From positions 3,100,001 through 3,164,000 of the forward strand of contig NZ_CP059733.1 of assembly GCF_000948985.2 (NCBI RefSeq): 64,000 bases of DNA, in the 5' to 3' direction. Below are positions 1-64,000 of the stretch, in pieces (positions within the stretch are counted from its first letter, which is position 1; every line of letters starts with the position of its first letter). The translations under genes and the position numbers were made by a program. Origin of the DNA: Thalassomonas viridans. Lineage in GTDB: Bacteria > Pseudomonadota > Gammaproteobacteria > Enterobacterales > Alteromonadaceae. The notes under the pieces are model-generated. The model was given only the letters and a program-made list of their open reading frames with translations. It had not been told where the DNA came from and did not search any database.

Positions 1-2
1 CA

Positions 3-518
3 TTATCTAAGGCTTATGAGCAGTTGGGCTATGGCGACGACAGTGACGCCGCCAATATGCTTAAGCGCCTGCTGTCTTTATGGGCGCAAACGCCGGATGA
101 TGTCAGCCTGCAGCGTTCAATTGACGGCGTATCCACATCGGCGTATCAAAGCTTATGCAGTTACGAGGGCCTGGAACTGGCGGCAAGCCATGACGGCAAC
201 CAATGCGGTTATGATGATCCCGAATGCACCAGCTTAGCCCTGGTGGGCAGCCGGGGCAGCAATACCGAATCCTTTATCAATGGCCAGTGGACCACGGCGG
301 AGCCGGATCATGTTCCTTATGTCCGTCAGCGGGGAGAATGTTACGGAAATTGCGGCGGCGGCTGTCCGTCGGGGAACCAGATCCTGACCCGGGATTGTTT
401 AAACCATGATCAATGTGTCCGTAATGGCCATTCCCTGGCCAGCGGCTGGTGTAATGATGATTTTACCTATACGTTTGACGATGCCATCTTTGCTCCGGAA
501 TGCCCCGGCACCGACTAA
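3..518 (+). CDS. C-terminal part of a Cys-rich protein with a phospholipase-A2-like HD motif (5' truncated)
   Basis: The reading frame is already open at base 3 and ends with TAA at 516-518, so the N-terminus lies outside the window; the TTG at 24 is not a convincing start. The visible 171 residues end in a cysteine-rich domain with a CYGNCGGGC loop followed after about ten residues by DCLNHDQC. The pattern C-x-x-H-D-x-C after a Gly/Cys-rich loop is the calcium loop and catalytic His-Asp arrangement of phospholipase A2-like folds, and similar domains occur in uncharacterised bacterial secreted proteins. Even cysteine number and lack of membrane segments fit an exported, disulfide-bonded protein, but the signal peptide cannot be seen. 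Function as a lipase is an inference from the motif only. No gene follows closely on the same strand. Confidence 0.6.
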   Translation, partial: LSKAYEQLGYGDDSDAANMLKRLLSLWAQTPDDVSLQRSIDGVSTSAYQSLCSYEGLELAASHDGNQCGYDDPECTSLALVGSRGSNTESFINGQWTTAEPDHVPYVRQRGECYGNCGGGCPSGNQILTRDCLNHDQCVRNGHSLASGWCNDDFTYTFDDAIFAPECPGTD

Positions 519-612
519 GTGAAGGCATGGAGGTTTGCCGCCTAACCTACAGGGGGTGCTGCCACAGTGTAATCCATGTGTTTTATTTGTGTATCTTTTG
601 TGTTAATTAAAT

Positions 613-641
613 TTGACACGAGCTTGCTTGTTCAGTAGTTT
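613..641 (+). promoter_or_regulatory. Possible sigma70 promoter of the small secreted peptide gene
   Basis: A perfect -35 hexamer TTGACA at 613-618 is followed after 17 bp by TAGTTT at 636-641, which matches only half of the -10 consensus. It lies about 100 bp upstream of the small ORF at 743 in an AT-rich leader. Weak on its own. Confidence 0.3.
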
Positions 642-742
642 ATTTTGGTATCTGTTTCGAGCTCATAGCAGTTGAGGCAGATATTAAATTAAAAAATAAT
701 AATAGAAAATTCATCCATGAGCGGATGAACATAAGGAATATC

Positions 743-943
743 ATGAATAAGAAACTAATGTTTGCCCTGGCGGGTATAGGTATGGGAATCGGCTTAACAA
801 CTACTGCGACTGCTGCAACTTCAAGTGAATGCCGACAAGCCCAGGGGATGTCAAATTACTACTGTAATTATGTAATGGACAACAATCTTTGTAATTATTG
901 GATCAATGTTGTTATTGAGTGTGGCCAGATAGTATCGGTTTAA
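743..943 (+). CDS. Small secreted four-cysteine peptide
   Basis: A 66-residue protein starting MNKKLMF. The start at 743 is preferred over the in-frame ATG at 725 because AAGGA at 733-737 sits five bases in front of it. The first ~24 residues form a classical signal peptide (KK, a Gly/Leu/Ile-rich core, then TATA-A), leaving a mature peptide of about 42 residues with four cysteines and several Asn/Tyr residues. Four cysteines in a short exported peptide suggest two disulfides. I do not recognise the family. It stands alone between a possible promoter (613-641) and a strong hairpin (980-1015). It could be a bacteriocin-like or envelope peptide, but nothing in the sequence decides this. Confidence 0.6.
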   Translation: MNKKLMFALAGIGMGIGLTTTATAATSSECRQAQGMSNYYCNYVMDNNLCNYWINVVIECGQIVSV

Positions 944-979
944 TCTCTGACCGGGTGTTGTTGTGATACCCGGATAAAG

Positions 980-1015
980 AACGATCTGTTATTTAAAAAC
1001 GAATAACAGATCGTT
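980..1015. terminator. Bidirectional hairpin between convergent genes
   Basis: A perfect 14-bp stem (980-993 with 1002-1015) with an 8-base loop lies between the small peptide gene and the end of the RND permease gene. A smaller stem CCGGGT/ACCCGG (951-956 with 968-973) precedes it. There is no long T tract, so it is a probable rather than textbook terminator. Confidence 0.5.
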
Positions 1016-1032
1016 GATGAAATAAAGCCTGG

Positions 1033-4000
1033 TTAAGCCGCGTTTGCTGTGATTATCTCTCCGGTATTTTTACGATGCTTACCAGAACTGGCAAATACAG
1101 GCAAAGACAATAATGCCGCAACAAAACTCAGGGTAAACAGGGCACTTGCCGTCATACCGCCGATGATCACCGCCGCCAGCCCCCGGTAGATTTCTGCACC
1201 TTCCCCCGGACTTAACATTAAGGGCAACATGCCGAAGATAGTGGTGCAGGTACTCATATAAATCGGCCTTTTGCGCAGCCTTACCGCTTCGAGTATCGCC
1301 AGTTGCTGCTTCAGGCCACGCTTGAGCGCTTTATCGTACTGTCCCGCCAGTAAGATGGCATTATTGATCACCAGTCCCATCAGGATAATAAAACCTATCA
1401 TAGTGATAACATCCAGGTTTTGCCTGGTAAAGATATTGAGCAGCTGCAGGTTTAACATGCCACCGGCGATGGCCAGCGGCATAGAGGCGATCACCGCAAA
1501 GGCCAGTGACCAGGATTTCAGGGTCAGGTACATCAATATCGTTAAGATCACTAAAGATAAAATAAACATCTGGCCGAACTCCTGCAAAAAGGCATTGAGG
1601 CGGTCGGCACTGCCGCGATAGCCGACAAACAACTGTTTATTGGCACTGGTTAGCAGAAAAGCGTCCACCTCCTGTTTAACCTGTTCGATAAAAGGTCCCA
1701 CCGGCATATTCTCCGGCGGTTGCAGGTCGAGGGTTACACTGGACTGGCGGTTGATGCGGCTGAGGGATTCCGGCGCCAGCACCATTTCTGCACTCACCAG
1801 CTGATGCAGCGGTTGATAACCGTGTCCGGCGATAAAGATTTCTGTTCTCAGCAGTTGATCCAGGTGTCCGGCTTCTTTGGCCTTAAAATAAAACGGCAGG
1901 GTATCGCCTTCGGCATAAAAGCGTCCCAGGTATATGCCGTCGGTAAGGGCGACCAGTTGGCGGTTCAGGTCTGACTGGGATAAACCGAAATAGATCAGCT
2001 GATCCTGTTTGGGGGTAAATTCGATCCGCGCCGCCCGGTTGTATAAAGGGGAGGCTTCACGGATATTGGCCTGCGGAAATTTTTCTTTCAACCTGTTTTG
2101 TAAAGCACGTCCCGCCTGCTGCAGGTTTGCCAAAGTATCGCCTTTGATGTCAAGCAGGGTTGAGCGGCTGTCGGGCATGGCAAACCTCAGCAACCGTCCC
2201 TGCTGAATAAAGATTTGGCTGCCGGGCAGGTCATTGAGGATATCGGTTTCGAGCCAGGATTTGAAACTGGCGTAATCCCAGCCGGGAGAAGGATAAAAAT
2301 ACAGCAGGCAGCCCTGTTCGGAGCAAAACATGCCGTAGACCTGGTACTCGGGAGTGGAGTCGAGTTTTTCCCGGGCCTTAATACGGTCAAACACCGGCTG
2401 GGCTATGTTTTTGGCTACCGCCTTGGCATTCATGGCCTCGTTAAGGGATATAAAGGCATTGACCGCCCGTTGCTTTGGGTCGGGCAGCACATCCAGTTCG
2501 GGCATGGCCAGGTAAGTGTAGATCAGGGCAAAGGGTAAACCGACAAACAGGGTTAGCCAGGTCAGCGGCTTTTTCCTTGCCGTAACCGTGAGGCGCTTGC
2601 TCCAGCTGTCATCCCCGGTTTTTGCTGTTTGCTCCCCGGATTGTTCTGCTTGCTGTGTTTTGCCGGTGAGGAAATAACGGGCCAGGGTGGGAATAACTAC
2701 CAGGGCCACCAGTGCCGAAGCGGTTAAGGCGCTGGAAATGGTGAAGGCGAGATCTTCGAACAACTGGCTTTCACTCGATTGCATCATCAAGATGGGCAGA
2801 AAAATAATGATACTGGAAATGGTGGAAGAGATGATGGCTCCCTTGATTTCTCCTGCTCCCCGGGTGATGGCGCTATTAAGGGGCAGGCCGCTGCGCTTAA
2901 GGCGCAATATGTTTTCCACCACGATAATGGCGGCATCGAGCAATAAACCCACCGACAGGGCCATGCCCGCCAGGGAAATCACATTCAGACTGTAACCTGC
3001 CACAGACATGGCCAGCATAACCAGGGACAAACATACCGGGATGCTGACAAAAACCAGGGAAACCATGCGCCAGTTGCGCAGATAGTAAAACAGCACGCCA
3101 CAGGCGAGCAGTATGCCTGCCAGTAAACTGCCGTAGACACGCGTTAAGGCGCTTTTGATATCTTTTGAGTCGTCCCGGCTGAGGGATACCGACATGGCGA
3201 GGTTTTTTAGCGGTCCATTGTTGAGCTCGGCTACGGCCTGCTTGATTGCCGCCAGGGCCTCCAGGGCATTGACGTCGGCGGTAGGATTTAACATAAAATA
3301 CATGGCCCTGTGGCCAAATATTGAGGCGAAATTCCACTCGCTCACCAGGCGCTTTTCTATGCTGGCCAGCTCTCCCAGGCGGATAATGTGGCTGTTATGG
3401 ACAAACACCGGCAGCCGGGCCAGCTCCGGCACCGGGATCTGCCCCTTAAACAGCAAGCCGTAATCCCGTGTCCCCAGGCTTAAGGTATCGCCGGATCTGT
3501 CGATCATATCGCTGAGAATATTCGTGACCTGATCTATGGTCAGGGAATAGCGGCTGAGTTTTTCCGGATCAAATTCGATATCTATCCTCTGCTCGGCGGG
3601 ATTGTTGCTGATGTCAACTGCCGAAACGCCCCGGATTTTAGCCAGCTTAGGTTCGACATACATCTTAAAGGCATTGATCAGCTGCTCCTCTGTTTTTGGC
3701 GTGGTGCCATAGAGCATGGCCGTGGCCAGGGTGGCGCCTGCGCCTGCGGCATTGTTGACCACAAACGGCCTGGCAACCTGGGGCGGCCAGCCGGGCACCT
3801 GGTTTACCCGCGACAGGGTTTCCATATAAAGTTGCTGCATGTCGGCACTGGCATGGAAGCTTAAGCTGGTGATTGCGCCGCCGTCAGCTATCTGGCTGGT
3901 GGTAGTGATCAAATTGGCAAGTCCCGACAGTTCCCGCTCCAGCGGGGCGATCAGGGTCTGCTCGATTTCCTGCGCCCCTTTGCCGGGCCAGTTGGTATAA

Positions 4001-4143
4001 AGCACTATCTCCGGGCGGTCTATGCGCGGCAACAGGGCATTGGGCAGGGAAAAACCTGCAATCAGGCCCAGCAAGGTCAATACCGTTGCCAAACTTAAGA
4101 TCAGCGGGGCGTATTTGCCGGGTTTATTATTCAGGGCATTCAT
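1033..4143 (-). CDS. RND-family efflux permease (AcrB/HAE1-like)
   Basis: Inner-membrane proton-driven efflux pump subunit, 1036 residues, the normal size for AcrB-type permeases. TM1 is at about residues 14-32. It is followed by a long periplasmic porter loop with the conserved 'YTNWPGKGAQEIEQTLIAPL' region, a TM2-6 block carrying LLLDAAIIVVEN (only one Asp at the position where AcrB has an Asp pair), then a second half of the same architecture. The ATG at 4143 overlaps the stop of the preceding 74-codon ORF (ATGA). The adaptor gene is upstream in the same operon; no outer-membrane TolC-type gene is present, so a channel from elsewhere must be used. Substrate cannot be read from the sequence. 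The lone Asp and divergent sequence suggest a less-studied subgroup of the superfamily. Confidence 0.9.
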   Translation of the reverse strand: MNALNNKPGKYAPLILSLATVLTLLGLIAGFSLPNALLPRIDRPEIVLYTNWPGKGAQEIEQTLIAPLERELSGLANLITTTSQIADGGAITSLSFHASADMQQLYMETLSRVNQVPGWPPQVARPFVVNNAAGAGATLATAMLYGTTPKTEEQLINAFKMYVEPKLAKIRGVSAVDISNNPAEQRIDIEFDPEKLSRYSLTIDQVTNILSDMIDRSGDTLSLGTRDYGLLFKGQIPVPELARLPVFVHNSHIIRLGELASIEKRLVSEWNFASIFGHRAMYFMLNPTADVNALEALAAIKQAVAELNNGPLKNLAMSVSLSRDDSKDIKSALTRVYGSLLAGILLACGVLFYYLRNWRMVSLVFVSIPVCLSLVMLAMSVAGYSLNVISLAGMALSVGLLLDAAIIVVENILRLKRSGLPLNSAITRGAGEIKGAIISSTISSIIIFLPILMMQSSESQLFEDLAFTISSALTASALVALVVIPTLARYFLTGKTQQAEQSGEQTAKTGDDSWSKRLTVTARKKPLTWLTLFVGLPFALIYTYLAMPELDVLPDPKQRAVNAFISLNEAMNAKAVAKNIAQPVFDRIKAREKLDSTPEYQVYGMFCSEQGCLLYFYPSPGWDYASFKSWLETDILNDLPGSQIFIQQGRLLRFAMPDSRSTLLDIKGDTLANLQQAGRALQNRLKEKFPQANIREASPLYNRAARIEFTPKQDQLIYFGLSQSDLNRQLVALTDGIYLGRFYAEGDTLPFYFKAKEAGHLDQLLRTEIFIAGHGYQPLHQLVSAEMVLAPESLSRINRQSSVTLDLQPPENMPVGPFIEQVKQEVDAFLLTSANKQLFVGYRGSADRLNAFLQEFGQMFILSLVILTILMYLTLKSWSLAFAVIASMPLAIAGGMLNLQLLNIFTRQNLDVITMIGFIILMGLVINNAILLAGQYDKALKRGLKQQLAILEAVRLRKRPIYMSTCTTIFGMLPLMLSPGEGAEIYRGLAAVIIGGMTASALFTLSFVAALLSLPVFASSGKHRKNTGEIITANAA

Positions 4144-4364
4144 GATATCTGCTCCAGGCTTAATTCAAGGCTTAATTCAAGGCTTAATTCAAGGTAATAG
4201 AGGCCGGTTAACAGCACATCGGTAACCGATTGTCCGGCCAATAAGCTTTGTCCCGTGCAGGCCAGGAGAAAGGCAAGCAACTGGGCCTTGGCCAGGGGGA
4301 AAAGCAGGGGCGTGCCTTGGCTGCGGTCTATCATGCGCTTTATTCTGTCATTGGTACTTTTCAC
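4140..4364 (-). CDS. Tiny coupled ORF between RND adaptor and permease, with LELS repeats
   Basis: A 74-residue ORF whose GTG start (4364-4362) follows the adaptor stop codon without a gap (TAA-GTG) and whose TGA overlaps the permease ATG by the classic ATGA arrangement. It therefore fills the gap between the two pump genes exactly, which argues that it is translated. The protein has a basic N-terminus, a hydrophobic middle (about residues 18-55, AKAQLLAFLLACTG and following) that could be a membrane segment, and a C-terminus made of three LELS repeats encoded by an exact 12-bp tandem repeat. I do not recognise the family. It could be a small pump-associated membrane protein like the AcrZ type, or merely a coupling leader for permease translation. 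Confidence 0.5.
   Translation of the reverse strand: MKSTNDRIKRMIDRSQGTPLLFPLAKAQLLAFLLACTGQSLLAGQSVTDVLLTGLYYLELSLELSLELSLEQIS
4157..4192. repeat. 12-bp tandem repeat, three exact copies, inside the coupled ORF
   Basis: The unit GGCTTAATTCAA occurs three times head to tail. Because 12 is a multiple of three, copy number changes would add or remove LELS units from the small ORF without breaking the frame or the ATGA overlap with the permease gene. Confidence 0.9.
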
Positions 4365-5501
4365 TTATTCACTCTCCCGGCTGCCGTTAGTGTTTACCTG
4401 GACCTGCTGCGCTTCTGCCAGACCCTGTTTACCCAGGGTTACTACCCGGTCACCGTTTTGCAGGACGGATTTCACCACGAAATAGTCCTTTTGGCTGGCG
4501 ACGACTTTTACCGGGGTTTTTTTCACCTTGTTGTTCGGCTCCAGGTACCAAGCAAAAGTGCCTTCGCGGGTTAATTCCAGTGCATCCAGCGGCAGCAGGG
4601 ACAAATCCGCATGCCGGTAGCTGACGTTGACCTGCAGCCGCTCGCCGGGTAACAGGTGTTCCTGTATTTCATCCTCGCCTTTAAGATATAAGGTTAAGGT
4701 CTGGCTGGTACTATCCACCGAATCGCTGGTTCTGAGCAGGGTTAGTTCATGCCCCGGTGACAGGGAGAATGCCACCTGCTCCAGGCTCTGGTTTTCGCGA
4801 AAGCGGCTCAGGGGCAGTTCGCATACCAGCTCTTTATTGGCGGCAGGTTGTAGCCGGGTAATATTGTCGCCGACATTGAGGTACTGGCCGGGCTGGGCCT
4901 GTAACGCCAGCAACTGGCCGTTTTGCGGGGCAAAATGTTCCAGCTGCCGGTAGCGGTAATTGGCTTCTTTGAGCTGGTTGGCCAATCCGGCTTTGCTCAG
5001 TCTGGCCAGTTCCAGCCGGCGCTGCAATTCGTTTAAGGTTGAAGGGGAAACCAGCTGTTTTTCCAGGGCATCAAGGCGGCGGAACTCTTTGTCGGCATAG
5101 GCAAATTCTGCCGACGCGCTGGCCAGGTCAATTTCAAGTTGCTCAATTTCCCGTTCGAGAAAATAGCCGTCTTGTCTGGCGATTAACTGTCCTTGTTCTA
5201 CCCGGCTGCCGGCAGGCAAGACCCAGTTAAGCTTTGCCCGGCTCAAACTGGAAAGCTGGATCAGGTGGGATGTCTGTACCTTACAATGCAGGCTGTGATT
5301 GGCGCCGTTTTGCCATAATTTGACCTCGGCGGTTTCTACCAGGGACATGGCAAGGGTCTGGTAACCCGTAAGCAGGCCAAGCGCGGATAAAGCAAAAACG
5401 GTGATTTTGGGGACCTTATTTTTGCGGGTGCTTTTTCCGTGTCCGGATTCACTTTGGTTGCCGGGTAAAAACATAACCCGGGATAAAGTTTCTTTGATCA
5501 T
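4365..5501 (-). CDS. RND efflux periplasmic adaptor (membrane-fusion protein)
   Basis: A 378-residue HlyD/AcrA-type adaptor that would bridge the RND permease and an outer-membrane channel. A hydrophobic anchor or uncleaved signal lies at about residues 32-52. A lipoyl-like half motif (LPAGSRVEQGQLIARQDG) follows, then a long alpha-helical hairpin rich in Glu, Leu and Arg (about 120-185), the second lipoyl half (LLALQAQPGQYLNVGD) and a C-terminal beta domain ending near VVTLGKQGLAEAQQVQVN. It is the first gene of the minus-strand pump operon; its stop abuts the small GTG ORF. The PhoB-type regulator gene is divergent 147 bp away, so shared control is likely but not shown. Confidence 0.88.
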   Translation of the reverse strand: MIKETLSRVMFLPGNQSESGHGKSTRKNKVPKITVFALSALGLLTGYQTLAMSLVETAEVKLWQNGANHSLHCKVQTSHLIQLSSLSRAKLNWVLPAGSRVEQGQLIARQDGYFLEREIEQLEIDLASASAEFAYADKEFRRLDALEKQLVSPSTLNELQRRLELARLSKAGLANQLKEANYRYRQLEHFAPQNGQLLALQAQPGQYLNVGDNITRLQPAANKELVCELPLSRFRENQSLEQVAFSLSPGHELTLLRTSDSVDSTSQTLTLYLKGEDEIQEHLLPGERLQVNVSYRHADLSLLPLDALELTREGTFAWYLEPNNKVKKTPVKVVASQKDYFVVKSVLQNGDRVVTLGKQGLAEAQQVQVNTNGSRESE

Positions 5502-5648
5502 AACTTGTTATTTTTTTGTTGATGCTGAACAATATCCGCAGTGAATAAAAATATGATATGACGCGCAAAGGAAACTTGCTGACTTTACCTGACCTTGCTT
5601 TTATTTTTTGTGGTCACAAAAAGTCACACGCATTAAGTTTTTGAAAAT

Positions 5649-7736
5649 ATGAAGAATAATGAAGAACCTTATCAAACCGGTGAACGCTTGCAAATAGGGG
5701 AAGCACTGCTGGATATCGATAAATCTTTGCTAGAAATTAACGGCAACCGCATCAAACTCGAACCCTTGCCTTTGGCATTTTTATGCTTTTTAAGCGAGCA
5801 CCAGGGGCAGGTGGTCAGCCGTGAACAATTGCTGGCTAAGGTCTGGGATAACCGGGTGGTGTCGGATGATTCTATCCGCAAGGTGGTAAAAAAATTGCGG
5901 GAAGCCTTCGGCGATGATGCCAAAGCCCCAAGTTACATTAAAACGGTGCCGATGAAGGGTTATGTCCTGGTGGCAAGCGTGAAAAAACCGGAGACGCCTG
6001 TTGCGGTGAAACCCGCAGCGGGACAAAAGTATCTGCTTGTTGCGGGTATACTGGTATGCGTACTGCTTTTGGGGTTGATGCTTTTCCCACAGACTCAGGA
6101 TAATGCAGCGCCAGACAAGCATACGGTCCGGGAGCCCGAGATCACCCGGTTAACGCAATTATCCGGCTCAGAAATTCCCGGCAGTTATCACCCGGACTTG
6201 CAAACCTTAGTGTTTGCTTTTAGAAATAACAATACCGCGCCCTGGCAGCTTTATAGCCGTAATATCCCCACCGGCCAGGTGAACCGGCTGACCTGGGGGC
6301 CGGGTAATTATGAATACCCGGTATTTTCACCTGACGGTAAAAAAATCTCCTATCTGCTGCTGCAACCGGACGAATACGTTTATCAGTCGGTTATCGCCGA
6401 TTTTGATCCGGTAAAGGGGCTTTCGAATGCCGAGATTTTCTCGGCAACATATAAAAACAAAGAAATTTTATCCTGGTCAGCCGACGGCAAGGCGTTATAT
6501 CTTGCCGGCAATGTGCCGGATGTTTTCCCCAAAGAAATCTACAGGTTTGATCTCGGGCAGCAAAGCCTGCAGCAGCTGACTTTTCCCAACCTGACGGGGT
6601 TTGGCGACTATTATGCTAAAGAGTCGCCGGACGGTAAATTATTGGCGGTGTTTAGGAATGTTGCCGATCGCAGTTTTTCCATGTTTATTCTGGATTTAGC
6701 GCAGCAAAAATTGCTGGTGGAAAAGCCCCTGACTTTTTACCCGTCGGCGCTGGTGTGGCAGGACAACCAGAGGCTGGCGATATCGAGCTTTAAGGGGGAT
6801 TTTTATTATTATTCTCTCAACGATGACCGCTTAACCGAACAGCCGGGATCGCATCCGGGGTTAAACGACGTTTTTTATACCTGCGGCGAGCGCTGTTTTT
6901 ATATGCGCCAGCATCTGATGGATTATACCGATATCCGGGAAGTGCCCAATCCTTTCCTGCCGCAGCCCGATTTTAGCACCCGGCACCTGGAGTCTGTAAA
7001 GGCCGATTTTAATCCTATTTACAGCCAGGACGACGACACCTGGTACTACACCAGCAAAGACAAGGAAAAAGGGCAGCTGCTGCGGCAACAACCCGGGCAG
7101 GCGCCTGAGGTTTTACACACTTATAACCCCAGGTATATTATGACCAGTCTCAGCCTGAACAAGCAGGGTAACCGGTTGTTGGGGAAAATCGAAAACCGGA
7201 TTTTTGTTTTTGATCTTGTCAGTAACAAGCTGAAATTTATCAGCAGCGCCATGGAAATTGTCAATCATCCCACCTGGAAGCGGGACGGTTCGGGCATTTA
7301 TTTTATGCGTTATGAGAAAAACCGTCCCGGGCTGTTCGGTTATGATCTGGATACCGATATCTTAACCCCGCTGGAGCAGGGGATTGTCCGCCGGGTAGAG
7401 CTGGCAGATAACCGTACTTTTATCCTGGATGAAAAAGACGATTTATACCAGGAGCTTGCAGATGGCAGCCGGCGTTTTATTCTCCGCCTGCCTTTTGTGG
7501 AGGCTAACTGCTGGCAGTTTTCCGGGGAGTATGTATATTTCAGCTCCCGTCAGGGGGCCGACATTTACCTGAACCGGCTGCATCTGGGCGATAACAACAG
7601 GGAAAGCCGGGTACTGGCCAAAAGCAGCAGCCAGCTGGAATTTCACCTGCACCCGGATGGCCGGCGTTTATTGCTGACACAGTCATTGCTGGCGGACAGC
7701 AATTTGGTTAAAGTGGTCTGGCCTAAATTGGAATAA
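5649..7736 (+). CDS. Membrane-anchored winged-helix regulator with TolB-like beta-propeller (CadC/ToxR architecture)
   Basis: A 695-residue one-component regulator. Residues about 15-110 form an OmpR/PhoB-type winged helix, including VSREQLLAKVWD and a recognition-helix region SDDSIRKVVKKLREAFGDD ending in the usual IKTVPMKGYVL hairpin. A single membrane span follows at about 127-147. The remaining 540 residues carry repeated blade motifs (FSPDGKKISYL, SWSADGKALYL, ESPDGKLLAV, LHPDGRRLLL) typical of TolB/WD40-like propellers and would lie in the periplasm. This is the CadC/ToxR layout in which a periplasmic sensor controls a cytoplasmic DNA-binding domain. Being divergent from the RND operon, it is the obvious candidate regulator of that pump. 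The ligand is unknown. Confidence 0.85.
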   Translation: MKNNEEPYQTGERLQIGEALLDIDKSLLEINGNRIKLEPLPLAFLCFLSEHQGQVVSREQLLAKVWDNRVVSDDSIRKVVKKLREAFGDDAKAPSYIKTVPMKGYVLVASVKKPETPVAVKPAAGQKYLLVAGILVCVLLLGLMLFPQTQDNAAPDKHTVREPEITRLTQLSGSEIPGSYHPDLQTLVFAFRNNNTAPWQLYSRNIPTGQVNRLTWGPGNYEYPVFSPDGKKISYLLLQPDEYVYQSVIADFDPVKGLSNAEIFSATYKNKEILSWSADGKALYLAGNVPDVFPKEIYRFDLGQQSLQQLTFPNLTGFGDYYAKESPDGKLLAVFRNVADRSFSMFILDLAQQKLLVEKPLTFYPSALVWQDNQRLAISSFKGDFYYYSLNDDRLTEQPGSHPGLNDVFYTCGERCFYMRQHLMDYTDIREVPNPFLPQPDFSTRHLESVKADFNPIYSQDDDTWYYTSKDKEKGQLLRQQPGQAPEVLHTYNPRYIMTSLSLNKQGNRLLGKIENRIFVFDLVSNKLKFISSAMEIVNHPTWKRDGSGIYFMRYEKNRPGLFGYDLDTDILTPLEQGIVRRVELADNRTFILDEKDDLYQELADGSRRFILRLPFVEANCWQFSGEYVYFSSRQGADIYLNRLHLGDNNRESRVLAKSSSQLEFHLHPDGRRLLLTQSLLADSNLVKVVWPKLE

Positions 7737-7832
7737 TCTGACGCTTGCTATAAACCGGGCGGATTATAAGATTTATGGTTTCTCTGCTTTACTTAACTTT
7801 TACGGGATAATTGGGAGTTAAGCCGTCTGCCG

Positions 7833-8714
7833 ATGAAAAAACGTTTGCTGCCAGCTCAGTTGTTCAAAAGTGCCATAATAAAACTGCTGATATTGTGGTG
7901 CCGGGTCTTGGCGGCTTCTTTTGCTCTGACGACCCATGCCGCAGCGGCTGCGGAGGGTGAGCCGCACCAGAAGGGGGCAAAGGGCAAAAACTCCATTGTT
8001 ATCGTCACCGGGCAGTTTTCGCCTCTTATCGATGAAAGCCGTGCCGACAAGGGCCATATCTCCAGGTTAGTGACAGATATTTTTGCCCAGGCAGGCATAA
8101 CTACCGAGTTCTTATTTGTGCCCTGGGGCAGGGCCCTGCGCATGGTGGAGTTGGGGCAGGAAGCCGCGGTGATGTATTATGATAAAAATGAGCAAAGGGC
8201 GGAATCTTTTACTTTCAGTGATCCTATGCTCTGGGATAACTGGGTGCTGTTTCATTTAAAAGAGAGGAATATTCATTGGCAGCGGCTGGAAGATCTGTCG
8301 GTATATAAAATCGGCGCTACCATCAGTTATACCTATACTCAAGAGTTTTACCACCTTGCCGATGAAAACGTACTCAGTGTCAGCTGGCATCCGTACGATA
8401 TGCAGGGCTGGAAAATGTTACTGGCAGGGCGTCTTGATATTTTTGCGAATACCGAGTCGGCCTGGTATTACGTCAAACAGGAGTTTCCACCGCAAACCCT
8501 GGCGGAGCTGGTGGTCCACCCCAAGCCGCTGGCGGCGCAACTGGGCCATATTTTGTTTTCTAAAGTCCACCCGGACGGCGATTATTTTCGAGAGCAGTTT
8601 AATCTGGGGTTCACTCGGCTGAAAAAGGTGAAAACCCTTGCCGATTACCTGCCGGATAAGCTGGGGGTGCCCTGGCCGGAGATCACCGCAACATCGGTGG
8701 ACAAACGTAATTAG
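7833..8714 (+). CDS. Periplasmic solute-binding-protein homologue (SBP family 3 fold)
   Basis: A 293-residue exported protein. A basic N-terminus (MKKR) and a hydrophobic stretch ending near THAAAAAEG form the signal peptide. The body follows the amino-acid-binding pattern: an opening strand 'IVIVTGQFSPLID', a 'ISRLVTDIFAQAG' helix, FVPWGRALRMVELG, the hinge region FSDPMLWDNWVLF, and GRLDIFANTESA in the second lobe. Many Alteromonadales carry such orphan binding proteins without a linked permease, and none is linked here. It could be a sensory or scavenging protein; ligand unknown. A second homologue is encoded at 19144-19881. Confidence 0.75.
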   Translation: MKKRLLPAQLFKSAIIKLLILWCRVLAASFALTTHAAAAAEGEPHQKGAKGKNSIVIVTGQFSPLIDESRADKGHISRLVTDIFAQAGITTEFLFVPWGRALRMVELGQEAAVMYYDKNEQRAESFTFSDPMLWDNWVLFHLKERNIHWQRLEDLSVYKIGATISYTYTQEFYHLADENVLSVSWHPYDMQGWKMLLAGRLDIFANTESAWYYVKQEFPPQTLAELVVHPKPLAAQLGHILFSKVHPDGDYFREQFNLGFTRLKKVKTLADYLPDKLGVPWPEITATSVDKRN

Positions 8715-8721
8715 TGGCTAT

Positions 8722-8766
8722 TTAACCTGAACTCAGGTTATATAGGTTGAGCCGTGTTCAGGTTAA
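8722..8766. terminator. Nested hairpins between convergent genes
   Basis: TTAACCTGAAC at 8722-8732 pairs perfectly with GTTCAGGTTAA at 8756-8766 (11 bp). The left arm can alternatively fold on itself as AACCTGA-AC-TCAGGTT (8724-8739). A third AACCTGA lies near 8809 at the end of the SCO gene. It probably terminates transcription from one or both sides; no T tract is seen. Confidence 0.4.
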
Positions 8767-8805
8767 CCATTCGGTCTAAGCATCATCCGCAAAAATAAGC
8801 AGGCC

Positions 8806-9384
8806 CTAACCTGAGTCAGGCAGCAGGCCGGTAAGTTGTTTGCTTATTTGAGTGACATCTTTGTTCAGGCCGTCAAGTTGGCTGATAACGACCCCGTTTG
8901 CATCGATTAAACTGATGATATTGGCATGGGAAAAGTCCCCGTTGGGCATTTCTTTGTAATTGACGCCCAGCACGGCCGCCAGCTGACGCACGCTGGTTTG
9001 GTCGGCGGTAATAAGGGACCAGTTATGGTCGAGCTTCCTTTTGTTTTTATAGGCCAGTAAGGCGTCTGGCGTATCCCGTCCGGGATCCAGTGAAATCAGC
9101 AGGCAGGTGATTTCATCGTGCAGGGGGAGCGGAATTCTTTTGCGTATGCTGGTCATTTTGGCAGTGATCATCGGGCAGGCGTGCTGGCAGCTGGTGTAGA
9201 CCATGGCTGCCAGCACAGGTTTGCCGGCAAAAGCGGCCAGGCGGATTTTTTGGTTGTGATGGTTGCGCCAGTCTCCCGGCAGATGAAAAAGGGACATCTC
9301 GGGCCAGTCGTCCTGTGCGCCTGCCTGCGGTGAAAAATAACACAGACTCAGTAATAAAGGTATGAACAGATAGTATTTAATCAT
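8806..9384 (-). CDS. SCO1/SenC-family copper chaperone in the nirK operon
   Basis: A 192-residue exported thioredoxin-fold protein. The start MIKYYLF at 9384 is chosen because GGGGA precedes it by a good distance; a longer frame to 9408 exists. A signal peptide of about 24 residues ends at GAQ. The copper/redox site of the SCO family is complete: TSCQHACP gives the CxxxC pair and the distal histidine is in DFSHANI. SCO proteins deliver or reduce copper for CuA-type centres, and here the gene is third in a nirK-nirV-sco operon, overlapping the end of the SUMF1-like gene by 8 bp. The context suggests copper supply to NirK rather than to an oxidase; that role is inferred. Confidence 0.85.
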   Translation of the reverse strand: MIKYYLFIPLLLSLCYFSPQAGAQDDWPEMSLFHLPGDWRNHHNQKIRLAAFAGKPVLAAMVYTSCQHACPMITAKMTSIRKRIPLPLHDEITCLLISLDPGRDTPDALLAYKNKRKLDHNWSLITADQTSVRQLAAVLGVNYKEMPNGDFSHANIISLIDANGVVISQLDGLNKDVTQISKQLTGLLPDSG

Positions 9385-10168
9385 TGCTTTTCCCCGCACT
9401 TTGGGCACAGCGAAAGCCCAGGTTACCTACGGTATAATTGCCTTTTAAGGCGCTGCGAAAACCAAAGCGCATAAAGGCGCCATAATCTAATTTGTCCTTT
9501 GCGCCCAGGGCGCCGCTGCCGCAAAACATATTGCGGTTCAGGCTGGCGTTTTCCCTGGACTCGCCGGTGACCAGGGCCGTGTTATAATCCAGGTTCCATT
9601 CCCACAACAAGCCGTGCAGATCATAAACCGACCAGTAGTTTTTATGACCCTGTTTGACGTCGGCCAGTTCCCCTGTGCTGGGCTTACTGTACCAGTCGAG
9701 TATTTGCTGGCGGTAGCCCGGCTGGCCCATGGCATTGGGGCGTTTTTCATCGGCGATGGCCGCATATTCCCATTGCATGATGGTCGGCAGCTGTTTATTG
9801 AGTGCCTGGCAGTAGGCCGATGCGGCGAACCAGGAGACATGACGCACCGGTTTATTGGCTTCGCCGGGCTTAAAGGCAAAGTCAGCAGGCCAGTGCTTTA
9901 AATAGGTCTTTTCAGCAAAAATGCGTTTGATGCGTGTTTTGCTCCATTGGGGATTTTGCCGAATAAAGCTGAGATAATCGCCGTTGGTGACCGGCGCCTG
10001 ATCCAGGTAAAAGTCCTCGACCAGGATGGAAATCTTGTTGCCGTCTTTGTCCCGGTCAAAAAAAGGGGAAAAAGGCCCGCCGGAGATTTTCACCATGCCC
10101 TGGGGTAAAGCCGCCGCCGCGGGCAGGGCCGTTATCAGTGACAGGCACACAGTTGCCAGGTGTCTCAT
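9377..10168 (-). CDS. nirV: NirV-like SUMF1/formylglycine-generating-enzyme-fold protein
   Basis: A 263-residue exported protein with a signal peptide ending near AAALPQG. SUMF1-fold landmarks are present: VKISGGPFSPF at the start, VEDFYLDQAPVTNGDYLSF, PVRHVSWFAASAYCQALNKQLPT, WEYAA, 'YDLHGLLWEWNLD' and the closing NLGFRCA. The reactive cysteine pair of true formylglycine-generating enzymes is not evident, so sulfatase activation is unlikely. NirV proteins of this fold are known to be encoded next to nirK; this gene starts 9 bp after the nirK stop and is followed by the SCO gene. Role in nitrite reductase maturation is the usual proposal but unproven. Assigned by fold plus position. Confidence 0.8.
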   Translation of the reverse strand: MRHLATVCLSLITALPAAAALPQGMVKISGGPFSPFFDRDKDGNKISILVEDFYLDQAPVTNGDYLSFIRQNPQWSKTRIKRIFAEKTYLKHWPADFAFKPGEANKPVRHVSWFAASAYCQALNKQLPTIMQWEYAAIADEKRPNAMGQPGYRQQILDWYSKPSTGELADVKQGHKNYWSVYDLHGLLWEWNLDYNTALVTGESRENASLNRNMFCGSGALGAKDKLDYGAFMRFGFRSALKGNYTVGNLGFRCAQSAGKSND

Positions 10169-10177
10169 ATGTTTGCC

Positions 10178-11599
10178 TTAATGATCTTTTTTCTTCACTG
10201 CTGCCACATCCGAGGGCTTAACCACACTCTTGTTATTGCCCCATGAGTGGTAGATATAGGTCAGGACATTGGCAATATCCTCGTTACTTAAGCCCAGTGC
10301 CGGCATGACGCCATTATAGGTTTTGCCGTTGACTTTGATCTTGCCTGTCAGGCCGTTTTTCACTGCTTCAATGCTTTTTCGTATGCTGGCATTGAGATAA
10401 TCCGACTGCGCCAGCGGCGGGAAGGCATTTTCAACGCCCTGGCCGGCTTCCTGGTGGCAGGCCAGGCAGTTTTGTTTATAAATGCGTTCGCCAAAATGGA
10501 TGCGCTCCTCGGTATTTTGGGCAATCCTCGGGCCGGGGGCCAGGCCGCCCACTTGCTGGATAGCCCCGCCTTCAGGCAGGTATACGGCATCGGACTGCTT
10601 GCCTGAATATACCAGCAGGTTTTCTTCCCCCTTGACTTTCAGCATGCCCAGCGCCCCTTTGTTAAAGGCCCGAAAAATGGAGTGATCGACGATAATAAAG
10701 GTGCCGGGCACTTCAAGTTTCATATCCACTATCGCCGAGCCGCCGGCGGGCACCAGGGTGGTTTGCACATTATGGTTAATGGCTGTGCCGCCTTCGGTGA
10801 AGACGTTGTCAAAAATTTCCCCGATAACATGGAAGGAAGACACCAGGTTCGGCCCGCCGTTGCCCACATACAGGCGCACGGTTTCGCCGGTATTGGCGGT
10901 AATGGCCTTATCTTCTGCCATGGCGCCGACCGAGCCGTTAAACACCACATAGTCGGGGGTTTCGCTTAAGGCCTTGTCCATGCTGAAAGGCTGCAGGCCG
11001 GGAGCGCCGTATTCCCCCTGGGTATAGAATTCGCTTTGCATCACGTAATATTCCCTGTCGACGGCCGGCAAGCCTTCGACCGGTTCCACCAAAATCAAAC
11101 CGTACATGCCGTTGGCGATATGCATGCCTACCGGGGCCGTGGCGCAGTGATAGACATATAATCCCGGATTCAGGGCCTGGAAGGAAAAGGTAGAAGTATG
11201 TCCCGGTACGGTAAAGGAAGAGGTGGCACCGCCGCCGGGGCCGGTGACGGCATGTAAGTCTATATTGTGCGGCATTTTACTGTCGGGGTGGTTGCTCAGA
11301 TGGAATTCCACCAGGTCGCCTTCGCGTACCCGAATAAATTTTCCCGGCACTTCGCCGCCAAAGGTCCAGAAGGTATATTCGACGTCATCGGCAAGTTTTT
11401 TCACCACTTCGTTGGTTTCCAGCCTGACAATTACCTTAGTGGCATGCTTGCGGGTAATGGCGGGGGGAACATTGGGGGCATAGGTTAATACGGCTTCTTC
11501 TTCGCCTTGGATTGCCGGGGCCTGATGGCCGGTGGCAACGGCGGCAGTGCTTAGTGTCGCGAACAGGACACTGAGGATTACCGGGCTGAAATATTTCAC
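10178..11599 (-). CDS. nirK: Copper nitrite reductase NirK with fused C-terminal cytochrome c
   Basis: Periplasmic enzyme reducing nitrite to nitric oxide. Two cupredoxin domains (about 50-180 and 190-345) hold all copper ligands: MPHNIDLHAVTG and YVYHCATAPVGMHIANGMYG supply type 1 and type 2 ligands, and SFHVIGE plus VDHSIFRAFNKG supply the second-domain histidines. A C-terminal cytochrome c domain (from about residue 370) has heme motif CLACH near 381 and a likely axial Met in GVMPALG. This is the three-domain type known from Ralstonia pickettii and Pseudoalteromonas haloplanktis. The GTG at 11599 is preferred because AAAGG lies 8 bases upstream; an in-frame GTG at 11608 is the alternative. 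First gene of nirK-nirV-sco. I saw no FNR box directly upstream. Confidence 0.95.
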   Translation of the reverse strand: MKYFSPVILSVLFATLSTAAVATGHQAPAIQGEEEAVLTYAPNVPPAITRKHATKVIVRLETNEVVKKLADDVEYTFWTFGGEVPGKFIRVREGDLVEFHLSNHPDSKMPHNIDLHAVTGPGGGATSSFTVPGHTSTFSFQALNPGLYVYHCATAPVGMHIANGMYGLILVEPVEGLPAVDREYYVMQSEFYTQGEYGAPGLQPFSMDKALSETPDYVVFNGSVGAMAEDKAITANTGETVRLYVGNGGPNLVSSFHVIGEIFDNVFTEGGTAINHNVQTTLVPAGGSAIVDMKLEVPGTFIIVDHSIFRAFNKGALGMLKVKGEENLLVYSGKQSDAVYLPEGGAIQQVGGLAPGPRIAQNTEERIHFGERIYKQNCLACHQEAGQGVENAFPPLAQSDYLNASIRKSIEAVKNGLTGKIKVNGKTYNGVMPALGLSNEDIANVLTYIYHSWGNNKSVVKPSDVAAVKKKDH

Positions 11600-12151
11600 A
11601 TTATTCACCTTTTTAAAAAATACATAATTATTTTCTAAAATCAGCGAACATCCGCAAACATCACTTCAGCTAACGGGCAGGGAGAAAACCGGTTTTATCC
11701 ACCCGTTGCCGCACCTGTAAAATTACCGTCTTCTTGTACGGCTTTGGTCAAGAGTTTTGTGTCCGGCCATAGACGTTTATTTTCCTTCCTGTGAACAACT
11801 GGGTAATTCAGGCAGCAGTATTGCTTTATCGCTGTCCATTTAGGAAAAATCTATCGGCGGTGAATAAAAGATAGCAGAAAAAATACTATTCGGAAGCAGA
11901 AAACGACAGAATTTCCAGTTTATTTCCAGACGCAAGCCGCGGCTTTTAATGTTCGTTATAACCTATTGATCTTGTTTTGCTTTACCTGAGGATAATCTGC
12001 GGCCATTTGCCGGTGAAATGCGGGCGGCCTTATTTCTTTCATCGCGGAATTGATCCGTATCAACTTAGGGTTAATGCCCATTTGTACTTGGCCGGCGTTA
12101 AGGGTATTTTCACTTTATCTGTATCTGTTATGATTAATTTAAAGAGCGGTT
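11600..12151. other. Divergent intergenic region between nirK and norQ
   Basis: About 550 bp without a convincing gene. The only clear signal is the FNR/DNR box at 12050-12063 on the norQ side. The nirK side has an AT-rich stretch (11611-11640) but no recognisable activator site. A 63-codon frame at 11977-12168 covers the FNR box and the norQ start and is regarded as noise. Confidence 0.7.
12050..12063 (+). promoter_or_regulatory. FNR/DNR-type operator upstream of norQ
   Basis: TTGATCCGTATCAA is a perfect TTGAT-N4-ATCAA palindrome, the consensus shared by FNR, ANR and DNR/NNR-type regulators. A possible -10 (TGTACT, 12083-12088) puts the start of transcription near 12095-12098, so the box would be centred at about -40, the class II activator position. 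It predicts induction under low oxygen or NO. Confidence 0.8.
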
Positions 12152-12973
12152 ATGACTATAAGCAATAATGCGGCAACGATGAAGATAACCAAAGAGCAAG
12201 CACTTTACTACCAGCCCCAGGCCAATGAGGTTTCCTTATTTGAGCATGCCTACCGGCATGAGCTGCCGGTCTTGATCAAGGGGCCTACGGGTTGCGGTAA
12301 AACCCGTTTTATCGCCCACATGGCTGAAAAACTCAATAAACCCTTGTATACGGTTTCCTGCCATGATGATTTAACGGCAGCGGATCTGGTGGGCAGGCAT
12401 TTGATCGGTCCGCAGGGCACCTACTGGCAGGACGGCCCGTTAACCCGGGCGGTTAGGGAAGGGGGGATTTGTTATCTGGATGAAATTGTCGAAGCCCGTA
12501 AAGACACGACCGTGGTGCTTCATCCGCTTGCGGATGACAGACGGGTACTGCCGTTGGAACGTACCGGGGAGTTGATTACCGCTGCCCCGGGCTTTATGTT
12601 GGTGGTGTCTTATAATCCGGGTTACCAGAACCTGTTAAAAGGCATGAAGCCCAGTACCCGGCAAAGGTTTGTCGCGCTAAGGTTTGAATATCCCAGCAGC
12701 GAGGTTGAAGAAAAAATCCTGATCGAGGAAGCCGGCGCTGATCCTCATTTAGCTAATAAACTGGTTGAGTTGGCCCAGGCCCTGCGCCGCCTTGAACAAA
12801 ATGACCTGGATGAAGCGGCTTCTACCCGGTTGCTGATTTATGCCGCGAAAATGATTTCCAGCGGCATGCATCCCCTGGACGTATGCCGCTCTTGTCTGGC
12901 GGAGCCTTTATCCGACGATCCGCAAACCGTGTCTGCCCTGATGGATGTGGCCAGGATTTATTTTGACCAGTAA
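12152..12973 (+). CDS. norQ: NorQ/CbbQ-type MoxR AAA+ ATPase
   Basis: A 273-residue AAA+ ATPase of the MoxR group that is needed to assemble active nitric oxide reductase. Walker A GPTGCGKT is at about 44-51, Walker B is in GGICYLDEI, and sensor region VVSYNPGYQNLLKGMKPSTR followed by QRFVALRF is typical of NorQ/CbbQ. An internal in-frame ATG at 12179 is an alternative start. The partner von Willebrand-domain protein NorD, normally encoded beside norQ, is not in this window. norC and norB lie 0.8 kb downstream behind their own promoter, separated by a terminator and a small membrane protein gene. Confidence 0.88.
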   Translation: MTISNNAATMKITKEQALYYQPQANEVSLFEHAYRHELPVLIKGPTGCGKTRFIAHMAEKLNKPLYTVSCHDDLTAADLVGRHLIGPQGTYWQDGPLTRAVREGGICYLDEIVEARKDTTVVLHPLADDRRVLPLERTGELITAAPGFMLVVSYNPGYQNLLKGMKPSTRQRFVALRFEYPSSEVEEKILIEEAGADPHLANKLVELAQALRRLEQNDLDEAASTRLLIYAAKMISSGMHPLDVCRSCLAEPLSDDPQTVSALMDVARIYFDQ

Positions 12974-13004
12974 GTATTAACGGCAGGCATCAGGAACAAA
13001 CACA

Positions 13005-13034
13005 TGCCCCGGAATGATTCCGGGGCACTTTTGA
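13005..13034 (+). terminator. Rho-independent terminator after norQ
   Basis: TGCCCCGGAA at 13005-13014 pairs with TTCCGGGGCA at 13018-13027 around a three-base loop and is followed by CTTTTG. This separates norQ from the small membrane protein gene. Confidence 0.75.
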
Positions 13035-13107
13035 TCTTTGAGCACGAATTGTAAAATAAAAGGAAGTGATTTATCACTTATCTATTCGGGAATAACAGGG
13101 AAAGCTG

Positions 13108-13461
13108 ATGTCAGAAACGTCCAATGCCGCTAAACGCCTGGCGATCATTAGCCAGTCTTTATACCTGGCTAATCTGCTGCTGATTCCCGGTGTCTGTTTT
13201 ATTTTTTTAGTGTGGTTCTTTTACCGTAACAGGCGGGTAAAAAACTGGGGGGGTATCCACTTGTACCGGGCACTGCAGTTATCTGTGGCTGCCGGAGCCG
13301 CCCTGGTGGGGGTACCTTTACTCTTTGTTTGGTTTTCTGCAGACGTACAGGCCTCCCTGATGATGGTGGTTTTGTATTTTGTGACTATGCATGCGGCCCT
13401 GGTGCTGGTGGGCATGTTGAATTTATCACGGGCGATGGCCCGAAAGCTTCCCCTGTTTTAA
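13108..13461 (+). CDS. Small three-span membrane protein in the nor locus, unknown function
   Basis: A 117-residue protein with three hydrophobic segments at about 20-40 (NLLLIPGVCFIFLVWFF), 52-72 (LSVAAGAALVGVPLLFVWF) and 78-103 (MMVVLYFVTMHAALVLVGML). It starts with a soluble MSETSNAAKRL tail. I do not recognise the family. It lies between norQ and norCB on the same strand, preceded by a terminator and followed by a 355-bp gap with the norC promoter, so it may be its own transcription unit. Position suggests a link with NO reductase assembly or respiration, but there is no motif to support this. Confidence 0.6.
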   Translation: MSETSNAAKRLAIISQSLYLANLLLIPGVCFIFLVWFFYRNRRVKNWGGIHLYRALQLSVAAGAALVGVPLLFVWFSADVQASLMMVVLYFVTMHAALVLVGMLNLSRAMARKLPLF

Positions 13462-13816
13462 GCGCTGGAGCACAGGGCGCAGCGCTTTTCCCCCGTAGGC
13501 CTGGCTTCTTGCTGCAACACTTGCTTAACCTTTTTACCCATTTCACCTACTACCTGTAGTCGGTACCGGTTTGCCGCGGGGATCATTTTGTTGATGGCCA
13601 TTTGAAAAACCCTATTTATTTTATGGGTTTATTGCGTTTTTTTATGATTTTTATTAACTGTTTTTTGCCTCTTGTTTGACATGGCGCAATGTAATTTTTA
13701 TTAGCGCTTTGTTACGAAAATACATATGTAAAAACTTGATTTCCATCAATATGAGTGGGAGGAAAGTGTCTATACTTGGTCGTGCTTTATTCATTTTCTT
13801 ATTTAAGGAAAACACC
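13462..13816. other. norCB promoter region
   Basis: An intergenic stretch of 355 bp. It holds a palindrome TACATATGTA (13721-13730), the FNR/DNR box (13736-13749) and a near-consensus -10 (TATACT, 13771-13776), all pointing at norC. A longer frame running through it into norC from 13676 has no ribosome binding site and is rejected. Confidence 0.7.
13736..13776 (+). promoter_or_regulatory. FNR/DNR box plus -10: class II promoter of norCB
   Basis: TTGATTTCCATCAA at 13736-13749 is a perfect FNR/DNR box. TATACT at 13771-13776 fits the -10 consensus in five of six bases. With transcription starting near 13783, the box is centred at about -41, the exact class II activator spacing. It matches the box upstream of norQ, so the two nor units should respond together. 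Confidence 0.85.
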
Positions 13817-15660
<1,844 letters not shown>

Positions 15661-15694
15661 AAAATTATTTATCTGTTAGTTAAAGTAAAAGTGC

Positions 15695-15724
15695 AAAGCC
15701 GTGGCTAACCCCACGGCTTTTTTT
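15695..15724 (+). terminator. Rho-independent terminator after norB
   Basis: AAAGCCGTGG (15695-15704) pairs with CCACGGCTTT (15711-15720) and runs into a T tract. Clear intrinsic terminator for norCB. Confidence 0.9.
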
Positions 15725-15824
15725 GTGCATGGACGCATTTATCCTGCGACCACATGGAAGTGAAAGAGCAGGGTTTGTGCATGGACGCATTTATCCTGCG
15801 GTGACAAGGAGGTGAAAAGCAGGG
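15722..15824. repeat. Two-copy tandem repeat of about 52 bp behind norB
   Basis: A 27-bp block beginning TTTGTGCATGGACGC is found identically at 15722-15748 and 15774-15800. The 24-25 bp after each copy (ending AGCAGGG) are similar but not identical, so the full unit is about 52 bp. It overlaps the T tail of the norB terminator. Function unknown. Confidence 0.85.
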
Positions 15825-15928
15825 TCATAATATGGGATAAAGCATTGCGACTTATGTCTTTAGTTGCAATCTGCGCATGAACTGGTATTTTAGCGCAAGT
15901 CTTGCCTGCTACTAATCCCGTGAAATTC

Positions 15929-17203
15929 ATGAAATTTTTATCTCTAAGAATATTTTTGCCCCTTTTCTTTTGTTTTTTTAGCCAAGTTTCCCTGTCTGCG
16001 CAAACACCTGATAATGTGCAGGGGAACAACCAACTCTATCAGTTGATCAATACCCGGTTAGCCCAGATGCAGGCAGTGGCTCTGTATAAGTGGCAGCATC
16101 AAAAGCCCGTTGAAGACATCAAACGAGAGCAGGTGGTTATCGAGAAAAGTGTTGCTCAGGCCATGGAGCAAGGGCTTACGGCTGAGGGGATTACACCGTT
16201 TTTTCAGATACAGATTTCTCTGGCGAAAAAGATACAAAATTATTACCACAAGCGCTGGGCAAAGCAAGGCTTGCCTGAATCTATGGGAACGGAAACAGAG
16301 CTCCTTTCACTTGAAAAGATCCGCGCCGGATTGATTACGTTAGGCGCAGGCATTATCGCTCATATGGCGGTGAGTACTGAAGACCATGATTTTGAGCAAT
16401 TTATGCAGATTGTTCGGCACCCGGCACTGAACATGAAGGATAAGGCGGTTTTGTTTCAGGCACTGTCCCGGGTTAAGCCTGTGTCCTATAGCAGTAGGCT
16501 GGACAGAATTGTCGCAGAAAAAATCCTCTATGTGGGTAGCACCGGAGATTATCAGCCTTTTTCCTATTATCAGGCTGATACAGATTCAGGGGAAAAAATA
16601 CTTACCGGGATAGATATCGCCTTGGCCTGCGACCTGGCCAAGACACTGGGGGCAACGGCCGTGTTTATACCCACCAGCTGGCCCGGTTTGTTAACGGATC
16701 TCGGCAGCGGCAATTACGATATTATGATGAGCGGTATTTCAAAAAAGCTGTTCCGTCAGCAGCTGGGACTATTTTCTGACAGTTACCATCAGGGCGGGAA
16801 AACCCCTGTTTCCCTGTGCCGGAAAAAACATTTGTTCGATTCGCTGGAAAAAATAGACCGGCCGGATACCCGGCTTATCGTCAACAGGGGCGGCACCAAC
16901 CAGCGTTTTGTCAAAGAGTATATCAGACAGGCGCAGGTATTTGTGCACGAGGATAATGCCACTATTTTTGAGCAGATATTAGCCGGCAAGGCTGATGTGA
17001 TGATCACAGATAAGATTGAAGTGGTGGTGCAGGCGAAAAAACATGCTGATTTATGTGCAACCATGCCCGACGATACTTTAAGTTATTCAGCCAAGGCTTT
17101 TTTAATCAACAGGGATCTGATCTGGCTTGAATATATCAATGCCTGGCTGGAGCAAGTAAAAAGCGACGGCAGCCTCAAGCAGGTGTTTAACCGTTATCTG
17201 TAA
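15929..17203 (+). CDS. Periplasmic chorismate mutase (AroQ-gamma) fused to cyclohexadienyl dehydratase (PheC-like)
   Basis: A 424-residue exported bifunctional protein. A signal peptide (MKFLSLRIFLPLFF... to SLSAQ) is followed at about 30-180 by an all-helical AroQ-gamma domain with the usual NTRLAQMQAVALYKWQHQKP pattern and conserved Arg and Lys residues. Residues 195-424 match cyclohexadienyl dehydratase of the binding-protein fold: YVGSTGDYQPFSYY, LTGIDIALACDLAKTLGA, TSWPGLLTDLGSGNYDIMMS, GISKKLFRQQ, RLIVNRGGTNQRFV, ILAGKADVMITDKIE. Together they would convert chorismate to prephenate and then phenylpyruvate in the periplasm. The start at 15929 is chosen for the signal peptide; GTG at 15920 and TTG at 15902 are in frame. 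No neighbour belongs to aromatic biosynthesis. Confidence 0.85.
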   Translation: MKFLSLRIFLPLFFCFFSQVSLSAQTPDNVQGNNQLYQLINTRLAQMQAVALYKWQHQKPVEDIKREQVVIEKSVAQAMEQGLTAEGITPFFQIQISLAKKIQNYYHKRWAKQGLPESMGTETELLSLEKIRAGLITLGAGIIAHMAVSTEDHDFEQFMQIVRHPALNMKDKAVLFQALSRVKPVSYSSRLDRIVAEKILYVGSTGDYQPFSYYQADTDSGEKILTGIDIALACDLAKTLGATAVFIPTSWPGLLTDLGSGNYDIMMSGISKKLFRQQLGLFSDSYHQGGKTPVSLCRKKHLFDSLEKIDRPDTRLIVNRGGTNQRFVKEYIRQAQVFVHEDNATIFEQILAGKADVMITDKIEVVVQAKKHADLCATMPDDTLSYSAKAFLINRDLIWLEYINAWLEQVKSDGSLKQVFNRYL

Positions 17204-17357
17204 GGGGGTCGTGTTGCTAAGCGGACAAATAACAATCAAAGAGAAGTAAAGCGGGTTTTACTGCTTGGCCTCCCGGTTCAGACTTGATTAAAATAGGCGT
17301 CCCACGCCTTGTGGCGGTCAGCTTCAACAGAAAGCGTATACAGGAAACAAAGAATTA

Positions 17358-18743
17358 ATGGCAAAGGCAAAAAACAAAATCAGTTATGTGTGCTCGGAGT
17401 GCGGTACAGATTATCCGCGCTGGCAGGGCAATTGCGGCGCCTGTAAAGCATGGAATACCATAGTTGAATTTAAAGAAGCTAAGGTGCCTACCCAAAGAAC
17501 CGCACAAACCTCGGCGGGGTATTCGGTACAGGATGCTGAGATTGAAAAGCTCAGTGAAGTTTCCGATCAGCAGCTGCACCGCTATAAAACCGGCAGCAGC
17601 GAATTTGACCGGGTGCTGGGACAAGGCATAGTGCACGGCTCTGTGGTGCTGCTTTCCGGTTCGCCGGGGGCGGGTAAGTCGACCCTGCTGATTGATGTCT
17701 TGTCCCAGTTGAGTCAGATCGCCCCGGCGCTTTATGTCAGCGGCGAGGAAAGCAAAAACCAGATCAAAGACAGGGGAGATCGCCTGAAGCTGGATCTGAG
17801 TAAGATTGACATCATGACCACGGGGGATATCGAGCGTATCTGCCAGGTGGCACTGGACAGGGGCCATAAGTTTTTGGTGATCGACTCTATCCAGACCATG
17901 TTTTTAACCGGTATAGATTCCTCTCCGGGCAATGTCACCCAGGTGAAAGAGTCGGCGGCTTATTTAAACCGGGCATCGAAAGAGCATGGTATCACCACCA
18001 TTATTATTGTTCATGAAACAAAGGACGGCAGCATCAGCGGGCCGCAAACCTTGAGCCATATCGGCGATGCCACTTTACGTATCGCCCGTGAATCGGATTC
18101 GAAATACCGTACTATACGCGCCGATAAAAACCGTTTTGGCAGTGCCGAAGAAATCGGTACCCTGGCGATGATGCCTGACGGCCTTAAAGATGTGACCAAT
18201 CCCTCGGCGATCTTTTTAGAGCACGGCAGTGTCGAGGCTTCCGGCAATATTGCCTATGCCTCGGCGGAAGGGCGCAGAACTTTGTTGGTGAACCTGCAAT
18301 CCCTGGTGGATGTTAGTAACGGTGAGATCCCGCAGCGGGGCGTGGTCGGGGTTGATTATAAACGTTTGTCTATGCTGTTGGCGGTGATGCGCAAACGTAT
18401 GTCTGTATCCATAGGGGATAACGACATTTATATCAATGTCGTCGGCGGCCTGAAGCTTAACGAAACCGGTACCGACGTACCTATGCTGCTGGCGATGCTG
18501 TCATCGTTTCGCGATAAGATCCTTTCCAGCAAAACCCTGGCCTTTGGTGAAGTCGGCCTTTCCGGGGAAGTACGTCCCGTGCCTATGGGACAGGAGCGTA
18601 TCAAGGAAGCGATCCGTAACGGTTTTGAAATCGTGATCGTGCCCAAGAAAAATTACCATAAAAGCCTGGAAACCCCGGGAGTGAAGCTTATTGCCATCAG
18701 CCAGGTGTCTGAGCTGGAAAATGTCTTCGACCTGGCGACTTGA
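17358..18743 (+). CDS. radA: DNA repair and recombination ATPase RadA (Sms)
   Basis: A 461-residue cytoplasmic protein that promotes branch migration and processing of recombination intermediates. The N-terminal C4 zinc motif has Cys at 12, 15, 26 and 29. A RecA-like core has Walker A GSPGAGKST at about 101-109, and the RadA signature KNRFG lies near residue 255. The C-terminal third is the Lon-protease-like P domain ('NVVGGLKLNETGTDVPMLLA', 'GEVGLSGEVRPV'). Length is normal. The DUF1330 gene follows after 28 bp. Confidence 0.97.
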   Translation: MAKAKNKISYVCSECGTDYPRWQGNCGACKAWNTIVEFKEAKVPTQRTAQTSAGYSVQDAEIEKLSEVSDQQLHRYKTGSSEFDRVLGQGIVHGSVVLLSGSPGAGKSTLLIDVLSQLSQIAPALYVSGEESKNQIKDRGDRLKLDLSKIDIMTTGDIERICQVALDRGHKFLVIDSIQTMFLTGIDSSPGNVTQVKESAAYLNRASKEHGITTIIIVHETKDGSISGPQTLSHIGDATLRIARESDSKYRTIRADKNRFGSAEEIGTLAMMPDGLKDVTNPSAIFLEHGSVEASGNIAYASAEGRRTLLVNLQSLVDVSNGEIPQRGVVGVDYKRLSMLLAVMRKRMSVSIGDNDIYINVVGGLKLNETGTDVPMLLAMLSSFRDKILSSKTLAFGEVGLSGEVRPVPMGQERIKEAIRNGFEIVIVPKKNYHKSLETPGVKLIAISQVSELENVFDLAT

Positions 18744-18771
18744 TCGTCCAATAACAAAATAAGGAAGCATT

Positions 18772-19074
18772 ATGGCATATGAACTCCTGGTGGGTCTGGA
18801 AGTCACCGATGATGATATTTATCAGGCCTACCGCCAGGCGATGAAGCCGATATTAGCCTCTTATGGTGGGGGCTTTGGTGTCGATTTTCGTGTTAGTGAG
18901 GTATTATTGCCTGAAGCCGAACCGAACATTAACCGGGTTTTTACCATATACTTTCGTGATGAAGCGGCAAAAAATGACTTTTTCACTGATAGCGATTACC
19001 TTGAAGTGAAAGAGAAATATTTTGAATCATCGGTGGCAGGTACCAGTATTTTTGCCAGTTACGGGCGTGACTAG
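18772..19074 (+). CDS. DUF1330 family protein
   Basis: A 100-residue cytoplasmic protein with the ferredoxin-like dimeric alpha/beta-barrel pattern of DUF1330: an opening strand MAYELLVGLEV, a helix with YRQAMKPILASYGG, the strand FRVSEVLLPE, then FTIYFRDEAAKNDFFTDSDYLEVKEKYF. An AAGGAAGC ribosome binding site lies just upstream. No catalytic role is established for the family. It probably shares a transcript with radA, though the partnership is not general. Confidence 0.8.
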   Translation: MAYELLVGLEVTDDDIYQAYRQAMKPILASYGGGFGVDFRVSEVLLPEAEPNINRVFTIYFRDEAAKNDFFTDSDYLEVKEKYFESSVAGTSIFASYGRD

Positions 19075-19143
19075 GTAAAAACGGCTCAGCTCCTGTTTGC
19101 CGGCTATTTTATTCAATGCCGGAAACGGTTTTAGGAGGGCTAG

Positions 19144-19881
19144 GTGAATAGGTGTTGCGCTTTAATCGTGTTATTGCTGGCCTGGAATGCCTATGCGCAA
19201 TCTCCCGCACAAATTAAGCTGGTGTCGGGGGACTATCCGCCTTTTACCGGTGAGTCCTTACCCGAAGGCGGACTGGTTTCCCGTCTGGTGCGGGCTACCT
19301 TTGCCCGGGCATTTCCCGGCGCACAAGTTCAGCTGGCTTTTGAACCCTGGGCGCGGGGTTTTGCCAATACCGAAAATCAAAAATATCTGGCGACCTTCCC
19401 TTATTTTCGCAATGAACAGCGCGCTGCCGCTTTTTATTTCAGCCAGCCGGTGATTTTTGTCGAGAATGTTTTTTACCGGCAAAAGTCAGCAAAACCGGCA
19501 ACATATAATCAGAAAACAATCTGTCTGCCTTTAGGTTATGCCAAAGGCAGTTTAAGTGAATTGATCGCTATTTATGATATGACCCTGGTCCGTCCGGCCT
19601 CCATGTTGCAGTGTTTTAAAATGCTGGCTAAAGGCAGGGTTGATTTGCTGGCTTGCAGCAAGCGGGTGGGACAGTATTTTACCGGCAATTATCCCCAGTT
19701 CCGCACCCTGGAAGTCAACCCGTCGGGTCCGGGGCTGGTGCCAGTGCCTTTGTATGCGATCTTTCCCAAACGCGGGGGAGAGGTCATGGTGACGCATTTT
19801 AACCTGGCATTGCAACAACTTAAGGACTCCGGCAAGTACCAGGAATTAATCGACAGCTACCGGGCTTTTGAAAAGCCATAG
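19144..19881 (+). CDS. Periplasmic solute-binding-protein homologue (SBP family 3 fold)
   Basis: A 245-residue exported protein starting with GTG behind AGGAGGGC, with a short signal peptide ending at AYAQ. It shows the same layout as the homologue at 7833: VSGDYPPFTGES, GGLVSRLVRATFARA, FEPWARGFANTE, AFYFSQPVIFVENVFY, then KMLAKGRVDLLACSK in the second lobe. Four cysteines are unusual for the family. No permease or kinase gene is attached. Convergent with the chemoreceptor gene 18 bp away, so a link to chemosensing is possible but speculative. Confidence 0.72.
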   Translation: MNRCCALIVLLLAWNAYAQSPAQIKLVSGDYPPFTGESLPEGGLVSRLVRATFARAFPGAQVQLAFEPWARGFANTENQKYLATFPYFRNEQRAAAFYFSQPVIFVENVFYRQKSAKPATYNQKTICLPLGYAKGSLSELIAIYDMTLVRPASMLQCFKMLAKGRVDLLACSKRVGQYFTGNYPQFRTLEVNPSGPGLVPVPLYAIFPKRGGEVMVTHFNLALQQLKDSGKYQELIDSYRAFEKP

Positions 19882-19899
19882 CTTGCTTATTTAAGTCAA

Positions 19900-22260
19900 T
19901 TAAACGGTGAACTGGGCGATAGCATCGTCGAGCAGCTCAGCCATTTTCTTCAGGTCGTCACTCATATTGGCCTGTTTTTCGGTGCCGGACGCCGCCTGGG
20001 TGGCAACAACACTGATGTTGGTGATAGAGCGTAGGATCTCTTCGGTGGCGACACTTTGCTCTTCCATGGCGGTGGCGATCATAGTGTTGAGATCTTCGAT
20101 ATTAACGGTTGAGCGGCTGATTTCATCCAGGGCCAGGCCGGCTTTTTCCGCCTGAGTGACACTGGCTTCACTTTGCTCGGCACCCTGCGACATTGCGCCG
20201 TTGGCGTCGTCTATGCTGCTGTTTAGTTTAAGCACCACATCCCTGATGTCTTCGGTGGAGCCTTGCACCCTGGAGGCCAGGTTCCTGACTTCTTCCGCCA
20301 CTACGGTAAAGCCGCGGCCGTGCTCTCCGGCCCGGGCGGCTTCTATGGCGGCATTAAGGGCCAATAAGTTGGTTTGTTCCGCCATGTCGTTGATGACATT
20401 AACCAGGCTGGTAATCTTCTGCGATTGGGTGTTGACCTGGGTTAAGGAGTCGGATACCGAATTGACCTGTTTTGCCAGGGATTTGATCTGGTCTATGGTG
20501 CGGCTGACTTCGGTTTTACCCGTTTGGGTTGTGCTCTCGCAGATTTTTGCCGCTTCCAGCGCTTTTTGGGTATTGTTGGAGACTTCTTTGATGGTGGCGG
20601 CCATTTCCGTCATGGCGGTAGCCATAACATCCGAGTCGGTTTGCTGATCCTGGGCGCCGCTGCTGGTTTCCTGGCTGATCACCGACAGGGAGCTGGCGGT
20701 ACTCGATAATTGCCGGGTGTTGCGGGCCACATCCGTGATCACCGAATGGATCTTGTCGACAAAACCGTTAAAACCTTTGGCCAGCAGGCCGGTTTCGTCT
20801 TTTTGGTTGGTGCTGATCCTCTGGGTGAGATCGCCGCCTGCAGCGGCAATCTTATTCAATGACGTGACAACCGTGTTAATGGGTTTGGTGATTTGTCCGG
20901 CCACCAGGTAGCCGATTAAGCCGGATAAAACCACCAGCACCAGGGTAATGGCAACTGACCAGTAGGTGATAGTACTGGCCAATACGGCTTGCGGGGCAAA
21001 GGCTTCTGCAGCATCGATTTCACTTAAGATCGCCAGTTTTATGCCTTCTATCTCCAGTGGTGCATAAGCCGAGAGTACCTCAACGCCGCGGTAATCGGGG
21101 AAGATGGCAAAACCGCTTTCTCCCGACAAGGCTGCCTTGACCCCTTGGCTGTCGACTTTTTGCAGACCTATGCTGGTGCCTTTGACTTCAATTTTATTGA
21201 TGGTTTCCCTTGATACCCCGGCATTGCGTAATGCCGTCAGATAACCGGCTTTATCGTCTTGCAGGAAGCGGCTGGCGGACTGCATGTAATAATCCTGATC
21301 CACCAGGTAACTTTCACCGGATGTGCCCAGGCCAAAGTCCTGCCACTTGCTGTTAAAGGTCATGATGGCATTGATTTCGTCAATTGGCGCCTGGAAAATC
21401 AGGATGCCGAGCTTTTCATTACCGCTGTATATAGGGGAGGCGATAAAGGCGGCGGGTCCGTAATACGAGGGCAGATACGGCTGAAAAGTGGAGGTAACCA
21501 CATGGCCGGGATCATCCTCCTTGTTGGCTGCCCGAAAAGCCTTACCTATACCGCTGTTGGCATAAGGGCCGTTGATTAATGAGGTGGCAAAATCCAGCTC
21601 TTTAAATACCGAATAGACTATGTTGCCGGTTTTATCATCCACCAGGAAAATATCGTAATAGGCGAACTTTTGCAGAAAATCGCGGATATGGGGGTGGAAG
21701 GTTTTATGTATGCTGCTGTAGAGGCTGCCGTCTTCGGCTTCAAGCAACTCGTCTTTTTCGCCTAACGGGTGGCTGTTGAGGGCAATATATTGCTGCTGCA
21801 GAGCGACGGCCCGAGGAGGCAGGTTGGTCAGCAGCTCCCGGGTATCGAGATTCTCCCCGTTATTAATGGTATTAAAATGTCTGCCGAATTCGTTCTGGTA
21901 GTAGTTTTTCAATTCAGCAGGCTGTTCGCTGCGGTTAAAAGGCAGCGGATAGCTGTTATAGGCGCGTTTAAAATCGCGCATGGCGGTTATGATCATGCGA
22001 TCATTGGCAAAGGTTTGCACCTGGCGTCTGATAATGGAAAAGTAGCGTTCTATTTGGTCTTTTTTCAGCCCGCGCACCGAAGTCAGGTGTTTTTCTGCCT
22101 GTTCCTGAATGACATTTCTGCCCATTTCATAAGCAATAAAGCCAACGGCAATGCAGGAAATTATTACAAAGGAGGCGGTGATGGTACCAAAAAGTAGGGA
22201 CAGCTTGGCTTGAATTTTCACATTAACATCCTTGTCTGAAGTAGATGAAATCGTATTCAC
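19900..22260 (-). CDS. Methyl-accepting chemotaxis protein
   Basis: A 786-residue transmembrane chemoreceptor. TM1 at about 18-42, a large periplasmic sensor of about 360 residues with Cache-like features ([13 protein letters not shown] and '[25 protein letters not shown]'), TM2 at about 425-450, a HAMP domain ([25 protein letters not shown]) and a cytoplasmic signalling coiled coil. The conserved hairpin tip reads [20 protein letters not shown] followed by [16 protein letters not shown]. It has no C-terminal CheR/CheB pentapeptide. Ligand unknown. It stands alone; no che genes are near. Confidence 0.95.
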
Positions 22261-22970
22261 GAATAACTTATGTACTGCAAACTCATTTAAAGTCTAGAAC
22301 AGCTTTTTGATTGCGCAACTAATGTATAAGTCTGTGAAGGCTGTAAGATAAAAGAGTAAAAAAGATCTGTCATTGACTCGGGAATGATCTCATTGAAATA
22401 TCTGGTTTTATTAAGGTGTGGTTGTTTTCTTGACGGGACTTTTTTTCTTGTCGTGATTACCGTATTGCCGTCCGGCAAGATAACGGCAATTTTCAGCCAA
22501 TTGTTGAGACTGGGATTATTCTATAGCCGTAATCTGAATTATAGGTAAAATTTTTGTTAACTATTGATAGATATTGATAATTTTAGCTATAGATCGTCCG
22601 GGAGATTTTCAGCCTCCGGCCGCTGTCTTGTTTTTGACCACGGCTTTTTAATGGCAAGCGCGCAGTTAAGCACCTAAAGTTGATTATGGTTAGCTTTCAG
22701 CCAGATTGGCTTTCGGGCGGTAGCGCCTGGTATAAAGGGAGAGGAATAGACTTCGGGAGAGGAATAGACTTCGGGAGAGGAATAGACTTCTAGTGTCGTG
22801 TTGATCTGGTTTCAGATTCTTTTCCGGTAAAAATTAATATTGTCGTTGTATGGATGCAACGGTTGCTGTCCTGTGATTTTCATGTGCGAAGGAGTCGCTA
22901 TGCAGGGCCGTTTCTTCCTGTCGTGTCATTTGATTGCAAACAATTAACCAATATTCGATAGGAACAAATT
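22261..22970. other. 710-bp intergenic region
   Basis: Upstream of both the chemoreceptor (minus) and the choice-of-anchor-B gene (plus). Apart from the 18-bp tandem repeat at 22737-22790 I see no gene, RNA or clear operator. A 63-codon frame on the minus strand (22287-22478) has no ribosome binding site or recognisable content. Confidence 0.6.
22737..22790. repeat. 18-bp tandem repeat, three exact copies
   Basis: GGGAGAGGAATAGACTTC is repeated three times without spacers. It lies 180 bp before the next gene, is not part of a recognisable frame and contains no internal symmetry. Copy number could vary by slippage. Confidence 0.9.
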
Positions 22971-24713
22971 ATGAAAAGAAAATCGCTGGTACCGGCGTTG
23001 CTTTCCTTTAGTGTGGTTTTTAGCGGCTTAAGCTGGGGCCACAGCGCCATGTATCAAGACAATTACCAATACGATAACAGCAATGAAGGTCTTACTGCCG
23101 CACAGATACGCCTGCTGAAAGGGCCGGGGGTATTAAGTAACTTATGTGTCGACGGCCTGGCCAATGGTTATCCCTGCCATAATATTCATTTGCAGGCCTT
23201 TATGCCTAAAGCGGATATGGGGGGAGGCAGTAATAACCTAAATGATATCTGGGGCTGGACAGATCCTGTTACCGGCAAGGAAATTGCCATTGTCGGCCGT
23301 ACCCAGGGCACGGCTTTTGTTGATATATCAGACCCGGTGAATCCGGTGCATCTCGGTTTGCTGCCCGGGCACAATAACAGCACCTCTTCCTGGCGTGATA
23401 TGAAGGTTTATAACGATCATGCTTATATTGTCTCTGAAGCCAGCAACCATGGCTTGCAGGTTTTTGATCTCACTCAGCTGCGTACCGCTTCCCCCGGCTC
23501 AGTGTTCACGGAAACCGCCCATATGAGTGATTTCGGCTCCGCCCATAACATTGCCATCAACGAGGACAGCGGTTATGCCTATATCGTCGGCAGCAACCAG
23601 TGCAGCGGCGGTTTGTTTATGGTGAATCTGTTAAACCCGGGGGCGCCTGCTTATGCCGGTTGTTTTTCTGCCGACGGCTACACCCATGATACCCAGTGCG
23701 TTATTTACCAGGGGCCGGATACGGCTTACAGCGGCCGTGAGATTTGCATCGGCTACAATGAAGATACCATTACCATTGTTGATGTCAGCGATAAAAGCAA
23801 TCCGGTGCAGATTTCCCGCAGTGGCTACAGCGGCTCGCGTTATACCCATCAGGGCTGGTTTTTAAATGACAACCAGACAACTTTGATCATGAATGATGAG
23901 CTGGATGAGTCTGGTCTCGGCAATAATACCACCTCCTATATCTGGGATGTCACTGATCTTGATAACCCGAATGAAATAGGGCGCTATGTGGCACCGACAG
24001 CCGCGATAGATCATAACCTCTATACCCTGAATAACTATGTGATTGAAACTAACTACCGCGCCGGTTTGCGTATTCTGAAAACCGATGATATCGCCAATGG
24101 TAACCTCAGCGAAGTTGCCTACTTCGATACCATTCCCGGCTCTGACAGCGCGCAATATTCCGGCACCTGGAGCAATTATCCGTATTTCGCCAGCGGCAAT
24201 ATAGTGTTAAGTGATATCGGCACCGGCCTGTTTATCGTTAAACCGGACTGGGACGCGATAGAGAACGATACGCCGCCTCCGCCACCGCCGGTCAGTTATT
24301 GTGATGCCGCCAGCAACAATGCTTCCGAAGAGTGGATTGCCAAGGTGATGTTTAACAGCTTCAGCCATGAGTCGTCGGGGACCACCTACAGTGACCTGAC
24401 CCATATTATCGTGCCGCTGGTTACAGGCAGTAATACGGTTGAATTTACGCCGCAATTTAGCGGCACCTCCTACCGTGAATACTGGAAGGTCTGGATAGAC
24501 TTTAACGGTGACGGCACCTTTGCCGACAGCGAACAAGTCTTTGATTCCGGCAGTGCCAGCAGAACCGCTGTCAGCGGCACTATAAATGTTCCGGCAACCG
24601 TCGTGACCGATACCCGGATGCGGGTGGTGATGAAGTATAACAGTGCTCCTTCGGCCTGCGGCAGCTTTAATTATGGCGAAGTAGAAGACTATACCGTGAG
24701 CTTCTCGCCTTAA
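22971..24713 (+). CDS. Secreted choice-of-anchor-B family protein with C-terminal GEVED domain
   Basis: A 580-residue exported protein with a signal peptide ending near LSWGHS. Residues about 60-420 form a beta-propeller of LVIVD-type repeats (GTAFVDISDPVNPVHLGLLP, GLQVFDLTQLR, TITIVDVSDKSNPVQISR), characteristic of choice-of-anchor-B proteins. After a short PPPPPP linker the C-terminal 130 residues are a GEVED domain (YWKVWIDFNGDGTF, closing with YGEVEDYTVSFSP). Such proteins are cell-surface or secreted, function unknown. The two genes downstream (FixH-like, di-heme cytochrome) are on the same strand but separated by a terminator. Confidence 0.85.
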   Translation: MKRKSLVPALLSFSVVFSGLSWGHSAMYQDNYQYDNSNEGLTAAQIRLLKGPGVLSNLCVDGLANGYPCHNIHLQAFMPKADMGGGSNNLNDIWGWTDPVTGKEIAIVGRTQGTAFVDISDPVNPVHLGLLPGHNNSTSSWRDMKVYNDHAYIVSEASNHGLQVFDLTQLRTASPGSVFTETAHMSDFGSAHNIAINEDSGYAYIVGSNQCSGGLFMVNLLNPGAPAYAGCFSADGYTHDTQCVIYQGPDTAYSGREICIGYNEDTITIVDVSDKSNPVQISRSGYSGSRYTHQGWFLNDNQTTLIMNDELDESGLGNNTTSYIWDVTDLDNPNEIGRYVAPTAAIDHNLYTLNNYVIETNYRAGLRILKTDDIANGNLSEVAYFDTIPGSDSAQYSGTWSNYPYFASGNIVLSDIGTGLFIVKPDWDAIENDTPPPPPPVSYCDAASNNASEEWIAKVMFNSFSHESSGTTYSDLTHIIVPLVTGSNTVEFTPQFSGTSYREYWKVWIDFNGDGTFADSEQVFDSGSASRTAVSGTINVPATVVTDTRMRVVMKYNSAPSACGSFNYGEVEDYTVSFSP

Positions 24714-24750
24714 TTGGCGGAAAAGCAGGGCTAAAAAGTTAGCAGTAGTA

Positions 24751-24778
24751 AAAGGGGCAGAAGGAACTGCCCCCTTTA
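24751..24778 (+). terminator. Terminator after the choice-of-anchor-B gene
   Basis: GGGGCAG (24754-24760) pairs with CTGCCCC (24767-24773), flanked by AAA and TTT that extend the stem. Ends in CTTTATTTG. Confidence 0.75.
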
Positions 24779-24825
24779 TTTGAATAAAAAGTTTAAATAA
24801 AAATAAATTCAAAAAGCGTATAAAT

Positions 24826-25920
24826 ATGGAAAAACTACTTAATAACAATAAATTATCTTATTCAAAATATATGTCCTTATTCGTAGGGCTCCTGATGGTT
24901 TTTTTGCTGATGGCTTTGTTGATGATGCAAGCGGCTGCAGAGGCAAAAGTACCAACAAGATCACAGGTAAAAAACGCGGCAAGGACGGATGAAAATCCTT
25001 TGGTGGCAAAGGCGGTTGCACAACTTAACCAGGCGAACCTGTGGCACAAGCAGGCCAATGACGCGATTCTCGATGCCAACAAGATCCGCAAGCAACTTAA
25101 ACAGCTTCGCGCCCGGGCTGCCAGGAAAACCCCTGTCGCCGGACAAATGCCGGAGGATAAGGAAAACGCCGGTAAAAAGCTGGAGCAGGAAATACAGTCC
25201 CTGCTAGGCAGGTTAACACAAGCACAGCGACAGGGAAGCGAGCTGAGAGCGAAAAGCCAGCAGTTAAAGCGGCAGGCGAAATTGGATTTCGAACGGGCGA
25301 TGCTGCATATCTGGCCTCAGTGGCTGCAAAACCGGGAAGCTTTAACCCTGGAAGATAATATCAATATGCCTCTTGCCCATAATGCCCGGCTAAGGAGCGT
25401 ACATAAAAATATGCCGGAGTCTGCCGGTAAGTCTTCAATGCCACAGGGACAGGCAGATATGTCCCTGCAAGTTCCGGCGCTAAGCAAACAAAATGCGCCG
25501 GCAGATTTGAATACTTCCACTTTCCAGTTTTCCCGCCATGAACAGTATTTTGCCCATATCGAAGTGCATGACGGCGATTTTATTAAAGCAGGCCGTGATG
25601 GGGAGGAGGAATCTGGGCAGGTACAGGTTTCGGCGGTACCGTTAAACGAGATCCACCAATGGCGCCTGATGATCAGCGATGTCAGGGGAAATCCGGTTAA
25701 AGACGCCGACATAGAAGTACAGGGCCATATGCCCGGACATGTCCATGGTCTGCCCACCAAACCTGCCGTGGTCAGGGAAATCGATTCGGGTATCTATCTG
25801 GTAGACGGACTCAAGTTTCAGATGAAAGGCTGGTGGGTGATGAAGTTTATCATGCGTCAGCCCGGGAGTATGGACAGCCAGGTCGGTGATGACTTTTTTA
25901 CTTTTAATCTGGTGCTGTGA
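24826..25920 (+). CDS. Membrane-anchored coiled-coil protein with FixH/YtkA-like C-terminal domain
   Basis: A 364-residue protein. One hydrophobic segment at about 17-38 is an anchor or signal. It is followed by a Lys/Gln/Ala-rich coiled coil (about 60-160), a linker, and a C-terminal beta domain (about 255-364) with DVRGNPVKDADIEVQGHMPG, HVHGLPTKP, IDSGIYLVDGLKF and MKGWWVMKFIM, the pattern of YtkA/FixH-like domains. Met and His in HMPGHVHG suggest metal binding, as proposed for related periplasmic proteins. Its TGA overlaps the ATG of the di-heme cytochrome gene (TGATG), so the two are translationally coupled and probably work together. Confidence 0.7.
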   Translation: MEKLLNNNKLSYSKYMSLFVGLLMVFLLMALLMMQAAAEAKVPTRSQVKNAARTDENPLVAKAVAQLNQANLWHKQANDAILDANKIRKQLKQLRARAARKTPVAGQMPEDKENAGKKLEQEIQSLLGRLTQAQRQGSELRAKSQQLKRQAKLDFERAMLHIWPQWLQNREALTLEDNINMPLAHNARLRSVHKNMPESAGKSSMPQGQADMSLQVPALSKQNAPADLNTSTFQFSRHEQYFAHIEVHDGDFIKAGRDGEEESGQVQVSAVPLNEIHQWRLMISDVRGNPVKDADIEVQGHMPGHVHGLPTKPAVVREIDSGIYLVDGLKFQMKGWWVMKFIMRQPGSMDSQVGDDFFTFNLVL

Positions 25921-27323
25921 TGAAAAAGACTTTATTGCATATCTGTTTTGCTTTTGCCTCGGCATTGAGCGCCCTTGTGCCGGCTGCTTATGCGCAAGCA
26001 CAAGAACAGGCACAGCCACAAGACAAGCAGGCAGGCATCTATACTTTTACCGGGGCGGATATCGAGTTTCTGGCGCAATTTTCCCTGAGCCGTCTCAAGC
26101 CCTTACCGCCGGCGGCCAGCAACCGGCTAGCAGATGATCTCAGGGCGGCGCAGTTGGGCAAAAAATTGTTTTTTGACGAAAGCCTAAGCCGGAACAAGCA
26201 GGTTTCCTGCCGCACTTGCCATCAGCCGGAATTATATTTTACCGACGGTAAAAAAGTCAGTCTGGGAGTCGGTTTGACGTTTCGCGGCTCGCCGACCCTG
26301 CTTGGCGCGGCCTACAGTCCCTGGCAGTTCTGGGATGGCCGTAAAGACAGTTTATGGTCTCAGGCACTGGGGCCGGTAGAAGACAGCCATGAATTTAATA
26401 CCAGCCGGGGCGAATATGTCCGGGCCTTATTAAGGGCTTATCCGGCCCTGTATCAGGAGGTTTTTGGTCCCCTGGACGAAGAAACATTGCCGCAAAAGTT
26501 GGCGCAACTGACCTTGCCGGCATCGCCATTGGGCAATGAAGCGCAAATCAAGCGCTGGCAGGCTTTGCCCGAAGCATTGCAAACCTGGGTTAATCGGGTG
26601 TTCAGCAATGCCGGCAAGGCAATAATGGCTTATGAACGCCGCTTGCAGCTGCCCCGCGCCCGTTTTGATTATTTTATTGATGCCCTGGTTGCCGAAGACG
26701 ATTTGAATCAGGAAGCAAAACCTGTCTTGCCTGCCTGGGGGGCCGATAAAACCGCGGCGCAATTATTCAGCCCGAGTGAGGTCCGGGGGCTGAGGTTGTT
26801 TGTCGGTAAGGGCAATTGTGCCAGCTGTCATAATGGCCCCTTGTTTACCAACTATGAATTTCACAATATCGGCGCACCTGAGCCGCTGGATAACCGGGTA
26901 GAGCTTGGCCGCTACCAGGGAGTAAAATTGTTGGCGCAGGATGAATTTACCTGCCTGTCAGCCTTTAGCGATGCCGATAAGGGGGCGTGTGATGAAATGC
27001 GCTTTTTAAAAGTCAGCGGACCCGAGCTGGTGGGGGCGTTAAAGACACCAACCTTACGCAATATCGCCAAAACCGCTCCTTATATGCAATTCGGTCAGTT
27101 TGCGAGTCTTAAAGAAGTGATCGGCCATTATAACCAGCCGTCTCCGCCGGTTTATAACCGCCAGCTGCATCCGAACCGGCCGCATTTTGATATCCTGCCT
27201 TTGAAGTTAACCGAAGAAGAGATTGCCGATCTGCAGGCATTTTTGCAGACCCTGACTTCTCCTTTGCCGAAGGAAGATCCCTGGTGGGGACTTGAAATAC
27301 AGCAGTTTACGCAAGCGCATTAA
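25920..27323 (+). CDS. Di-heme cytochrome c peroxidase-like protein (MauG/MbnH group)
   Basis: A 467-residue periplasmic protein with a signal peptide ending at AYAQ. Two heme c motifs are present, CRTCH at about 96-100 and CASCH near 300, plus the family signatures LGKKLFFDESLSRNKQVS, 'GSPTLLGAAYSPWQFWDGRKDSLW' and LKTPTLRNIAKTAPYMQFG. This is the architecture of bacterial di-heme peroxidases and their MauG/MbnH relatives, which can oxidise protein residues such as Trp or Tyr. The ATG at 25920 overlaps the upstream stop, which favours it over the GTG at 25917. Coupling to a FixH/YtkA-like protein is more like MbnH-type systems than like a plain H2O2-detoxifying peroxidase. Confidence 0.85.
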   Translation: MKKTLLHICFAFASALSALVPAAYAQAQEQAQPQDKQAGIYTFTGADIEFLAQFSLSRLKPLPPAASNRLADDLRAAQLGKKLFFDESLSRNKQVSCRTCHQPELYFTDGKKVSLGVGLTFRGSPTLLGAAYSPWQFWDGRKDSLWSQALGPVEDSHEFNTSRGEYVRALLRAYPALYQEVFGPLDEETLPQKLAQLTLPASPLGNEAQIKRWQALPEALQTWVNRVFSNAGKAIMAYERRLQLPRARFDYFIDALVAEDDLNQEAKPVLPAWGADKTAAQLFSPSEVRGLRLFVGKGNCASCHNGPLFTNYEFHNIGAPEPLDNRVELGRYQGVKLLAQDEFTCLSAFSDADKGACDEMRFLKVSGPELVGALKTPTLRNIAKTAPYMQFGQFASLKEVIGHYNQPSPPVYNRQLHPNRPHFDILPLKLTEEEIADLQAFLQTLTSPLPKEDPWWGLEIQQFTQAH

Positions 27324-27350
27324 TTTGTGGCGGGAAAAGTTTTTTGATTC

Positions 27351-27374
27351 AGGACAGACTGCTAAGTCTGTCCT
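27351..27374. terminator. Hairpin between convergent genes
   Basis: AGGACAGACT (27351-27360) and AGTCTGTCCT (27365-27374) form a perfect 10-bp stem with a four-base loop between the di-heme cytochrome and transporter genes. T tract weak on both sides. Confidence 0.6.
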
Positions 27375-27413
27375 GTTATCTGTATCCATATGTTATGGAT
27401 AAGGGAATATTTG

Positions 27414-28958
27414 CTAATGGCTGGTAAGGGCTTCGGTCTTTTTCTGCGGCTGAATTTCCTGTTCCGGTTCCGTTACCCTTAATGTCAGTACGCCGGCGAT
27501 TAACATGCTGGCGCCGCCTATGACCAGGGCGTAAATGGTTTCTCCGGCAAAAAACTTATTCACCAGAAAACCTAAGATGCTGGCAGCCAGGATCTGGGGC
27601 AATACGATAAAGAAGTTGAAGATGCCCATAAACAGGCCCATTTTTTTCGCCGGTACGCCATTCGATAACAGGGCGTAAGGTAAGGATAGGATAGATGCCC
27701 AGGCAAAACCTACGCCTATCATTGGAGCGATCAGGTAAGTCGGGTCTTTAATCAGTACAAAGGAGATAAAACCTGTGCCGCCAAGGAAAAGGTTGATCAT
27801 ATGGGCGGTTTTTAAATTAAATAAACGCACCAACAAGGGGATAGCCACAGCGGCAAACACAGCCGAAACATTATAGGCGGCCATTAGAATGCCGACCCAG
27901 TCAGCTCCTTCGTTAAAGGCGGCGGATGTGACGTCGCTGGTGCCGTAATGGAAGGAGGTGATGGCGGGGGTTGCCGACGACCACCAGGCAAAAAACGGGA
28001 ACCAGGAGAAAAACTGTACCGCCGCCAGCTTTTTCATGGTGGCGGGCATGTTAAAGAGATCCACCATTACCAGGGAAAAGCCGTTGCTGTTGTTGCCTTT
28101 TTTCTCCAGCAAGCCGGCGATAAGCTGAAAGATGCCAAAAACCAGCAGGCCGCAGGTGAGTAACATCAGGTTTTTATCCAGTTGCTCGATATTCAGGGCA
28201 ACAAGAACAGTTGCCGCCAGGCCCACCAGCCCCCAGATGATACCGCCCCGGAAAAACTGTCCGGCGCTGCGGCTTGGCTGGTGATCTTCCTGTTCACTGA
28301 ACTCGTTTTCCGCTTTTTCAAAAGCCTCAAGCTCCTCGGGAGAGTATTCTTTGGTGGAGTAGACGGTCCAGAGTACCGCCAGCAAAAACAGGGCGCCGCC
28401 GGCATAAAACGAAAACCTGACGGAATCCGGGATAACACCGGCTTCGGCGGTATTGCTGATATCAAACCAGTTGCTCATCATCCAAGGCAAGGCTGAGGCA
28501 ACCACGGAAGCGACGCCGATAAAAAAGCTTTGCATGGCATAGCCCATGCCTCTTTGTTTGCGCGGCAGCATATCGCCGACAAAGGCCCTGGCAGGTTCCA
28601 TGGAAACATTGATGGAGGCATCCATGATCCATAACATGCCCGCAGCGATCCACAGGGTGGGGGAGTGGGGCATGATAAACAGAGATAAGCTTGCCAAAAT
28701 GGCGCCGTAGAGAAAATAGGGGCGACGGCGGCCGAGCCTGCCCCAGGTTTTATCGCTCATATAGCCGATGATCGGCTGGACAAAAAGCCCGGTCAGGGGG
28801 GCGGCAACCCAGAGTATGGTCATGCTGGAGTAGTCCGCGCCTAAGGTTTGGAAGATCCGGCTGACATTACTGTTTTGCAGGGCAAAACCAAACTGGATGC
28901 CAAAAAAACCGAAGCACATGTTCCAGATTTGCCAAAAGGATAACGTGGGTTTTTGCAT
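27414..28958 (-). CDS. MFS sugar transporter of the SLC45/GPH-like type
   Basis: A 514-residue inner-membrane protein with about twelve spans. The N-terminal motifs FWQIWNMCFGFFGIQFGFALQ, QPIIGYMSDKTWGRLGRRRPY and 'MDASINVSMEPARAFVGDML' are typical of the sucrose/maltose:H+ symporter group (SLC45-like), which in Alteromonadales usually sits in alpha-glucan utilisation clusters. A long cytoplasmic loop with EELEAFEKAENEFSEQE separates the halves. No alpha-glucosidase or LacI regulator is in the window, so the substrate (probably a disaccharide) is inferred from family only. Confidence 0.82.
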   Translation of the reverse strand: MQKPTLSFWQIWNMCFGFFGIQFGFALQNSNVSRIFQTLGADYSSMTILWVAAPLTGLFVQPIIGYMSDKTWGRLGRRRPYFLYGAILASLSLFIMPHSPTLWIAAGMLWIMDASINVSMEPARAFVGDMLPRKQRGMGYAMQSFFIGVASVVASALPWMMSNWFDISNTAEAGVIPDSVRFSFYAGGALFLLAVLWTVYSTKEYSPEELEAFEKAENEFSEQEDHQPSRSAGQFFRGGIIWGLVGLAATVLVALNIEQLDKNLMLLTCGLLVFGIFQLIAGLLEKKGNNSNGFSLVMVDLFNMPATMKKLAAVQFFSWFPFFAWWSSATPAITSFHYGTSDVTSAAFNEGADWVGILMAAYNVSAVFAAVAIPLLVRLFNLKTAHMINLFLGGTGFISFVLIKDPTYLIAPMIGVGFAWASILSLPYALLSNGVPAKKMGLFMGIFNFFIVLPQILAASILGFLVNKFFAGETIYALVIGGASMLIAGVLTLRVTEPEQEIQPQKKTEALTSH

Positions 28959-29420
28959 GTTTATTTCCTGTGTTTTATAACTTCGAAGCGGCCTGTTATT
29001 GGGGCGGTTCAGCCCTGGTTGTTATATCCGGCCTGCCTGTTGGCATTAATAACATCTGCTCCTGTGCTGACAAAAGTTAACATAAGTGAATATAAAAGGA
29101 GCATCCGATATCAAGGCATAAAAGATCAGTTTTCTTTTTACTGTGAAAAGCGGCAAAAATACACGTTTTTTACCATACATACGTATGCAATTCACCTTAT
29201 TATGCCTCCGGCTTTGATATTGGCTTTTTCGGCAAGCTAAAGCGGCGAATTCTAAAGCGCTTGGCGTAAGCAAATAGGGAACTTATAAGTGTCTGTATTT
29301 TATGGTGTGTTTGCCAGGAAGCGGCTGCAGGCAGAGAAAATAAACTCCGGGTGATTACGGTCTGGCATCACCCGGAGCGTTACTGTCGATGGCGTTTTTG
29401 AGAAGCTGATGAAAGCCCGG
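28959..29420. other. 462-bp intergenic region with a short palindrome
   Basis: Holds the start region of the sugar transporter, a 10-bp palindrome CATACGTATG (29178-29187) that could be a regulator site, and the terminator of the subtilase gene (29345-29377). No gene seen. Confidence 0.55.
29335..29377 (-). terminator. Intrinsic terminator of the S8 peptidase gene
   Basis: CTCCGGGTGAT (29345-29355) pairs with ATCACCCGGAG (29367-29377). Read on the minus strand the stem is followed by TTTATTTTCTC, giving a T-rich tail 44 bp past the stop codon. Confidence 0.8.
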
Positions 29421-31361
29421 TTAATAGGTGACGGCTATCCCCCATTTGTTCAGCACACCTACATCCCGTGCCAGCTCATCCCGGACCGTCAGCTGCCATT
29501 GCCCCTGGGCGGCACTGCCGGCCAGCCCCCCTAAAAGGTCAGGTTCGTCCGACATACGGTAGGATTTGACCAGATCCTGGGCATTGCCGCCGGTATCCTG
29601 GTGCAGCACGATTTCTGTGCCCGAAGGGGATTTCAGGATCAAGGTGAGATCGCCGCGATAGGTGTGGCTGATATCGACCGAGACCTCAAAACCTGCGATA
29701 TTGGCTGCTACCGGGAAGGTGATTTCTTCATCGATACTGCCCTGATCCGGGATAGGTTTGCTGACCCTGTGTTCCATAAAGAGAGTCCTGGGCAGGCTCT
29801 GCTCGTCTTTGGCGGCAAGCAGGGCCAGCGCCCGCTCGGCATTGATGCGGCCAAAGCCGTATTTGCGGGAATGGCCGTCGGCATCATATTCACCCGGCCG
29901 GTCGTCAATCTTATCGGCGGTTTTTTGTATTATGTCTTTGACTTCGGCGGCAGTTAGTTCCCCGTTATAGGCAAGTATCAGCCCGGCAAGGCCCGCCGCC
30001 AGCGGGGTAGAGCTGGAGGTGCCGCCAAAGGAAGTGGTAAAGTCGCCGGCCCGGTAGCCTTTTTGCCCCAGGCGGTCTGTGGTGACTATACCTTTGCCCG
30101 GGCTGCCGCTGGAAGGGGCGCATACTGAAAGCGCCGGGCCGAAGTTACTGTAACCGGATTTTCGGTCCAGGCTGTTGGAAGCGGCCACCGCCATCACGTC
30201 CGGATGTAAGGCAAAGCCCTGGTGCGATATCCTGCCGCCTTCGATGCCGTCCAGGGGACGGTTTTCATTGCCGGCGGCAAAAAGGATAACGCAGCCTTTT
30301 TTATTGCGCCGTCCTTCGGTGGCGGCTTTGTGGATAATGCCCTTCATGCGGATAGACAAGGGAAAGTTCCAGCTGGCGGCCGACCAGCTGCAGCTGATGA
30401 CATCGGCATGGTGATCTATGGCGTGCTGGAATAAGGCTTCGATACTGTCGTCGGACAACCAGCCGGATGTGCGTACCGGCATCAGGGCGCAAAGGGGGGC
30501 CAGGCCGACCACGCCGCTGCCGTTTTCCTCGGCAACGGCGACACCGGCGCAGGCGGTCCCGTGGTTGTCGTCCCTGTTGACCGGACGCGGGCTGAAATCA
30601 TTGTCGCCAAAATCCTTAGGTGAGACGATTTTACCGGCGCCGCTTAAGTCCGGATGGTTCAAATCGAAACCGTCATCCATCACACAAATACTGATATCCC
30701 GGCTGCCGCGGGTAAATTCCCAGGCGGCTTCGGCCTTGACATCGGCCCCCCGGCGCAGGCTGGGACCGCCGTTATTGTTCAGGTGCCACTGTTGGCTATA
30801 AAGGCTGTCGGCAGGTCTGTGTTTTAAGGCCACTTCAAAGGCGAGATCCGCTTCGGCGGCTTCTATTTCATCCAGGGCTTCCAGTGCAACGCAGATTTTA
30901 AGGGGGTTCATGGTGGAGGCTTGGGTCAGGGAAACGCTGTAGCTGCGGGGCAGGTAATCCAGCTCCTGCACCAATTCCAGGCCATAATCGCCGAGGATCT
31001 TTTCCTGAGTCTGGCTTGTCACCCCGGCCTTAAACTGTACCGTTAGTTTGCCCGTGGGCACCACAGGCGTTGATTGATCGTCATCCAGGCTGTAAACATG
31101 GCTGATCACTTCGCTTTCCCGGGCATGGCGCAATGAGTCCATGGTGCGGTCGAGATCTTTGCTGTCGCTGAGGGAAAAAACGTCCATCCTGGCCGGTTCA
31201 ACCGCCGAGATATGGCAGGAATGTATATTTGGCTGGCGTAATACCGCGTTTAACTCTTGTTCGCTTGTGGCTGCACCCTGTTTTAACCGTACGGCAAACT
31301 GGTCGTCGATTTTTTTCAGGCTGATATCTTGGTTACCTCTTTTTACTTTCATGGTACTCAT
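29421..31361 (-). CDS. S8 (subtilisin-like) serine peptidase with C-terminal P domain
   Basis: A 646-residue peptidase. Residues 1-180 form an N-terminal region with inhibitor/propeptide-like features. The subtilase domain follows with Asp in CVMDDGFDLNHPDL, His in DDNHGTACAGVAVAE, the oxyanion Asn in FAAGNENRP and the nucleophile in FGGTSSSTPLAAG. The last 110 residues are a proprotein-convertase P domain (VSVDISHTYRGDLTLILKSP, AQGQWQLTVRD). There is no N-terminal signal peptide: the protein begins MSTMKVKRGNQDISL. It may therefore act in the cytoplasm or leave by a non-Sec route. Single-gene unit with its own terminator. Confidence 0.88.
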   Translation of the reverse strand: MSTMKVKRGNQDISLKKIDDQFAVRLKQGAATSEQELNAVLRQPNIHSCHISAVEPARMDVFSLSDSKDLDRTMDSLRHARESEVISHVYSLDDDQSTPVVPTGKLTVQFKAGVTSQTQEKILGDYGLELVQELDYLPRSYSVSLTQASTMNPLKICVALEALDEIEAAEADLAFEVALKHRPADSLYSQQWHLNNNGGPSLRRGADVKAEAAWEFTRGSRDISICVMDDGFDLNHPDLSGAGKIVSPKDFGDNDFSPRPVNRDDNHGTACAGVAVAEENGSGVVGLAPLCALMPVRTSGWLSDDSIEALFQHAIDHHADVISCSWSAASWNFPLSIRMKGIIHKAATEGRRNKKGCVILFAAGNENRPLDGIEGGRISHQGFALHPDVMAVAASNSLDRKSGYSNFGPALSVCAPSSGSPGKGIVTTDRLGQKGYRAGDFTTSFGGTSSSTPLAAGLAGLILAYNGELTAAEVKDIIQKTADKIDDRPGEYDADGHSRKYGFGRINAERALALLAAKDEQSLPRTLFMEHRVSKPIPDQGSIDEEITFPVAANIAGFEVSVDISHTYRGDLTLILKSPSGTEIVLHQDTGGNAQDLVKSYRMSDEPDLLGGLAGSAAQGQWQLTVRDELARDVGVLNKWGIAVTY

Positions 31362-31599
31362 GGCAGGTATTCCTAATTAGTCTTGCTGATTTGCCCGTGT
31401 TGCTATGGCGGCTTGTGATCAGCACTCTGTGGGGATTGATAAAATAAAGACTAGTCGAGAAGCACAGGAGTGCCATAAATATCCAGTGAAATTGACAGCT
31501 TAACAAAAATTCGGTGCCTGGGCGGCAGATATGGCAAGGTGCGGCGTCAGGTCCTTATTGCGGGGCCAGACGCCGGCAGAAAGGCGAGTGGTATGGCGG

Positions 31600-32610
31600 T
31601 TACAGCCGTTGGTTTTTACCCTGGCCTATATCCAGTTTATCCGCATAGGCAAACAGGGAAGGGGCGCCGCCGGTGTGCCAGAACAATACCCTTTCTCCCT
31701 GGGGAATTGCCCCTGTGCGGATCATATCGATTAGTCCTGCCATGGCGCGGCCGGTATAGACAGGATCCAATAAAATGCCTTCAAGTTGTGCGGTCATGGC
31801 TATGGCTTCATTTTCCTGCGTCCCGACTATGCCATATCCTTCCCCCTGGTAGTCGGGATTGAGGAGCAGGGCTTCGTGCGAGAAGCTTTCTTTGCTGCCG
31901 ATCAGTTTTGCCGTTTGTTTACCCAGTTCCAGGATATGGTCGGCAAAGGGCACTTGCCCGCTTTCATCTTTGTCGATATTGATCCCCACCAGCTCAAATC
32001 CCAGATTAAATAGCTGTTTTCCCAGCCACAAACCGGCATGGGTGCCACCCGAGCTGGAAGCGAAGATCAGCCGGGAGAAAACCAGCCCCCGGGATTGCTC
32101 CGCCAATTCTTTAACCGCATCGACAAAGGCCAGAGCACCCAACTCGTTCGAACCGCCGTAGGGCACGATATAAGGCTTTTTGCCTTTTGCCTGCAGGCTT
32201 TGATAAAGGGCGGGAATATCTTCTCCCTTACGGTTTTCTCCTGCCCAGTGGATATGGCAGCCAAGCAGGTTATCCAGCAGCAGGTTTCCCTGGGTTATTT
32301 CCGGCTGCTCGCCCCCTAAGATTAGATGGCAGTCAAGATTTAACTGTGCTGCCGCCGCAGCCGTTTGACGGCAATGGTTTGATTGTGCGGCTCCTGCTGT
32401 GATTATGGTGTCGCAGCCCTTGGCCAAGGCATCGCCCAGGATATATTCGAGCTTGCGGGTTTTATTGCCGCCAAAAGCCAGGCCGGTCATATCATCGCGT
32501 TTCATCCAGATTTCGCATCCCAGCGCCTGGCTTAACCGGGAAAGTTTTACTAGCGGAGTGGGAAAAAATCCCAGGCTGATTTTGCTAAATTGTTGATAGT
32601 CCATAACCAT
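31600..32610 (-). CDS. PLP-dependent D-cysteine desulfhydrase / ACC deaminase family enzyme
   Basis: A 336-residue cytoplasmic PLP enzyme. The cofactor lysine is in the family motif FGGNKTRKLEYILGDALA. AGAAQSNHCRQTAAAAA and the glycine-rich phosphate-binding loop ASSSGGTHAGL are also present, and the C-terminal WHTGGAPSLFAY is diagnostic of the DcyD/ACC deaminase group. Likely reaction is breakdown of D-cysteine to pyruvate, sulfide and ammonia; ACC deaminase activity cannot be excluded from the sequence. Neighbours are unrelated. Confidence 0.85.
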   Translation of the reverse strand: MVMDYQQFSKISLGFFPTPLVKLSRLSQALGCEIWMKRDDMTGLAFGGNKTRKLEYILGDALAKGCDTIITAGAAQSNHCRQTAAAAAQLNLDCHLILGGEQPEITQGNLLLDNLLGCHIHWAGENRKGEDIPALYQSLQAKGKKPYIVPYGGSNELGALAFVDAVKELAEQSRGLVFSRLIFASSSGGTHAGLWLGKQLFNLGFELVGINIDKDESGQVPFADHILELGKQTAKLIGSKESFSHEALLLNPDYQGEGYGIVGTQENEAIAMTAQLEGILLDPVYTGRAMAGLIDMIRTGAIPQGERVLFWHTGGAPSLFAYADKLDIGQGKNQRL

Positions 32611-32844
32611 TTACCTTTTTAACCGTATTGCTATCATGCCTGTAGCGGCGGGGGATTGCAATGTTATGCCATATTCAAAAACTGTAGGTAGCGTCATACC
32701 AGAGATAATAAATAACTGACCGGGATTCTATGAGGTTCAAGAGCTGAGTTTAAGGTGTTTGATCGAGCAAAACTTTCCCCGGTAAACCTTTGCTTGACTA
32801 CACTCTGTTAGAGCAAAAGGGCTTTTTATGGCAGGGAGAGAAGG

Positions 32845-33213
32845 ATGGAACAATTTATGCTGATCTACAAAGGCGGCGATGCCAACTGGATGGCCAAGGC
32901 TTCCAGGGAAGAAATTGCCGCCTCCAAGGCACAATGGCAGGACTGGGCGGCTGCGCTGCAGGCAAAGGGGCAACTGGTTTCGTTGGGGGCGCCGCTTGTT
33001 TTTAGCGGTTTTAAGGTCAGCGGCGACGGGGGGATAAGCGATATTTCTTCAACCCGGGTGGCTGATTTAGTGACAGGTTATTCCTTTATCAAAGCAGGCT
33101 CTATGGAGGAGGCCATCACCTGGGCTGAAAAAAGTCCTTATATCAGCTATCCGGATGCTTCGGTTGAGGTCAGGCAAGTAACGCAAATGGTCAGTGAAGG
33201 GAGCAGCGCTTAA
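32845..33213 (+). CDS. YCII-related family protein
   Basis: A 122-residue cytoplasmic protein with the YCII/DGPF pattern: MEQFMLIYKGGD at the start, then 'WQDWAAALQAKGQLVSLGAP', GYSFIKAGSMEEAITWAEKSP and EVRQVTQM. An AGGGAGAGAAGG stretch just upstream provides the ribosome binding site. Biochemical role of the family is poorly known; in other bacteria members lie beside ECF sigma factors, which is not the case here. Confidence 0.82.
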   Translation: MEQFMLIYKGGDANWMAKASREEIAASKAQWQDWAAALQAKGQLVSLGAPLVFSGFKVSGDGGISDISSTRVADLVTGYSFIKAGSMEEAITWAEKSPYISYPDASVEVRQVTQMVSEGSSA

Positions 33214-33240
33214 TTTGGGGCAGCAACGGCCGGTAGTCTG

Positions 33241-34368
33241 TTAACCTGTAACCGCTTTATTTGCGGCATCATACTTTACCGCAGAGATCTGGGGAAAGGT
33301 CTGGTTTCTGCCGGCCTGTTTTGCCTGGTACAGGTATTTATCGGCAATGCTGATGGCTTCCTGGATACTTTGTCCGGCTTTTAATTCGCTGATCCCCATG
33401 CTTAAGGTAACCTCGATTTGCTGATCCTGATAACACATTTGCTGCTGCTCAAGCGCTTGGTGCAGTTTGGCAGCGAAGTCCTGGGCATGGCTGATATTGG
33501 TTTGCGGTAAAATAAACAGGAATTCTTCGCCGCCCCAGCGGGCTATGCTGTCCTGTTCGCGGCTGCAGCGCTTAAACAGGTTTGCCAGCTCCACCAGCAC
33601 ATAGTCGCCGGCATTGTGGCCAAAGCTGTCATTTATCTTCTTAAAGTAGTCGATATCACAGATAATGATCGCCAGGGTTTCGGCGTTACGCGCCAGGCGC
33701 GATTGTTCATGCTTTAAGGTATTGGTGGCATCGCGCCGGTTGGAAAGCTGGGTCAGGGGATCCAGGCGGGACAATAATTCATATTTCCGGCTCAATTCCA
33801 GGGTATGCAGATAGGAGCTTTCCCTGGCATATTCGTAATAGGCGGACAGGGCGCTTACGGTAATAAAGGAATAAAGCAAACGTAACTTAAATTCCAGCGT
33901 ATAACTGGTGGCGAGCAGGGCTTCCCCCGGATAAAACATCAACAGGGATATAAGGGCGATAAAGGCGATAATCACCGCTATGCCCCGGATCAGGCCGTTA
34001 ATAAACAGGGCAATGGAGGGCAGGATAAATATCCATAAAGGGCCGGTATTGTCGATCCCGCCGGAATAGACCAGGTACGACATCAGGATAAAATTGGAAT
34101 ATAAAATAATGGCTAAGGATAATTTGATGGTTTTTGTCACTTTATAGACATAGAAACACAGGAAATAGATGCCATGGGAAATCAGCAGGCTAAGGGCCAG
34201 TAAATAGTCGTTATTAAAGAGTGCATTAACAGATAAAATGCCGGTTACCAGCATACCGACGAAAGAGAAGAAATAGATGATAGTGATCTGGCTGTTGATA
34301 TCACTGTATCTTTGTTGTTCGAGTCCGGAACGAAAATACGCTCTCAACCACTTTTTAACTTTAATCAT
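33241..34368 (-). CDS. Membrane-bound diguanylate cyclase (GGDEF)
   Basis: A 375-residue protein from the ATG at 34368, which begins MIKVKKWLRAYF behind an AAAGG element; a longer frame to 34452 exists but has no signal. Six hydrophobic segments occupy about residues 25-195, forming a membrane sensor. A short coiled linker leads to the GGDEF domain, with LDPLTQLSNRRDA, ICDIDYFKKINDSFGHNAGD and the active-site RWGGEEF. An inhibitory RxxD site is not obvious in its usual place. It should synthesise cyclic-di-GMP. Single gene. Confidence 0.92.
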   Translation of the reverse strand: MIKVKKWLRAYFRSGLEQQRYSDINSQITIIYFFSFVGMLVTGILSVNALFNNDYLLALSLLISHGIYFLCFYVYKVTKTIKLSLAIILYSNFILMSYLVYSGGIDNTGPLWIFILPSIALFINGLIRGIAVIIAFIALISLLMFYPGEALLATSYTLEFKLRLLYSFITVSALSAYYEYARESSYLHTLELSRKYELLSRLDPLTQLSNRRDATNTLKHEQSRLARNAETLAIIICDIDYFKKINDSFGHNAGDYVLVELANLFKRCSREQDSIARWGGEEFLFILPQTNISHAQDFAAKLHQALEQQQMCYQDQQIEVTLSMGISELKAGQSIQEAISIADKYLYQAKQAGRNQTFPQISAVKYDAANKAVTG

Positions 34369-34752
34369 TAACAAAAACCTTTGATTATGTGAGTAAAGTA
34401 ACTTGCCGGACTGACTAAAGCCAAATTTCAGGCGGGGCCGCCTGGATTCCACTTTCAGAGTAAGCCGTTATTGGTTCATTTTTCTTAATCCTGTTAGTTG
34501 TTTTTAACTTTTTCTGTTCCCTGAAAGATAAAAAATAAAATTTATCTTTATCCAAAACCTTAGCACAAGCAAGCGGTTTAATGGAGGGGGCGGTCATGAA
34601 AATGGCGAAAAACTCGTTTCTTGCGCCTGCCGGACTTCCCGGGATGCCGGGAAAACGGTGCTTACGGGGCAGGAAAATAAAAAGTCATCCCTGTCAAAGT
34701 GATAGCGGTTAATACCTGTACAAAACTTTAAATAAGAGCATGACGCTTTGGC
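34369..34752. other. 384-bp intergenic region
   Basis: Between the start of the cyclase gene and the end of the TonB receptor gene. It contains a short hairpin TTCCCGG-GATG-CCGGGAA (34636-34653) without a T tract. No gene seen. Confidence 0.5.
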
Positions 34753-37335
34753 TTAAAAAGCATAAGTCAATGAGGCGGTAAAGGTACGGCCAAAAATGGA
34801 GCGGGCATAAAAGTGCTCTGTCATCGCCAGCTGGCCGAGCTGGCTCTGATCCCTGGGGTTTCCTTCCGACAAGCCGATTTTTTTGGTCAGGTTGGTGCCT
34901 TTTAGCATCAGGCTGAGGTTATCGTTTAACCTGAAGTTGATACCGGCGGCTAAGGTTGCATAAGCCGGTAATTTGCTGGTGTTGGCGGCATTGCCAAAAC
35001 GCTCTCCCAGGTAATGATAAGTGAAAAACAGCTCGCTGTTGTGAAAATAAAAGCTGGGGGTTAGCCGGAGCTGTTCGTTGGCGATGCGGTTGATTTGGTT
35101 GCCGTCCACTTCTACGCCATCGATCAAGCCCTGTGCCCCGGTATATTCAGCGTCCTGGATCACCCCGGAAACGGCTAAATTAAACCAGGGGCGGGGAGAC
35201 CAGCTGGCTTCGAATTCCAGCCCCAGGGCCCGGGTATCGAACTCTATGCTTTTTAATACATCCCGGCCGTTTTCCGCTACCGTAACATTGATGGCCTGGG
35301 GAGTGAACTCGGTATTGTACAAGGTTAATGAGGTGGCAAAGTGCTGGCCGGCGTAGCGCAGACCGATTTCAAAGAAATTCAGCTCGGTTTTTGATTCCTT
35401 CTGGGCCCGGGTGACATCCCGGCCTTGGGCGGCATTAATGACCTCGCCGAGCAAATCGGAGCGGAACATAAAGGTGTCGGTATAGCGACTGTAAAAGGTT
35501 AAATGGTCATTAACATGATAATTGGCGCCGACGGACCAGCCGGTATCGCTTTCATCTCTCGGACTCATGGTAAAGCGGCTGTCTCCGGGCCAGGCCAGTA
35601 CGCTGTTATCCGCCAGGATATCGATAGCATTATAAGGAACGGGAATATCAACGTCGGTTTCCCTGAGCCAGGCCCGGGTTTTTACGCTTAAATCTTCATA
35701 CCTGAGGCCAAAATCCATTCTCAGCTTATCCGTGAGCTGGTATTCGTCGAGTAAAAACAGGCTCAGGGATTCAAGCTTTGAGTCGCCAAGGGAAAACTCG
35801 GTAAAAAAGTCACTGAAACCTTCCCGGGTATAATGACCCAGGACTTCACCGCTGGCGTTTAAGGCCACGACATCGAGTTTGCGGGCATTGTCGGTTAGCT
35901 CCGCCAGATATTTGTGCTGATCCCGGTACAGTTTATCGTAATCGGCTTTAAGGTAAACGCTGCCCAGGGTTAGGATATTATCGCCACTTTCAAAGCGGAT
36001 ATTGAGGTTATTGGCCAGCTGGCTGAGGTGATAGCCAAAGCGGCGGTAGGTGAGCTCCTGGGTCAAACCATTACGGTTTAATCCCGGCAGCTGCTCATCC
36101 GGGATCAACTGGCCGCTGCCGGCATAGGCATATTGTACGGCTACCGCCTCAGGGAAAGCGGCAAACATGCTTGAGGCTATACCGCCGTCGCCATATAAGC
36201 GCTGCAATGCCGGTTGGATCTGGTTGTTGCCGTTGGGATAGATGGCGTTGGCGTCGCCTTTATAGCGCATGTGCCTCAGTTGGTTGTGAAGGCTCCAGCC
36301 GCTGTCTTTGAAGTCCTTGTTGATGTCCAGGCCAAAAATATTGGCCCGGGTGTGCAAGCCGTCTGCTAAATCATGGCGGCTTAGTCCGGTTGGGCTGACA
36401 AGGGTGATATGTTTTGCATCCCGGCTGGCCAGGCTGCCTTTGAGGGCATTGACTCCGCCGGGAATGGTGCGGGGATTATCTGTATCCGTCATTGGCGTGG
36501 GCAGGTAAAAGGCATTTTTGTCGTTAACATGGTGATAGCTCAGGTGAATGGCGCCGCTATTTATTTTCTCCGGGCTTAGCTGCCGTGAGAAGTTTAACCT
36601 GAATTGCCCGCCGCTGTCGGCGGTAAAGCCCCGGTCGCGCAGGCCGTCTTGATGCCGGTAAAAGCCTCCCAGGGCAAATGACCATGTATCCGTTAACGGG
36701 CCCGAATAGAAGCCGTCGAAACGCCGGGTATGATGGTCGCTGACTCTCAGGGCCGTTGAACCCTGCGGGTTTGGCGTGCCTTTGCGGCTGATATAGTTCA
36801 CCACGGAAGAGGGGCCGCGGGAAGAGATAATGCCTGCGGTACCGCCGCGTACCACTTCGACCTTTTCCGTCATAAAATCGACCTTAGTCAATGAACCGTT
36901 AAAAATATCGCTGTAGGCGGTCATAACGCCGTCGTTGTGCATACCTATCATACGGTTGGAGTCTCCCCAGGTGCCGCGGGCGGAAAAATTGCCAAAGACT
37001 TCTCCGGCGCTGTCTTCGGTGAAAAAGCCGGGCACCACTTCCAGCAAGTCTGCGGTACTTTGTGGCTGAAGCTTGATGATGTCGTCAAAGGTGATAGTGG
37101 TGATGGCGATAGAGGAGTCCAGCTTTTTTTGTGAAGGGCCGGCGATGCCGGTAGAAAAGCGGATATTGAGCAACTCTTCCAGGTTGAGCTGGTACAAGGC
37201 TTCTATATCGGCTGCATCATCGGCTGCTTGTTGTTTTTCCCCCGGCATTTGGGCAGACAAGGAAACCAGGGGGTATAAACAAGAAAAAAGCGGCAACCAT
37301 AAAGCAAGCAGAGGAGCAGTTATTGAGTATGTCAT
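34753..37335 (-). CDS. TonB-dependent outer-membrane receptor
   Basis: An 860-residue outer-membrane protein with a signal peptide ending at SLSAQ. The plug domain (about 60-190) shows SIAITTITFDDIIKLQPQ, TADLLEVVPGFF, 'GNFSARGTWGDSNRMIGMHN' and VEVVRGGTAGIISSRGPSSV. The rest is a 22-strand barrel with alternating aromatic strands and a C-terminal FTASLTYAF ending in Phe, as needed for barrel assembly. Ligand unknown; no siderophore or sugar genes are adjacent. It lies downstream of the aldonolactone-oxidase-like and carotenoid-oxygenase-like genes, beyond a terminator, so functional linkage is possible but not shown. Confidence 0.93.
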   Translation of the reverse strand: MTYSITAPLLALWLPLFSCLYPLVSLSAQMPGEKQQAADDAADIEALYQLNLEELLNIRFSTGIAGPSQKKLDSSIAITTITFDDIIKLQPQSTADLLEVVPGFFTEDSAGEVFGNFSARGTWGDSNRMIGMHNDGVMTAYSDIFNGSLTKVDFMTEKVEVVRGGTAGIISSRGPSSVVNYISRKGTPNPQGSTALRVSDHHTRRFDGFYSGPLTDTWSFALGGFYRHQDGLRDRGFTADSGGQFRLNFSRQLSPEKINSGAIHLSYHHVNDKNAFYLPTPMTDTDNPRTIPGGVNALKGSLASRDAKHITLVSPTGLSRHDLADGLHTRANIFGLDINKDFKDSGWSLHNQLRHMRYKGDANAIYPNGNNQIQPALQRLYGDGGIASSMFAAFPEAVAVQYAYAGSGQLIPDEQLPGLNRNGLTQELTYRRFGYHLSQLANNLNIRFESGDNILTLGSVYLKADYDKLYRDQHKYLAELTDNARKLDVVALNASGEVLGHYTREGFSDFFTEFSLGDSKLESLSLFLLDEYQLTDKLRMDFGLRYEDLSVKTRAWLRETDVDIPVPYNAIDILADNSVLAWPGDSRFTMSPRDESDTGWSVGANYHVNDHLTFYSRYTDTFMFRSDLLGEVINAAQGRDVTRAQKESKTELNFFEIGLRYAGQHFATSLTLYNTEFTPQAINVTVAENGRDVLKSIEFDTRALGLEFEASWSPRPWFNLAVSGVIQDAEYTGAQGLIDGVEVDGNQINRIANEQLRLTPSFYFHNSELFFTYHYLGERFGNAANTSKLPAYATLAAGINFRLNDNLSLMLKGTNLTKKIGLSEGNPRDQSQLGQLAMTEHFYARSIFGRTFTASLTYAF

Positions 37336-37472
37336 TGGGAATATTTGATTAAGTCCTTCACTTGCTGGTTAAAAATAAAAATGGTGTCATTATCAAGAAT
37401 AGCGTTTTTTTACCGGATGTGGATAAAGTGGTGTGCCAGGCGTGCAGAGGATATTTGTCGCTTGTTTTAAAG

Positions 37473-37497
37473 GCCGCCGGTTTTTAAAGCCGGCGGC
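37473..37497 (-). terminator. Hairpin after the flavoprotein gene
   Basis: GCCGCCGG (37473-37480) pairs with CCGGCGGC (37490-37497) around a nine-base loop, 28 bp beyond the stop of the flavoprotein gene and before the TonB receptor gene. Confidence 0.65.
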
Positions 37498-37525
37498 ACT
37501 TTGGCAGTAAGATAGCTGCCGGGGG

Positions 37526-39139
37526 CTATTTACAAATGCGGGCCTCTGAATACCAGGCGCCGGCCTGACAGCTGGTGCCGTCGGCGCAGTGTTCGTCACT
37601 CTGGCAGTAACATTCTCCGCGGGCGTTACATTCAGGGGTCAGGTAGTCATCCAGACTGACCTCGCCGGTAATGCGCTGCCAGAACGGGTTGGTGAAGATG
37701 TTTTGCGGGTCCATCTCGTTTTTAAAGGCCATAAAGTCATCCCATTTGTCGAATTTTGCCGGGGCATTTTCAAATATCGCCACCGAGTTTTTCCCCCAGT
37801 GGGGGCGGGCGCCGTATTTGCGGATCGACATCTGTTCTATTTCCAGGTTAACAAAGTAGTTTTTCGGCACGGCTTTGCCTTCCTGACGCAGGGTGTATTC
37901 TATGCCCAGGTAAGCGGTGTCGCGTCCGGCGCTCATGCCCAGGTAGCTGGGAGAGGCTTTGCCGAAACGGAAATAGATGCCGTTTAACGGGAAACAGGTG
38001 GTGGGATGGGCGGCGAGGATCTCCCGCACGTCCATGATCCAGTTGGGCAGCTCTTCCAACGGGATGGCCACTTCCTGCAGGGCAATCGGCAGCTTATCCC
38101 AGACGCAGGAGTCGGGATCTTTACACTGGAAATACTGCATCTGGTCTGAATGGCCGATAGGATGATCGACCACCCTGCCGGTATCGAGATCCCGGTAGTA
38201 GGACTCGTCCCGGGCGCCGTACCTGACCTTGGCGGCTAAACACTGCAGTCCCGAGCCGGGAAATTCATGCAGGGCGTCGAACAGCAAACCGAAAAAGAAC
38301 TCCTGGGTATCGCTGACATCAGCCTGGGCATTGTAGGCATTGCCCTCGCTTTCCAGCGGCACCGGGTTGTAAAGGGTGGTGGTGTAGCGGCCGATGCCCG
38401 GGAACCAGGCGATATTGGCGCTGTAGTTGTCGCGGGCGATATCTAAAATGATATTTTCCAGGCCGGTATCGTCCCGGTAGCCCTGGACGTCCGCCAGCAC
38501 TTTAAAGGCGGGTTCAAGCTGCAGGGTTACTTCCACCACAACTCCCAGTACCCCGAGGTTAACCCGGGCGGCGTTGAGGGCTTCCCCGGTGAGCACTTTT
38601 ACTTCCCCCAGGCCGTTGACTATGGTCATGGAGGTGACATAGTCGGCGATCATATTGCTGGGTTTGGCCAAAGTGGAACCATGGGTGCCGCTGCCGAGCA
38701 TGCCGCCTATGGTAAAGATATTGAGCTCGGTGACCATATTGAGCGCCAGCTCCTGACTGCGCAGGAAGTCGTTGAGATCGTTAAAGCGCATGCCGGCTTC
38801 AACCGAAACTGTTTTCGCTTCGGCGTCAAAGGCAAGGATATGGTTCATATTTTCCAGGGTGATCTGTACCTGGCCGTCGGCGGCGCAGGCGGCATCTATC
38901 TGGCTGGCAAATTTGCGGTTGCCTGTCATGATAGTCTGGCCGTTGGCGATGGCGTCCTGGACAATTTGCTGGACTTCTTCAACGGAGCTAGGGGTATGGA
39001 TCACCGCAGGATGGCAATCGTAGGTGTTTTGATAATTCGACAGGACTTCCCCCGGGTTTTCCGTCGAATAAAGGCCAAAAGACAGGCCGGCAATGGCACT
39101 GAGCGCCAAAAAGGCAATAAAGAGTTTGATTAATTTCAT
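37526..39139 (-). CDS. FAD-linked aldonolactone-oxidase-like protein (VAO family) with Cys-rich tail
   Basis: A 537-residue exported flavoprotein with a signal peptide or anchor at residues 5-23. An FAD-binding PCMH domain (about 35-230) has HTPSSVEEVQQIVQDAI and the TIGGMLGSGTHGSTL loop, followed by an ALO-type C-terminal domain holding the HWGK motif (GARPHWGKNS) of gulono- and arabinono-lactone oxidases. The position that carries the covalent-FAD histidine in many relatives (G-H-S) reads TGNRKFASQ, so flavin is probably bound non-covalently. The last 35 residues contain six cysteines (CNARGECYCQSDEHC and on), an added small domain. It follows the carotenoid-oxygenase-like gene by 48 bp, so the two probably form an operon. 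Confidence 0.82.
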   Translation of the reverse strand: MKLIKLFIAFLALSAIAGLSFGLYSTENPGEVLSNYQNTYDCHPAVIHTPSSVEEVQQIVQDAIANGQTIMTGNRKFASQIDAACAADGQVQITLENMNHILAFDAEAKTVSVEAGMRFNDLNDFLRSQELALNMVTELNIFTIGGMLGSGTHGSTLAKPSNMIADYVTSMTIVNGLGEVKVLTGEALNAARVNLGVLGVVVEVTLQLEPAFKVLADVQGYRDDTGLENIILDIARDNYSANIAWFPGIGRYTTTLYNPVPLESEGNAYNAQADVSDTQEFFFGLLFDALHEFPGSGLQCLAAKVRYGARDESYYRDLDTGRVVDHPIGHSDQMQYFQCKDPDSCVWDKLPIALQEVAIPLEELPNWIMDVREILAAHPTTCFPLNGIYFRFGKASPSYLGMSAGRDTAYLGIEYTLRQEGKAVPKNYFVNLEIEQMSIRKYGARPHWGKNSVAIFENAPAKFDKWDDFMAFKNEMDPQNIFTNPFWQRITGEVSLDDYLTPECNARGECYCQSDEHCADGTSCQAGAWYSEARICK

Positions 39140-39187
39140 ATCTCCCCTCCGTGGGTCGTTAACAATAAAATGATGGTCGGTGTTCGG

Positions 39188-41035
39188 TTATTCAAATTTG
39201 GGCATAACATAGCTGGTTAATACCTCCTGTACTTGCCGGCTATGGCAAGAAAGTTTGTCATTAAAGTGGCCGTTGAGATCCGCCTTGTAGGCAAGCGCCG
39301 GGCGCGGGGCTATTTCAGGCACCCATAAGGCATGATTGGTGGTGGCAAAGTCCAGCTTGGCGCTGCCGAGTATGCATACCGGTCCCTGGCTCAGGTTTTT
39401 GGCATCAAACAGCCAGAATTCCTTGCCGGTGAACATGCCGTTGCTGGGATTTTTCCTGACCACGGCGGTAAAGATATAACCCTCGTCCTGGGCACTTGAG
39501 TTTTTACGGGCCATAAATTGCGGGGTACGCATCACACAATCTTCGGGAAACTGGTAACTATCGCTGATCACCATGCGGCTGCAGTCCATATGGAGCAGGG
39601 CCGAAGGCACGGCGCTTTGCGGCAGGGTGTCGTTTTCATAAAAACGGTTCGGGTAGTCTTCATAGGCCCGGGCTACCCGCTTGACCAGGTGCTCGGGGCG
39701 GTAGCCGACGGCGGCCCAGTAAATATGCTCAAAGGTTTCCGGGAACTGGAAATGGCCGCGGTAGGCGGGGTCGTTCATGTCCCAGCACAGGCTTTCATCC
39801 CGGATAACTTCAAAGTCCGCCTTGATTTCCGTGGCGGAGATGGCATTGACCTGAATACGGGCCCGCACCAGGCCGCCGACATCGACGGGGGCCGCCGGGT
39901 AACCGGCGATATCGGACGGCACCCGGCCGCCGAAATACAGGGACTCCCAGTCGAACTGGGGTTCGGATTTGTCCATGGCGCCCAGGTACTGGCCGTACAG
40001 GGTGATGATATCGCCGTCGTCATTGTAGTTGCACATGATATCCGAGGTATCAAAGTCCAGCTCCAGGTAGTCGGCAAAGACCATGCTTTGGCCAAAATGC
40101 AGGTCGGCTTTGCGGATAATCCATACCGGGGTGCGGTGCTTCTGCGGCGTGACCGTGCGTATGCCCATGATGCGGGCATTTTCCACCCGGGCGGCGGTTT
40201 CAAAGATTAAAATATGGTTACGCGTAACGCTTAATGAGTGGGAAGTTGCTGTAATATAGGCGTTTTCTCCATTGCGTCCGATCACTTGCCAGCTTTCGAA
40301 CGGACCGGATAAATCCCAGCGAATAAGGCGGATAAAAGCATTTTTCAGCCCGGATTCTCCCATATTGCCGCCGTAATTGATGGTAAAACATTCGTCGGAC
40401 TCAAGATCGAAATAGGGGTGTCCCGTGGTTCTTATCTGGGGGAAAAGCCATTTGTCCGGCGCCAGTAAATCGGCAAAAGGGGGTAGGCTGGAGTGCCATT
40501 CCCAAACCTGGCCTATGGGGGTAACCAGTTCCAGGGTGGTGGCGTCGAACTCAAACGGCATGCCGCCTTCGTAGCTGAGGGCAAAACGGTTATTGCCCAT
40601 GTAGTTGGGGGCGGTATTGCAGTAATTCATAAAGCCCAGGTTCATGCTGAAATACACGGTACCGCCAAGCAGGGCAAACTTGTCGAAGGGGGCGGTGACA
40701 TGCTCCTGCATAATGGCGGACGGGGTATTGATCATTTTCCGGGTAAAGCTGGCCTGTCCGAGGGAAAAATCTACCCGGGTCAGTGCGCCCCTGCCGTTGG
40801 GGGTCAGTTGGTTTTCTTCCAGCGAGATGCCTTCGGTCATCAACACATGGCCGAATATATCTTCAGGCAATTGTCCGGACAATACCGTTAATTCATCCGC
40901 GGCTTCGTTTAAGCTGCCGTGCATGATGCTTGAAGGGAAACTGGAGGCGGCCAGCTGGGATTGTTCATGGCCGAAACTCACCATGGGCAGGGCGGAGAGC
41001 ACACCCGCCGTTTTAATAAAACGTCTTCGATCCAT
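39188..41035 (-). CDS. Tat-exported carotenoid-oxygenase (RPE65/lignostilbene dioxygenase) family protein
   Basis: A 615-residue protein whose N-terminus MDRRRFIKTAGVLSALPM is a twin-arginine signal, so the folded, metal-loaded enzyme is exported. The body follows the seven-bladed propeller of carotenoid cleavage oxygenases with histidines in plausible iron-ligand positions: TTGHPYFDLESDE, ATSHSLSVTRNHILIFE, LLHMDCSRMVISD and TTNHALWVPEIAPRP. These replace the more usual A-H-P, H-D-F and H-G-x-F motifs, so this is a divergent member and the substrate may not be a carotenoid. First gene of a two-gene unit with the flavoprotein; the divergent lipocalin-like gene lies 450 bp away. Confidence 0.78.
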   Translation of the reverse strand: MDRRRFIKTAGVLSALPMVSFGHEQSQLAASSFPSSIMHGSLNEAADELTVLSGQLPEDIFGHVLMTEGISLEENQLTPNGRGALTRVDFSLGQASFTRKMINTPSAIMQEHVTAPFDKFALLGGTVYFSMNLGFMNYCNTAPNYMGNNRFALSYEGGMPFEFDATTLELVTPIGQVWEWHSSLPPFADLLAPDKWLFPQIRTTGHPYFDLESDECFTINYGGNMGESGLKNAFIRLIRWDLSGPFESWQVIGRNGENAYITATSHSLSVTRNHILIFETAARVENARIMGIRTVTPQKHRTPVWIIRKADLHFGQSMVFADYLELDFDTSDIMCNYNDDGDIITLYGQYLGAMDKSEPQFDWESLYFGGRVPSDIAGYPAAPVDVGGLVRARIQVNAISATEIKADFEVIRDESLCWDMNDPAYRGHFQFPETFEHIYWAAVGYRPEHLVKRVARAYEDYPNRFYENDTLPQSAVPSALLHMDCSRMVISDSYQFPEDCVMRTPQFMARKNSSAQDEGYIFTAVVRKNPSNGMFTGKEFWLFDAKNLSQGPVCILGSAKLDFATTNHALWVPEIAPRPALAYKADLNGHFNDKLSCHSRQVQEVLTSYVMPKFE

Positions 41036-41485
41036 CTTGAAGTCCTATTGTTAATTATTATGAATTATGACTATGCCACTTAACAAGGAGAAACGCGGAT
41101 CAGCAACAAGCCGGCGCACGTTATTCATCCTTGAGTAACGACTACCAAAACAGGAATAAACTTAGGATCCGCTATCGCGGAAAAGAAGACAGTTACGGGC
41201 ATCAAGCTTGAGCAAGACATGCCAATCAATAAACCACCTGAGCGGGCCTGACGACTTTCCTTAGCCGCTTTTCGCCTTTTCTGTGGTTGAGGTGTCAGCA
41301 TGGCAAATACCGGTTCCGTCCGACATTTATTCCATCAGTGATACGTTACTGTAAAAAACTCCGACTTACAAGGTTAAAAAACAAACACTTAAGCAGATTT
41401 TTATGATATATCTAAAAAATGAGTGTCCGGCGGACACTCTACAACCACATTTTTAACATTTATGCAGATAATTGAGGGAACAAAT
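41036..41485. other. Divergent promoter region of 450 bp
   Basis: Separates the oxygenase-like gene (minus) from the lipocalin-like gene (plus). It contains the 19-bp palindrome at 41421-41439. Otherwise no gene or RNA seen. Confidence 0.6.
41421..41439. promoter_or_regulatory. 19-bp palindromic operator candidate
   Basis: GAGTGTCCG-G-CGGACACTC: two perfect 9-bp arms around a single base, centred 56 bp before the start codon at 41486. Size and symmetry are those of a dimeric repressor site. No regulator gene is adjacent. Confidence 0.6.
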
Positions 41486-42526
41486 ATGCTGCGTCTATTA
41501 TTTTTATTGGTTTTAAGCTTTTTACCGGCGGCCAGCTGGTCAACTACCTTAGATGATATCCGGGCACATGAGCCCACGTCCCGGGTCACCTGGGCAGAGC
41601 AATGGTTTTATAATGTTGCCGCCCCGGGCATAGGTTATTTCAAGGTCAGTTTTCAAACCTATATCGCCCCGGATTCTGTCGACGGCCTGGAAAAAGCCTA
41701 TATGCACCTGGCCTTTACCCCTTTACAGGGGGCGACGGTAAAATACGATCTCTTTTACGATGAGGTTATCCTGGAACATCCGACAAAAGCTGAAGCCTTC
41801 TATTACGAGGTGCCGGGCATTATTGTCGCCGATGAGGAGCATATCAGGGTCACTCATCCTGACTTTAGCTTTTCTATGGATTGGGACGGCCCCCACACGC
41901 GTTACTGGCCGGGATTAAACCCGGGACAAACGCCTTTTGGCATTATTCCCGAATTGCCCGGTGTCGGGGGGAAATGGTTCCTGTATACGGTAACCACACC
42001 GGTGCAATACAGTTTTGATGACGGCAGTCAGGCCTGGAGCGGTCCGGGTTATGCCCAGGTAGACAAGGGCTGGTACGATAAAGAGTCCAGCGCCGGCATG
42101 ATGTATACCATGGGCTTATCCGATGAGGCGGCCTTTATGTTTACCGGGGCGGTACTGGGTGATTCCAGCATAGAGATGTGGGCTGGACGTTATGTCTCGG
42201 ATAATTATGACCTGGTGTTTTACCCGGCATTTAAGGGCTTGTCGGTAAAACGGGAGATAGATGCCTGCGCCGGCCGCTTGCATGTCGAGCTTAACAAGGT
42301 CGGCAAAAAGCTGGTGCTTGATGCCAGGGCTGATCCGGAGAGCTTCTATTTGCTGAATTTCCCTTCGGTGATTATTTTTGGCGGTGAGCAAAACTATATG
42401 AAATCCATGAAGGCAGAAGTGGATATTAACCTTTATCACTTCGGTGAGCTGAAAGAGACCATAAACTTACCGCAGGCGCTTTTGGAATTTAGCGGGCCCT
42501 TTGCCTGCAGTGACTTGCCGGACTAG
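41486..42526 (+). CDS. Secreted protein, possibly lipocalin-like (AttH/CrtC superfamily)
   Basis: A 346-residue exported protein. The ATG at 41486 is chosen because GAGGGAA precedes it and a clean signal peptide follows (MLRLLFLLVLSFLPAASWS). The earlier in-frame start at 41423 would place the operator palindrome inside the gene. The mature protein is beta-rich: GIGYFKVSFQTYI, KAYMHLAFTPLQGATVKYD, a W-rich middle (GPHTRYWPGLNPGQTPFGII), then GPGYAQVDKGWYDKESSAG. The last element resembles the 'G-x-a-x-x-D-x-x-W' strand of AttH/CrtC-like double lipocalins. That assignment is weak. Divergent from the oxygenase and flavoprotein genes. Confidence 0.5.
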   Translation: MLRLLFLLVLSFLPAASWSTTLDDIRAHEPTSRVTWAEQWFYNVAAPGIGYFKVSFQTYIAPDSVDGLEKAYMHLAFTPLQGATVKYDLFYDEVILEHPTKAEAFYYEVPGIIVADEEHIRVTHPDFSFSMDWDGPHTRYWPGLNPGQTPFGIIPELPGVGGKWFLYTVTTPVQYSFDDGSQAWSGPGYAQVDKGWYDKESSAGMMYTMGLSDEAAFMFTGAVLGDSSIEMWAGRYVSDNYDLVFYPAFKGLSVKREIDACAGRLHVELNKVGKKLVLDARADPESFYLLNFPSVIIFGGEQNYMKSMKAEVDINLYHFGELKETINLPQALLEFSGPFACSDLPD

Positions 42527-42651
42527 TACTTGAATCGGCAGAGGTTTTGGCAGGCATTTGACAAACTTAACAAATCTTGAGTCCGGTTGGTAAATCTCTC
42601 CGGCCGGGCTTAAGCTTATTTAAGTTGCCGACATAGGATGCCTGTCTCAGT

Positions 42652-44451
42652 ATGACCTTGATTTATCAGTTTATTCGTAGCCTCTGTGCCTTATATCCTA
42701 AAAAAGTTGCCGCTAATCTATCACTACAGTTTGTCTTAGGCTTAACCCAGGGCATAGGCATTTTACATCTTTTGCCTTTGCTGTCCCTGGTATCCGGGCA
42801 ATCTCTACAGGTACTGGGGGCGGCTTCACTGAACGGCAGCGAGCAGGGGCTGCCTGACTTGCCCGCGCTGTTATCTTACCTGCCGCAGCTGACTTTAACC
42901 CAGCTGCTGGTAATTTTTGTGCTGATCTTGTGCTGCCATGGCCTGGTGAAACGGAAACAGTTTTGCCTGTCGGCAGCAATAGAAAATGCCTTTGTTTACC
43001 ATAGCCGAAAATCCCTCTATCAAGCTCTTTGTCGCACCAACTGGCCTTTGCTGTGTCGCCTCAGGAGCACAAATATCAACCATGTGCTTACGATAGAGGT
43101 GCAGCGGCTGGCGCATATGGTGAAGCTTTTTTTCGAACTGACTTCTGTTTGCCTGCTTAGCCTGTTTTATATCGCCCTGGGGTTATGGTTGCAGCCTCAG
43201 TTGTTGATGTTTTGCCTGGCCACCGGGCTGGTGCTGTTTTTATTGCTGAGAAAGTATAACCACCAGGCCAATGATTTAGGTTTGCAGTCACAGCAGCATA
43301 TCCGCTCGGTATTTGCCCTTGCCGGAAATTTTCTCGGGGGCGTGAAAACCATTAAGGCCCATGCCCTTGAACCGGTTTTACAAGATAAATTTTCACGGCA
43401 AATAAACAGCACCCGTGAGGTGGACGATCAATTTGCCCGAAGTCATAGCCTGGCGGCGTTCTATTATGAAATTGGCGCTTCAATTTTGCTTTGCCTGCTG
43501 CTCTATCTTGCCATCGGTGTGATGAATACCGGGCTTGCCGTGCTGATCACCTTATTATTTACCTTTTCACGCCTGATGCCAAAACTGGTGGCGGGGTTTA
43601 AACTGTACCAGCAGCTGTTAAACCATCTGCCTGCCTATCAGGCGGTGAAACAACTCAAGGAGCAGTTGAGCCGGGAGCGGGAGGCGCAAGGGGTAAAAAG
43701 CACAGAAGCCTCCCTGTCGTTTAACAAAGCACTGAGCTTTACCGATGTTTGTTTTGCTTATCCGGAGAAAGCGGTGATTCAGGGAGTATCCCTGAAGATA
43801 CAAGCGAAAGAGATCACGGCCCTGGTCGGCCCTTCGGGCAGCGGGAAAAGTACTTTGCTGGATCTTATGGTTGGCATTATTTCCCCGACCCAGGGTAATA
43901 TTTTTATCGACGGCAGGCCGCTTACTCCCGGAGTGAAAAAAAACTGGCAGGGAAAAATTGCCTATCTCACCCAGGAAGCCTTTTTATTTCACGATACTGT
44001 CCGGGCCAATATGCAGCTTATCAGCGGCCGGGTCAGTGATGAAAATATCTGGCAGGTTTTGGAACAAGTATCGGCGAAAACTTTTGTTGCCGCACTGCCT
44101 CAGGGACTGGATACCCGGATAGGGGACAGGGGCATGACGTTATCCGGCGGCGAGCGCCAGCGACTGGCGCTGGCACGGGCCTTACTGGCAAAACCTGAAC
44201 TCCTGATCCTCGATGAGGCAACCAATGCCCTGGATAAGGAACATGAGAGGACTATCGACAGGTTAATCGCCGAGTTAAAAGGACAAATAACAGTAGTGAT
44301 TGTTGTCCACGATCTTGTCAGGGTGCGCCAGGCGGACCATCTTTATGTTATTGAAGACGGACGGGTGAAAGAAAGAGGCAGCCGGGCGGAATTGCTTGTT
44401 GCCGGGCAAGGCTATTTAACCCGCCTGGCCGGCAGCAGCGAACTGGTTTAG
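42652..44451 (+). CDS. ABC exporter, fused membrane and ATPase domains (MsbA/peptide-exporter type)
   Basis: A 599-residue half-transporter with six spans in the first ~320 residues and an NBD from about 360. The NBD is complete: Walker A GPSGSGKST, Q-loop in AYLTQEAFLFHD, signature LSGGERQRLALARALL, Walker B LLILDEATNALD, and H-loop IVVHDL. There is no N-terminal C39 peptidase, so any peptide substrate would have to be cleaved elsewhere. It is convergent with the radical-SAM operon with only 18 bp between stop codons, which suggests that it belongs to the same island as its exporter or flippase. Confidence 0.88.
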   Translation: MTLIYQFIRSLCALYPKKVAANLSLQFVLGLTQGIGILHLLPLLSLVSGQSLQVLGAASLNGSEQGLPDLPALLSYLPQLTLTQLLVIFVLILCCHGLVKRKQFCLSAAIENAFVYHSRKSLYQALCRTNWPLLCRLRSTNINHVLTIEVQRLAHMVKLFFELTSVCLLSLFYIALGLWLQPQLLMFCLATGLVLFLLLRKYNHQANDLGLQSQQHIRSVFALAGNFLGGVKTIKAHALEPVLQDKFSRQINSTREVDDQFARSHSLAAFYYEIGASILLCLLLYLAIGVMNTGLAVLITLLFTFSRLMPKLVAGFKLYQQLLNHLPAYQAVKQLKEQLSREREAQGVKSTEASLSFNKALSFTDVCFAYPEKAVIQGVSLKIQAKEITALVGPSGSGKSTLLDLMVGIISPTQGNIFIDGRPLTPGVKKNWQGKIAYLTQEAFLFHDTVRANMQLISGRVSDENIWQVLEQVSAKTFVAALPQGLDTRIGDRGMTLSGGERQRLALARALLAKPELLILDEATNALDKEHERTIDRLIAELKGQITVVIVVHDLVRVRQADHLYVIEDGRVKERGSRAELLVAGQGYLTRLAGSSELV

Positions 44452-44469
44452 CAGGAAAAACATTAAAAA

Positions 44470-45147
44470 TTAAGCTGTTATCTGAAAGATGTAATTCTTT
44501 TCTATGATAAAGTTTTTGCTGGTCACCAGTTCCAGCCTTAGTTGCTGAAGCCGGGCAAGGGCATTTATCTTATCCAGCGCACAGCCATCGGACAACACCA
44601 TAAAGACCTGGCTCTGTTGTCCGGTATAGGTTTTGAGTTGGCTGAAAAGCCGGGTAAAGTAATCAAAGTTTTCGCCGCAATACCAGGCGGCCTGCGCCGG
44701 ATTTTCCGGGGTTTTGTTAAAATAGGGCGGATTGATGACGATCACGTCAAAACGTGAAGTGATACGGTCAAACAGATCCGATCGCAGCAGGGTCAGCGCC
44801 AGGTTATTTTTTCTGGCATTTTCACCGGCGTTGGCAATGGCCAGCGGGTTGATATCCGTGGCAACGACCCTGGCGCCGCAGCTGGCGGCAGATAACGCCA
44901 GCAGACCGCTGCCTGTCCCCAGATCCAAAAAAGTTTTGTTTTCGAGTGCTAAAGTCGAGATAAAGTCGGCGAGATATTTGGAGCTGAAAAACAGCCCGGG
45001 ATGAAAGACGCCGGGGTCAACCTTAAGTTGCAGGTGCCGGTAGGTCATCCGGCGCGGGGATTTGAGGTAGTAGTATTGCAAAAAGAGCTTGAGGGTTTTC
45101 CCCAGCAAAAATTTCAGGCTGCGGGTTTTCAGCTGTTGCCAGTTCAT
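44470..45147 (-). CDS. Class I SAM methyltransferase (small HemK-like type)
   Basis: A 225-residue protein. The ATG at 45147 overlaps the stop of the upstream radical SAM gene (ATGA), which decides the start over the longer frame to 45243. SAM site FLDLGTGSGLLALSAA, acidic residue in VVATDINPLAIANA, and catalytic loop VIVINPPYF, the N-P-P-Y motif of enzymes that methylate planar nitrogen atoms such as amide or ring nitrogens. Last gene of the nine-gene operon. The motif suggests methylation of a nitrogen in protein, peptide or base; the substrate is unknown. Confidence 0.82.
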   Translation of the reverse strand: MNWQQLKTRSLKFLLGKTLKLFLQYYYLKSPRRMTYRHLQLKVDPGVFHPGLFFSSKYLADFISTLALENKTFLDLGTGSGLLALSAASCGARVVATDINPLAIANAGENARKNNLALTLLRSDLFDRITSRFDVIVINPPYFNKTPENPAQAAWYCGENFDYFTRLFSQLKTYTGQQSQVFMVLSDGCALDKINALARLQQLRLELVTSKNFIIEKNYIFQITA

Positions 45148-46247
45148 TCGGCAAAACCACTGCAGCAGCGGGCGCAGGCAGGAAAAAGGCCCCCCGCCCG
45201 GCGAAGATCCCGGCGCAACCTGGCATAAGCGGCGCTGTTCCACAGGTTTTTTAAATTGTCCTGGTACAGGTTGCCTAAAGTAAGGTTAAAGCAGCGTCCA
45301 TGGGCGGGAATGGCGTTGCCGTCGGATTTAATCATGATATTGCTGAATACGTCTTTACATTGCCTGCCGATAAATTCGTGGGGAGCACGATAAAAGCGCG
45401 TTAATGCCGCTTCGTTTTCCAGCTCGGGGGAAACGGAGACATTAAAAGGGTATTGTCTGGATTTAAGCTGTTTCAGCTCTTGCCATAATAGGTCTAAATC
45501 CATAGCTTCTATTTCCGTTAATTCAATATTGGAATGGCTGGCAAAATAGCGGGGGCCGTATTCCAGGTTGTGCTCGAATGCGACGGATTTCGGGGTAAAG
45601 TTAGTGTGCATAAAACCTAAATGGCTTATCGGGTAGTGGCGGAAAAACTCCGCCAGGGCCGTTAACCGGCCAATATTCCAGCGGCTGATCACACAATATA
45701 CAGAGACTTTGGGCCTGGTATGAAAACTAAAGAGCTTTTCCAGGCCGGCCATGGCTTTTTCAAATGCCTGGCTGTGGCCGCGAATCTGGTTATGGATCTC
45801 CCGGGGGCCGTCGAGGGAGATAAAAAGTTCAGCCACCCGGTTTTCGCTGATGGCGTCAGCTTTTTTTTCTAAATTCAGGGCATTGGTGGTGATACAGGTA
45901 TAAAGCTTATGCTTGCAGGTCAGGGCGAGGGATTCTTCCAGGTGCTTGTAAATTAAAGGTTCGGTAAAGGCATAACCAAGCTTAGCATCGGGAAAGTAGC
46001 TGGCGGTTTGCAGCACGATTTTTTCAAACAGCGCTAAAGGCATATGCTTGGGCGTGCTGCCGATCAGGTTGGTGGCAAAAATGGTTTCATTGTTTTCTGT
46101 GCCGACATCGCACATTTTGCAATGCAGGTTGCACAGGTTGTTTACTCCAAGCACCAGCCATTGGGGCGGTGTGACCATATAACCGGGAAAGTAACGCCGG
46201 TTTAAGTGGCGGAGTTTTTTTGTCAGGGCTGCTTTAACCGGCGTCAA
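45144..46247 (-). CDS. Radical SAM protein with SPASM-type C-terminus
   Basis: A 367-residue enzyme. The start is a TTG, supported by a perfect GGAGG at 46254-46258 seven bases upstream. The [4Fe-4S]-SAM motif is CNLHCKMC near residue 38. A barrel follows, with FTEPLIYKHLEESL, LFISLDGPREIHNQIRG and VYCVISRWNIG. The C-terminus has further cysteines (GRQCKDVFSNIMIKSDGNA, GRCFNLTLGNL, FPACARCC), the arrangement of SPASM or twitch auxiliary clusters that occur in peptide- and sugar-modifying enzymes. It overlaps the upstream glycosyltransferase gene by 14 bp and the downstream methyltransferase by 4 bp. Confidence 0.88.
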   Translation of the reverse strand: MTPVKAALTKKLRHLNRRYFPGYMVTPPQWLVLGVNNLCNLHCKMCDVGTENNETIFATNLIGSTPKHMPLALFEKIVLQTASYFPDAKLGYAFTEPLIYKHLEESLALTCKHKLYTCITTNALNLEKKADAISENRVAELFISLDGPREIHNQIRGHSQAFEKAMAGLEKLFSFHTRPKVSVYCVISRWNIGRLTALAEFFRHYPISHLGFMHTNFTPKSVAFEHNLEYGPRYFASHSNIELTEIEAMDLDLLWQELKQLKSRQYPFNVSVSPELENEAALTRFYRAPHEFIGRQCKDVFSNIMIKSDGNAIPAHGRCFNLTLGNLYQDNLKNLWNSAAYARLRRDLRRAGGLFPACARCCSGFAE

Positions 46248-47412
46248 AATAAACCTCCATCGCCTTAGCGGCTATTTTATCCTGTGACCAGTGGCGCTGA
46301 AAAAATGCCATGCAGGCCGCCCGCTCTTGCGGCAGGTTTTTTGTCATCATCTTCACAAGGGCCTGCAATAAGGCCCGGTCATCACCGCAGGGCCAGAGGG
46401 CGCCGACGCTGCCGTTGCCGGTCAGGGTATTAAAGCTGGGGATATCCGTGACCACCGGAATTGCACCACAGGCCAGGGCATCGAGTACGGCTATGCCCGA
46501 ACCCTCGTGCTGGCTGCCCTGAACAAAAATATCGGCGGCGCTGTAATAGGCCGAGATATCCTGATAATCGATCTGGCCCAATAAGCTTACGCCTTGGGTA
46601 AGAGTGTCATCCGCGGCGATTTTTTCTTTTACTTCTGCCAGCAGCGGGTTATTGCGGAAAAGCATAGTTAACCGGCTTTGCGGGTAAAGCCGTTTGAAGG
46701 CGGCAAAGGCGGTCAGTATGGTTAAGGGATCTTTGTTTTTGTCCAGGTTGGCGGTCCACAGCAGCAGGGGGAAGCCCTGCAGTTGCAGCACTTTCCTGGC
46801 TGTGGCTTGCTCAAGGGGCCTGCAATTTGAGCTGCATTCCATCACTTCAAAAACCTGTTTGGCTTTCACTGCTTTGGTTTTTATCCAGTCGAGGGCCAAA
46901 GTTTTATTGCTAAACAAAAAAGCGTCCACGTATTTATTGACCCAGGGGCTGAAGATTTTCAGCCAGGTGCTATTTGGCTGTTCGGCATGGTGTTGGACCA
47001 CCCATTTGATATTTTGCCCGAGTATTTTTTGTAAATGTCGGCTGCACAGCGGGAATAATAAACTATGCAGGTGTACGCAAACGGCTGACGCCTCCTGGCG
47101 GGTATTGATAGCGGTAGCGGCTAATGTTTGCTTAATCCCCAGGTGGAAGCGGCGACAGATATGATAGGGGCGGGGTCTGGGGGGCAGGTCATCCTGAATA
47201 AAAAAGTACTTGATACCACCAGATTCAAGCTGGTGATCGCTGTGAAACCGCTGGAATAAGAACACTTTTGCCCCGAGCTTTTGGCAACTTGCCAGCCAGG
47301 AGCCGAGCATAAAATAGTGTTGCAGCAGTTGCTGCGGGCTTTCAAGCTCTGCCTGATAGCCATAGTTAACCATAATAAGCACTTGCTGATTGCTTTGCTC
47401 GGGCAAGGGCAT
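46234..47412 (-). CDS. Glycosyltransferase family 4
   Basis: A 392-residue GT-B glycosyltransferase. The C-terminal nucleotide-sugar domain is recognisable: LLLWTANLDKNKDPLTILTA, SLLGQIDYQDISAYYSAADI, then the donor-binding HEGSGIAVLDALACGAIPVV. The N-terminal half binds the acceptor and has no marker motif. No membrane span is predicted. It starts 3 bp after the stop of the upstream radical SAM gene. Donor and acceptor are unknown; within the island it probably adds a sugar to the product. Confidence 0.88.
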   Translation of the reverse strand: MPLPEQSNQQVLIMVNYGYQAELESPQQLLQHYFMLGSWLASCQKLGAKVFLFQRFHSDHQLESGGIKYFFIQDDLPPRPRPYHICRRFHLGIKQTLAATAINTRQEASAVCVHLHSLLFPLCSRHLQKILGQNIKWVVQHHAEQPNSTWLKIFSPWVNKYVDAFLFSNKTLALDWIKTKAVKAKQVFEVMECSSNCRPLEQATARKVLQLQGFPLLLWTANLDKNKDPLTILTAFAAFKRLYPQSRLTMLFRNNPLLAEVKEKIAADDTLTQGVSLLGQIDYQDISAYYSAADIFVQGSQHEGSGIAVLDALACGAIPVVTDIPSFNTLTGNGSVGALWPCGDDRALLQALVKMMTKNLPQERAACMAFFQRHWSQDKIAAKAMEVYFDAG

Positions 47413-47415
47413 AAC

Positions 47416-48927
47416 TTAAAACCCCGAAATTTCAGGCCGCTGGTAGGCGAGCTTTTTTTGCAGCCAGGCCAGTTCAACCGGAAAATGGTAAAAACGGGTC
47501 AGGTAACGGATACCGCTGATGGCCTTTAACAGCCAGTAGCGCCAGGATCCCGGGGGAATGGTGCGGGAGGTAGCTGACGGATAATAGGCATTTAAGACCG
47601 TTTGAAAATTGGCGATATAAGTCTGATCTTGTTCGGTAAGCCAGGGAACATCGGCGCTGGTACGCCGCTGTATCTGCCGCCATTTGGGGTTGGTCCATTC
47701 TTCGAGCGTAGTCGGGAAGGTAAAGCCCATGCCGGTAACGGTTTCATACATTTCCCCGCCGATAGGCACGGGATCGTAGCGGTACATTATGATTTCTGCC
47801 CTGGGGTTGATTTTCTTTATCCGGCGGATAAAAGCTATGCCCCGCTTAAGGTCCGCTAACGGATCCGGAGGGTTGCCCAGGATAAAGCTGAACTCGGGCA
47901 CTATCCGGTATTTCGCCATTTTGGCGGCAAGTTCCAGGATCACCCGGCTGCTTTGGCTGCCGCCTTTGTTCATGCGTTTTAAGGTTTCGTCATCGCCGCT
48001 TTCGGCGCCGAGAAACACCATTTTCAGCCCGGACGCCTGCATTAACGACCAGGTTTCATCCTTGTATTTTAACAGGGTATCCACCCGGCCTTCTCCCCAC
48101 CAGTTCAGCTTCAGCTTACGCGTCAGCAGGGCGCGGCAGAAATCCTGTACCCGTTTTTCTGAGGTAAAAAAGTTGTTGTCGTGAAACTCCAGGCCGTTGA
48201 TTTGCCAGTTGTCCACCATAAACTGGGCGAGCTCGCCGAGGCGTTCGCCTTTTTCCCCCATCCATTTGCCCTGGGATAGAGCCACTACGGCGCAAAAGTT
48301 ACAGAAAAACGGACAGCCGAAACTGGAATGGTGGCTTAAGGTGCGGCTGCCGAGATGGGTGTTGACTATATACCGGCTGACATCCAGCTTATGGTAGGGA
48401 TAGCGGGGCAATTTATTGGGATGCGTGGGAGCCCTGGGCGGCGTTTTTACCAGCTGGTTATCCTGCATATAGGCGATGCCGTTAACGGCTGCCAGGTTGG
48501 CCTTTAATTCTAACGTGGTGATCAGCTCTTTGAAGGTTTGTTCACCCGGGCCGATCACTATGTAGTCGATATCGGGATCTTCGGCGCACACCTTGGGATG
48601 GTTTAACGGGAAATAGCCGCCGACGATGACGATAAGATCTTTACATACCCGTTTGATCTTACGCAGATCCGCCAATGTCGAGACCAGTTGCGGGCCGGGC
48701 ATGATACTGATGGCCAAGTATTTGACCCGATACTGATGAACCTTGTCTATGATCACCTGGCCATAATCTGTTTCCTGCGCCAGGTTGCCGTCTACTATTT
48801 CATAGGGAAACAGATCTTCTATCAGGGAAGCCACCTGTAATATTGCGGCGGGCAGGCGCTGGTAGCCGGGTTTGGCACATTGGGGATTGTAAAAAAGTAT
48901 CAAGGGGGCCTGCCGAGTTTTGTTCAT
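47416..48927 (-). CDS. B12-binding-domain radical SAM protein
   Basis: A 503-residue enzyme of the cobalamin-binding radical SAM class. The N-terminal Rossmann-like domain (about 1-150) has LILFYNPQCAKPGYQRLPAA and VIVGGYFPLNHPKVC; the radical SAM cluster motif CPFFCNFC lies near residue 205. The barrel carries GAESGDDETLKRMNKGG and EFSFILGNPPDPL. The B12 domain lacks the D-x-H-x-x-G ligand, as is usual in this class. These enzymes methylate unreactive carbons or phosphorus or rearrange rings. It lies 15 bp after the methyltransferase gene. Confidence 0.87.
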   Translation of the reverse strand: MNKTRQAPLILFYNPQCAKPGYQRLPAAILQVASLIEDLFPYEIVDGNLAQETDYGQVIIDKVHQYRVKYLAISIMPGPQLVSTLADLRKIKRVCKDLIVIVGGYFPLNHPKVCAEDPDIDYIVIGPGEQTFKELITTLELKANLAAVNGIAYMQDNQLVKTPPRAPTHPNKLPRYPYHKLDVSRYIVNTHLGSRTLSHHSSFGCPFFCNFCAVVALSQGKWMGEKGERLGELAQFMVDNWQINGLEFHDNNFFTSEKRVQDFCRALLTRKLKLNWWGEGRVDTLLKYKDETWSLMQASGLKMVFLGAESGDDETLKRMNKGGSQSSRVILELAAKMAKYRIVPEFSFILGNPPDPLADLKRGIAFIRRIKKINPRAEIIMYRYDPVPIGGEMYETVTGMGFTFPTTLEEWTNPKWRQIQRRTSADVPWLTEQDQTYIANFQTVLNAYYPSATSRTIPPGSWRYWLLKAISGIRYLTRFYHFPVELAWLQKKLAYQRPEISGF

Positions 48928-48942
48928 GGTTTCCTGCCTTGT

Positions 48943-49743
48943 CTACTCATATTTTTGAAAGACTAAAAGATAATGATCCGCCAGTTGCCATAGCCCGGGG
49001 CACTGTTTGCTTTTATCCTCCAGATAAGCCAGTCCCCGGTATAGTTTAGGGCTGGATTCAAGGCGGTTATTTAAATAAGGCGGCGGCATAAATAGCCCCA
49101 GGGCCTGGCTTTCAACCAGATTGAACCAGGGCGACATGGCTTTTTTGATTTGCCTGACACTGGGGTAATAAATGGTCATATCCCGCCAGCGGCAAGAGCC
49201 CCCAAGGCGGCGGAAGGCCTTGTTAAATTGCCCCTTAAGGGAAAAATAAATCATTTCCCACAATACCCAGGGACCCATAACCACCATAATATAATAGCCG
49301 TTAGGGAGGAGTAATTTGCTTGTATCTTCGGCCATGGCGTGCCAGTTTTTGACACAGTTTAAACCGCCGAAGTTGGACAATATTCCACAAAATTGCCGGC
49401 CGCTTAGTTCCGGCAAGGCTTCTATCGCCATTTCCCGGGTTGTTATTTGTTGCCGGTTATTTGCGCCGGTTTTATGCCGGATAATATCGAGCATGGCGGC
49501 AGATTTATCGGTTGCCAGTACCTGATGGCCGAGACCGGCCAGAAACAGGGCGTCTTCCCCGGTACCGGCATTTAATTCCAGCAGCTGGCCGGGAGCCGGC
49601 CAATAGCGGGACATGACTTGTTGTACCCGCTGACGGTAATAGCGCCCGAGCGCGGTATGGCTAAAGCCGTCATCGTAGCTTTTGGCCAGGACATTAAAGG
49701 CATTGCCTGCGCCAATGTCAGTGTTAATCAAGGTGTCTTTCAT
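48943..49743 (-). CDS. Class I SAM methyltransferase
   Basis: A 266-residue methyltransferase with SAM motif LELNAGTGEDALFLAGLGHQ, acidic loop VLATDKSAAMLDI, and post-motif 'FCGILSNFGGLNCVKNWHAM'. The C-terminal half contains a region rich in Tyr/Phe/Trp (YIMVVMGPWVLWEMIYF) often seen in enzymes acting on lipid or quinone-like acceptors. It is sandwiched between two B12 radical SAM genes and overlaps the upstream one by 20 bp. Substrate unknown. Confidence 0.85.
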   Translation of the reverse strand: MKDTLINTDIGAGNAFNVLAKSYDDGFSHTALGRYYRQRVQQVMSRYWPAPGQLLELNAGTGEDALFLAGLGHQVLATDKSAAMLDIIRHKTGANNRQQITTREMAIEALPELSGRQFCGILSNFGGLNCVKNWHAMAEDTSKLLLPNGYYIMVVMGPWVLWEMIYFSLKGQFNKAFRRLGGSCRWRDMTIYYPSVRQIKKAMSPWFNLVESQALGLFMPPPYLNNRLESSPKLYRGLAYLEDKSKQCPGLWQLADHYLLVFQKYE

Positions 49744-51151
49744 GCTGTGATGCCACTAAAAGTTGTCTGGCCAGGCGGGCATGGCGGGCCTTGCGGTTTG
49801 CCATCTCGACGGCGCCGCTGGCTTTAAGGCGGGTGGCGGCGACATGGGCGTTAAGGTATTTGTTGGCAAAGCGGTAATAGCGTGCGCTGCGCCTGTGACT
49901 GAGGATAAGGTCGCGGTCGCTGCCTTTATCCCAGTCAACCGTGATTTGGATGTTCCCCTGGTTGGCCTTGAAAAACTCCGTGCCTTTAATGGGATAGGCC
50001 ACTGTGGTCAGGAAGATATCCGGATTTATCTGGGCTACCTGCTTCACGGTTTCATCGATATCTTCAATCTGCTCGTCGCCATAACCCCACATTAAAAACA
50101 TGCCTACCTGTATGCCCCTTTGCTGGGCGGCCTGGGTGGCCTGCTTGATTTGTTCTATGGTTACCCGGCGCTGCATATCGTCGAGCAGGCGCTGGCTGCC
50201 GCTTTCGGCGCCTATCCAGATACGGTAGCAGCCCATGTGCTGCAAGGTATCCAGAACTTTGGTTTTTGTCATGCGGTCCGCCCGGGAGATGGTTTCAAAC
50301 GGCACCTTTAACCGGCGTCTGTCCAATTCCCGGGCATATTGATATAGCCATTTGTAGTGTATGGTAAAGACATCGTCGGCATACCAGACCTGGCTCGGCC
50401 GGTAGTTTTCCATGATATCGGCCAGTTCATCGGCGCAGTCTGACGGCGATCTGCGCCTGTGGCTGTAGCCGAATACGGCATGGGAGCACCAGGTACATTT
50501 AAAGGGGCATCCCCTGGCGGTGATCATGCTGACACAGGACTCGCCGTGGTGTTCGTGCCAGGCATCCAGGTATTGTTGGATATTAACGGCTTTTCTGTCG
50601 GGCCAGGGGTATAAATCCAGATCTTTGGGCAGCTCCCTCGGCGGGTTGGAGATCACGCAGTTGAGTTTATTGAGATAACTGATCCCCTTTATTTTTGCAG
50701 GATCGCCATGTTCCAGCAGACATTTGAGCAACAGGTGCAGGGTCTGTTCGCCTTCGCCGCTGACGATATAATCTGCCCCGTACCTGAGGTATTCCTGCAC
50801 ATAGTTCGCCGATTCCGGTCCGCCGAGGATCACCGTCATTTCCCGGGTTTTGGCATAAGCTATGATATCCAGTACCGACGGCCGGGTCATCAGATTGGTA
50901 TAGATGCCGATAATGCCGCCGCGGCTGTGGTATATCTGCCGGTAGAGCTGGGGACGGGTGGCAAAGGTGCTGTCAAACAGGTTGACGGTAAAACTTTGCT
51001 GCTTCAGGTATGCGGACAGGTACATTAAGCCCAGCGGCGGGTGAGGGCGCATTACCGCCTGTTCTTTTTCGTCTTCACACAGGAAAAAACCGTGGGTGAG
51101 CAGGATATCGGCTTTTGCCATCATTTTTTCCGGTTGTTTTTTATCCTGCAC
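49724..51151 (-). CDS. B12-binding-domain radical SAM protein (paralogue 1)
   Basis: A 475-residue enzyme beginning with a GTG behind AGGA. The B12-type domain starts ILLTHGFFLCEDEKEQ and 'PHPPLGLMYLSAYLKQQSF', with VILGGPESANYV. The radical SAM motif CPFKCTWC lies near residue 215 in MITARGCPFKC, followed by VWYADDVFTIHYKW and WIGAESGSQRLLDDM. It aligns along its full length with the next upstream gene product, so the pair arose by tandem duplication. Overlaps its neighbours by 11 and 20 bp. Confidence 0.87.
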   Translation of the reverse strand: MQDKKQPEKMMAKADILLTHGFFLCEDEKEQAVMRPHPPLGLMYLSAYLKQQSFTVNLFDSTFATRPQLYRQIYHSRGGIIGIYTNLMTRPSVLDIIAYAKTREMTVILGGPESANYVQEYLRYGADYIVSGEGEQTLHLLLKCLLEHGDPAKIKGISYLNKLNCVISNPPRELPKDLDLYPWPDRKAVNIQQYLDAWHEHHGESCVSMITARGCPFKCTWCSHAVFGYSHRRRSPSDCADELADIMENYRPSQVWYADDVFTIHYKWLYQYARELDRRRLKVPFETISRADRMTKTKVLDTLQHMGCYRIWIGAESGSQRLLDDMQRRVTIEQIKQATQAAQQRGIQVGMFLMWGYGDEQIEDIDETVKQVAQINPDIFLTTVAYPIKGTEFFKANQGNIQITVDWDKGSDRDLILSHRRSARYYRFANKYLNAHVAATRLKASGAVEMANRKARHARLARQLLVASQHERHLD

Positions 51152-52604
51152 AGTGTCTTTCCTTTATGCTTACCGGGATGGCCTGTTTATGCTGTTCAGC
51201 GCTATTCATGAGTTGCTGCCAGCGGTTTTGCCATAAGGCACGGGTATCGGCATGGGGGGCGTTACGTAAAGCCTTGAGTTCCCGGTGCAGGTGATTGCGG
51301 ATGCGGCGATAAAAATCGCTGGAATAGTTGGCATTAAAAACCACTTCCAGATCTTTACTTTCCTGCCAGTGGTCTTTGGCGAATAAACCGGTGCGGATCT
51401 TGTCATAAAAGCCCGTTCCCGGCAGCGGGTAGCTGACGCTGACGCCAATTTCGTCGGGCAATAGGCCCGTGATCAACTCCCGGGTGGCATTAAGATCTGC
51501 TATTTCTTCTCCCAGGTAACCCAGCTGGATGAAAAAGCCGGTTTTTATACCGACCTGTTTTAATAACCGGCGCGCCTGTTTCACTTCCGACAGCTTGAGA
51601 TCTTTGTCCATGGCATCGAGTATTTTCTGGCTACCGCTTTCTACCCCCAGCCAGACTTCGGTGCAGCCGGAATCTGACAGGGCTTGTACCATGCTTTCAT
51701 TGATAAGATCCGCCCGGGACTGGATCATATAGGGAATGCGGATATTTTCCTGGTTGAGCAAGTGGGCATATTCTTCAATCCAGCCATTGCGCAGGCCGAA
51801 GATATCGTCGGCGAACCAGATATGTTCAGGACGGGCGATATCCACCAGCTGGATAAGCTGCTGAACTATATATGCCGGACTGTGGCTGACATATTGCTGT
51901 CCCCATACAGGTTTGGCGCACCAGTTGCAGCGGTAGGGGCAGCCGCGGGTGGTTACCATGTTTATCCCCAGATAGCCGTGGTGTGCCTGCCATATTTCCC
52001 GGTAAGCAGCAAAATCTACCAGATCCCAGGCCGGTGGCGGTAACTTATCCAGAGCCCGGAGGTTTCTTTCCTTAACGTGCTTTTGTGCCCGGGAAGTTCC
52101 TGAGCCCTGGCTGATAACCCTGGAAGGTAAACAGGCATCGGCTTGTGCCGGGTTTTGTAAGTAGCTGAATAACTGCATTAAGCTGCTTTCAATTTCTCCC
52201 CTGATCACATAATCTGCGCCGAAGTCGAGATAGATGTGGGGCACGTCTGAAGAATCGGCGCTGTTAATGAGTACCGGGAGATTTAACTCCCTTGCAAAAT
52301 TGATCATTTCCCTGCTGGTTTCACGCACATGTGATAAACACATTTTGCTTAGGAAATGAAAACTGTCTTCGACGATCAGCAGCATATCCGGTTTAAACGC
52401 CGTTATTTTATCTTCAAACGGTGCGAGATCCTGTGCCAGCATTGCATCAAACAAGGCCACCTGATAACCGGCATTGCGTAATAAACCGGCGGCATACAGG
52501 GTAGCCAGGGGGGGATAGGGCTTGACTTTATCCTGCAGCTGTTTGCTGTCGTTTTTTAAGAAAAAAGCATGGGCGAGTAAGATCTTGTTAAATGGCTTGG
52601 TCAT
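51141..52604 (-). CDS. B12-binding-domain radical SAM protein (paralogue 2)
   Basis: A 487-residue enzyme from the ATG at 52604, which has GGAA just upstream; the frame extends to 52664 but would run into the preceding gene. N-terminal domain ILLAHAFFLKNDSKQ and YPPLATLYAAGLLRNAGY, then the [4Fe-4S] motif CPYRCNWC in MVTTRGCPYRC, IWFADDIFGLRNGW and VWLGVESGSQKILDAMDKD. The shared blocks with the neighbouring product (HAFFL/HGFFL, FADD, ESGSQ, SYPLPGT/AYPIKGT) show common descent. The duplication suggests two related methylations or iterative chemistry on one product. Confidence 0.87.
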   Translation of the reverse strand: MTKPFNKILLAHAFFLKNDSKQLQDKVKPYPPLATLYAAGLLRNAGYQVALFDAMLAQDLAPFEDKITAFKPDMLLIVEDSFHFLSKMCLSHVRETSREMINFARELNLPVLINSADSSDVPHIYLDFGADYVIRGEIESSLMQLFSYLQNPAQADACLPSRVISQGSGTSRAQKHVKERNLRALDKLPPPAWDLVDFAAYREIWQAHHGYLGINMVTTRGCPYRCNWCAKPVWGQQYVSHSPAYIVQQLIQLVDIARPEHIWFADDIFGLRNGWIEEYAHLLNQENIRIPYMIQSRADLINESMVQALSDSGCTEVWLGVESGSQKILDAMDKDLKLSEVKQARRLLKQVGIKTGFFIQLGYLGEEIADLNATRELITGLLPDEIGVSVSYPLPGTGFYDKIRTGLFAKDHWQESKDLEVVFNANYSSDFYRRIRNHLHRELKALRNAPHADTRALWQNRWQQLMNSAEQHKQAIPVSIKERHCAG

Positions 52605-52612
52605 AGGCTTCC

Positions 52613-53932
52613 CTAGTTCCAGTCTCTGCCTGGCCGGAGATCCTGCAAGGCAAATATTTGCCATTGGGGTCTGGTGGTTTTTGTGATGAATTTTTTTAGC
52701 GCCCGGATAAAACGTTTGGAAAAAGGAGCCAGTGCCGTGGCCTGTCCGTCGGCTAGCAGGGTGGTTTCTTTATCGGCTTTTAAAGATAATGTCAGCCACT
52801 GGCTCAGATGGCGGATATTATGGGTCCAGAACAAGGAGCGCCAAACCGGCATCAGGTAAGGGTTGCAACAGGAAAGCTCGCACAGGGACAGGCGGTTGAA
52901 CAACAAACGCAGATGTAGGGGCGTCTGCGCTGCTAACCTTTGTTCTAGCGCCTGAACATTGTGGCCAAATAACTTCCTGGTCAATATCAGCGGCAGCAAT
53001 AACTGGGGGGAAAGTCTTTCCTTATCCGTGATGGCAAAAACCTTGTCCCAGCTTATTGTTGTGTGCTTAAGCAAAAGATAAATGTCATAAAGTTGGATCC
53101 AGCGGCCACTGTGGCTGCGTAAATGTTTGGTGGCATGCAATAATTGAAAAACCAAAGCTTCTTCCGGGCTTAATGCACCTGAGTGCAAACAGGCTTTGCG
53201 AAATACCTTGTCCAGGTTAAACCGGGTTTCCCTGGTGCCCTGGTGCATGGAAAAATGAATATCTAAGCTAAAAGGCAAACGGCTGCTTTCGCCCATCATC
53301 AGCAAAGTTTTATTTTGGGTTTCTATTTGCGCGCCGTGCCAATTTATTTCCCGGGCGAGATCGGCTTCCTCATTCTGCCAGTGCTGCGGATAACAGGTGA
53401 TGCCACATTGATTGGCAGCATGGATCTTATAGCCCAGCTGCTCTATTAGCCGGCAAACCTCTGCTCTTTGCTCCGGGAGGACATAGAGATCTATATCTGC
53501 CATAGGCCTGCTGCCGTTATCCGGGTAGAGGTGACAGGCCAGTTCAATCCCCTTAAAAGGCATTATTTGTATTTCCCGCTGCCTAAATGCCTTCAGAATC
53601 CGCTTTTTTTCTTTGTCCATCAGAGCAAGCCGGATGCTGTTTTCCTGATATTGCTGCATCAGGAATCGGTAGAGTGATTGGGGGAATAATTTTTTGTCCT
53701 GTTGTTGTGAAAGCAAATATCCCCATAACGGCCCCATACCATGAATGATAATAACGGCCCGGGCAATATCCCATTCCCGCTCGTTCCAGAAGTTAGCGGC
53801 TTCCGGAGCACAGGCATGGCCCCGAGTACACCAGTTGGCCAGCCATTGAAAAAGTGTGTCTGCAACATCTTTAATGCCCGGAATATTCCGCGGCATAGTT
53901 GATATATATCCGGGGAAGGAGGTTAACGGCAT
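52613..53932 (-). CDS. Nucleotidyltransferase-fold protein (NTP_transf_5 type)
   Basis: A 439-residue protein with the nucleotidyltransferase signature GSRPMADIDLYVLPEQ (metal-binding D-I-D) near residue 138, preceded by MPFKGIELACHLYPD, and a helical C-terminal half with VFQLLHATKHLRSHSGRWIQLYDI. This is the pattern of the uncharacterised nucleotidyltransferases that accompany HPr-kinase-like proteins and ABC exporters in peptide-modification clusters, and the HPr-kinase-like gene is immediately upstream (10-bp overlap). Transfer of a nucleotide to the peptide or to a partner protein is the usual suggestion; no activity is proven here. Confidence 0.8.
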   Translation of the reverse strand: MPLTSFPGYISTMPRNIPGIKDVADTLFQWLANWCTRGHACAPEAANFWNEREWDIARAVIIIHGMGPLWGYLLSQQQDKKLFPQSLYRFLMQQYQENSIRLALMDKEKKRILKAFRQREIQIMPFKGIELACHLYPDNGSRPMADIDLYVLPEQRAEVCRLIEQLGYKIHAANQCGITCYPQHWQNEEADLAREINWHGAQIETQNKTLLMMGESSRLPFSLDIHFSMHQGTRETRFNLDKVFRKACLHSGALSPEEALVFQLLHATKHLRSHSGRWIQLYDIYLLLKHTTISWDKVFAITDKERLSPQLLLPLILTRKLFGHNVQALEQRLAAQTPLHLRLLFNRLSLCELSCCNPYLMPVWRSLFWTHNIRHLSQWLTLSLKADKETTLLADGQATALAPFSKRFIRALKKFITKTTRPQWQIFALQDLRPGRDWN

Positions 53933-54876
53933 AGGCTTGTTAAAGTCTTAAAAGCCAGATCGGGTCGATTGCCGGATTCAAGCACATAGCAGGAGTGCTG
54001 CTTAAGTGCCTCAAGGTGTTTTGCTCTGGTTTTACAGGCTAGTGAAAAGCCGGGTTCTGTTGGTTTTATTAACATCTTATATAGTTTTTTATCGTTATTA
54101 ATTCGTAAGTTAGACTGTTGTTGTTTATGGCAAGCTTCGATAAAAACTATAGTAAACTTCTCTGAGGATGCAATTTTTCTGTCGGCAGAAACCGGCACTA
54201 TATATTTTTGTTTACCGTTATGGCTGCTTGCTAATTTGGCTGAGCTTAACCAGGGAAAATGCCTGCTGGCGTCTCTTAATAAGTGTATTTCCCGGCAGTC
54301 TCCGCGGGCGATGAGCTTTTCCCGATGTATCTCCAGAAATACTATGTCTTCGGCAAGTATATCGCCTCCTTGCTGGTATGCTTGCATTGCCAGGGTGGAC
54401 TTACCTGCACCGCTTGCTCCCAGGCATAACAAGGTGGTTTCCCGGATACGAAAAGCGCAGCAATGTATAGGGGTTAGCTTTTGATAGCTCAGCAGGAAAT
54501 AAACAAGTGAATTTATCACCTGATGCCTGAGCAAATAGGGAGATGCCAGCATCTGATCACAGAGCCAGGCCCGGCCCTGCATTTGACTGCGCTCGGCAAT
54601 AAAGCGGTTATGGCCGGAAGCGCCCAGTAGAGTGTCGGCTTCAAGCTTGAATCTTGGCGGCATTTCAAGAGCGGTGAAGGGGGGAGCAATGTGATATAGG
54701 GTCAGAACCGGCAGCTGGCCGGGCTCTTTGCCGGTTAATGCTTGCTGCTCCCTGTCGCCCGGGTAGAGGTGAAGAATAGTCTCCATCAACATCTTGCTTG
54801 ATGCTTTTACCCGGATCTTGTTGCCAAGAATATCGATAACAGCTGTTAATTCATTGCCGGGAGTTAAATGGGGCAT
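53923..54876 (-). CDS. HPr-kinase-like protein (first gene of the radical-SAM operon)
   Basis: A 317-residue protein from the ATG at 54876 (a TTG at 54885 is too close to the AAGG). Its P-loop LCLGASGAGKSTLAMQAYQQ and the following GGDILAEDIVFLEI reproduce the HPr kinase catalytic core: Walker A and the acidic loop ahead of the substrate serine site. It lacks the N-terminal domain and C-terminal helices of true HprK, and no phosphotransferase HPr gene is near. Such HprK-related kinases are known from peptide biosynthetic cassettes with NTP_transf_5 proteins, usually together with a PqqD-like protein that I do not find here. Confidence 0.78.
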   Translation of the reverse strand: MPHLTPGNELTAVIDILGNKIRVKASSKMLMETILHLYPGDREQQALTGKEPGQLPVLTLYHIAPPFTALEMPPRFKLEADTLLGASGHNRFIAERSQMQGRAWLCDQMLASPYLLRHQVINSLVYFLLSYQKLTPIHCCAFRIRETTLLCLGASGAGKSTLAMQAYQQGGDILAEDIVFLEIHREKLIARGDCREIHLLRDASRHFPWLSSAKLASSHNGKQKYIVPVSADRKIASSEKFTIVFIEACHKQQQSNLRINNDKKLYKMLIKPTEPGFSLACKTRAKHLEALKQHSCYVLESGNRPDLAFKTLTSLCR

Positions 54877-55038
54877 AAAAGACAACCTTTTTATTAGCCT
54901 TTAACAAACTTGTTGTCTGTTAGCGGAGTTTTAGTCTTAACTTAATAAGGGCGGCGAAAGAAAAATGTTGAAGGTAGACAGGCCCTTATAATCAAAATAG
55001 AACAAAATGAAATAAAGACAAAAAATGAAAGGATTGCT
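54877..55038. promoter_or_regulatory. Divergent promoter region of the island
   Basis: About 160 bp, AT-rich, between the nine-gene minus operon and the plus-strand methyltransferase-glycosyltransferase pair. The short frames inside it are no longer than nine codons, so it does not hide a precursor peptide. No recognisable operator. Confidence 0.45.
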
Positions 55039-55806
55039 ATGACCCCTCTTCCCGTGCGAAAGAAAGACGTTAGCCGCATTAACGGTGTTTTATTATTAAC
55101 CCCAAAAAAATCTGCGCCATTTGAGGATTTATACCTTAAGGTCAGGGCCAGGGAGCAATGGCTGGTCAGTGATGAGGCGCTGAAGCTGTTGCCGGAAACG
55201 TCGCCGCAGCATGCTCATGCCCGGGAATGGCAAATAAGAGCAGACTCTACAGCCAAACTGGCGTCGTACCTGAAGCGCATGGCGTTATCTTCATCCGACT
55301 GGTTGCTCGATATCGGCTGTGGTAATGGCTGGCAGTCGCATCTGCTGGCCCGACATACCCAGGCCAATGTGTTAGCCATAGATATCAACCTGCAGGAGCT
55401 GGAGCAGGGGGCCAGGGTCTTCAGCCGTGACAACCTGACTTTTGCGTATCTGGACTTATTTTCCGGCTGCTTGCAGCCGCAGACCTTTAAATTTGTGCTG
55501 GCGGGGAGCTGTTTACAATATTTTCCCGATGCCATTTCCCTGATTGATTTGGGACTGGATCTGCTCATGCCGGGCGGTGAATTTCATATTATTGACTCCC
55601 CTTTTTATCAGCCAGCAGGGGTCATGGCTGCTAAGCAAAGAAGCCTGGATTATTACCGGCAGCTCGGTTTCGGGCAAATGAGTGAATATTATCACCATCA
55701 TAATATTGCGATCTTTGATGAATACAACAGCGAGTTCCTTTATAAAAAACCGCCGGAGGCAGGCAAAGGGACGAATCCCTTTCCCTGGATTAAGTTGGTT
55801 CCGTGA
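55039..55806 (+). CDS. Class I SAM methyltransferase
   Basis: A 255-residue methyltransferase beginning MTPLPVRKKDVSRI behind AAAGGA. SAM motif WLLDIGCGNGWQSHLLARH, acidic end of strand 2 in VLAIDINLQELEQG, and DLFSGCLQPQTFKFVLAGSC in place of the common catalytic motif. The distal GGEFHIIDSPFYQPAGVMAAK matches small-molecule or lipid methyltransferases. Its TGA overlaps the GTG start of the glycosyltransferase gene (GTGA), so the two are coupled. Confidence 0.83.
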   Translation: MTPLPVRKKDVSRINGVLLLTPKKSAPFEDLYLKVRAREQWLVSDEALKLLPETSPQHAHAREWQIRADSTAKLASYLKRMALSSSDWLLDIGCGNGWQSHLLARHTQANVLAIDINLQELEQGARVFSRDNLTFAYLDLFSGCLQPQTFKFVLAGSCLQYFPDAISLIDLGLDLLMPGGEFHIIDSPFYQPAGVMAAKQRSLDYYRQLGFGQMSEYYHHHNIAIFDEYNSEFLYKKPPEAGKGTNPFPWIKLVP

Positions 55807-56948
55807 ATATTCTTTTGCTGTTTCCGGGAGGGGTATCGCCCGGTGGAGAAGAAAAGGTTATTCCCGCCTTGCTGACCCTGATGAAAGGCTTGAGCCGCTC
55901 ACATAACATCGTGGTATTGCTGCAACGCCAGGACAGGCATTTAACTGAGTTTACCCTGCACGGCTGTCAGGTGATTTCTTTACCCTGTAGCTGTACTTTG
56001 GGCTCCTGGGTTTTATATTTGAAGCAAATCAGATTAGCTGTAAAGCGCCTTAAGTTTCATGGTTTTACACCCGAGGTTGTTCATAGTTTTTGGCTGGGAG
56101 GGCCGTCAATACTGGCGGGGTTGCTGAGGCTGATATATAGGGTGCCTTCAGTTGCTACCTTAGCCGGCGGGGAGGCGGTCAGTTTATCTGATATCGGCTA
56201 TGGCGGTAGTTTGCGTTGGCGAAACCGGTTGCTTAATCGTCTCGGTCTTGCTTTAGCCGTCGATCTTACCTGCGGTAGCCGTTATGTCAAAGACATTGCC
56301 GAACACAGATGGCGCAAGCCTTTTAGTCTGATCCCTTTGCCCCTGGATAATGCCTTGTGGACCCAGAGCAGAGCCAGTGAAAATCTGCCGGCGCCAGAAA
56401 GAAAATGGCAATTTGTGCATGTGGCATCCATTAATCGGATTAAAAATCCCAGGTTGTTGCTGGGTCTGGTAGCGGAATTAATAAGGCGGAACTGTGATTT
56501 TCACTTGCATTGGGTTGGTGAAGATACGCTAGACGGGGAAATACACAGCAACGCCGAAAAGTTGGGAGTAAGCGGTTATATTAGTTTTTATGGTTTTCAA
56601 ACCCAGGTGCAGTTGAAGCAACTGATGCAAGATAAAGATCTGATCATCCAGACGTCAATTTTTGAATCCCAGGGGATTGCCATGGCAGAGGGAGCCAGCC
56701 AAGGACTTTGTCCGGTGGGAACAAATGTTGGCTGGTTGCATGATTTGGATTTAGGCATCAATACCGCTGCCGTTATGCCTGAAGATGCGGCCCGCCAGCT
56801 GGCGGATGAAGTCTTATTGTTGTGCCGGCAACCCCAGTTACGTCTTGAGCGCATAAAAAAAGCACAAAGCTGGCTAAAAGCATATCAGGCAAACATTGTC
56901 GTTGATAAGTTTCAGGAAAAATACCGGCAATTAACCTCCAGAACCTGA
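55803..56948 (+). CDS. Glycosyltransferase family 4
   Basis: A 381-residue GT-B glycosyltransferase with a GTG start overlapping the upstream stop. The N-terminal NILLLFPGGVSPGGEEKVIP loop and HSFWLGGPSILAGLL belong to the acceptor domain; 'VHVASINRIKNPRLLLGLVA', YISFYGFQTQVQLKQLMQDK and SIFESQGIAMAEGASQGLCP belong to the donor domain with its E-x7-E. The second glycosyltransferase of the island, on the opposite strand from the first. Sugar and acceptor unknown. Confidence 0.87.
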   Translation: MNILLLFPGGVSPGGEEKVIPALLTLMKGLSRSHNIVVLLQRQDRHLTEFTLHGCQVISLPCSCTLGSWVLYLKQIRLAVKRLKFHGFTPEVVHSFWLGGPSILAGLLRLIYRVPSVATLAGGEAVSLSDIGYGGSLRWRNRLLNRLGLALAVDLTCGSRYVKDIAEHRWRKPFSLIPLPLDNALWTQSRASENLPAPERKWQFVHVASINRIKNPRLLLGLVAELIRRNCDFHLHWVGEDTLDGEIHSNAEKLGVSGYISFYGFQTQVQLKQLMQDKDLIIQTSIFESQGIAMAEGASQGLCPVGTNVGWLHDLDLGINTAAVMPEDAARQLADEVLLLCRQPQLRLERIKKAQSWLKAYQANIVVDKFQEKYRQLTSRT

Positions 56949-57072
56949 TTGCTTTACCTGTCCGGTCGCTGCATCAAGCGGTTTTTTGGTGCTTGAACAG
57001 GCTAAGTATCTGTTTTAGTATAAATTCCGTAAGTAATTTAATTTTAAAAGAATAATAAGGAAAGGAGACCGA

Positions 57073-57951
57073 ATGAAGTTCCCGTTAATGTTTATTACCT
57101 GCCTGGCTCACTTTTTTCTCCTTATCCTGTTATCAACAACTGCCTTTGCCAAAGCCAGCGGAACATACCCTGCCAGCATTGTTGAACTCACTATTCCTTC
57201 TTATGGAAAACGTATGTCAGGCCTGGCTTATTTGGCCAAAGGGGCAGGGCCGCATCCGACCATAGTGCTGTTGCACGGTTATCCCGGCAACGAGAAAAAC
57301 CTGGATGTGGCCCAGGCTATGCGTAGCCGGGGCTGGACTGTGATTTTTTTCCATTACCGGGGGGCTTGGGGCAGCGAGGGGGAATTTTCCTTTCGCGGCG
57401 CTGAGCGGGATGTCCAGCAGGTTTTAGCCTATCTGCGGGATGGGAAAAATGCCGCCGATTTACGTATCAACCGGAATAACATTTCTCTTGTCGGTCACAG
57501 CATGGGTGGGCATATGGCCATTGCCGGTATCCTGGATAACCCTGGGGTAAAGTGCTCAGTGGCTTATGATGGCGCCAATCTTGGGGCTGGTGGCCTTGGC
57601 TTTTTTAAAGAACAGCAAAGTGCTGAGCTGTGGCGAAGTTACAGCGATACTTTGTTTATGCTCTCCGGCTGGTCTGGCGCCAAAGCGGAGGGGGAAATCA
57701 GGCAATATGGCCAGAAACTGGATCTGGTTAAACGCGCCGCCAACATTAACGGACGACCGGTTTTGCTGATTGCCGCGAATACCGAGGTGATCCCTATCGA
57801 CCAGCATATTATGCCGCTAAAGGCTGCGCTGCAGGCGAGCCCGAACAGCCGGGTATCTTACCGCCTGATTGAGGACGACCACAGTTTTTCTTCATCCCGT
57901 GCCGAGCTGATTGACGCGACCGCAAGCTTTTTAAATAACCAGTGCCGTTAG
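57073..57951 (+). CDS. Secreted alpha/beta hydrolase (prolyl-oligopeptidase or dienelactone-hydrolase-like)
   Basis: A 292-residue exported enzyme with a signal peptide ending at AFAKA. Alpha/beta-hydrolase elements are complete: oxyanion region VLLHGYPGNEKN, nucleophile elbow LVGHSMGGHM (Ser), and a terminal histidine in IEDDHSFSSSR with an acidic residue before it. Substrate is not predictable; esters or small peptides are likely. A GGAAAGGAGA ribosome site precedes the ATG. The next hydrolase gene starts 50 bp later and probably belongs to the same transcript. Confidence 0.85.
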   Translation: MKFPLMFITCLAHFFLLILLSTTAFAKASGTYPASIVELTIPSYGKRMSGLAYLAKGAGPHPTIVLLHGYPGNEKNLDVAQAMRSRGWTVIFFHYRGAWGSEGEFSFRGAERDVQQVLAYLRDGKNAADLRINRNNISLVGHSMGGHMAIAGILDNPGVKCSVAYDGANLGAGGLGFFKEQQSAELWRSYSDTLFMLSGWSGAKAEGEIRQYGQKLDLVKRAANINGRPVLLIAANTEVIPIDQHIMPLKAALQASPNSRVSYRLIEDDHSFSSSRAELIDATASFLNNQCR

Positions 57952-58001
57952 CAGCATGCAATTGGCAAATAAAACATTATTATGCGTACAGAGGTATTTT
58001 T

Positions 58002-58913
58002 ATGAAGCTAAGCGAGTGGCTGCAAAAGGGTAAGCAGTTTAGTTACCGGGGGCATAACATCTTCTACCGGGATGAGGGGCAGGGGGAGGTGTTGTTGTTG
58101 ATCCACGGCTTTCCCACCGCCTGCTGGGACTGGCATAAACTCTGGCCCGGGTTAACCGAAGGTTACCGGGTGGTATGCCTGGATATGATAGGTTTTGGTT
58201 TTTCCGATAAACCCCGAAAATATAATTACAGCATTTTTGATCAGGCGGATTTACACCAGGCTTTTCTGGCACATCTGGGCATTAGCCAGGTTCATATCCT
58301 GGCTCATGATTACGGCGATACTGTGGCGCAGGAATTATTGGCGAGATTTCAGGACGGGCAAAGTAATGTGCCCGGTGAAAATGCTTTTGTCATTAACAGC
58401 CTCTGTCTGCTTAATGGCGGTTTGTTTCCCGAGACCCACCGGCCGTTGTTATTGCAAAAACTGTTATTGAGCCCGGTAGGAAAACTTATCAGTTACCTGT
58501 CCAATGAGAAAACGGTACGTAAAAAGCTTAACGGAATTTTGGCTCCGGACAAGCAATTGTCGAACGAAGAATGGCAGGATTTCTGGACATTAATCAAACA
58601 TAACCGGGGACAGGAGATCAGTTATAAACTTATTCGTTATATGCAGGAGCGTAAAATAAATCGTGAACGTTGGGTGGGAGCATTAACCCGGGCCAGCGTG
58701 CCTGTCAGGCTAATCAATGGCAGCCTGGACCCGATATCTGGTGTTCATATGGTAACGCGTTACTTTGAATTGATGCCCGAGACTGCTGTTGATGTGGTGG
58801 CGCTTGACGAAGTGGGACATTATCCCCAAGTGGAAGATCCCGAGGCTGTGCTAAAGGCTTACCTGGCTTTTATACCAAACGAAATAATGAATCGATCACC
58901 TTCAATGGTCTAA
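58002..58913 (+). CDS. Alpha/beta hydrolase with Asp nucleophile (MEST-like, epoxide hydrolase/dehalogenase group)
   Basis: A 303-residue cytoplasmic hydrolase from the ATG at 58002 (MKLSEWLQKGKQF); the frame extends to 57942 but would overlap the upstream gene. The oxyanion motif LLIHGFPTACWDWHKLW is followed by the nucleophile elbow ILAHDYGDTVAQELL, where the nucleophile is Asp, as in epoxide hydrolases and haloalkane dehalogenases. The DYGD-TVAQELL form is characteristic of MEST-like proteins. The last ~14 codons and the stop are contributed by a MITE-like repeat that begins at 58872, so the original C-terminus has been replaced. Confidence 0.85.
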   Translation: MKLSEWLQKGKQFSYRGHNIFYRDEGQGEVLLLIHGFPTACWDWHKLWPGLTEGYRVVCLDMIGFGFSDKPRKYNYSIFDQADLHQAFLAHLGISQVHILAHDYGDTVAQELLARFQDGQSNVPGENAFVINSLCLLNGGLFPETHRPLLLQKLLLSPVGKLISYLSNEKTVRKKLNGILAPDKQLSNEEWQDFWTLIKHNRGQEISYKLIRYMQERKINRERWVGALTRASVPVRLINGSLDPISGVHMVTRYFELMPETAVDVVALDEVGHYPQVEDPEAVLKAYLAFIPNEIMNRSPSMV

Positions 58914-59030
58914 ACAATCAACTTCTGCGTTGCGCTCAATCCCAATAGCTGGCTATTGCTCAATCACGCGCCTTAAACTTGACTGTTTATCCTCATTGAA
59001 TCTTGATCAATTCTTTATTACGTTTGGTAT
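58872..59030. mobile_element. MITE-like 159-bp inverted-repeat element
   Basis: Both ends carry ATACCAAACG (right end inverted). The arms match, with a few mismatches and small gaps, for about 55 bp each: blocks AATAA, GAAT, GATCA, TTCAATG, TAAACA and TCAA occur in the same order in both. The centre holds CAATAGC-TG-GCTATTG (58943-58958). There is no coding capacity, so it would have to be moved by a transposase elsewhere. It overlaps the end of the MEST-like hydrolase gene. Target duplication is not clear. Confidence 0.75.
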
Positions 59031-59245
59031 TACCTGTGCGTTGGCAAGCGGGGAAGTTGGCTGTAAGGCAGGATAAATACCGGCTGAGAGGAAAAACTTA
59101 TAACTTTTATCTCCTTACCTTCTTGGTGGCAAAGGTCAGGCGTAACTTTTTCCGTTACCAGCCTGTAAGAGCAAGCCGCTCAGTATGGGAGGTTATTGTT
59201 AAATGTCCGGGGTTAATTGCCGGGCATAAGGGGGTTTATAAAAAA
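58914..59245. other. Intergenic region, MITE remainder plus about 215 bp of unexplained sequence
   Basis: From the hydrolase stop to the end of the TIR gene. After the MITE the sequence has an 83-codon plus-strand frame starting in the element (59003-59254) that overlaps the TIR gene tail; it looks like chance and is not called. Confidence 0.5.
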
Positions 59246-60145
59246 TTAACCTAAGTCATCCTTATCTCGGGCGAAAATGACTTCGCCGGAGATAAAACTG
59301 AGTCTCTGCTTTAAGCTGGCGGCGGTGTATCCCTGCCAGGTGCCTTTCATAATGCGGTTGCCGCCGATAAGTTTCAGCAAGGTGGTGCCGCAAATCGGAA
59401 TCTCTCCCTGGCTCCAGTAACTCAAGGCAATATAACCTTCGGATGAGACCACACCTTCCATGGGGTAATGATCGGCCCAGTCTTTGCCTTCACCGACAAT
59501 ACGCAGCCGCTCGGCTGTGCTCCAGATTGTTACCGGGTGTACTTCAAACTGGGTATGGCTGCCGTCGTCGTTAATCCGGATCCACTTCGAATACCAGGCA
59601 CCGGCCAGGAAAGCGGCGGTATGCTGGTTATGGAAATGGCCGTGAAACAGGCTTTCCGCCAGTCTCGACTGGTTATAGCTGTCAACGGCTTTTAAATAAT
59701 CTTTTAAAGCCAGTTGGAGCAGCTTGGCATTCACCGGCGTGCCTTTATATTTTTTTACCAGGCGGTAGTAAAGCTCGGTCAGGCTTTGTTCGTCGTCGCC
59801 GCAGAAAATACTCAGGTCCTGCATCGGCGAGAGCAGTTCATCTTTTTGCATGTAATAAACGATGGGAATGATGGTCTTGTTTTTACCCATGCCGAGCACA
59901 TAGGCGCTTTCAAAATAAATCCAGGGTCTGTTTTTGGACTCGGGGGTAAAGAGGGCGAAAATCAAGTCTGCTTTTTGTAGCTCTTTTTCTATTTTTTCAC
60001 GCCATTTTCCCGGACCTATGCCGCCGCCGGGGTCGGGATCGTCCGAGTACCAGGCGTCAATATTGGCGCCCAAATCTTCCAGCAACCGCTTCCAGGCATC
60101 GGCCAATATTTGTTCGCTGCTGGCGTGGCTGATAAATATCTTCAT
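59246..60145 (-). CDS. TIR-domain protein with a beta-rich C-terminal domain (candidate immune NADase)
   Basis: A 299-residue cytoplasmic protein starting behind a perfect GGAGG. Residues 1-130 are a TIR domain: KIFISHASSEQILADAWKRL, DAWYSDDPDPGGGIG, KADLIFALFTPESKNRPWIY and FESAYVLGMGKNKTIIPIVY. Glu79 in WIYFESA is at the position of the catalytic glutamate of NAD-cleaving TIR proteins. A helical linker follows (about 130-175). Residues 180-295 form an unrecognised beta-rich domain (LAGAWYSKWIRINDDG, GYIALSYWSQGEIPICGTT, MKGTWQGYTA) that resembles a small barrel. In other bacteria TIR proteins with an added sensor domain serve in antiphage defence. No partner gene is adjacent. Confidence 0.8.
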   Translation of the reverse strand: MKIFISHASSEQILADAWKRLLEDLGANIDAWYSDDPDPGGGIGPGKWREKIEKELQKADLIFALFTPESKNRPWIYFESAYVLGMGKNKTIIPIVYYMQKDELLSPMQDLSIFCGDDEQSLTELYYRLVKKYKGTPVNAKLLQLALKDYLKAVDSYNQSRLAESLFHGHFHNQHTAAFLAGAWYSKWIRINDDGSHTQFEVHPVTIWSTAERLRIVGEGKDWADHYPMEGVVSSEGYIALSYWSQGEIPICGTTLLKLIGGNRIMKGTWQGYTAASLKQRLSFISGEVIFARDKDDLG

Positions 60146-60294
60146 AATGCCTCCCGAATATGAACCGACAGCCCGGGCTTATCGCCGCGCTGCCAATTTA
60201 TCCGGTATGTCCGAAAGCATAGATCATAAATTCAGGTTAACAACCACCTCATTGGATTGTTGAAAACGGCTCACGTCCCTGTGAACCTGTATGC

Positions 60295-61647
60295 CTATTG
60301 CGTCTTGATAAAGGTACCGACCGAAGTCATGCCCTCAAATATCGGGGTAAAGACAGAAGTAGTACCGTTCCAGATAGAGCCGCTGTGTATGCCCCAGGCG
60401 GTATTGCCCCATGACCAGCCGCCGCCGCTGTCGCCGCCGATCCCTGAATGGTTAGAGGCGGTGACCATACTGCCGACCAGGGTGCCGTTCTGGTTGACGG
60501 TTACCCCGATATTGAGCACGGTATGGTTACAGGTACGGATATTGGACGAGCGGCCATAACGGCACACGGCAGCCCCTGGCATAGACCAGGTCCAGCGCCA
60601 GGCGTTGACTTCACGGATGCTGCCGGCAGTGGCATAAAACTCTGCCGGTTCGATATGGGTAGTGGTATGGTATTCTGTGTCTCCCGACGGACCTAAGTGC
60701 TGCCTGCGCCAGGTCATGGAATATAGCGGCACCCCGGGTTCTTCAAATTGGTTCAAACCTGTGCAGTGGGCGGCAGTGATAATACCGTCGCCGGAGCCGC
60801 CGGATACCGCCCAGCCGCTGGTACACTCGCGAAAGCCGTCATCGCGCAGCCAGTTGCCGCCGCGGCTGTGTTCAAAGTCGATCATCGGGCCTTCACCCCT
60901 GACAACTTTAAGGTTGAATTCCTGCTCGGAAAATTCCAGGGCTTTGGCATCCATTACCTGACCATCTTCCTGCTGTGTCTTACTTTTTTGCAGCTGTAGC
61001 TGCTTATGCATCCGGGTCACTATGGCTCTTTTGTCGGGCTTTACCCCCAGGGCGGATACCTGCACCGTGCTGTCTATCATTTGGGTTTTCTGGTTGAAAG
61101 AGGTGATGGCATTTTTATAGCCCATACTCAGTAAAGACTTTGCCATGATATTAACTCTTTTAAGTTGCTCCCCCAGGGATAACTTATCGTTGCCCCGAAT
61201 GCTGACCTTATCGCTGAGACGGTTTTCTGTCAGCAGTGCCCGGACTTCTTCGGGGATTTTGCCTTTAAAGCGCATATGGCCCTGAGTTTTAGGCACCGCC
61301 TCTACCCAGATCCCGGAAACTTTATCGGGAAACCGTTCGTTGATTTTTTGTGCCAATTCGGAGAACTTTGTTTGAAAGGCAATGCTTTTTTCTACATCTG
61401 CAACTAACAACCCGGACTGTTCGGCCAGGATCTTGGCATCTTCATATACTGTTTGCTCAGGTGTTTGATAGACCTGATCGTGCGTATGCTCATCCGCATG
61501 ATCGTGTGAATGTTCATTTCCGGCCATCGCCGATAACGGCGTTGCCAATAGCAGGGCAAGGCTTAACGGGAGGAATTTGCCGTTACTGGAGTGACGGTGC
61601 TGTTTTTTTATCGTTTTTAAAGCTAATGGGGCTAAATTTTTCATCAT
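60295..61647 (-). CDS. Secreted trypsin-like (S1) serine protease with long propeptide
   Basis: A 450-residue exported protease. The signal peptide (about 1-42) ends near AMAGNEHS and is followed by a His-rich stretch (NEHSHDHADEHTHDQ). Residues 60-260 form a propeptide reminiscent of alpha-lytic-protease-type prosegments. The protease domain has His294 in TAAHC, probable Asp323 in SGDTEYH and Ser407 in GGDSGGGWSWG, with cysteines at CTSGW and AAHC and further along likely forming disulfides. This is the streptogrisin-like plan. His-rich N-terminus might bind metal after export. Single gene, downstream of a 320-bp region. Confidence 0.88.
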   Translation of the reverse strand: MMKNLAPLALKTIKKQHRHSSNGKFLPLSLALLLATPLSAMAGNEHSHDHADEHTHDQVYQTPEQTVYEDAKILAEQSGLLVADVEKSIAFQTKFSELAQKINERFPDKVSGIWVEAVPKTQGHMRFKGKIPEEVRALLTENRLSDKVSIRGNDKLSLGEQLKRVNIMAKSLLSMGYKNAITSFNQKTQMIDSTVQVSALGVKPDKRAIVTRMHKQLQLQKSKTQQEDGQVMDAKALEFSEQEFNLKVVRGEGPMIDFEHSRGGNWLRDDGFRECTSGWAVSGGSGDGIITAAHCTGLNQFEEPGVPLYSMTWRRQHLGPSGDTEYHTTTHIEPAEFYATAGSIREVNAWRWTWSMPGAAVCRYGRSSNIRTCNHTVLNIGVTVNQNGTLVGSMVTASNHSGIGGDSGGGWSWGNTAWGIHSGSIWNGTTSVFTPIFEGMTSVGTFIKTQ

Positions 61648-61969
61648 ATTATCTTTCCGCTAATTGATTGATATTCATTGGAAAAGGCTGTTCTTTTTGC
61701 CTTTGAAATAAGTCCTCAGCCCATATCCGTTGTGTACGGCGTCCTGTAAAACTCTTATGCTTTCGGACTTCAATTAGCTAGTGCAGCCGCTGGCAGGATT
61801 ATCCCACCGTAACTCAGTTAAAAAGAAAAATTGGCAAGGTAAGCCGGGATTGAACAGGCCACAGATCTGTTCATCGTTTAGGGGGGAAGCCTTTTTATTG
61901 CCAGCAGCTGTTTTAAGGCCGCTGACAATAAGCGCTCGGGCAGCCGTGATAACGCCGGGTTATCGGGCG
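61648..61969. other. 322-bp intergenic region
   Basis: Between the S1 protease start and the end of the large right-edge gene. I see no gene, hairpin with T tract or repeat in it. Confidence 0.5.
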
Positions 61970-64000
61970 CTAGTCTGTTAGGGCGGCAAGCTTAAGCTGA
62001 AAATCCAGGGTTTTATGTAAGTCACCGCCATTATTAAGATAATATGACAGCAAAATATAACCGGCCTGTTTTGCACTTATGCCTGTCTGGCAAATTTTTT
62101 TGGTCAGTAGCTCATCAAACAAGGTTTCCAATGAGGTGCCGGTTGTCAGGCTGATATCGAGATCTTTAGCCATAGATTTAATCACGGCCCTGATATCTAG
62201 GTGGCCATCCGCTATCTCAGGAGCATCAGCAATATCATCTTGATCTTCTATAGTGATAGGGGTATCGAAGGAATGGATCAGGTTTCTTGCTACATCCTCA
62301 AGCGCAATCTGCTGCGGGGCGCCGTCGGCGGCCTGGTCGGTAATGGTATCCCAGTCTGCAATCTTTTCCAGCCATTTTTTCATGGCTTCCAGGCTGTCGC
62401 TGAGCCAGGCTCCCTGGCGGCTGATAGCAGACATTAGGGTATCGCCGGCCCCGAGCAGGTGGAAATTGCTGATATTGGTCGGCGCCCACCACTGGGCGCC
62501 GTCCCAGTTTTTGTTGTTGACCTGGGCTTGAAAGTAGTGAATATGTCGTGCCAGTGTTTTGGGGTAGTGATTCTCGTTATCGGGATCCTGACCAAGCAGT
62601 TGCTTTAACCGGCAGATGTAACCTATTAGCAAGGGATCTTCAAAAAGTTGCCAGTCATTGAAGAAGCGTACGTTATTGCCCTGGTTCTCGGTCTTTATTT
62701 TGTCGGAAGTCCGGCCCAGGGTATTATTCCAGATGCCCCTGGCCAGCTCACTGGCCTTGCCTGTTACGCTGTAATCCCAGCCGCTGGTGTGATAATGGAA
62801 ATAGGCACTGCTGAGCAGGCAATCGAGTATGCCCAATAAGGTGGCATCGTATTGTTTATGCGGATCCTGCTCGTCAAATCTGTCTCGTGCAGCCTGTATC
62901 AGTTCATCCTGATTCTCTATTTCCAGCCGGTTAGCCTGGATCCTGTCGGCATTGGCTTGATCCTCGATATCCTGAATGGGCTCCTGCAGACGGGCATTTT
63001 CAGCGGTTAAACGCTCTATTATCTGTTGGCAGCGCTCGATTTCATTATCTCTTTCCGCCTGCTCTCTGGCTCTGCGTACATTATAGAGCCATTGCACTTC
63101 ATCTTGATTCTTTCTGGTAAGTATTGGTGTGATATGGGTACCAAAACGCAACTCCAATAATGAGATGTACATGGCTAAAGGGAACAGGGTGCGGGCGGCG
63201 CCGTCATTATTGCCGGAGCGGAATGAATAAACGCCTTTAGCGGTTTTAAGTATGCTTAAGCCGTAGCGGTCGAGTATATCCAGCAGTTTTGTTCCGCAAT
63301 GGCTTGGAGACTGGTTGTTCCTGATGGCGCTGAGCAGTCCGCCCTTAAGCATACCTGCTATCTGGCCGCCGCTTTCGAGACCATAGCTATAGCAATAAGA
63401 TTTATAGCACAACAAATTGGCGGCGACCTCTTCGCTGGGCAACAGCAAGTTCTGGTGGTATTTTCTCTTGGCGCTATTATCCAGGGTTTTTAACATGCGG
63501 TAATACTTGGTAGCCCAGTTACGGCTGGCAATGAGGTTGTCGTAGCTGGATTTAGGTAAATTTTCCCTGAGATCGGCCTGGGCTTTGGCAGTCAGGCTGG
63601 TGAAACCATAACTGGTGCTGGTGTCGAGTTGATGATAAAGACCAAAGCGGTATTGCAGCGCCCCCTCATATTCGGTATTAAAGTTAACCCCCTGGATTAT
63701 TTTTGCTAGGGCACTCAGGTAATATTGGCCGGTTTTGGTTGTTCTTAATCTCTCCAATATCGCCAGGTTATCATTATTGGCCAGTTGGTCAGAAATCTTT
63801 TGGCTGATATAAGGTAATAAGGCTTCTTTGGCGTTATCGCTGCCGTTGCTGCTGATATGGTCATAAATAAAATACAGGTTGCGTACTGCAAGCTCGGCGG
63901 CATCAATAAAGGTATCCCAGTCGAAATCCTTGGTGTGTAAATTGCCTGACTGATCATATTGCTCCAGTTTGGCAGTGAAGTCACTGAAACTGTCGCCGTC
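61970..64000 (-). CDS. Large unrecognised protein, 5' end beyond the right edge
   Basis: The minus-strand frame ending at 61970 has no stop codon up to base 64000, so at least 676 residues are encoded and the true start lies outside the window; the TTG at 63757 is only an apparent start. I do not recognise the family. A Glu/Arg/Gln-rich coiled coil lies at roughly 62,890-63,080 (REQAERDNEIERCQQIIERL). Other parts are helical with many aromatic residues (SAYFHYHTSGWDYS, FNDWQLFEDPLLIGYICRL). No signal peptide can be judged. It has no neighbour in the window that clarifies its role. Confidence 0.7.
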   Translation of the reverse strand, partial: DGDSFSDFTAKLEQYDQSGNLHTKDFDWDTFIDAAELAVRNLYFIYDHISSNGSDNAKEALLPYISQKISDQLANNDNLAILERLRTTKTGQYYLSALAKIIQGVNFNTEYEGALQYRFGLYHQLDTSTSYGFTSLTAKAQADLRENLPKSSYDNLIASRNWATKYYRMLKTLDNSAKRKYHQNLLLPSEEVAANLLCYKSYCYSYGLESGGQIAGMLKGGLLSAIRNNQSPSHCGTKLLDILDRYGLSILKTAKGVYSFRSGNNDGAARTLFPLAMYISLLELRFGTHITPILTRKNQDEVQWLYNVRRAREQAERDNEIERCQQIIERLTAENARLQEPIQDIEDQANADRIQANRLEIENQDELIQAARDRFDEQDPHKQYDATLLGILDCLLSSAYFHYHTSGWDYSVTGKASELARGIWNNTLGRTSDKIKTENQGNNVRFFNDWQLFEDPLLIGYICRLKQLLGQDPDNENHYPKTLARHIHYFQAQVNNKNWDGAQWWAPTNISNFHLLGAGDTLMSAISRQGAWLSDSLEAMKKWLEKIADWDTITDQAADGAPQQIALEDVARNLIHSFDTPITIEDQDDIADAPEIADGHLDIRAVIKSMAKDLDISLTTGTSLETLFDELLTKKICQTGISAKQAGYILLSYYLNNGGDLHKTLDFQLKLAALTD

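Follow-up and report, generated by a model that had tools for sequence, protein, structure and literature searches.

Which kind of product is made by an island that encodes three B12-type radical SAM enzymes beside an HPr-kinase-like and a nucleotidyltransferase-like protein, and whether that product is a peptide at all, is the question raised by a locus of Thalassomonas viridans located within a stretch of 64,000 nucleotides (positions 3,100,001 to 3,164,000 of contig NZ_CP059733.1), denoted the window in the following. With slightly less than even confidence, we infer a non-peptide, phosphate-bearing, radically tailored and methylated glycoconjugate, whose pathway would be encoded by a mobile or repeatedly lost unit.

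Extent and gene content of the island

Gene calls and Pfam assignments directly reveal twelve genes, an ABC exporter among them. The features of the island are as follows (window coordinates and strand; n/a, no strand):

42526..57146, n/a: stretch between the two flanking genes that lacks a DNA counterpart in three congeners (DNA comparison with G001, G002 and G003)
42652..44451, +: ABC exporter, fusion of ABC_membrane and ABC_tran (Pfam), within the stretch missing from the congeners
44470..45147, -: MT_end, NPPY-type (HemK/PrmA-like) methyltransferase (Pfam MTS, 58.4 bits; 48% identity to L015 6545-7222)
45144..46247, -: SPASM radical SAM enzyme (Radical_SAM 52.8 and SPASM 32.9 bits, both above cut-off; 59% identity in L015)
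46234..47412, -: GT4a, family-4 type glycosyltransferase (Glycos_transf_1, 70.6 bits; relatives in L015, L019 and L041)
47416..48927, -: B12c, BchE-like B12-binding radical SAM enzyme (B12-binding 40.4, Radical_SAM 33.4 bits; 69% identity in L015)
48943..49743, -: MTmid, class I methyltransferase of the conserved core (Methyltransf_25, 36.8 bits; recurs near B12a/B12b)
49724..51151, -: B12b, B12-binding radical SAM enzyme (Radical_SAM 67.3, B12-binding 50.7 bits)
51141..52604, -: B12a, AprD4-like radical SAM enzyme with a divergent B12-type domain (Radical_SAM 61.7 bits; alignment; nearest solved structure AprD4, 6fd2)
52613..53932, -: NTP5, nucleotidyltransferase-fold protein of the NTP_transf_5 family (PF14907; 130.9 bits, cut-off 31.2)
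53923..54876, -: HprK-like kinase (Hpr_kinase_C 22.5 bits, below the cut-off of 33.3; Foldseek matches to PEPCK and HprK)
54886..55038, n/a: 153-bp gap between divergently oriented genes, presumably the promoter region (no short frame in common with other loci)
55039..55806, +: MTdiv, class I methyltransferase (Methyltransf_25, 39.8 bits; 46% identity in L015)
55803..56948, +: GT4b, family-4 glycosyltransferase (Glycos_transf_1, 62.4 bits; relatives in L015, L016, L019 and L041)

In all three congeners the stretch is directly seen to be absent: DNA homology ends at window position 42525 and restarts at 57147, which is 74 bases inside the next gene, and the flanks are found 209, 218 and 246 bp apart in G001, G002 and G003, respectively. 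The preliminary description had located the genes correctly and named domains that are indeed present according to Pfam; the island itself is real, but the span of 44470..56948 given to it is too narrow, as the ABC exporter, which ends 18 bp from the last minus-strand gene, lies inside the unit and the congener homology breaks at 42525/57147. The nine minus-strand genes are as tightly packed as proposed there, with overlaps or gaps of at most 15 bp if the starts of MT_end (45147), B12a (52604) and the HprK-like kinase (54876) are chosen by comparison with L015, the locus of Aliikangiella coralliicola, instead of the mechanical ORF starts at 45243, 52664 and 54885.

Another radical SAM cluster, L009, is encoded about 52 kb to the left. 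Its membership in the same system was weighed and rejected, since it is found outside the unit missing from the congeners and its four radical SAM proteins look SPASM-like, with no B12 domain recognized in them by eye.

Radical SAM enzymes, kinase and nucleotidyltransferase-fold protein

All four radical SAM proteins of the island exceed the Pfam cut-off for Radical_SAM, while the B12-binding domain does so in B12b and B12c and remains below it in B12a (24.2 versus 32.1 bits), which is a paralog of B12b. The CX3CX2C motif is conserved in 42/42 B12a, 34/34 B12b and 26/26 B12c sequences (window included), and the cobalamin-type domain of B12a carries a near-invariant Lys-Met-Cys motif. Among solved structures the B12a profile matches AprD4 best (6fd2, E 2.2e-28), and the NCBIfam AprD4 model matches B12a as well (84.8 bits, positions 40-450 of 456). 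By both matches B12a resembles the AprD4-type enzymes of aminoglycoside biosynthesis, but the latter score is far short of the 500-bit cut-off, and aminoglycoside genes were not recognized in the island. The B12 enzymes likewise share the B12-binding plus radical SAM architecture (in B12a with the sub-cut-off B12-binding domain) and the retained CX3CX2C motif with BchE, PhpK, HpnJ, HpnR and TIGR04072, whereas the matches to all of these fall far short of the curated cut-offs. Indeed, none of the NCBIfam families listed was reached at its curated cut-off by the ten island proteins scanned, nor by the scanned relatives apart from RibA.

A hopanoid pathway is ruled out for the gammaproteobacterial carriers, the window included, but not for every carrier, because a squalene-hopene cyclase was found in none of the four gammaproteobacterial carriers while it exceeds the cut-off in 10/12 Acidobacteriota carriers tested. 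As the NCBIfam cut-offs are not reached in the ten proteins and the hopanoid explanation fails in the gammaproteobacterial carriers, the enzymes do not all match a known pathway.

The AlphaFold2 model of the HprK-like kinase (mean pLDDT 85.2) retrieves PEPCK (E 4.3e-8) and HprK (E 4.5e-6) in Foldseek, with query-normalized TM-scores of about 0.45-0.5 and 0.23-0.30, respectively, and the residues H138, G156, G158, K159 and S160 are invariant in 14/14 sequences. The kinase is thus predicted to adopt the PEPCK/HprK fold with a P-loop. It does not score as an HPr(Ser) kinase proper (17.8 versus 240 bits for TIGR00679, and below the Pfam cut-off as listed). In NTP5 the residues K127, G128, R142, D146 and D148 are invariant in 12/12 sequences, and the model weakly resembles LnuA/ANT(2'') (best E 0.014).

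Passages in two reviews (PMC8498205, PMC9266682) describe HprK-like kinases that act together with nucleotidyltransferases on lasso peptides. For pseudomycoidin they attribute a phosphorylation and then a hexose on the phosphate to the pair PsmK/PsmN, the assignment of PsmN as glycosyltransferase or nucleotidyltransferase being unsettled there. As far as these passages go, the pseudomycoidin/paeninodin systems resemble the island in that HPr-kinase-like and nucleotidyltransferase-like proteins are encoded together; however, they comprise a lasso precursor, B proteins and a cyclase, none of which was found in the island, where radical SAM enzymes dominate. PsmK/PsmN, the only characterized kinase/nucleotidyltransferase pair found in these sources, acts on a peptide.

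Distribution and genomic neighborhood of the conserved core

The island is one member of an orphan family of gene clusters, which is fairly frequent in Acidobacteriota and rare in Gammaproteobacteria. Its recurring core of B12a, B12b, a methyltransferase and B12c was directly observed to co-occur in Gammaproteobacteria, Acidobacteriota and Planctomycetota. According to the genome scans, on which the breadth of the family rests, B12a is present in 29/347 sampled Acidobacteriota genomes and in 1/369 sampled Gammaproteobacteria genomes, the latter being that of the window; an additional contig scan by six peptide patterns matched 28 stretches, 13 of which were confirmed, and will have missed relatives. 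For the relatives, mechanical ORFs served as genes, each labeled after its best phmmer match. In A. coralliicola M105 relatives of all twelve island genes lie within 15.1 kb.

In 33/41 other loci (near relatives included), B12b and B12a share a strand and are no more than 4 kb apart, a clustering that exceeds chance; a 42nd locus, L076, which gave no clean B12a call, is left out of these and the CX3CX2C counts, and L025 and L099 denote one locus. The homologs are mostly found together and not always scattered, although B12b or NTP5 is located elsewhere or was not found in some genomes: a B12b-like match lies on another contig in G480 and G482, and none was found in G479 and G487 at E 1e-60.

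The B12a tree is divided by one branch (support 99/98) into a clade accompanied by the HprK-like kinase and/or NTP5 (23/31 rows) and a clade in which several members carry an unrelated DxD nucleotidyltransferase instead (7/11 rows). None of 500 shuffles gave a split as low, with 12 unlabeled rows not counted, labels assigned by the author, and near-copies favoring such clustering. Neither HprK nor NTP5 was found near B12a in 8/31 rows of their clade, some of them on short contigs. In 17/29 genomes NTP5 is encoded no more than 18 kb away from B12a, and G577, G685 and G690, which belong to the other clade, have an NTP5 elsewhere. A search for distant homology between NTP5 and the alternative NTP_transf_2-like protein detected none; the two align over the DxD stretch only and without significance.

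An alternative would assign the HprK/NTP5 pair to polysaccharide loci; its position beside the radical SAM cluster would then be due only to chance or to shared mobility, with pair and cluster acting on different products. This would fit G728 and G768, in which NTP5 is found within 2 kb of Poly_export and at a large distance from the radical SAM genes. It is nonetheless improbable, as the partner type tracks the B12a tree, and in the window the HprK and NTP5 genes overlap with NTP5 located 8 bp from B12a (inferred start), while in A. coralliicola all three genes overlap.

The surroundings of the core differ between lineages. GT4-like genes are present at L015, L016, L019, L041 and L098, accompanied by a sulfotransferase at L016, and homologs of the ABC exporter adjoin the core in L015, L016 and L018 as well as in L084 and L086-L089, there with 115-155 bits. 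Most Acidobacteriota loci, by contrast, show no GT4a/GT4b-like gene above 90 bits within the fetched stretch; their core is often joined by a TRZ/ATZ-type amidohydrolase gene and by an additional radical SAM gene of non-B12 type. Together with the similarity of B12a and B12d to TIGR04072, a lipid family associated with ladderanes (about 105 bits against a cut-off of 360), this is consistent with a core that acts on a non-glycan small molecule or lipid, glycosylation and export being lineage-specific decoration in marine Gammaproteobacteria. We consider this possible, if doubtful, for a DxD nucleotidyltransferase is often encoded near B12a in both clades, one of them often with the kinase, and polysaccharide export genes lie close to half of the Acidobacteriota clusters tested. 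In detail, Poly_export (Wza-type) is found within 20 kb of B12a in 10/20 Acidobacteriota, which the B12a tree groups into about five lineages, and in 0/3 Gammaproteobacteria tested (window's genome included); in the window's genome the nearest copy is about 540 kb from B12a. Wzz-, Wzx-, Wzy_C-, WecG- and GT2-type domains occur in the scanned stretches of L120 and L123. In such Wzx/Wzy exopolysaccharide loci of Acidobacteriota, HprK and NTP5 have WecG and Wza-, Wzz-, Wzx- and Wzy-like genes in their vicinity, whereas the island of the window has neither a polymerase nor Wza, its exporter being a single ABC protein.

Nature of the product

A ribosomal peptide (RiPP) pathway with its precursor gene at another genomic location would agree with the lasso peptide kinases mentioned above and with the peptide modifications performed in several systems by SPASM and B12 radical SAM enzymes, of whose listed families none exceeds its cut-off here. 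Outside the island, moreover, one NTP5 copy in G475 and two in G736 have a PqqD protein 2-5 kb away; unlike these three, the two island copies of the same genomes have no PqqD nearby. PqqD (PF05402) has no match in the window's genome (G000) or G301, and none was found within 40 kb of B12a in eleven genomes searched, as far as the contigs reach. The Pfam search detected no protease or cyclase domain in the twelve island proteins.

A precursor-like short frame was sought among 565 intergenic frames of 18-110 amino acids from 24 stretches of 20 places (BLASTP, E 1e-3), dropping frames mostly inside longer ORFs and skipping comparisons within near-identical pairs. Divergent loci share only a cytochrome and its antisense frame in this comparison, which could miss a remote, very short or fast-changing precursor. 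The earlier observations that the gaps hold no precursor frame and that neither a PqqD-like protein nor a protease is encoded are hence borne out in the frames, genome and proteins searched. Given the missing shared frame and the missing PqqD in the window's genome, the peptide pathway is disfavored and appears improbable.

The preliminary description had considered peptide and glycan equally possible. This balance no longer holds: because of the missing shared precursor-like frame and PqqD, the GT4 enzymes, the polysaccharide export genes in the vicinity of 10/20 Acidobacteriota clusters and the similarity of B12a to AprD4, the evidence leans towards a non-peptide, glycan-type product. Of the island for a multiply methylated, glycosylated product of undescribed type suggested there, the coherent unit for biosynthesis and export, probably of an undescribed type, stands, with a product that is predicted. 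No description of the gene set was found in the literature, as judged mostly from the openings of abstracts and including lasso-related searches.

For the favored glycoconjugate, we infer the substrate class, the order of steps and the chemistry of each radical enzyme as follows. A sugar- or polyol-containing acceptor would be remodeled by the three B12-type radical SAM enzymes, presumably through radical C-methylation, the AprD4-like B12a possibly catalyzing a dehydration or rearrangement instead, and the SPASM enzyme would modify the acceptor further. The three ordinary methyltransferases might cap O or N positions. A hydroxyl group would be phosphorylated by the HprK-like kinase, whereupon NTP5 could load a nucleotidyl group or a hexose onto the phosphate, as the review passages suggest for PsmK/PsmN in pseudomycoidin. 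The two GT4 enzymes would add sugars, and the ABC protein would flip or export the product.

A broader proposal, which we regard as rather unlikely, is that the family represents an undescribed multi-phylum pathway class, in which a kinase and a nucleotidyltransferase-fold enzyme would build a phosphate-bridged sugar conjugate, its carbon skeleton being reshaped by three to five B12-type radical SAM enzymes, among them B12a with its Lys-Met-Cys motif. With the island, the question of what NTP_transf_5-type proteins transfer could be addressed in a seemingly non-peptide context, and the empty site in three sister species together with the named carrier A. coralliicola M105 would permit a direct comparison of metabolites with and without the island.

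Gene content and boundaries of the island

The window covers positions 3,100,001–3,164,000 of a 6.73 Mb contig, the larger of two in a genome of 7.95 Mb. The twelve-gene island within it is arranged as follows.

Genes of the radical SAM island
44470 to about 54876, minus strand: nine-gene run, opened by the HprK-like putative kinase (start near 54876) and closed by the NPPY methyltransferase (stop 44470)
Plus strand, diverging from the run: methyltransferase MTdiv and glycosyltransferase GT4b
Converging on the run: ABC exporter

The gene names of the preliminary description agree with Pfam and NCBIfam assignments, and none of the listed NCBIfam models reaches its curated cut-off in the ten island proteins scanned, Pfam alone being used for ABC and GT4b.

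A 19.9 kb DNA query was compared with the genomes of three congeners (G001, G002 and G003). In all three, homology of the left flank stops at 42525, where the gene 41423–42526 has its stop codon, and that of the right flank restarts at 57147, 74 bases into the gene 57073–57951, with just 209, 218 and 246 bp, respectively, separating the flanks. None of these three genomes has a match to the HprK-like protein, which in a sample of 98 genomes finds itself and two weak partial matches. The unit is either an insert in the genome of T. viridans or a loss in the three congeners. Just left of it lie an ALO/FAD oxidase (37526–39139) and an RPE65-type, carotenoid-cleavage-like protein (39188–41035). 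To the right, a stretch of about 165 bp (58868–59042) belongs to an interspersed repeat family that is present many times over in each of the three congeners, and the N-terminal start of the reading frame 59246–60145 (IFISHASSEQILAD) appears TIR-like by eye.

Distribution of B12a and its neighbours

The B12-type radical SAM enzyme B12a is rare in Gammaproteobacteria and fairly common in Acidobacteriota. Its profile is found in 2/398 genomes of a phylum sample (the window's own and sampled genome G301), in the window's own genome alone among 369 of a class sample, and in 29 of 347 Acidobacteriota sampled around, and counting, G486. A pattern scan of genome contigs gave 28 matches, 13 of them encoding a relative, in records titled Aliikangiella, Gammaproteobacteria, Rhodospirillaceae, Azospirillaceae, Planctomycetota, Acidobacteria, KSB1 and Chloroflexi, among others. 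In Aliikangiella coralliicola (locus L015) all twelve genes have homologues inside 15.1 kb, with 32–69% identity. A frequent gene order among Acidobacteriota starts with one or two extra B12 radical SAM genes and continues with B12a, B12b, MTmid, a second methyltransferase, B12c, a TRZ/ATZ-type amidohydrolase and a non-B12 radical SAM gene; some loci lack parts of it. B12b lies within 4 kb of B12a on the same strand in 33 of the 41 loci counted; the B12b-like match sits on a different contig in G480 and G482, and a search at E 1e-60 found none in G479 and G487. Almost all B12a sequences (41 of 42; 51141–52604 in the window) have a Lys-Met-Cys motif in their cobalamin-type domain.

Kinase and nucleotidyltransferase partners

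Iterated profiles place an HprK-like gene in 18 and NTP5 (PF14907) in 15 of 43 stretches, while seven stretches, all devoid of both, carry a distinct NTP_transf_2-like gene; genome-wide the exclusion is incomplete, NTP5 being present elsewhere in G577, G685 and G690. On the B12a tree the two partner types are split across one branch (support 99/98), with labels on 23 of 31 rows on the HprK/NTP5 side and 7 of 11 on the NTP_transf_2-like side. The partner label changes once, against a shuffled mean of 6.5 (0/500 shuffles that low), in a test that leaves unlabelled rows uncounted and uses hand-set labels, those of L084, L086, L087, L088 and L093 being based on genes located farther out. Genomes hold 0–3 copies of PF14907: one within 18 kb of B12a in 17/29, all elsewhere in 10/29 and none in 2/29, counts inflated by near relatives.

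The model of the HprK-like protein resembles PEPCK (Foldseek E 4.3e-8) and HprK (E 4.5e-6) with modest TM-scores, and H138, G156, G158, K159 and S160 are invariant (14/14). NTP5 retains KG, R and DxD (12/12); its model (pLDDT 73.5) bears a weak likeness to LnuA and ANT(2'')-Ia, with no match at E 0.001 or better. The DxD of the NTP_transf_2-like replacement is likewise invariant (7/7), and no significant profile similarity was found between it and NTP5. In one Acidobacteriota lineage (L084, L086–L088, L120, L121) the radical SAM cluster is separated from HprK/NTP5 by extra genes, namely GT87, GTP cyclohydrolase II (RibA, above cut-off), DUF2306 and a gene with weak similarity to flavin reductases (20.0 of 27 bits), as well as a PhyH-type gene in L120, where scanned.

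Both the enzyme superfamilies involved and the pairing of kinase with nucleotidyltransferase are already known; no description of the gene combination, its spread and the partner switch was found in the open-access papers searched, among which most subscription papers are missing.

Candidate products of the island

Literature precedent for the kinase/nucleotidyltransferase pair is a peptide, and a peptide product with a remote precursor is a less likely possibility here. The preliminary description had reported neither a precursor frame in the gaps nor a PqqD-like protein, and both observations hold: among 565 intergenic frames of 18–110 aa (24 stretches from 20 places) none is precursor-like and common to divergent loci, the sole shared frames being a monohaem cytochrome and its antisense, and PqqD has no match in the window's own genome or G301. 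PqqD occurs somewhere in 7 of 11 genomes searched, and its closest approach to a cluster is the distance of about 42 kb that separates it from B12a in G642. The three NTP5 copies that G475 and G736 carry outside the island lie 2–5 kb from a PqqD gene, whereas their two island copies do not, which suggests that island NTP5 is a PqqD-free subtype.

At a distance of about 52 kb to the left of the island, a separate cluster (contig C1 of the window's genome, 3080008–3090831; L009, 5008–15831) encodes four radical SAM proteins, all above the Radical_SAM cut-off, and, as named by eye from translations, HlyD-like, peptidase-containing-ABC-like and S41-like protease proteins.

Glycan-related genes accompany B12a in several places. 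Poly_export lies within 20 kb of it in 10/20 Acidobacteriota, about five lineages on the B12a tree, versus 0/3 Gammaproteobacteria; SLBB/Poly_export, Wzz, Polysacc_synt_3, Wzy_C, WecG and GT2 domains are found in stretches L120, L123 and L026, GT4-like genes in L015, L016, L019, L041 and L098, and a sulfotransferase in L016. Of the solved structures, AprD4 (E 2.2e-28), whose entry title names apramycin biosynthesis, and 9ccb come closest to the B12a profile, followed by OxsB. The substrate of AprD4 is an aminoglycoside sugar. In pseudomycoidin, according to two reviews (PMC8498205, PMC9266682), PsmK phosphorylates and PsmN is required for the hexose on the phosphate, by a mechanism left open there.

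An outer-membrane-barrel-like protein (by eye) and small monohaem cytochromes flank some relatives' islands, together with a cupredoxin in Acidobacteriota; no match was obtained between the gammaproteobacterial and acidobacterial versions, or from any of them to the window.

Barrel/cytochrome flanks of related islands
L015, 18406–20320
L019, 7443–9484
L120, 11800–13196
L122, 6765–9042
L026, 18378–20801

Because no Wza-type gene lies near the island in the window, most Acidobacteriota loci lack a GT4a/GT4b-like gene within reach, the precedent for the pair is a peptide, and a lipid or other small molecule is nearly as likely, we propose only tentatively, at somewhat less than an even chance, that the product is a glycoconjugate, in the favoured reading one bearing phosphate.
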